Virus record (IMG/VR): IMGVR_UViG_3300020020_000165
Coordinates: 1 to 22,313 of that record
Length of the DNA: 22,313 nt
Source of the DNA: a virus
Reading direction: 5' to 3' (one strand)
Positions 1 through 22,313 of the stretch are shown in pieces. Every line of letters starts with the position of its first letter. Position 1 is the stretch's first letter. The notes under the pieces are model-generated. The model had not been told where the DNA came from and ran no database searches. It saw nothing but the letters and a program-made list of their open reading frames with translations. The position numbers and the translations under genes are program-made.

Positions 1-188
1 CCCTCACGCACCTTCCTGCACGGCTGGGCCCCCAAAATGACCCATGGGGAGGACACTTTTCGCCCCTAAACCCTTTGCTCTCAATAGGTTACGGGCTCGA
101 GCCTCCAAATAACCGTAGCGCGACCGACGACAGATCCCGTACCAACTCGACCGGAAACCCGGCGGGACCCTCGACAGGAGTGCCACAC
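1..188. other. Non-coding leader upstream of terS; possible packaging-site region
   Basis: This stretch has no convincing gene: the reading frame that opens at 75 runs into terS but lacks the G/C third-position bias before 189. It holds a nested dyad at 87-114. If the window is a closed circle, it joins the 60 bases after the HNH gene to give a gap of about 248 bp between HNH and terS, where cos or pac sites often lie. No promoter matching the sigma-70 consensus was found. Confidence 0.5.
87..114. promoter_or_regulatory. Nested inverted repeat upstream of terS
   Basis: The arms GGTTA (87-91) and TAACC (110-114) enclose a perfect 10-bp palindrome, GGCTCGAGCC (94-103). The two dyads are offset by about 2 bp. 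Its place about 75 bp before terS fits a terminase recognition element or an operator. Neither role can be shown from sequence alone. Confidence 0.35.
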
Positions 189-659
189 ATGCCACGACAA
201 TCCGCCGCCTTAAAGGTCCTCCGCGGGAACCCCGGCCAGCGTCCGATCCTCCCCGACGTAACCCCCGCGCCGCCCCTGGACCCCGAACCGCCGCTCGAGC
301 TCGGGACGAACGCGGTCGCCCGCGCGGAGTGGTACCGCGTCGTGCCGACCCTTATCGAGTGCCGACAGGTCACCGTCACCGACCGCGCGGTCGTGATCGC
401 CTATTGCCTCGCCTGGGCGCAATGGCGCGCCCTGGACCTCCAGGCGGCGCGCGAGCCCTTCGTCATCGAACGCGCGGCGGGGTCCGTCATGCCGAACCCG
501 CTCGTCGGGATGGCCCGCGAGGCGCTCACGCAACTCGTGAAGCTCTCGACGGAGCTCGGGCTCACCCCCGCGAGCCGCGCGAAGGTGTCCGCCTCGACGG
601 CGCCCGCCGCGCTCGCGACGAGCGCCCCGGTCGGGAAATGGGGCGCGCTCCTGAAATGA
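189..659 (+). CDS. terS: Terminase small subunit, P27 family
   Basis: This is the DNA-recognition subunit of the packaging motor, which hands concatemeric phage DNA to TerL. The 156-aa product begins with a basic stretch containing LRGNPGQRP (about residues 10-18), a hallmark of P27-type small terminases. A helical core follows with a conserved-looking Trp (AEWYRVVPTL) and the family ending GLTPASRAKVSAS. I chose the ATG at 189 because AGGAG lies 8 bases upstream and the family N-terminus starts there; an in-frame ATG at 75 would add 38 residues with poor codon bias and no family match. The next gene starts in an ATGA overlap at the stop codon. The terL gene lies 585 bp downstream, after an inserted gene and a micro-gene. 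Confidence 0.88.
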   Translation: MPRQSAALKVLRGNPGQRPILPDVTPAPPLDPEPPLELGTNAVARAEWYRVVPTLIECRQVTVTDRAVVIAYCLAWAQWRALDLQAAREPFVIERAAGSVMPNPLVGMAREALTQLVKLSTELGLTPASRAKVSASTAPAALATSAPVGKWGALLK

Positions 660-1156
660 GCGCCAAGACAACGCCGCCCGCCCCGCCTGCGCCTGTGGAG
701 GCGCTTATGGCTCGTGCGGTACAGCGGTTGGCGTTGCACGGACCGCCGGGAGGGATCAGCCACATTGACGACTGGCTGCGCGATACCCAGATGATCAGCG
801 AATTGCTCGCCGCCCTCCGCTCGTCCCAGGACGCGCAGACGCCTGTGTTGGACCGCGTGATCGCCTACATCGAAGGGGCGATGCGCTCCGGCGGTGTGAC
901 GGCGGCGATCCACGCGACGGCCTTTGAGCGCGGGCACCGTGACGGGCTGCAACACGCGCTGAACGCGATCCAACACGAGATGCAGCAGGGACCCGCCCCG
1001 CCTGCGCCTGTGGACTTTCGCAACGGCTGCGCCTGCCAGTGCTGCGACCACGACGAGGGCAGCGATTGCGGCTGTGACTGCCACTACAAGCCGCCGTGTG
1101 GATTCGACCTAAGCCAGCCTGCCTGCGCCCACACCGCCCCGGAGTCCCCGAGATGA
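656..1156 (+). CDS. Cys-rich hypothetical protein inserted between terS and terL
   Basis: The function is not recognised. The 166-aa product has a Pro-rich N-terminus, a helical middle (about residues 20-115) and a C-terminal block of about 40 residues with many Cys, His and Asp, including CACQCCDHD and CGCDCHYKPPCG. This block probably binds metal. The start at 656 overlaps the terS stop (ATGA) but has a poor ribosome site; an ATG at 707 has GGAGG 5 bases upstream and would give 149 aa, so the start is uncertain. Codon use differs from all neighbours: TTG, CTG, CGT and codons ending in T or A are common, where neighbours use CTC, GTC and CGC. It also contains a 23-bp direct repeat. These signs suggest recent acquisition into the packaging operon. 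Confidence 0.6.
   Translation: MSAKTTPPAPPAPVEALMARAVQRLALHGPPGGISHIDDWLRDTQMISELLAALRSSQDAQTPVLDRVIAYIEGAMRSGGVTAAIHATAFERGHRDGLQHALNAIQHEMQQGPAPPAPVDFRNGCACQCCDHDEGSDCGCDCHYKPPCGFDLSQPACAHTAPESPR
677..1014 (+). repeat. Exact 23-bp direct repeat inside the Cys-rich gene
   Basis: Identical 23-bp copies lie at 677-699 and 992-1014. They are 315 bp apart, a multiple of three, so each encodes PAPPAPV followed by E or D. They flank the helical middle of the protein. The pair could be a duplicated linker or a recombination scar. Confidence 0.85.
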
Positions 1157-1239
1157 CCCCCGAGCGGATCGCCTGGGTCGTGCTCGGCGTAAGCATTCTC
1201 TCGATCGGGCTCTCGGTCCTCGCCGCGCTCGCGGAGTAA
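1153..1239 (+). CDS. 28-aa single-span membrane peptide
   Basis: This small gene starts in an ATGA overlap with the preceding Cys-rich gene and ends four bases before terL. GGAG lies 8 bases upstream of the ATG. The product begins MTPERIAW and then has about 19 uncharged, mostly hydrophobic residues (VVLGVSILSIGLSVLAALA), ending in a Glu. One membrane helix with a short N-terminus outside it is predicted. The G/C third-position bias and tight packing support real coding. The role is unknown. It lies far from the lysis genes, so calling it a holin would be guesswork. Confidence 0.6.
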   Translation: MTPERIAWVVLGVSILSIGLSVLAALAE

Positions 1240-1243
1240 ACGC

Positions 1244-2809
1244 ATGCCGACCGCAACCAAGGGGGAACAGGCGCGCCGCGCGCTCGAGGTGATCAACCGC
1301 CTCACCCATACCAAAGGACCCTTTGCGGGGCACCCCTTCAACCTGCGCCCCTGGCAGACAAAGATCGTGCGGCAACTCTTCACGACGCGCGAGGACGGGC
1401 GCCGCCAGTACCGGACGTGTCTCCTGATGCTCCCGCGCAAGAACGGCAAAACGGAGCTCGCGGCGGCGCTCGCGATCTACTTTCTGATGTTCGACGGGGA
1501 GCGCGGCGGGCAGGTATTCTCCGCCGCCGCCGACCGCGAGCAAGCGGCGCTCGTGTTCCATGCCGCCGCGGCAATGCTCCGCAACGATCCCGAGCTCCTG
1601 GCGTGTGTCGACATCGTCGACAGTCAGAAACGCATCGTCCATCACGGGAGCGGGTCCGTCTATCGGGCCATATCAGCGGAGGCGTACAGCAAACACGGGT
1701 TCGACGCCTCCGCGGTGATTTATGACGAGCTCCACGCGGCGCCGAACCGCGACCTCTGGGACGTGCTCGCGACCTCCCAGGGCGCCCGCGCGCAACCCCT
1801 GATGATGGCGATCACAACCGCGGGGTACGACCGACACTCGATCCTGTGGGAGCTCTACGCGCACGCCTTGAAGGTCCAGGAGAACCCGAAGCTCGACCCG
1901 ACGTTTCTCCCCATCCTCTACGCGGCGCCGCCCGAGGCGGACTGGACCGACGAGCGGGTCTGGAAGAAAGCAAACCCCGCGCTCGGGGACTTCCGGTCGC
2001 TGGAAGATATGCGGGTGATGTCCGCGCGGGCCCGCGAGATCCCCGCCCAGGAGAACGCCTTTCGGCGGCTCTACCTCAATCAATGGACCGAGCAAGCGTC
2101 ACGCTGGATCGGGCTCCCCGCCTGGGATGCCTGTTATGTCGCCCCCGTCGACCATGAGCCCCTGGAGGCGTTCCGCGGGCGTCCCTGCTACATCGGCCTG
2201 GACCTCGCGGCGACGACCGACCTGACCGCGCTCGTGGCGCTCTTCCCCGACGACCAGGGCTCCGGGTTCTCGGTCCTCGCGCGGTTTTTCGTCCCCGCCG
2301 ACCGGATTCGCGACCGCTCGACGCGCGACAAGGTCCCCTACGACCTGTGGGCGCGGGACGGACACCTCACCGCGATCCCGGGTCCGGTGACGGATTACGA
2401 TGTCGTGCGCGCGGTGCTCACGACCTGGGCGGACACCTTCGACGTGAAGGAAATCGCGTACGACCCATGGAACGCGACCGACCTGACGAACCGCCTCATC
2501 GCGGACGGGCTCACCTGTGTCCCGGTGCGGCAATCCTTCGCGGGGCTCGCGGCGCCGACCAAGAGCCTCGAAAAGGCGATCCTGTCGCGGAGCCTCCGCC
2601 ACGACGGACACCCCATCCTCCGGTGGAACGTGTCGAACGTCGCGATTGAACAGGACGCAACCGGGAACCCGCGCCCGTCAAAAAAGCTCTCGACGGAACG
2701 AATCGACGGGGTCGTCGCGCTGATCATGGCGCTCGACCGCGTCGACCGCCACGGGACGACGACGGGTCCCGCGTTCCAATTCTTTACGCTCGGAGGCGCC
2801 AATGGATAA
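1244..2809 (+). CDS. terL: Terminase large subunit (HK97-type)
   Basis: This is the ATP-driven packaging motor and headful or cos nuclease that docks on the portal. The 521-aa product has an N-terminal ATPase with an adenine-side LRPWQ motif (35-39), Walker A PRKNGKT (64-70), Walker B AVIYDELHA (157-165, acidic pair D161-E162) and coupling motif ITTAG (190-194). The C-terminal RNase H-like nuclease shows GLDLA (D320), AYDPWN (D407) and RIDGVVALIMAL (D489), a plausible three-Asp metal site. Length and motif order fit the HK97-type large terminases (Terminase_1). The ATG at 1244 has GGAG 7 bases upstream. It overlaps the next gene by 8 bp. Confidence 0.95.
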   Translation: MPTATKGEQARRALEVINRLTHTKGPFAGHPFNLRPWQTKIVRQLFTTREDGRRQYRTCLLMLPRKNGKTELAAALAIYFLMFDGERGGQVFSAAADREQAALVFHAAAAMLRNDPELLACVDIVDSQKRIVHHGSGSVYRAISAEAYSKHGFDASAVIYDELHAAPNRDLWDVLATSQGARAQPLMMAITTAGYDRHSILWELYAHALKVQENPKLDPTFLPILYAAPPEADWTDERVWKKANPALGDFRSLEDMRVMSARAREIPAQENAFRRLYLNQWTEQASRWIGLPAWDACYVAPVDHEPLEAFRGRPCYIGLDLAATTDLTALVALFPDDQGSGFSVLARFFVPADRIRDRSTRDKVPYDLWARDGHLTAIPGPVTDYDVVRAVLTTWADTFDVKEIAYDPWNATDLTNRLIADGLTCVPVRQSFAGLAAPTKSLEKAILSRSLRHDGHPILRWNVSNVAIEQDATGNPRPSKKLSTERIDGVVALIMALDRVDRHGTTTGPAFQFFTLGGANG

Positions 2810-2993
2810 CGCTCGCCGCCGCCCTGGTCGACCCCGCCGCGAGCCGCCGACCGCCGTCCATGTGAAGCTCCCGCCTGGGACCTACGATGCCGCCTTCCGC
2901 GCCGCCGCCCGCGCCCACGTCACCGTTCCCGAGCTCGTGCGGCGGGCGCTCGACGCGCGCCTCGCGGACGAGCCCGCCTCAACCGTGAAATAG
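2802..2993 (+). CDS. Small ribbon-helix-helix (CopG/Arc-like) protein
   Basis: The 63-aa product has a basic N-terminal arm (RRRPGRPRREPP) followed by AVHVKLPPGTYDAAFRAAAR, a beta strand and first helix, and VTVPELVRRALDARL as the second helix. This is the layout of dimeric ribbon-helix-helix DNA-binding proteins. Such proteins usually act as repressors binding short inverted repeats. GGAGG lies 5 bases before the ATG, which sits inside the end of terL. The 53-bp gap that follows holds CCCGCG (3010-3015) and CGCGGG (3037-3042), a candidate operator or leader hairpin before the capsid gene. Its target is not known. Confidence 0.7.
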   Translation: MDNARRRPGRPRREPPTAVHVKLPPGTYDAAFRAAARAHVTVPELVRRALDARLADEPASTVK

Positions 2994-3046
2994 TCGGATA
3001 CCGAAAACTCCCGCGGCGCCCCGCCTGAGGCATAGTCGCGGGTGCG

Positions 3047-4978
3047 ATGGCGCTCCATACCGATCTTGACCTCACGGTAAAGGCGCTCGACGACGGCGCC
3101 CGCGAGCTCCACGGGCTCGCGACGACCGCCGACCGGGACCGCCGCGGCGACATCGTCGACCCCCTGGGGGTCCGGTGTACGAACCCGCTCCCGCTCTTGT
3201 GGCAGCACGACACGACGAAACCCGTCGGGACCGTGACGCTCGGCACGCCGACCCGTGACGGGGTCCCCTTCGTCGCGCGGATCCCGCGCCTCACGACGCC
3301 GGGGATCCTGAAAGACCGCGTCGACGAGGCGTGGCAGAGTCTCACCGCGGGGCTCGTGCGGTTCGTGTCGATCGGCTACCGCGCGACCGCCGACGCGATG
3401 TCCGCGCTCCCCGGCGGCGGGACCCGGTTCGCCTCGTGCGACGTGTACGAGCTCTCGCTCGTCACCGTCCCCGCGAACGGCTCCGCGCGCATCCTCGCGA
3501 CCTCCGCGGTCGCCTCCCTGGCGGGCGCCTCCGCCGCACCCACGATCACCCCCGGCGGCGCCTCGCCAGTTACTCGCCGAGGCGAACCCATGACGACCGC
3601 CGAACAGATCCAGCAGTACAGCAACGCTCGCGCCCCGAAGGTCGCGCGCATGCAAGCCCTGATGAGCTCCGCCGCCGAGGCGAACGCGACGCTCGACCCC
3701 GCCCAGGCGGAGGATTACGACGCGCTCGAGCTCGAGGTGAAGAGCATCGACGCGCACCTCGTGCGGCTCCGCGCGTCGGAGACCCTCGCGGCGACCCAGG
3801 CGGTCGCCCCGGTCGTCACCCGCGCCGCGGGCGGGTTCGGGAACACCCCGACCTATCCGACCATCTCCGTCCGGTCGAACGTCCCCCAGGGGACCGCGTT
3901 CGTCCGCGCGGCGATGGCCCTGGGCGCCGCCAACGGCGACCACTACCGCGCGATGGAAATCGCGAAGCAGTGGAAGAGCTCGACCCCTGAGGTAGAGCTC
4001 TACCTCAAAGCCGCGGTCGCCCCCGGCAACACGACCGATGCGACCTGGGCGGGCCCGCTCGCGGTGATGACGAACGTAACGAACGAGTTCATCTCGCTCC
4101 TGCACCCGCGGACGATCCTGGGCAAGATCCCCGGTCTCACGAAGGTCCCGTTCAACACGAACGTCCCAAGCCAGACCGCGGGCGGGGTGTACTCCTGGGT
4201 CGGACAGGGCGCGCCCAAGCCGGTCACCTCGCTCGGGTTCGGCACGGTGAACCTGGGGATCAACAAGGTTGCCGGGATCATCATCCTCACGGAAGAGCTC
4301 GTGCGGAATTCGACCCCATCGGCGGAGGATGTGGTCCGCAAGAACATGATCGAAGGGATCGCGAGCTTCCTCGATCAGCAGTTCATCGATCCCGCCGCGG
4401 CGCCCGTCCCAGGGGTCTCCCCTGGGTCGATCACGAACGGCACCCCGACGGCGGGCGCCTCCAGCGGCGACCCGCTCACCGACCTGCATACGCTCGCGTC
4501 GGTGTTCGCGATGAATAACATCCCGGTCGCGGGGCTCGTCGTGATCATGTCGGAGACCAACGCCTTTACGATGGGCGGGATGATGAATGCCTCCGGGGCG
4601 CCCGTGTTCCCGGGTGTCGGCGCCGACGGCGGCGCCTACCGCGGCATGACGATCCTGCCGAGCAACCACGCGGGGACGAACGTCATCGCCTTGCAGCCGC
4701 CGCTCGTCCTCTACGCGGACGACGGCGGAGTGACGATCGACGTGTCGCGCGAGGCGGCGGTGCAGATGGACTCGGCGCCGACCGGGGACGGAACGGGCAT
4801 GACGAGCCTGTGGCAAGCGAACTTGGTCGGGTTGAGAGCCGAAAGGTTTATCACCTGGAAGCGCGCGAACATCAACGCGGTGCGCTACATCACGGGCGCG
4901 ACCTACGTCCCGCCCGCCCCCGGCGGCGGGGTCACCCGCGCCCCCGAGGGGAACGGGCGCGCCGCGAAGAACGCCTAG
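3047..4978 (+). CDS. Fused prohead protease and HK97-fold major capsid protein
   Basis: One 643-aa frame encodes two normally separate proteins. Residues 1-155 match the HK97 prohead protease (peptidase S78): LLWQHD with candidate His54, FVSIGYRA with candidate Ser108, and YELSLVTVPAN with candidate Glu135. Residues 156-181 are an Ala/Pro/Gly linker. Residues 182-250 look like the helical delta or scaffold domain, and about 270-620 the capsid shell domain, with features such as GTAFVRAAMA and LTEELVRNS. The delta domain is probably removed near residues 255-270. An in-frame ATG at codon 182 with its own ribosome site could also give capsid protein alone. The first ATG at 3047 has no good Shine-Dalgarno sequence, so this start is less certain. 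Confidence 0.9.
   Translation: MALHTDLDLTVKALDDGARELHGLATTADRDRRGDIVDPLGVRCTNPLPLLWQHDTTKPVGTVTLGTPTRDGVPFVARIPRLTTPGILKDRVDEAWQSLTAGLVRFVSIGYRATADAMSALPGGGTRFASCDVYELSLVTVPANGSARILATSAVASLAGASAAPTITPGGASPVTRRGEPMTTAEQIQQYSNARAPKVARMQALMSSAAEANATLDPAQAEDYDALELEVKSIDAHLVRLRASETLAATQAVAPVVTRAAGGFGNTPTYPTISVRSNVPQGTAFVRAAMALGAANGDHYRAMEIAKQWKSSTPEVELYLKAAVAPGNTTDATWAGPLAVMTNVTNEFISLLHPRTILGKIPGLTKVPFNTNVPSQTAGGVYSWVGQGAPKPVTSLGFGTVNLGINKVAGIIILTEELVRNSTPSAEDVVRKNMIEGIASFLDQQFIDPAAAPVPGVSPGSITNGTPTAGASSGDPLTDLHTLASVFAMNNIPVAGLVVIMSETNAFTMGGMMNASGAPVFPGVGADGGAYRGMTILPSNHAGTNVIALQPPLVLYADDGGVTIDVSREAAVQMDSAPTGDGTGMTSLWQANLVGLRAERFITWKRANINAVRYITGATYVPPAPGGGVTRAPEGNGRAAKNA
3579..3592 (+). promoter_or_regulatory. 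Candidate internal ribosome site and start for capsid-only product
   Basis: Within the protease-capsid gene, GAGG (3579-3582) stands 7 bases before an in-frame ATG (3590-3592) that begins MTTAEQIQQY, the natural start of a capsid delta domain. The codons just before it (CCA GTT ACT CGC CGA GGC GAA CCC) break the local G/C-ending habit, as an old intergenic leader would. Translation from here would give 462 aa. Confidence 0.5.
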
Positions 4979-4981
4979 CCC

Positions 4982-6385
4982 ATGCGGCTCCCCGGAGGGT
5001 TTGACGTACGGCTCACGGTGACGCGGTCACCGGGCGCGCTCACCCCGCCCAGTACGGGCGGGAGTGGGTCGCGCGGCTGGTGGCCCATCGTACGCGAGCC
5101 CTTCGCGGGCGCATGGCAACGCAACCTTGAAACCCAGGCGGACACGGTCCTCGGCAACCCGACCGTGTTCGCCTGTACGTCCCTCATCGCGCAGGATGTC
5201 GGCAAGGTCCGCCTCGCGCTCGTGGAAGAGGTGGGACGCGGGATCTGGGAAGAGACCGACTCCCCGGCGTTTTCGCCCGTCCTCCGCAAACCGAACCACT
5301 ATCAGACCGCGGTGAAGTTCCGAGAGCAATGGATGCTCTCGAAACTGATCCACGGGAACACGTACGCCTTGAAGCAACGCGACGACCGCGGGGTGGTCCG
5401 CGCGCTCTACATCCTCGACCCGACGAAGGTGCGCCCGCTCATCGCGCCCGACGGCTCGGTGTTCTACGAGCTCCAGCGGGACGACCTCGCGGGGCTCACC
5501 GCCGACCGCGTCGCCGAAGTGCCACGCCTCGCGGTCCCTGCGCGCGAAGTGATCCACGACCTGATGGTCCCGCTCTACCATCCGCTTGTCGGGGTGTCGC
5601 CCATCTTCGCGTGCGCGCTCGCGGCGACCCAGGGGTCGAAGATCCAGAGCAACTCCGCGGCGCTCTTCGCGAATATGTCGCAACCCGGCGGGATCCTCAC
5701 CGCGCCCGGAGCGATCACGAAGGAAACCGCGCAACGGTTGAAGGACGATTTCCAGAGCAACCACGGCGGCGCGAACCTGGGCGCGATCATGGTCGCCGGG
5801 GACGGGCTGAAATACGAGCCCTTGTCGGTCTCCGCGGTCGACAGTCAATTGATCGAGCAACTCAAATGGACCGTCGAAACCATTTGCTCGTGCTATCACG
5901 TCCCCGCGGCGCTCATCGATTCGTCGCACGCACCCCCGTACGCCAACTCTGAACCCTTGACCCAGCAGTACTACAGTCAATGCTTGCAGAGCCTCATGGT
6001 CTCAATGGAGCTCTCGCTTGACGAAGGCCTGGAGCTCCCGCGCGGGCTCGGGACCGCCTTCGACATCGACGATCTGATCTGGATGGACACCGCGACGAAA
6101 ACGAAAGCCGCGGGGGATGCGATCGGGTCGGGCGCCTTGACCCCGAACGAGGCGCGCAAAAAGTTCTACGGGCTCCGCGGGGTCGTCGGCGGAGATACCC
6201 CCTACATGCAATCCCAGTACTACGCGCTCGACGCGCTCGCGGCGCGGGATGCGACAGGCGCCGCCCCCCAGGCGGGCCCGCCAGTCCCCGCGCCCGTTCC
6301 CGCGCTGGAAGTCACCGCGTCGCTCGCGCTCGACGAGCTCGGGCCCAGGGTCGCGGACCTGTTCCGCTTGGAGCTCGTGGCGTGA
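4982..6385 (+). CDS. Portal protein, HK97 family
   Basis: The portal is the dodecameric ring at one capsid vertex through which DNA enters and to which the connector binds. The 467-aa product has the family's early WWPIVREPFAGAWQ segment, then NPTVFACTSLIAQDVGKV, FREQWMLSKLIHGNTYAL, HPLVGVSPIFACA, and a late LDEGLELPRGL segment before a Pro/Ala-rich tail (about 415-440). Size and order fit Phage_portal (PF04860). The ATG lies three bases after the capsid stop, with no clear Shine-Dalgarno sequence; translation is probably coupled. The gene follows the capsid gene rather than preceding the protease, which is unusual. A GTGA overlap joins it to the next gene. Confidence 0.92.
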   Translation: MRLPGGFDVRLTVTRSPGALTPPSTGGSGSRGWWPIVREPFAGAWQRNLETQADTVLGNPTVFACTSLIAQDVGKVRLALVEEVGRGIWEETDSPAFSPVLRKPNHYQTAVKFREQWMLSKLIHGNTYALKQRDDRGVVRALYILDPTKVRPLIAPDGSVFYELQRDDLAGLTADRVAEVPRLAVPAREVIHDLMVPLYHPLVGVSPIFACALAATQGSKIQSNSAALFANMSQPGGILTAPGAITKETAQRLKDDFQSNHGGANLGAIMVAGDGLKYEPLSVSAVDSQLIEQLKWTVETICSCYHVPAALIDSSHAPPYANSEPLTQQYYSQCLQSLMVSMELSLDEGLELPRGLGTAFDIDDLIWMDTATKTKAAGDAIGSGALTPNEARKKFYGLRGVVGGDTPYMQSQYYALDALAARDATGAAPQAGPPVPAPVPALEVTASLALDELGPRVADLFRLELVA

Positions 6386-6885
6386 CTGATCCTGAACTGC
6401 AAGCGATCGTCCGCGGGCTCGTCCCCGCGGTCCGCGAGCTCGTCACCGCGGCGCTCACCCCGGTCGTCGCGCGCCTCGCGGCAATCGAAGCCACCCCGCC
6501 CGCTCGTGACGGGCGCGACGGACAGCCGGGACCGCCTGGACCGCCTGGACGTGACGGCACCGACGGCGCGGCGGGCGGGGACGGTCTCCCAGGACGGGAC
6601 GGGCTCGGGCTCGACGAGCTCACCGCGAGTTACGACGGCGCGCGCGGTCTCACCCTCACCCTGCGCGGTGGGGAGCGCGCCCAGGTCGTCGCCCTGGAGC
6701 TCCCGGTCCCGCTCTACCGCGGGGTCTGGCAGAAGAGCGCCGCCTACACCCGCGGGGACTGCGTCACCTTCGGCGGCTCCCTGTGGCACGCGAACGGGCC
6801 CGCGGCGCCCGACACGAAGCCGGGGGACGGATCGACGACGTGGCAACTCGCGGTCAAGCGCGGGCAGGACGGGCGGAGCGCGTAA
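6382..6885 (+). CDS. Collagen-like protein with a carbohydrate-binding-like C-terminus
   Basis: The 167-aa product starts with a helical segment (1-38). About eleven Gly-X-Y triplets follow (44-76), including PGPPGPPGRDG, which should form a short collagen-type triple helix. The C-terminal part (about 108-160) has YRGVWQKSAAYTRGDCVTF, GSLWHANG and a late TTWQLAVKRG. This pattern resembles the small CBM5/12-type chitin/cellulose-binding fold. The protein is probably trimeric and exposed on the virion, perhaps a head or neck decoration that helps the phage stick to polysaccharide. The start is GTG at 6382, overlapping the portal stop; an ATG for the next gene overlaps this gene's TAA. Confidence 0.7.
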   Translation: MTDPELQAIVRGLVPAVRELVTAALTPVVARLAAIEATPPARDGRDGQPGPPGPPGRDGTDGAAGGDGLPGRDGLGLDELTASYDGARGLTLTLRGGERAQVVALELPVPLYRGVWQKSAAYTRGDCVTFGGSLWHANGPAAPDTKPGDGSTTWQLAVKRGQDGRSA

Positions 6886-7193
6886 TGGCAACCCCGCTGA
6901 TCTCCCTGGACGCGGCAAAGCGGCATCTCCGGATCCCGGTCGCGGAGACCCGCGAGGACGCGGAGCTCACCGCGGTCGTCGACGAAGCCTCCGACGTGAT
7001 CCTCGTCTATCTGAAACGCGCGCCCGACGCGCCGGTCTGGGACGAGACCACGACCCCGCCCCGCATCCAGGCGGCGGTAAAACTCATGCTCGGCTACCTG
7101 TGGACCGCCCGCGATGATCAGGCGGAAGCCGAGCGGACGTGGAAGGCGATTACGTGGCTGTTGGAGCGGGACCGGGACCCCGCGCTCGCATGA
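6885..7193 (+). CDS. Head-tail connector (HK97 gp6-like adaptor)
   Basis: The adaptor ring binds under the portal and starts the neck. The 102-aa product is all-helical in appearance: ISLDAAKRHLRIP at the N-terminus is the usual opening of gp6-like connectors, followed by TREDAELTAVVDEASDVILVYLK and a third helical region PPRIQAAVKLMLGYLWTARDD. Length is typical of the family (PF05135). GGAG lies 6 bases upstream, and the ATG shares one base with the preceding stop. The gene is followed by head closure in an ATGA overlap, matching the standard neck order. Confidence 0.85.
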   Translation: MATPLISLDAAKRHLRIPVAETREDAELTAVVDEASDVILVYLKRAPDAPVWDETTTPPRIQAAVKLMLGYLWTARDDQAEAERTWKAITWLLERDRDPALA

Positions 7194-7555
7194 GCGGCCC
7201 GACGGTCCCGACCGGGGAGCGCCGACACTGGGCGGAGGTCTGGACCCCCGCCGGGGCGCCCGTCCACGACGGGGACGGCTCCTATACGACCGCCTGGACG
7301 CGCGGCCTCGACTGGGCGGTACAGGTCCGCCCCGCGTCGCAACAGGAGCTCGCGCGGCTCGGGACCTCCATCGGCTCGGCGACCCATCTCGTCACCGGGC
7401 GGTTTCACGACGGGGTGACGCTCGCGGCGCGCCTCGTCCTCCGCGGGCGGACCTTTGAAGTCACCTCCGTCCTCGTCCCCGACGAGCTCGACATCGAAAC
7501 GGTCGCGGTCTGCGCCGAGCTCGTCGGCACCCCGCCGCCGACGGAGGCGGGCTAG
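7190..7555 (+). CDS. Head closure / head-tail joining protein
   Basis: This 121-aa protein should form the ring that plugs the connector and accepts the tail. It shows the small beta-barrel pattern of the head-tail joining family (PF05521): TGERRHWAEVWTPAG, WAVQVRPASQQELARLG, then THLVTGRFHDGVTLAARLVLRGRTFEVTSV, where a Thr/Arg-rich strand pair and the RGRTFEV turn are typical. The ATG lies in an ATGA overlap with the connector gene. The call rests on this pattern plus its place between the connector and gp10-like genes. Confidence 0.8.
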   Translation: MSGPTVPTGERRHWAEVWTPAGAPVHDGDGSYTTAWTRGLDWAVQVRPASQQELARLGTSIGSATHLVTGRFHDGVTLAARLVLRGRTFEVTSVLVPDELDIETVAVCAELVGTPPPTEAG

Positions 7556-7978
7556 ATGGGCGCGCAACTGCAACTCGACTGGATCGGGATCACCCGTCGG
7601 CAATTGGAGATGATGCCCAAGATCCTCGCGGAGGACGCGACGCGGATCGCCGCCCGCGGGATCGCCGAGGCGCATTCGCGCGTCCGCATTCAGTACGTGT
7701 TGCACCGCGTCACCGGGAACCTGCTGAAGGGTCTCTCCGTGAAGGTGGTCTCGTCGGATCCCTTGAAGGTCGCCCACAAGGTGAGCTCCAACCAGTTCCA
7801 CGCGCACCTGTTCGAGATGGGGACCGCGCCGCGGCAGAACAAGCGGAAAGCGAACCGCGGCGCCGCGAAGCCGCAGAACGTGATCGCCTCGATCATGCCG
7901 CCCATCCGCGCCGCCTTCTACCGCGACATCAAAGCGATGATGGAGCGGTACGGGCTCCAGGTGTCCGGAGATGCCTGA
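7556..7978 (+). CDS. HK97 gp10-like neck/tail completion protein
   Basis: This 140-aa protein is predicted to act at the head-tail interface. A helical N-terminal half (LEMMPKILAEDATRIAARGIAEAHSR) is followed by TGNLLKGLSVKVV, a turn-strand element found in gp10-like proteins, then HAHLFEMGTAPR, the family's usual E-x-GT segment near a strand end. The C-terminus (MPPIRAAFYRDIKAMMERYGL) is helical. GGAGG lies 8 bases before the ATG, which directly follows the previous stop. Its location between head closure and tail terminator is the expected one. It overlaps the next gene by 8 bp. Confidence 0.82.
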   Translation: MGAQLQLDWIGITRRQLEMMPKILAEDATRIAARGIAEAHSRVRIQYVLHRVTGNLLKGLSVKVVSSDPLKVAHKVSSNQFHAHLFEMGTAPRQNKRKANRGAAKPQNVIASIMPPIRAAFYRDIKAMMERYGLQVSGDA

Positions 7979-8396
7979 GACCGCCGCGATCGACGAGGCG
8001 CTCGTCGACCTGTTGCAGGAGGACCCGACGCTCGCGGCGGTGATGCCGGACGGGGTCTACTGGGACGCGGGCCCGCCGAACGCGACCCGGCTCGTCGTCG
8101 TGTCGCGGGTCTCCCAGGTCGACGTGCAGGGATTCGACGGGCGCCCCTTCGACGACGTGATCTACAGTGTCCGCGCGGTCGCCCTGTCGACGCTCCCAGG
8201 CGCGAACGCGGACGCGCGGACCGCCGAGGCGCGGATCGACGCGCTCATCACCGCGGGGACGCTCACCGCGTCGGGGTATACCTTTATGGCGGCGCGCCGA
8301 CGGTCGCCGATCCATCTCACGGTCGTCGACGATGTCGACCCCTCGATTCGCTGGTTCTACCGCGGCGGGGAATATCAGATCGTCATGAGCACGTAA
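7971..8396 (+). CDS. Tail terminator protein
   Basis: The tail terminator caps the tail tube when it reaches full length and joins it to the neck. The 141-aa product has the usual layout: an N-terminal helix (AIDEALVDLLQEDPTLAAVM), a strand with DGVYWDAGPPNATRLVVVSR, a middle helix with TAEARIDALI, and C-terminal strands ending GGEYQIVMST. Such alternating strands and helices match lambda gpU-like and DUF3168-type terminators. GGAG abuts the ATG, too close for ideal use; an earlier AGGTG is 7 bases away. Function is mainly inferred from order and size. Confidence 0.75.
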   Translation: MPETAAIDEALVDLLQEDPTLAAVMPDGVYWDAGPPNATRLVVVSRVSQVDVQGFDGRPFDDVIYSVRAVALSTLPGANADARTAEARIDALITAGTLTASGYTFMAARRRSPIHLTVVDDVDPSIRWFYRGGEYQIVMST

Positions 8397-8411
8397 CCAG
8401 GGAGACCGACT

Positions 8412-8882
8412 ATGGCCCGCCGACACGGCAGTACTGGACAAGTAGCAATCGACCCGACGGGCGCCTCGACCTATGTTCCGGTCGCCGCGCTCAACGCCTG
8501 GACCCTCGATAGCGCGCGGGACAAGGTCGACGTAACCGCCTTCGGCGACGTGAATAAGCAGTACGTCGTCGGACTTCCGGACACCCGCGGGACCTTCGGC
8601 GGATGGTGGGACGAGCTCTCGACCCCCGACACGATCTTCGCGGTCGCGGGCGCGGATGTCCCCTGCGGGTTGAAGCTCACCCCGTCGACCATCACCCCGA
8701 CGTACTTCGCGAGCGGGCTCGCCTACCTCGACGCGAGTATCGACGTGAAGAGCGACGGCGCGGTCGCGATCTCGGGCGAGTGGGTCGCCGCGGGTCCGTG
8801 GCTCTGGGAGCCCCAGGGCGCGGTGCTCGGGCGCGGTTCGGAGCGGGCGCCCGGTCGCGAGCGCGCCGACGACGGACGCTAG
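8412..8882 (+). CDS. Major tail tube protein
   Basis: This protein polymerises as stacked rings to make the tail tube. The 156-aa product carries a recognisable tube-protein core: ALNAWTLDSARDKVDVTAFGD, then QYVVGLPDTRGTFGGWWDE, where a strand pair with a DVT and a turn with GTFGG are common, and SDGAVAISGEWVAAGPWLWE near the C-terminus. AGGGAG lies 7 bases before the ATG, the best ribosome site in this block and in keeping with high expression. An Arg/Gly-rich tail (about 138-156) is probably disordered. It sits between the tail terminator and the chaperones, as expected. Confidence 0.83.
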   Translation: MARRHGSTGQVAIDPTGASTYVPVAALNAWTLDSARDKVDVTAFGDVNKQYVVGLPDTRGTFGGWWDELSTPDTIFAVAGADVPCGLKLTPSTITPTYFASGLAYLDASIDVKSDGAVAISGEWVAAGPWLWEPQGAVLGRGSERAPGRERADDGR

Positions 8883-8897
8883 GCGCGCGGCGCGGGC

Positions 8898-9164
8898 ATG
8901 CCGATCACCGGGGTCGTCGGACAGGTGAAGTGGGGCTATTACATGGCGGGCGCGATCAACGGCTACCGCGTCGATCGCACCGCGACCGGATGGACGCTCG
9001 CGGCGACCCTCGTCGTGTCGGATGCCTTCAAGCTCGCGCAACGTCCGCTCACCTTCGTCGCCCCGTTCAAAACGGGTGAGTGGCGCTGGCCGATCGTGGA
9101 GCTCGTGATCCGTGACGGGTCGCTCTCGGCGACGCTCGGGAAGCTAGAAGAGGTGAGGCGTTGA
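8898..9164 (+). CDS. Small protein between tail tube and chaperones, function unknown
   Basis: The 88-aa product begins MPITGVVGQVKWGYY and contains WTLAATLVVSDAFKLAQRPL and EWRWPIVELVIRDGSLSATLG. The strand-rich, Trp-containing pattern is compact and looks like a complete small domain. I do not assign a family. The position right after the tube gene suggests a tail component or tube-assembly partner. No clear Shine-Dalgarno sequence precedes the ATG; the gap from the previous stop is 15 bp. Its stop overlaps the next start by one base. Confidence 0.7.
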   Translation: MPITGVVGQVKWGYYMAGAINGYRVDRTATGWTLAATLVVSDAFKLAQRPLTFVAPFKTGEWRWPIVELVIRDGSLSATLGKLEEVRR

Positions 9165-9613
9165 TGGGGTGTCGGATTGTCGTGCCGGATGTCGTCGTGC
9201 TCCCGCTCTCGGACGGGGACTCCCTCACGGTGAAAGCCCGCCTCAACTCCGGGGAGCACCGCGAGATGATTCGCGGCGGGGTCAGCTATGGACCCGACGG
9301 GGATCGCACCTTCGACCCGCTCCGCGGCGCGCTCGCGAAGATCCTCGCCTATCTCGTCGACTGGACGTTCCGCGGGCCCGACGGGCGGGTCGTGCTCATC
9401 CGCGACCAGGGCGCCGCGGTCGTCACCGAGGCGCTCGCGATGATCGACCCCGACTCCTATACGGAGGTGCTCCGCGCGATCGAAGCGCACGAGACCGCCC
9501 AGGAGGCGGACCGCGCCGCCAAAAAAAAGACCCCGGATGGGTCGCCGACGTTACTCGAGACCTCACGATCGCTCGTCGCTGCGGGTGGCGGTATGAGTGG
9601 GTCGTCGACCTAG
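9164..9613 (+). CDS. Tail assembly chaperone, zero-frame product (gpG-like)
   Basis: This protein is thought to coat the tape measure before tube assembly. The zero-frame product is 149 aa: a strand-rich first part (RIVVPDVVVLPLSDGDSLTVKARLN, containing an S-x-T-V-K motif), a helical middle with FDPLRGALAKILAYLVDWTF, then a charged linker with three Lys at the slip site. The start at ATG 9164 is preferred over the TTG at 9161 because GAGG lies 5 bases upstream and the ATG overlaps the previous stop by one base. Ribosomes that slip at 9523-9529 make the longer GT form. Identity rests on position before the tape measure, the two-frame layout and the slippery site. Confidence 0.8.
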   Translation: MGCRIVVPDVVVLPLSDGDSLTVKARLNSGEHREMIRGGVSYGPDGDRTFDPLRGALAKILAYLVDWTFRGPDGRVVLIRDQGAAVVTEALAMIDPDSYTEVLRAIEAHETAQEADRAAKKKTPDGSPTLLETSRSLVAAGGGMSGSST

Positions 9614-9675
9614 ACCGCGACGTGTACGACGTGCTCGTCGGACAACTCCAGGCAGAGGACAGGGACCGCGGATAA
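9164..9675 (+). CDS. Tail assembly chaperone, -1 frameshift product (gpGT-like)
   Basis: This is the joined product of 9164-9529 and 9529-9675 read after a -1 slip, about 170 aa. After the shared 122 residues, the new C-terminus runs DPGWVADVTRDLTIARRCGW and then RYEWVVDLDRDVYDVLVGQL. The YEW...DLD.YDVLV pattern is what T-domains of such chaperones look like, and its codons keep the G/C third-position bias only in the -1 frame. The stop at 9675 touches the tape measure ATG at 9676. In lambda the GT form links G to the tape measure; the same role is inferred here. Confidence 0.8.
9523..9529 (+). promoter_or_regulatory. Slippery heptamer for -1 ribosomal frameshift
   Basis: The heptamer A AAA AAG lies within a run of eight A followed by G, an extreme exception in this G+C-rich genome. 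In the zero frame it reads AAA AAA AAG. After slipping, decoding continues at GAC (9529). No downstream pseudoknot was resolved by eye. Confidence 0.85.
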
Positions 9676-11433
9676 ATGGCGATCACCGGGGCGCTCGTCG
9701 CGGACTTTTCATCCTTCATTGGCGAGGCCGCGAAGGCGGAGACCTCGTTGAAGGGGATGGAACGCGCCGCGGTCACGACCGAAAAGGCGCTCGACAAGAT
9801 GGTCGACGGGGTCGACACCGCGCCCGCGGTCGCCGAGGTGTCGAAGCTCGACGGCGCCCTCAAAGGGGTCTCCGCCTCCGCGAAAGGCTCCGTCACCCCC
9901 GCGCTCGACGAGCTCGGCTCGGTCACCGTCGACACGACGGGGAAAACCAAAGGCTTTAAGGACTCCCTGTCCGAGGTGGACAAGGTCCTTGCCGCGGCGG
10001 GGATCAACCTGGGTCCGCTCCCGAAGGCGCTCGACCAACTCTCGTCCGCGGCGGACGGGTCCTCGACCGCGCTCGGGATGCTCGGGAAAGCCTTTCTCGT
10101 CGTCGCGACCGCCAAAGCGGCCTGGGACACCGGGCGATGGATCGCCGAGCTCGGCGGGCTCGACGATAAGGTCGCGGACTTCGCCGCAGGGCTCATGGGG
10201 ACGAGCTCGTCGGCGGTCGAAGCCGCCGCCGCCCAGGAGACCCTCGCGAAAGCCTCCGCGATCGCGGGTCAAGACATTACGAACATGACCTCCGCGGTCC
10301 GGATCCTCACCCGCGCCCAACAGGATCAATTTGCCGCCAACGTCGAAACGAATAAAGAGCTCGAAAAGACCGCCAAAGAGGCGGAGAAGGCCGCGCAGTT
10401 CTCCGCAAAGCTCTTCAGTCAGGACGATATTGAGCGCGCCTGGACCTACGTCACCGCCCTCAACGGGGTGGAGAACGTCACGAAGCTCACGACCGACAAG
10501 AAAAAAGAGCTCAACCGCGCGGTGACGGACGCGATCGACGCTTACCACGCGCTCGGCGAGCACGCGCCGAAGGCGCTCCGCGACATCGCCTCCGCGACGA
10601 CCCCGCTCATCACCGTGACCGCCTCGTTCGCGTCGGTGTCGTCGGGGGTCTGGGCGCAGTTCAAGTCCCAGGCGGAGGCGGGCGGGGACACGATCGCGAA
10701 GGTGACGGACAAAGCCAAACTCGACTGGACCGACCTGGGGCGGGTGACGCTCGCGGAGCTCGTCCAAACCGCGACCGAGGCACAGGAGAAATACGACTTC
10801 GTCGCGAGCGCCTCCGAAAGCGCGACCACGAAGGAAATCGACGATGTCCGCCGCCTCCGCGACGAGGCCCAAGCCGCGGTCGACGCCTGGGGCGGCGCGA
10901 CGCTCGACGCCTACGACGACATCAAAGACGCCTCGACCGCGACGACGAACAAGCAGATCGCCGATAACAAAGCCGTCGTCGATAACGTGAAGACCTCCTG
11001 GATCGACGCGATGTCGGCGGTCTCCGCCGGAATGGGGACGATGACGGGGACGGTCTCCGGGGTCGTCGACACGTCGAACGCGAACCGCACCGCGATCCAG
11101 CGCGCCTGGGACGAAAACCGTTACTTCGGCCCCGTGACGGGCGGGACCCCGGAGAACCCGAAGGGGACCGGACCCAACTGGTCCGCGCTCGGGTTCCGCG
11201 CCGACGGCGGGCCGGTGCGCGCGGGCGCGCCCTACCTCGTCGGGGAGCGCGGGCCCGAGCTCATGGTCCCCTCGAGCTCGGGGCGGGTCGCCGCGGCGGG
11301 GACCTTCGGCGGCGGGATCACGGTGAACATCTCGACGGTGATGGGGAACCCGCAGGAGATTGCCCGCGTCGTGTCCGCGGCGCTCGTCGACACCGCCCGC
11401 GCCCAGGGCGCCCGCCTTCCGGTCGGAGGCTAA
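9676..11433 (+). CDS. Tape measure protein (short)
   Basis: This protein sets tail length and is ejected ahead of DNA. The 585-aa product has long Ala/Lys/Glu-rich helical stretches (about 20-100 and 190-280), a more hydrophobic segment near 130-155 (LGMLGKAFLVVATAKAAW), and more helices to about 480. The C-terminus carries FRADGGPVRAGAPYLVGERG followed by PELMVP, a signature of tape measure C-termini. No lysozyme or peptidase motif was noticed. Using the established rule of about 0.15 nm per residue, the tail would be near 88 nm. It starts one base after the GT stop, with AGGGA 10 bases upstream. Confidence 0.88.
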   Translation: MAITGALVADFSSFIGEAAKAETSLKGMERAAVTTEKALDKMVDGVDTAPAVAEVSKLDGALKGVSASAKGSVTPALDELGSVTVDTTGKTKGFKDSLSEVDKVLAAAGINLGPLPKALDQLSSAADGSSTALGMLGKAFLVVATAKAAWDTGRWIAELGGLDDKVADFAAGLMGTSSSAVEAAAAQETLAKASAIAGQDITNMTSAVRILTRAQQDQFAANVETNKELEKTAKEAEKAAQFSAKLFSQDDIERAWTYVTALNGVENVTKLTTDKKKELNRAVTDAIDAYHALGEHAPKALRDIASATTPLITVTASFASVSSGVWAQFKSQAEAGGDTIAKVTDKAKLDWTDLGRVTLAELVQTATEAQEKYDFVASASESATTKEIDDVRRLRDEAQAAVDAWGGATLDAYDDIKDASTATTNKQIADNKAVVDNVKTSWIDAMSAVSAGMGTMTGTVSGVVDTSNANRTAIQRAWDENRYFGPVTGGTPENPKGTGPNWSALGFRADGGPVRAGAPYLVGERGPELMVPSSSGRVAAAGTFGGGITVNISTVMGNPQEIARVVSAALVDTARAQGARLPVGG

Positions 11434-11436
11434 CCC

Positions 11437-14400
11437 GTGGCGGCGCCCAAGACCGCCGCGCGGGCCGGGATCGCCCGCTCAGGCGACGCGCGGAGTGGCT
11501 ATCCGATCCCGGTCGGGGCGCGAGCGCTGCTCTACGCGCTCAGTAACGTCGCCCGCTCGGGCGCGACGCGGTCGAACTACACCGACGGGCGGGTCTACAT
11601 CTCCATCGGCGGGATCCAGGTCGGGACCGGGCGCCCCGACCCCGACGCGCGCGTCCTCGTCGCGACTGCCTCCCTGCGGGACGAGCTCCACGAGGCGCCG
11701 ACGACCGCGACGCTCACCGCGGTCGGGTTCGTCCCCGAAATCGGCGACCCCGTGACGATCACGATCGGGAGCCGCAACAACGGCAACGCCGAGTTTACCG
11801 GGACGGTCCTTCGCACGACCCACGGGGCGATCACGTCCGATGCGTCCGTCGACCAAGTGCAACTCGCCTGTATCGACCCGACCTGGGGACTCGACACCCG
11901 CCTCGTCTCCGCCTACTTCACGGGGAGCGCCTCGACCATTGCCGCGGCGCTCGTCGCCGGATGGGCGCCGGGATACACGACGCAGATCCAACCCGGGCTC
12001 GCGACCCTGTCGGGCGGGGTCACCTTCACGAACCAAGAGCTCTCGGACTGCCTCACCCATCTCTGCAAGCGGATCGGCACGACGTGGAGATGTGACTACG
12101 CGAAGGTCGTCCACATCCCCGCGGACTACCCCGAAGAGACCGCGCCCTCCGAGCTCAATGCCGTCCACCCGAGCCTCGCGAACTTCTGGCACGATGTCGA
12201 CCTGTCGCAGCAGGTCACCCGCGTCCACGTCGAAGGCGGCGGAGTCACCGCCGCGGCGACGCTCCCGCCCGGGGAGCCCATGATCCCGCTCATCGGGGAC
12301 CCGTCATGGTACGACCCGGCGGGCGGGGTCGTCGTGTCGGGTCCGCAACGGATCCGGTATACCGGGGTGTCCCAGGGCGGCGGAGGCGGGCTCGTCGGGA
12401 CGGGCGCGGGTCCGACGGGCGCGGTCGGGCTCACCCAGGCGGCGGGGACCGGGGTCCCGCCTGGGGCGCACGGCTACGCGATCACCTTCCAGACCGGGAC
12501 CGGGGAAAGCCTCGCGGGTCCGGTCTCGACGATCGTGAGCGGGGCGATCGCGCCGCCGACCGTGGCCCCGGTCGCGGGCGCCCCGACTGCGGGGCTCGGG
12601 CCCGACCCCGGCTATCACGAGTACGCGATCACCTTCGTGACCGCGACCGGGGAGACCGCCGCGGGTCCGCGCGTCGGGCAGATCACCGCCGCAACCCCCG
12701 CGCCGGGGAGCGCGCCGACGGTCGGGGCGGCGCAACCGGGCGCGGGACTGGAACAGGGGACCCACGACTATCAGGTCACCTTCACGACCGCGACCGGGGA
12801 GACCACGCCGGGTCCGGTCTCGGGCGCGGTGCTCATCGCGCCGATCACGACCCCCGCGCACCCGCCGACCCTGGAAGCCTCCGCGAACGGGCTCGCGGCC
12901 TTCTGGGAACCCGGCGACAGTCTCATCTATGCGTACACCTGGATGACCCCGGCGGGGGGAGAGACCCTCGTCGGGCCCTACGCGAGCATCGTCGCCAAGA
13001 GTGGCGGGACGCTCGTGAAGTTCTGGGAGGACGCGATCGTTCCGCTCGGGGTGTCCTCCCTCCGCCTGTACCGCTATGTCACCGGGTCGCGGACCGAGCT
13101 CCGGATCGCCGCGACGATCCCCGCGACGACCCAGGCGTTTTGGGATTACGGCACGACCCAGGAGCATCCGAACCCGATCACCCCGGGCCCGCCGTCGACC
13201 TCGACCGCCGCGAGCTCGGGGATCGTCCCGCTCTCCGCGATCCCGCTCGGGCCCGCGGGGACGGGGATCACCGGGCGCAAACTTTACCGCCGCTCCCAGG
13301 GCGCCGGGTTCCGTCTGCTCGCGGCGCTCGCGAACAATACCGCGACGACCTATACGGACGCGACCCCGAGCGCGAGCCTGGGCGCCGCCCCGCCCGCGAG
13401 CTCGACCGCCGGGTCGCACCGGATCCCGCTCTCGGGGCTCCAGGTCCCCGATAACCCGCTCGTGACGACCCGCAAGCTCTACGGGACCGCCGCGGGCGGC
13501 GCCGGGGCGGAGGCGCTCCGGTTCGTCGCCGACATCGGGCGGACCGCGACGACCTACACGGTCGCGACCCAGGACAGCGCGCTCGGCGCCGCCCCGCCCG
13601 CGAGCTCGACCGCCTTCGCGCAACAGGTCCAGGTCTCCGGCATCCCGCTCGGGTCCTCCGCGGTCACCGCGCGCAAACTCTATCGGACCGCCGCGAATGC
13701 CGCGGGGCTCCAGTTCCTCGTCACGATCGCCAACAACACGACGACGACCTTTCTCGACGCGATCGGGGATGCCGCGCTCGGCGCCGCCCCGCCGACCGTC
13801 GACACCTCCGCCTTGCAGCAGCCGCAGGGACAGGTCCTCGCGGGCTCGACGGTGCTCCCGGTCGCGAGCCTCGCCGCCTTCCCGCCTGGAGGCGGGTGGG
13901 CGGTGATCGGGAACGGGACCCAGGTGATCAAATACGGGGCGCTCACCGCTGGGGCGCTCACCGGGATCCCCGCGGCGGGGACGGGCGCGATCACCGCGTC
14001 GATCGCCTACAACTCCACGGTGACGGCGGCGCCGATGCTCACCGGGATCCCGACGAGCCTCGCGCGGCGGGTCCGCGACGCGCGGGAGGCGCTCGACGAC
14101 GCGCGCGACGACCTCCGCGACGCGCTCGACGAGGCGCTCGAGGACCGGGACCCCGGCGGGGTCGTCAACCCCCAGGCGGAGGTGGACCCCTTCGCGACCG
14201 AACCGGGACCGATTCGCTACCCCATCCTGCGCGGGTCGGATGTCAACCTGTGGATCACCGAGACCGACGCCGCGGCGGTCGCCTCGCGCGCCGCGCTCCT
14301 GGGGACCGACGGGATCCAAGAGGACTACCACCAGGACCGACGGCTCGGGCGCGGGGAGGCGCGGGCGCGGGCGCTCGCGATCCTCCAACTCAAGAAAGAC

Positions 14401-14625
14401 CCGCTCGTGACGGTCCGGTATACCTGTCGCGATAGCAATACCCGCGCGGGGCGGACGGTCGTCGTGAACCTGGGCGACCCCTACAACCTGTACAAGGTCC
14501 CGCTCGTGATTCAATCGGTCACGACGACGTTTATCGCGACCCGGTCGGGCGCGCTCGCGACGCATACCGTCGAAGCGAGCTCCGCGCGGCTCACCTTTGA
14601 GCAACTCGTCGCGATGATTCGCTAG
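11437..14625 (+). CDS. Large tail hub protein with inserted beta-repeat modules
   Basis: The 1062-aa product appears to be a hub domain split by an insertion. Residues 45-270 (VYISIGGIQVGTG, DPVTITIG, GTVLRTTHG, WRCDYAKVVHIP) and 925-1060 (REDAIRED-like order not seen, but RGSDVNLWITE and NLGDPYNLYKVP) resemble tail-hub proteins of the gpD/gp27 type. Between them are three TATGE-type modules (about 340-370, 390-420, 440-470) plus a degenerate fourth (498-520), then modules with R-K-L-Y-R/G cores (about 540-590, 600-660, 665-727, 730-790), a module with SLAAFPPGGGWAVIGNG (800-870) and a charged helix (876-903). The inserted modules are probably Ig- or fibronectin-like host-binding domains. The start is GTG with GGAGG 7 bases upstream. 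Confidence 0.75.
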   Translation: MAAPKTAARAGIARSGDARSGYPIPVGARALLYALSNVARSGATRSNYTDGRVYISIGGIQVGTGRPDPDARVLVATASLRDELHEAPTTATLTAVGFVPEIGDPVTITIGSRNNGNAEFTGTVLRTTHGAITSDASVDQVQLACIDPTWGLDTRLVSAYFTGSASTIAAALVAGWAPGYTTQIQPGLATLSGGVTFTNQELSDCLTHLCKRIGTTWRCDYAKVVHIPADYPEETAPSELNAVHPSLANFWHDVDLSQQVTRVHVEGGGVTAAATLPPGEPMIPLIGDPSWYDPAGGVVVSGPQRIRYTGVSQGGGGGLVGTGAGPTGAVGLTQAAGTGVPPGAHGYAITFQTGTGESLAGPVSTIVSGAIAPPTVAPVAGAPTAGLGPDPGYHEYAITFVTATGETAAGPRVGQITAATPAPGSAPTVGAAQPGAGLEQGTHDYQVTFTTATGETTPGPVSGAVLIAPITTPAHPPTLEASANGLAAFWEPGDSLIYAYTWMTPAGGETLVGPYASIVAKSGGTLVKFWEDAIVPLGVSSLRLYRYVTGSRTELRIAATIPATTQAFWDYGTTQEHPNPITPGPPSTSTAASSGIVPLSAIPLGPAGTGITGRKLYRRSQGAGFRLLAALANNTATTYTDATPSASLGAAPPASSTAGSHRIPLSGLQVPDNPLVTTRKLYGTAAGGAGAEALRFVADIGRTATTYTVATQDSALGAAPPASSTAFAQQVQVSGIPLGSSAVTARKLYRTAANAAGLQFLVTIANNTTTTFLDAIGDAALGAAPPTVDTSALQQPQGQVLAGSTVLPVASLAAFPPGGGWAVIGNGTQVIKYGALTAGALTGIPAAGTGAITASIAYNSTVTAAPMLTGIPTSLARRVRDAREALDDARDDLRDALDEALEDRDPGGVVNPQAEVDPFATEPGPIRYPILRGSDVNLWITETDAAAVASRAALLGTDGIQEDYHQDRRLGRGEARARALAILQLKKDPLVTVRYTCRDSNTRAGRTVVVNLGDPYNLYKVPLVIQSVTTTFIATRSGALATHTVEASSARLTFEQLVAMIR
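13381..13614 (+). repeat. 30-bp exact repeats marking duplicated modules in the hub gene
   Basis: Identical 30-bp copies lie at 13381-13410 and 13585-13614, 204 bp (68 codons) apart, encoding GAAPPASSTA. A shorter match (14 bp) starts at 13780, 195 bp further on. Identity at silent sites suggests recent duplication or gene conversion between linker segments. Confidence 0.85.
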
Positions 14626-14633
14626 GAGCTCCC

Positions 14634-15089
14634 ATGGCAGTCACGATTACGCGGACCCCCTGGATCGACGACGACGGGACCGGGACAACCGGAACCGTGT
14701 TGAATAACGCGATCAAAACCGAGCTCTACGGGCAGATCGACGCGGCGCTCGCACAGGTCCCGCAGACCGGCGCCCGCCTCACCGCGCCCGCGTTCCTCAC
14801 GGCGAACGGGTTTACGGCGGTCGCCTCCGGGGTCCCGACGCTCGCGTTCAATATCCCCGGCGGCGGTCGGCAGGGGATCCTTGAAGTGTGGACGATGCTC
14901 CCCGGCTCGGGGCTCTCCGCCTGGGGCGCCGCCGCGCGGATCTTGTGGGACGGCTACGCCTCCGTCGTCATGACGACCAACAAAACGCCGTACATGGAGA
15001 TCACGACGGACGGCGCCGCCGGGGTCTTTCTCACCGTCGGACAGACGCATTCTGGGGTCGCGTGGGGATATACGCTGCTCGGGGTCTAG
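14634..15089 (+). CDS. Small tail-tip/minor structural protein
   Basis: The 151-aa product opens MAVTITRTPWIDDDGTGTTG, then TVLNNAIKTELYGQID. This opening recurs in phage tail-associated proteins encoded after the hub gene. The rest is strand-rich with GVPTLAFNIPGGGRQGILEV and ends VAWGYTLLGV. It may be a small receptor-contacting or tip-stabilising protein. AGGAG lies 5 bases before the ATG. Its stop shares the palindrome CTAG with the stop of a minus-strand gene. Recognition is by pattern only. Confidence 0.65.
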   Translation: MAVTITRTPWIDDDGTGTTGTVLNNAIKTELYGQIDAALAQVPQTGARLTAPAFLTANGFTAVASGVPTLAFNIPGGGRQGILEVWTMLPGSGLSAWGAAARILWDGYASVVMTTNKTPYMEITTDGAAGVFLTVGQTHSGVAWGYTLLGV

Positions 15090-15253
15090 CCGGGGCGCCC
15101 TGCGCGGAGCTCGTCGCGCCACGACACGAGACACCGCGGACAGACCGGGACGTATGCTCCGGGCGCGACCTCGACGGGGCGGAGGTACTGCGCCTCCAGG
15201 CGGGCATGGCAGACCGGGCAGACGATCAGTAACGTCGACACAGGATCGGGCAT
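15086..15253 (-). CDS. 55-aa zinc-ribbon protein on the minus strand
   Basis: The minus strand encodes MPDPVSTLLIVCPVCHARLE, and later VPVCPRCLVSWRDELRAGRP. Two CxxC knuckles (C12/C15 and C38/C41) spaced 22 residues apart fit a small zinc ribbon. Codons keep the strong G/C third-position bias of real genes here (GTC, CTC, GCG, GAC). The gene fills the gap exactly: its stop shares CTAG (15086-15089) with the tail gene and its ATG shares CATG (15251-15254) with the divergent gene. No good Shine-Dalgarno sequence precedes it. A start further upstream cannot be excluded. Zinc ribbons often bind nucleic acid or partner proteins; the role is unknown. Confidence 0.55.
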   Translation of the reverse strand: MPDPVSTLLIVCPVCHARLEAQYLRPVEVAPGAYVPVCPRCLVSWRDELRAGRPG

Positions 15254-15638
15254 GGGCTCAGAGTCTACGCGCGGTCCGCGGCTCCTGCGTCAAGGGGTCC
15301 TCTGTGGCGCCCCCGAGCCCGCCCAGGCGGTCGACGACGACCCGGAGGCACTCCCCCCGCCCGACCGCCTCGCGACCTCTGGGGTCGTCTGTGCGACCTG
15401 TGGGGCGGACGTGGCGACCGGGGAGGCGCATACGGTGGAGTGCGACGCGCTCCACGGGCCGTATTGCCCGCCCTGGGTCCCGAGCCCGCCGCCCGCGCTG
15501 GTGGAGCGGCTCACCCGCGCCGCCGACACCTATCCGTTCCTCCGGCGGCTCCTGCTCGACGCGGTCGACGCGCTCACCCAGGTCGACGAGGCGCCCGTCC
15601 GCTCCCGAGGCGGGACACCCCTACAAGTAGTGGATTGA
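15252..15638 (+). CDS. Hypothetical protein with a Cys/His cluster
   Basis: The 128-aa product is not recognised. A probable metal site lies at about residues 46-72: VVCATCGADVATGEAHTVEC and then PYCPPW. A helical C-terminus follows (LVERLTRAADTYPFLRRLLL and a further short helix). AGGA stands 6 bases before the ATG. The first 20 codons have weaker G/C third-position bias than the rest, so the true N-terminus may be shorter, but no other good start is in frame. It overlaps the start of the zinc-ribbon gene on the other strand. A strong hairpin stands about 50 bp after its stop. Confidence 0.6.
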   Translation: MGSESTRGPRLLRQGVLCGAPEPAQAVDDDPEALPPPDRLATSGVVCATCGADVATGEAHTVECDALHGPYCPPWVPSPPPALVERLTRAADTYPFLRRLLLDAVDALTQVDEAPVRSRGGTPLQVVD

Positions 15639-15688
15639 TCAGGCGGACGGGGATCCGGTAGTCTCCCGATCGGTCCCGTACGACGAAA

Positions 15689-15716
15689 GCGGCGCCCCCT
15701 GGGAGGGAGGCGCCGC
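15689..15716. terminator. Strong hairpin, possible terminator
   Basis: GCGGCGCC (15689-15696) and GGCGCCGC (15709-15716) form a perfect 8-bp stem about 50 bp after the stop at 15638. No T-run follows on the plus strand. On the minus strand the stem is followed by TTTCG, a weak tract. A terminator role is plausible but unproved. Confidence 0.4.
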
Positions 15717-16129
15717 CTGGACCGCCGCAAGAGTCTACCTTGCGTTGGCGCCCGTGTTGAGCGGGCCCGACCATCTTAAACCCTTACGACGGAAACCCAG
15801 AAACGCCGCGAACGGACCCGCCTCGCGTGGACGGGTTAACCACCAGCGCGCGACGGTGTCTCTGCCCTACTGGGGGACGGGTCGTCACCAGGGCGCATGC
15901 CTGAGACCGGATGGGTCGACGGGCGGACGGACCGCGCACCGCGAGCGCGAGAAAGGTCGACTCCACGGGCGCCGAGCATCGGCGGCGCCCTGGGCGTGTA
16001 AGGGCTCGGCTCCGTCACTGAAGCGATCCAGTGAGCGCCCAGCGGTCACCCACTCAGCGTCAAACCTTTGGCGCCTGGGGTAGGGAGACCTCTGGGCGCA
16101 GTTACTCTCACCACCCTAAAGCAATCGAC

Positions 16130-16175
16130 GTACAGAGCACGGATCCCCCGGTACAGAGATCCGGTACGTACAGAT
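16130..16175 (+). repeat. Three GTACAGA repeats
   Basis: GTACAGAG lies at 16130-16137 and 16151-16158, and GTACAGAT at 16168-16175, at steps of 21 and 17 bp. CCGGTAC is also repeated (16148-16154 and 16161-16167). The cluster sits about 90-130 bp upstream of a consensus promoter. These could be binding sites for a regulator or initiator protein. Confidence 0.6.
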
Positions 16176-16182
16176 CCCCGCC

Positions 16183-16196
16183 GTTCCACGTGGAAC
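16183..16196. promoter_or_regulatory. Perfect 14-bp palindrome resembling parS
   Basis: GTTCCACGTGGAAC is its own reverse complement. It differs from the widespread bacterial centromere core GTTTCACGTGAAAC at two symmetric positions (12 of 14 match). No ParB-like gene was seen in the window, so host ParB is one candidate partner; another is an unrelated dimeric regulator. Confidence 0.5.
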
Positions 16197-16199
16197 ACA

Positions 16200-16231
16200 G
16201 GGCGCGGAGCTCGTCCGCGAGCGGAGCGCCC
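16200..16231. other. Near-perfect hairpin with symmetric internal loop
   Basis: The parts in order are GGGCGC (16200-16205), GGA, GCTCG (16209-16213), a TCCG tetraloop, CGAGC (16218-16222), GGA and GCGCCC (16226-16231). All eleven stem pairs are perfect and the loop is symmetric. It lies 3 bp after the 14-bp palindrome and 30 bp before the -35 box. It could be a terminator shielding the promoter, a cruciform, or an origin element. Confidence 0.6.
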
Positions 16232-16237
16232 CCCCTG

Positions 16238-16290
16238 GGGACCTGCTGTCCCGCCCCCCTATTGACACGCCTAAGCGGTTGGGATATAAT
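16238..16290 (+). promoter_or_regulatory. Consensus sigma-70 promoter with upstream inverted repeat
   Basis: TTGACA (16262-16267) and TATAAT (16285-16290) are both perfect and are separated by the ideal 17 bp, a striking match in G+C-rich DNA. Transcription should start about 7 bases after the -10 box, at or next to the ATG at 16297. GGGAC (16238-16242) and GTCCC (16248-16252) form a small dyad just upstream of the -35 box, a possible operator or activator site. Confidence 0.85.
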
Positions 16291-16296
16291 GTCTAC

Positions 16297-16512
16297 ATGG
16301 TTAAGCAACGACGACTGACGAAAGCTGACGTCACGGTGACGTACGAGCCGCCCGACGGTTACTGGATTGATCTTCCGGTCGGTTGGGTAATGGACGACGG
16401 CTCGCACGGGATCGCCGAGGACACGAAACGCGAGGCGCTCGCGAAACTCTCGATCGCGGCGCCGTGCGACTGCGCCCGCTGCAACCCAAGCCGCGCGATG
16501 GACGCGCGATGA
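16297..16512 (+). CDS. 71-aa protein, probably from a leaderless mRNA
   Basis: The product starts MVKQRRLTKADVTVTYEPPD and includes GYWIDLPVGWVMDDGSHGIA, then a helix and a Cys-containing end, APCDCARCNP. The function is unknown. The ATG at 16297 is chosen because it is the expected transcription start of the consensus promoter; a TTG at 16279 lies inside the promoter. There is thus no room for a Shine-Dalgarno sequence. As first gene of the operon that reaches at least 17827, and under the only consensus promoter seen, it may be an early regulator or anti-host protein. It joins the next gene in an ATGA overlap. Confidence 0.65.
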   Translation: MVKQRRLTKADVTVTYEPPDGYWIDLPVGWVMDDGSHGIAEDTKREALAKLSIAAPCDCARCNPSRAMDAR

Positions 16513-16853
16513 GCGCCCGTAAGAATCCGCACGCGGTCGCCCTGGGGAGGCTCGGCGGCTCGGTCACCTCCGAGGCGAAAGCCGCCGCCGCCCGCGCGAA
16601 CGGGGCGCTCGGCGGTCGCCCGCGCGAAGATCGCGAAGTGAAGATGACCCCGGCGGAGCGCGAGGCGTACCGCGCCGCGGTGCTCTGCGTCGGATGTGAT
16701 CGCCCGCTCCGCGAGGCGCACCCGACGATCGAAGGGCATCTCGCGTGCGAAGCCGCCCAGCAAGCCGCGGTCCGCGCGGAGCTCGACGCCGCGCACCGCG
16801 CCGCCGACGAGCGGGCCCGCGTCGCTCGGCGCCTCGCCCGCCGCCGTCGCTAG
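16509..16853 (+). CDS. Small basic protein with GGRP-type motif and Cys cluster
   Basis: The 114-aa product opens MSARKNPHAVALGRLGGSVT, followed by SEAKAAAARANGALGGRPRE. This Gly/Ala/Arg pattern (GRLGG..T..AKAAAARANG.LGGRP) recurs in small phage and plasmid proteins thought to touch nucleic acid, but no firm role is known. The middle has CVGCDRPLREAHPTIEGHLA and a further Cys, which could bind zinc. The C-terminus is a long Ala/Arg-rich helix ending in RRLARRRR. The ATG lies in an ATGA overlap with the preceding gene. Confidence 0.65.
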   Translation: MSARKNPHAVALGRLGGSVTSEAKAAAARANGALGGRPREDREVKMTPAEREAYRAAVLCVGCDRPLREAHPTIEGHLACEAAQQAAVRAELDAAHRAADERARVARRLARRRR

Positions 16854-16864
16854 AATGCTAGACT

Positions 16865-16892
16865 CCGGGGCGCGACCGCGCGTCGCCCCCGG
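16865..16892 (+). promoter_or_regulatory. Hairpin abutting the RusA-like start codon
   Basis: CCGGGG (16865-16870) pairs with CCCCGG (16887-16892), and the next base is the A of ATG 16893. No Shine-Dalgarno sequence is present. The stem may attenuate transcription or control ribosome entry between the 16509 gene and the RusA-like gene. Confidence 0.35.
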
Positions 16893-17525
16893 ATGCCTTC
16901 CCCGCCTTCGCTCCCGGTCTCCGCCGCCCGCGTCGCCCGTCGGCGCCGCCTCAATACGCTCCGCCTCCCCTCGACCCCGCACCCCGAGACCCGACAGGTC
17001 CGACACGGCTCGGTCGCCCGCCTCGACGGCGGGCTCGTGATCCGGCTCCCAAAGCCGCTGGAATCCCCGAACCTGTGGCTCTGGACCCATTGGCGGACCA
17101 AGCACGCGGCAAAGGCGGCATGGGCGGCGGCGCTCCGCCTCGCGGTCGTCGACACGATCGGCGGGCGCCCCGGGGTCCCGCTCCGTATGCTCGGCGACGG
17201 TCCGGTCGCCCAGGCGATCGGGTGGGTCCCGCCCCCAGGTCGGGTCATCGTCACGATCGAGCGCCGATGCCACTCGTCGCGCCAATTCATCCGCGACCGC
17301 GACAACCGCCTGTTCTCCGGAAAAGCGCTCGTCGACTGCCTCGTCGGCGCCGGGTTCCTGCGGGCGGACGATGAGACCGCGATCGACCTGGAGGTGCTCC
17401 AGGCGGTCTCCGACGACGGCGGGGACTGGACGGTCGTGACGCTCACCCCGGAGCTCGACCCCGAGGACCTCGAGCACGAGGACCCCATCCGCGACGGGTG
17501 GGTCGGGAAGGACGGGCGCCCGTGA
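16893..17525 (+). CDS. RusA-like Holliday junction resolvase
   Basis: RusA-type enzymes cut four-way DNA junctions made during replication and recombination, which helps present linear DNA to terminase. The 210-aa product has PNLWLWTHWRTKHAAKAAW (59-77), a degenerate form of the family's early motif, and then FIRDRDNRLFSGKALVDCLV (132-151) plus GAGFLRADDE. D135, D137 and N138, K144, D148 and D159-D160 are candidates for the active site. RusA itself uses D-x-D-N then Lys and Asp; here the Lys is shifted by a three-residue insertion, as in divergent relatives. It is longer than typical RusA (about 120 aa). The ATG at 16893 follows a hairpin and lacks a ribosome site. Confidence 0.72.
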   Translation: MPSPPSLPVSAARVARRRRLNTLRLPSTPHPETRQVRHGSVARLDGGLVIRLPKPLESPNLWLWTHWRTKHAAKAAWAAALRLAVVDTIGGRPGVPLRMLGDGPVAQAIGWVPPPGRVIVTIERRCHSSRQFIRDRDNRLFSGKALVDCLVGAGFLRADDETAIDLEVLQAVSDDGGDWTVVTLTPELDPEDLEHEDPIRDGWVGKDGRP

Positions 17526-17827
17526 AACCCCGCGTCAACGGCTCCCCGGTGACCCATCCGACCCAGGCGGAGACCCTGGACCACCTTGCCGCGGTGCTCA
17601 TCGCGGAGGACCGCCCCGCCTGGGCGTTCATGGTCTCGACCGCCGCCGAGGCGCTCGCGGGTCGTCGGATGCTCCGCCCCGCCGAGCTCGACGGGCTCCT
17701 CGAGCTGTTGGACTACGTCGCCGAAGTCATGGTCGCCCGCGAGCGCCCCGCCTGGGCGCGACAGGTCGTCGACGCCGCCGATACCCTGCGGGCCCGCCGC
17801 CCCGCGCCGCCCCGAAAGGTCCGCTAA
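17522..17827 (+). CDS. Hypothetical protein with internal duplication
   Basis: The 101-aa product starts with GTG in a GTGA overlap with the RusA-like gene. Two helical halves repeat each other: HLAAVLIAEDRPAWAFMVST and YVAEVMVARERPAWARQVVD, each followed by an AAxxLxxRR end. The shared core is a helix, an R-P-A-W turn and another helix, so the protein may be a two-repeat helical bundle that presents both turns alike. No family is recognised. A Pro/Arg tail follows. The next gene starts two bases after its stop. Confidence 0.65.
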   Translation: MKPRVNGSPVTHPTQAETLDHLAAVLIAEDRPAWAFMVSTAAEALAGRRMLRPAELDGLLELLDYVAEVMVARERPAWARQVVDAADTLRARRPAPPRKVR

Positions 17828-17828
17828 C

Positions 17829-19475
17829 GTGCCGAACCCGATCTCTCTCGCGCTCCCCTCCGGTCACTACCTCACCGCCGAGCTCGACGGGACCCTCGCG
17901 GCGGACCGCCTCGAGGCGGGACCCTGGGAGCAATGGACCGTGGAGGACCATCCGTCGGGCGGGTTCGCCCTGCGGAGCGCCCACGGCGGGTATCTCTCCG
18001 CCTACTCCCCGGAGCATTGCGCCTCCCTGGGCCTCCCGGCCCATGCGGCGGGCGCTACGGGGCTCGCGGCGGGTCCGTGGGAGGCGTGGACCTGTGAGGA
18101 CGACGGGTCGCTTATAAGCCTCCGGAGCGCCTGGGGACGGTATCTCCGCGCCGAAGGCGGCGGAGGCTCGACGGTCGACGCCGGGGGTGAGGCGGTCGGA
18201 CCCTGGGAATACCTGCTCCCGTCCTCCCTGGACGTGTTCCACCTGGGCGGCTCGGGCTCCGGACCGGGGACGGGACCCCTGCGCCCGCTCGTCGGGGAGG
18301 TGCGCCCCTTCGCGCGCTCATTCTGCGACGAGACCGGACCCCGGCTCGTCCACGGGTGCTCGGACTTCGCCGCGCTCGTGAAGTACCACGAGGACCGGGA
18401 CCGCTTTCTCGCGGAGCTCGACATCACCGCCGCGCACCAGCAATACACCCGGATCTTGTGGCGGCTCAACGGCTGGCTCTGGACGACCTCCGGATTGACG
18501 GTCGACCCCATCCGCGACGGCTGGTTTGACGACGCGCTCGCCGGGGTCCTCGACGCGCATCAGGCGCGCGGGCTCCGGGTCAACCTGAGCTCCGGGGATA
18601 TGAATGGATGGAGCGATGCCCAGGCGGAGGACGCCTTTCGCCGCGTCGCCCAGATCGCCGCGGACTACGGCGACACCGTATGGTTGAGCGCCTGTACCAA
18701 CGAGATGGAAGGGACGTGGAGCCCCGGAGAGACCCCGGAGCATATCGCCCGCGGTCACGAGCTCATGAAGATCTGGCGGTCGATCTACCCCGGCGGCTGC
18801 TGGGCGGTCTCCGACCCGAAGGACCGCAACCGGGACGGCATGGCGGCGCTCGCGGGGAACGTCGCCCTGATCCACGATCAACGCTGGGAAATCGCCGACG
18901 CGCTCCGTCACGCCTTCAATTCCCGCTACGAGAACGACCCCGGGTGTCCCATCGTCCAGGACGAGCCGACGGGCCCGAATGGGAGCCCCCCGTACAACGA
19001 TTACACCCGCCTCGTCTATCAACCGATTGAAGATCACGACGAGCTCGCGGCGCTCTACACCATGCACGTCCTCACCGGGCAGGGCTCGACGTACTTCAAC
19101 GATCCCGCCCTGGTGTCGCGCGAGGCGCTCTCGTCGACCTGGGGGTTCCGCGAGCTCCCGCAACTGTGGCGGGACCTGGAGATCCCCGAGGACATCGGGC
19201 AAGGGGAGCTCGGCGCGGGCCATACCGGGCGCGGACTGATGGACGTGATGGACTCGCACGCGGCGCGGGCCGACGGGGCGATGGTGGGCGGCTACGGGCT
19301 CGGGGTCATCTCGGGCGCCTGGGACGGGGAGCCCTGGGCGGTCAAGGCGCTCGTCGACGGGACGTGGAGTGTGTGGTACGGGGACGGCAAAGCCTGGGAG
19401 GGTCGCCTGTCGGCGGGACAGGTGATCCCCTGTCCGCGCGGGTTCGCCCCCGCGATCGTGCGGTGTCTGACGTGA
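17829..19475 (+). CDS. Beta-trefoil plus TIM-barrel glycosidase-like protein; candidate endolysin or depolymerase
   Basis: The 548-aa product starts with three beta-trefoil repeats (about 1-133), each with a G-P-W-E core (31, 82, 124) and LRSAHGGYLSA or LRSAWGRYLRAE, like fascin- or lectin-type trefoils. A Gly/Ser linker (140-150) leads to a domain of about 300 residues. LSACTNEMEGTW (287-298) gives an Asn-Glu pair (N291-E292) as on strand 4 of clan GH-A barrels, and IVQDEPTG (375-382) gives E379 as a strand-7 candidate. A small strand-rich end follows (about 485-548). It probably cuts a host polysaccharide or peptidoglycan glycan. No signal peptide is seen. The start is GTG; AAAGG is 9 bases upstream. 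Confidence 0.6.
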   Translation: MPNPISLALPSGHYLTAELDGTLAADRLEAGPWEQWTVEDHPSGGFALRSAHGGYLSAYSPEHCASLGLPAHAAGATGLAAGPWEAWTCEDDGSLISLRSAWGRYLRAEGGGGSTVDAGGEAVGPWEYLLPSSLDVFHLGGSGSGPGTGPLRPLVGEVRPFARSFCDETGPRLVHGCSDFAALVKYHEDRDRFLAELDITAAHQQYTRILWRLNGWLWTTSGLTVDPIRDGWFDDALAGVLDAHQARGLRVNLSSGDMNGWSDAQAEDAFRRVAQIAADYGDTVWLSACTNEMEGTWSPGETPEHIARGHELMKIWRSIYPGGCWAVSDPKDRNRDGMAALAGNVALIHDQRWEIADALRHAFNSRYENDPGCPIVQDEPTGPNGSPPYNDYTRLVYQPIEDHDELAALYTMHVLTGQGSTYFNDPALVSREALSSTWGFRELPQLWRDLEIPEDIGQGELGAGHTGRGLMDVMDSHAARADGAMVGGYGLGVISGAWDGEPWAVKALVDGTWSVWYGDGKAWEGRLSAGQVIPCPRGFAPAIVRCLT

Positions 19476-19627
19476 CGGCGCCGCCGCCCCGCCCCGGGAA
19501 ATATCGCGGGCTCGCGCTCCCCGACGGCGGGCCCTCCCCGGTCGCCGCGTGCATCCTCGCCGCGGTGATCGCCGGGGGTCTCTGGGCGTGGACGCTCGCG
19601 GTGCTCGCAGTCCTCGCGGCGCGGTGA
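19472..19627 (+). CDS. 51-aa membrane protein, holin candidate
   Basis: This product begins in a GTGA overlap with the glycosidase-like gene. A Pro-rich N-terminus with Lys and Arg (TAPPPRPGKYRGLALPDGGP) is followed by about 29 uncharged residues, with AACILAAVIAGGLWAWTLAV and then LAVLAA, ending in Arg. One long span or a tight hairpin of two short spans is possible. Its size, lack of other domains and place after a lytic-enzyme candidate suggest a holin or pinholin. The gene overlaps the next by a further GTGA. Confidence 0.5.
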   Translation: MTAPPPRPGKYRGLALPDGGPSPVAACILAAVIAGGLWAWTLAVLAVLAAR

Positions 19628-19863
19628 CCACGAGGATGGCGCCCAGGGTCGCGCTCGCGCTCGTGCTCGTGCTCGCGCTGGGCGCGGGCGCCTGTGGGAC
19701 GCGGGCGCTCCTGCCGACGCATATCGTGATCCTCGTCCCGCGGTGTCCCGACGGGCTCCCGCCGCGGATTCTCGTGGATCAGGCGTGTCCGCCCAACGGG
19801 ATCTGCGGGTTCTCGTGTCACCCGACGCGCTGGGACCCGCCGCCGGTGAAACTGGAAGGGTAG
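19624..19863 (+). CDS. Small Pro/Cys-rich lipoprotein, outer spanin candidate
   Basis: The 79-aa product has a basic N-terminus (MTTRMAPR), a hydrophobic core (VALALVLVLALG) and AGAC, a usable though imperfect lipobox with Cys24 as the lipid site. The mature part is short and rich in Pro and Cys (VPRCPDGLPPRILVDQACPP, then NGICGFSC and a WDPPPVKLEG end). Short Pro-rich lipoproteins of this kind act as outer-membrane spanin subunits in Gram-negative phages. GTG at 19624 is chosen for the GTGA overlap; an ATG at 19636 would remove four residues. The next product could be its inner partner. Confidence 0.5.
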   Translation: MTTRMAPRVALALVLVLALGAGACGTRALLPTHIVILVPRCPDGLPPRILVDQACPPNGICGFSCHPTRWDPPPVKLEG

Positions 19864-19866
19864 CCG

Positions 19867-20145
19867 GTGGACGGACCGCCCCTCGTGCTGCTCGCGCTCG
19901 GTCTCGGGGTGCTCGCGGCGCTCGTCGCGGTGATGGGTACCTGGAGACCGACCCAGGCGCCCAACGTCGACCCGCTCCGCGCCGCCCGCCGGGGCGCGGA
20001 CGAGCTCCGCAACGCCGCGGACGCGCTCGACCGCGCCGCGAAGAGTCTCGCCGCTGCGCTCTATAGTGATCAGGCCACAGAGACCGCCCGCGCCGCCGCG
20101 CGGGCTCGGCGCGCCGCCGCCGCGGTCGACGCGCTCGGAGGGTAA
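19867..20145 (+). CDS. Membrane-anchored coiled-coil protein, inner spanin candidate
   Basis: The 92-aa product has an N-terminal membrane span (about 5-23, LVLLALGLGVLAALVAVMG) and then a soluble helical part rich in Ala, Arg and Asp (about 38-90, with DPLRAARRGADELRNAADAL). Such a span with a periplasmic helix is the form of inner spanin subunits. The start is GTG with AAGGG 6 bases upstream. In Rz/Rz1 pairs the inner subunit usually comes first, whereas here the lipoprotein comes first. Roles in membrane signalling or superinfection exclusion also fit. Confidence 0.5.
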   Translation: MDGPPLVLLALGLGVLAALVAVMGTWRPTQAPNVDPLRAARRGADELRNAADALDRAAKSLAAALYSDQATETARAAARARRAAAAVDALGG

Positions 20146-20149
20146 CCGG

Positions 20150-20230
20150 ATGGTAATGACACTCGACACGGTGCTCCTGCTGATCATCGCGATCATCCTC
20201 GTCGGGGCGATCGCGCGCGGGCGCCTCTAG
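20150..20230 (+). CDS. 26-aa single-span membrane peptide
   Basis: GGAGGG lies 7 bases before the ATG, one of the best ribosome sites in the window. The product reads MVMTLDTVLLLIIAIILVGA then IARGRL: one membrane helix with a basic end. It is the last of four small membrane genes after the glycosidase-like gene, so an accessory lysis role (antiholin or pinholin-like) is possible. Its stop shares the palindrome CTAG with the stop of the minus-strand gene. Confidence 0.6.
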   Translation: MVMTLDTVLLLIIAIILVGAIARGRL

Positions 20231-20523
20231 TCGAAGGGGAGCGCGCCCTGATCGTCGTCGCCGAAGGGGAGCGCGCCTTGTCGGTCGACGACCGCCTCCG
20301 CGAGCCGCTCCCGCGCGACCGCCTCCGCGAGCGGGCGAAACTCGTCGGGATAGGTCGCGAAACAGTGGGTCCCCGTCCCGTTGGTTTTCGGTCGTAACGC
20401 CTTCATCGGCGGCGCGCCATAGACGGTCGTATAGGCGTCGCGGACTGCGGCGCCAACGTCCCAGGACAACGGCGCCGCGGGAGTCACCCCGAGCCCGCGG
20501 AGTACCTCGACCACGGTAAACAA
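20227..20523 (-). CDS. Protein with two C-terminal QGALPF motifs
   Basis: The 98-aa product is not recognised as a family. Its N-terminal half (VVEVLRGLGVTPAAPLSWDV) looks helical, the middle has KTNGTGTHCFATYPDEFRPL, then a helix of about 17 residues. It ends RQGALPFGDDDQGALPFD. Q-x-x-L-x-F is a known form of the bacterial sliding-clamp-binding peptide, and the tail also has the acidic run plus Pro-Phe seen at SSB tips. The tail could therefore recruit host replication proteins. The start is TTG at 20523 with GGGGGA upstream, or GTG three codons later. Its stop shares CTAG with the membrane peptide gene; it follows the next minus-strand gene after one base. Confidence 0.6.
   Translation of the reverse strand: MFTVVEVLRGLGVTPAAPLSWDVGAAVRDAYTTVYGAPPMKALRPKTNGTGTHCFATYPDEFRPLAEAVARERLAEAVVDRQGALPFGDDDQGALPFD
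20232..20280 (-). repeat. 30-bp-period repeat encoding the QGALPF pair
   Basis: Copies at 20232-20250 and 20262-20280 match at 18 of 19 bases, at a 30-bp step (10 codons). They encode the two QGALPF ends of the minus-strand protein. Confidence 0.8.
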
Positions 20524-20524
20524 C

Positions 20525-20866
20525 CTAGTCCCCCGCCTCCCAGGCGGAGCGATTCATCGGTTGATACCGCCGCACCAGCGCGACCACGCTTGCATGGCAC
20601 GCCTCCGCCGCCGCGCGGCTCGAGCTCCGGAAGGTGTCCCCGTCCTCCGGACCCCCAACGATCATGGTCTCCCACAGGAGCGGGGTCCGCGGGGTCTCCG
20701 CGGTCGCATGGTCGATGCCCAGGAACAGCGTCGACACGACGACCCCGCCGACCTCGTCGCGGGCCACGACGCGATCGGCGGTCGCAATCCAGAGCGCCCA
20801 GGTCGTCACGTCCCCGACGCGCGACGGCGCGCCGGTCTCACTCAGAATGTAGAGCCGCGCTCCCAT
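20525..20866 (-). CDS. Conserved phage protein of unknown function
   Basis: The 113-aa product has WALWIATADRVVARDEVGG, then VVVSTLFLGIDHA, PLLWETMIVGG and EACHASVVALVRR. The pattern W-A-x-W...VST-x-F-L-G-x-D-H...ETM-x-x-G...H recurs in many phage genomes as an uncharacterised small protein, recalled from general knowledge rather than a search. The ATG at 20866 is chosen because GGGGGT lies 5 bases upstream; a TTG at 20884 would add six residues. It is transcribed leftward from the divergent gap and shares the message with the QGALPF gene. Conserved His, Asp and Glu could mean metal binding. Confidence 0.7.
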   Translation of the reverse strand: MGARLYILSETGAPSRVGDVTTWALWIATADRVVARDEVGGVVVSTLFLGIDHATAETPRTPLLWETMIVGGPEDGDTFRSSSRAAAEACHASVVALVRRYQPMNRSAWEAGD

Positions 20867-20895
20867 ACAACCCCCCGGTGACAAGGTAGGTCACG

Positions 20896-20925
20896 ACCGC
20901 CGCAAACCGCCGCAAACCGCCGCAA
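20896..20925. repeat. Three perfect 10-bp tandem repeats
   Basis: ACCGCCGCAA is repeated three times without change, in the divergent gap between the minus-strand genes and the right-end plus-strand genes. The 10-bp step places each copy on nearly the same face of the helix, as for operators. On the minus strand each copy reads TTGCGGCGGT. No clear promoter was found for either direction. Confidence 0.75.
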
Positions 20926-21104
20926 CGCCAAACGCCCCGCGCCCCGCCCCCAGCGGTTCAACCCCGCGCCCGACGCCTATCACCGGACGCAGGGCGGACG
21001 AGGTGAGGGTCCGACAGGGGACAGGTCGCAGGGCGGCGCGATCATCGCATACACTAGCCACGAGGCGCCCCATAGCACGGACACGAACGAAGGACAAGCC
21101 GGAA

Positions 21105-21118
21105 CCTGTATCCACAGG
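21105..21118. promoter_or_regulatory. Inverted repeat overlapping a DnaA-box-like site
   Basis: CCTGT (21105-21109) and ACAGG (21114-21118) form a perfect dyad with a 4-bp gap. Within it GTATCCACA (21108-21116) matches the DnaA box TTATCCACA at 8 of 9 positions. It lies 35 bp before the TerS-like gene. One box alone is weak evidence of an origin; an operator is equally likely. Confidence 0.35.
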
Positions 21119-21152
21119 TCGTCGACAGCGCGGCGCGACCCATCTCGACCTC

Positions 21153-21461
21153 ATGCCGTCCGACCTTCCCGACTCGCTCCGCCCCGCCTGGGCCTCCCTC
21201 GCCGCCGCCGCGGTCCGCGCGGGGACGCTTACGGCAGAGACGGCGCCCGGGTTTGTCGACGCGGTGCTCGCCCCGCTCGACCTCGCCCGATGGATTCGCG
21301 CCCGGATTGAGGCGGACGGGTTACTCGTGGAGGACGACAACGGTCCGATGCCGCACCCGCTCATCCGCGAATACGCCGCGCTCGTCCCCGTGCTCCGAGC
21401 GGGGCTCCGGCTCTACGGGCTCACCCCCGAGCTCGTCGCCGATCGGGAGGACGCATCGTGA
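21153..21461 (+). CDS. Second small-terminase-like (P27-like) protein
   Basis: The 102-aa product has LRPAWASLAAAAVRAGTLT, a helical middle with DLARWIRARIEADGLLVEDD, and NGPMPHPLIREYAALVPVLR followed by AGLRLYGLTPE. The layout matches the core of P27 small terminases, and it parallels the window's own TerS: W..L, a run of helices, a G.xMP(H/N)PL segment, then a helix ending in LGLTP or YGLTP. The basic N-terminal region and the late SRAK end are absent. It might be a second DNA-recognition subunit or a modulator. The ATG at 21153 is chosen because codons before it lose coding bias; no good Shine-Dalgarno sequence is seen. Confidence 0.6.
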   Translation: MPSDLPDSLRPAWASLAAAAVRAGTLTAETAPGFVDAVLAPLDLARWIRARIEADGLLVEDDNGPMPHPLIREYAALVPVLRAGLRLYGLTPELVADREDAS

Positions 21462-21670
21462 TCAGGGACCAAGACACCGCGGCGGAGCTCGTCGCGTTCG
21501 TGTTCGACCAAGCGTCGGAGGCGCTCGACCGCGGCGCGCTGCTCGTGCTCTCGCGATCGGGGGACGATCTGGCATGGTCCGTTGTCCCGCCGGATTGTGA
21601 TCTCGACCTGGGCGATGTCCGCTATCTCCACGCCCAGGTGGGCGGCGGGATCCCCGAGGCGGACGCATGA
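21458..21670 (+). CDS. 70-aa acidic hypothetical protein
   Basis: The product begins MIRDQDTAAELVAFVFDQAS and has EALDRGALLVLSRSGDDLAW, ending YLHAQVGGGIPEADA. It is acidic with one probable helix and a few strands. No family is recognised. GTG at 21458 has GGAGG 7 bases upstream and overlaps the stop of the TerS-like gene (GTGA). The next gene starts in an ATGA overlap, so the four right-end genes form one operon. Confidence 0.65.
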   Translation: MIRDQDTAAELVAFVFDQASEALDRGALLVLSRSGDDLAWSVVPPDCDLDLGDVRYLHAQVGGGIPEADA

Positions 21671-21876
21671 CGACAGAGGACCGCGCGGCGCTGGAACGCA
21701 CGAAGGACAAGCTCTGGTCGCTCTACATCGACACCGCGAAGGATGTCGACAACTCGCGCGCCCTGGAGGCGCACGTCCGCGAGCAAGTGCTCCGGATTGA
21801 GGCGGTGCGGCAACTCGCGCTCGACGGCTACCGCGAGGCGGTCGCCGCGCTCGACCGCGCCGACGAGGGGGACTAG
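21667..21876 (+). CDS. 69-aa helical hypothetical protein
   Basis: The product is almost entirely helical and charged: RAALERTKDKLWSLYIDTAK, then SRALEAHVREQVLRIEAVRQ, with a third helix. It may form a coiled-coil or helical hairpin dimer. GAGG lies 7 bases before the ATG, which overlaps the preceding stop. Its stop TAG shares a base with the GTG of the HNH gene. Function is unknown. Its place just before HNH and terS makes a packaging-related role thinkable. Confidence 0.65.
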   Translation: MTTEDRAALERTKDKLWSLYIDTAKDVDNSRALEAHVREQVLRIEAVRQLALDGYREAVAALDRADEGD

Positions 21877-22253
21877 TGCCGGAGGGGGGAGGGGTCCGCG
21901 TCCGCCCGTGCTCGACGCCGGGGTGTCCCGCGCTCGTCACCCAGGGCGCCCGCTGTCGCACCCATGCGACGACGCATGACCGGATGCGCGGGACCATGCG
22001 CGAGCGCGGGTACTCCGTCCGCTGGGGTCATGCCGCGGCGCGGTTCCGCCGCCTGTATCCCCTGTGCGGAGACCGCCCGAATGCCCAAGAACCGGTGATG
22101 AGTCAATGCCGCGCGATGGGGCGCACGACGATCGCGACCCTTGTCGATCATGTTGTGCCGCACCGGGGTGATCCGGTGAAGTTCTGGGATGAGGCAAACT
22201 GGCAATCGCTCTGCGCGTCGTGCCACAGTGCCAAAACCCGCGCCGGGTTCTAA
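21876..22253 (+). CDS. HNH endonuclease
   Basis: HNH nucleases encoded next to terminase genes assist cos cleavage and packaging in HK97-like phages. The 125-aa product has an N-terminal Cys/His cluster (CSTPGCPALVTQGARCRTH, 12-30), a basic helix with RMRGTMRERGYSVRWGHAAA, and the HNH core: C64 and C78, then LVDHVVPHRGDPVKFWDEAN (89-108) and C113, C116, H117. D91-H92, N108 and H117 are the expected catalytic set; the four Cys are the structural zinc site. The start is GTG, overlapping the previous stop by one base. On a closed circle the next gene is terS. Confidence 0.88.
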   Translation: MPEGGGVRVRPCSTPGCPALVTQGARCRTHATTHDRMRGTMRERGYSVRWGHAAARFRRLYPLCGDRPNAQEPVMSQCRAMGRTTIATLVDHVVPHRGDPVKFWDEANWQSLCASCHSAKTRAGF

Positions 22254-22313
22254 GTGCCGGGGTCGGATGCGATGGGGGGATCCAAAATGTTGCAGCCGAG
22301 TTGGCGCCGAAAC
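22254..22313. other. Non-coding end of window
   Basis: The last 60 bases have no gene. The word CCAAAATG occurs both here and near position 30, but no longer shared end was found. The region would join the leader at 1-188 if the window is a closed circle. Confidence 0.4.

Follow-up and report, generated by a model that had tools for sequence, protein, structure and literature searches.

A perfect sigma-70 promoter with a palindromic spacer operator in a phage genome and its likely autoregulation by a small KGG protein

A promoter with two perfect boxes placed immediately before a start codon raises the question of whether it is simply open to the host polymerase or is itself controlled. Such a promoter lies at 16262-16299 of the sequence studied in this work (the window), a linear IMG/VR virus record of 22,313 bases from a soil phage, with about 70% G+C and a tailed-phage gene set. 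A first-pass annotation described it as a perfect promoter driving a leaderless gene and included neither an operator in the spacer nor the KGG gene that follows. With these two elements the picture shifts from a simple open promoter to one that is probably self-regulated. The features concerned are listed below.

16262-16267, + strand: -35 box TTGACA, read directly in the sequence
16270-16283, + strand: palindromic operator CCTAAGCGGTTGGG, which fits the frame CCNAANCGNTTNGG and occupies the spacer of the two boxes (-27 to -14 relative to the predicted start)
16285-16290, + strand: -10 box TATAAT, read directly in the sequence
16297, + strand: predicted transcription start (+1), the A of the start codon and the seventh base after the -10 box
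16297-16512, + strand: gene 1, very probably leaderless, a 71-aa protein of an unnamed family with homologues in other phages
16509-16853, + strand: gene 2, the KGG protein, 114 aa, a presumed DNA-binding autorepressor (profile E 3e-18)
16893-17525, + strand: downstream gene for a RusA-like Holliday junction resolvase (PHROG 34, E 1.6e-8)

The promoter and the palindrome in its spacer

The perfect boxes and 17-bp spacing claimed in the first-pass annotation were borne out, and six nucleotides (GTCTAC) separate TATAAT from the ATG at 16297-16299; if the -10 box is taken as -12 to -7, A16297 is +1. Within 4000-22313 this is the sole promoter-like site at the scanner cut-off, scoring 12/12 in a scan where 0.8 chance sites scoring at least 9/12 are expected. 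By a first-order Markov estimate, 4e-5 perfect promoters with 16-18 bp spacing are expected on both strands of the window, and the probability of an ATG exactly at +7 is 0.008. The arrangement TANNNT-N6-ATG by itself is not significant (one in the window vs 0.7 expected). The next independent sigma-70 match in the window reaches 12.8 bits vs 22.8 for this promoter, so that the absence of other recognisable promoters, also claimed earlier, holds true for the sigma-70 consensus. Since this consensus is perfect, we can reasonably infer that the unmodified host RNA polymerase reads the promoter. That it is the first one used on entry is plausible, because it is strong and the presumed repressor would be absent at that moment.

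When promoters were scored in 91 phage sequences, the spacers of promoters from the window, G001 and L012 all fitted CCNAANCGNTTNGG at the identical place. A scan of the viral collection with TTGACANNCCNAANCGNTTNGGNTANNNT matched 29 viral contigs, where roughly 0.3 would be expected by a hand estimate that assumes a collection of roughly 4e10 bases. The G+C content of these loci ranges from 0.32 to 0.65, that of the window being 0.70. Positions left free by the pattern are conserved too: AA follows TTGACA (23/26 and 21/26), preferences within the palindrome are symmetric, and TATAAT emerges at the free -10 positions. The window promoter has the layout TTGACA-N2-CCNAANCGNTTNGG-N-TANNNT, by which we define the class, and a literature search on the operator strings returned no report of this operator.

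Upstream of the promoter, at 15640-16260, about 620 bp hold no convincing gene, which is unusual for so compact a phage. Besides several inverted repeats, the gap contains a parS-like site and a ACGTACAGA direct repeat (16128, 16166). The parS-like site is the perfect palindrome GTTCCACGTGGAAC at 16183-16196. In Myxococcus xanthus this sequence forms the core of the parS consensus of the chromosome (PMC3899335), and it also appears in the literature on Pseudomonas aeruginosa parS. One exact copy each is present in G001 (23195) and G002 (12077), and also in L173, L236 and L346; over 4.3 Mb of fetched loci it has 7 matches (6 contigs), whereas 420 palindromes of equal composition average 0.03. 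This suggests that some phages carry a host ParB loading site. In L295 (5778-5791, equal to G002 12077-12090) the site lies inside an apparent tail tape-measure gene, where its codons GTT CCA CGT GGA look unusual for a phage of 70% G+C, as though the DNA sequence had been preserved for its own sake.

As to the record as a whole, two terminase-small-subunit-like genes stand at its opposite ends (189-659 and 21003-21461), with the large terminase at the left and an HNH gene at the right; the record is possibly a nearly complete genome in circularly permuted form. A terminase search of 84,980 bacterial and archaeal genomes gave a best match of 55%, in an Acidobacteria MAG contig, and named no host; searches for Rfam families and tRNAs in the window found none.

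The start of gene 1

As previously noted, no Shine-Dalgarno (SD) sequence precedes the ATG at 16297. Many other genes of the window have GGAG/GGAGG-type sequences 5-8 nt before their starts, so that SD sequences are used elsewhere by this phage. The ATG is the conserved N-terminus among the homologues of gene 1, which were found at 63-67% identity in three other phages, and in three of the four close homologous genes the -10 box lies exactly 6 nt before the ATG. The homologue in G001 (L002) has TATAAT-N6-ATG with a poor -35 box, that in G003 (L166) has TTGACA-N17-TAGACT-N6-ATG, and that in G002 (L003) is operon-internal and preceded by GGAGG; a more distant relative, in L302/L314, is SD-led behind a promoter of the window's class. 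Across 866 kb of phage DNA, TATAAT occurs six times; three of these precede an ATG by exactly six bases, two in G001 and the third in the window. The generic TANNNT-to-ATG spacing in the same DNA has no N6 peak; N6 is therefore a property of these promoters, and general leaderlessness in these phages is not implied.

The strongest argument for leaderlessness in this analysis comes from the operator class, because it is independent of start codons. The class comprises 34 distinct promoters, in 12 of which an ATG follows the -10 box at 5-7 nt; the remaining 22 have none there. In these 22, a C stands at +6 after the -10 box in 18 and an A at +7 in 19, and an SD-like sequence is present in 19. 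The conserved CA is best read as an initiator, which would place +1 at the seventh base after the -10 box, that is, at A16297. The leaderless start proposed earlier is thus supported both by the promoters of the homologous genes and by the CA kept in relatives without an ATG at that place, and we regard it as very likely. Gene 1 has two marks of a leaderless gene: its -10 box lies some 6 nt upstream of the start codon, and it has no SD. Translation by intact ribosomes, which had been suggested for this gene, is a property that has been reported for leaderless mRNAs generally.

Leaderless genes in which a TANNNT -10 box sits about 12 bp upstream of the start codon are found, for example, in Actinobacteria and Deinococcus-Thermus (PMC3160421, PMC12340547). 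Gene 1 resembles them in its -10 box 6 nt upstream of the ATG, its lack of an SD and its predicted RNA start at the start codon, but its promoter has in addition a perfect -35 box and a spacer operator, and many other genes of the phage look SD-led.

A set of promoters was seen in G002 (the contig of L003), where six near-identical TTGACATACA...TTTGACATACAAT promoters (TTGACA/TACAAT) occur within 6 kb (32759-38638), with an ATG at N6-N7 in three and not in the other three. They form a natural series for comparing two initiation modes, and the operator class forms another, of leaderless vs SD-led genes behind one promoter.

Association of the operator with KGG genes

Gene 2 lies 251 bp downstream of the window promoter on the same strand; its start overlaps the stop of gene 1 (ATGA) and no SD is present, and from this arrangement we infer translational coupling of the two genes. 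When the proteins of the operator contigs were clustered, one family was found in 22 of 32 sequences, the KGG family. Profile and whole-record searches then placed a KGG gene in 28/28 testable operator contigs, the L306 contig being left out as it ends too soon, and in 27 of these it follows the operator on the same strand at a distance of 33 to about 1,500 bp (within 1.7 kb). As several contigs are near-duplicates, the independent cases number closer to 24 (26 of the promoter sequences are distinct). The exception is the L304 contig, with the KGG gene 22 kb from the operator on the opposite strand. As controls, KGG was found in 0/79 terminase-related loci (794 kb) and within 1.7 kb of 0/79 perfect leaderless promoters chosen without the operator. 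The operator-KGG module recurs across metagenomes, in contigs that are identical or closely related (L308, L311, L317 and L327; L302 and L314; L303 and L326).

In the reverse test, 80 viral loci fetched by KGG alone, plus a few earlier KGG loci and minus two already in the operator set, gave 84 loci. In the 1.5 kb upstream of these KGG genes, CC.AA.CG.TT.GG was first among 1,024 palindromes of the same spacing (12 loci). After deduplication it was present exactly in 12 of 63 upstream regions and with at most one mismatch in 25, vs 0-5 for palindromes of the same composition, and most exact matches sit in a -35/-10 context. At 38 of the 63 loci there is no operator within 1.5 kb, even with one mismatch, and since these are the majority, KGG variants may recognise different sites or serve other functions.

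The same association was observed on plasmids, where DUF2442 proteins, mostly paired with DUF4160, carry the KGG motif as a C-terminal tail. The operator lies at most 400 nt upstream of the first gene in 7 of 9 plasmid operons with a KGG-tailed DUF2442 antitoxin (at most one mismatch), and the palindrome again ranks first of 1,024 upstream of the nine operons, the next best being found at 3/9. The link spans plasmids of alpha-, beta- and gammaproteobacteria and of a cyanobacterium. What the phages and the plasmids have in common is the KGG motif, which makes this motif the most economical candidate for the reader of the operator.

The KGG consensus, xxKNPAAVALGRKGGxVKSEAKxxAxRENGKKGGRPKKx, had no match in Pfam, NCBIfam or PHROGs, and a search of the family against the PDB by sequence matched no solved structure. 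The KGG protein of L308 has a length of 48 aa. PADLOC gave one weak match (E1-E2, E 0.0012), in the helical C-terminal part of gene 2 and outside the KGG motif. In the model of the window protein the N-terminal motif forms two short helices followed by a long helix, with a moderate pLDDT of about 66-81 over the motif; the long helix could pair.

For gene 1, searches of Pfam, NCBIfam and PHROGs gave nothing useful, PADLOC gave no match, and no match was found among named phages or, for the family, in the PDB by sequence. Its model (pLDDT 82) has three strands and one helix, and Foldseek returned nothing below E 1. Chains of HicB (2dsy, 6u0i, 6hpb, 6g1c) are among the best structural matches, at a weak Z of 2.6-3.1, and we take this resemblance as a faint lead and not as a result. 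In L400 (2827-3438) a single protein of 204 aa combines a cysteine-rich N-terminal part with the KGG motif and the gene 1 domain; its start is leaderless and lies behind the same operator, and gene 1 may be a KGG partner. The fusion is like HicB, which joins its own domain to a DNA-binding part; the differences are that gene 1 has a Z of only about 3, no sequence match and no recognised HicA gene adjoining it.

A self-regulated cassette, its alternatives and known systems

These results have to be weighed against simpler readings. The first-pass view of a constitutive early promoter with a leaderless gene and a functionless spacer sequence agrees with the perfect boxes and the start geometry. 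It can also draw on G001 (4895) and G003, where the homologous genes have promoters without the operator, so that the 71-aa gene does not need one. Nevertheless, a spacer palindrome that recurs in 29 contigs with G+C from 0.32 to 0.70 and tracks KGG genes in three tests argues against it, and we consider this view quite improbable. A host transcription factor, such as a protein of the LacI/GalR type, might instead recognise the operator and make the promoter responsive to host physiology; of the site, only the AANCGNTT core, with its central CG, resembles LacI-family operators. Such a factor would not require a linked KGG gene, whereas the link persists across phages that differ widely in G+C and across plasmids of several bacterial groups, which makes a host reader unlikely.

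A further alternative concerns the transcript, which could have a short leader or another start, with translation from another codon such as the GTG at codon 14. Sigma-70 starts vary by one or two bases, and L302/L314 place an SD-led relative of gene 1 behind the same promoter class. Against this, CA at +6/+7 is kept across the class, the ATG is the conserved N-terminus and no SD precedes it, so that a different start appears highly improbable.

We return to autoregulation by the KGG protein. On the promoter geometry, the operator, the conserved start position of the class and the operator-KGG association, all of which are observed, the following course can be proposed. On entry the host polymerase would find the promoter open, since no KGG protein is yet present, and transcription from A16297 would yield a leaderless mRNA for the 71-aa protein and the KGG protein. 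As KGG accumulates, it would bind the operator between the -35 and -10 boxes, where a dimer on -27 to -14 would exclude RNA polymerase, and the outcome would be an early pulse of expression. Because L400 fuses its domain to KGG, the 71-aa protein is perhaps a co-regulator. We judge it likely that 16262-16299 is the core of a compact self-regulated cassette of this kind.

Self-repressed phage promoters are known. Arc of phage P22, a tiny repressor, shuts its own early promoter Pant from an operator between -35 and -10, and the logic of an early pulse with an operator between the boxes is the one proposed for KGG. Arc is, however, a ribbon-helix-helix protein with a different operator, and KGG has no sequence match to it; for the ribbon-helix-helix fold KGG had no Pfam match, and its motif is modelled, at moderate confidence, as two short helices without a strand.

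The plasmid operons offer a second comparison. The DUF4160/DUF2442 pair DhiTA is a toxin-antitoxin system that represses its own promoter through the antitoxin and, more strongly, through the complex (PMC8198452), and a DUF4160-DUF2442 module of Thermus is likewise a toxin-antitoxin pair with autorepression (PMC12724237). The likeness to the phage cassette lies in the small operon, probably autoregulated in the phage as well, and, among the plasmid members examined, in a KGG-tailed antitoxin and the operator before the first gene. The phage cassette differs in having no DUF4160 or DUF2442 (no Pfam match to either in genes 1 and 2 of the window), KGG standing alone or joined to other domains, and no toxicity is implied.

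The DNA-binding motif and its operator are possibly new. We lean towards regarding KGG as an undescribed DNA-binding module of about 35 residues with its own operator, CCNAANCGNTTNGG, common to phage autorepressors, KGG-tailed antitoxins and other fusions in several bacterial phyla, and often found at leaderless promoters. A single curious promoter thereby becomes a class, with one operator-promoter layout that plasmid toxin-antitoxin modules share with phages whose base composition varies greatly, and that is tied to one tiny protein motif that is unnamed in the family databases searched. If KGG binds the operator, this would give a function to a common unnamed phage protein and a regulator to a class of DUF2442 antitoxins, and would provide a searchable signature of phage operons in metagenomes as well as a compact repressor-operator pair.
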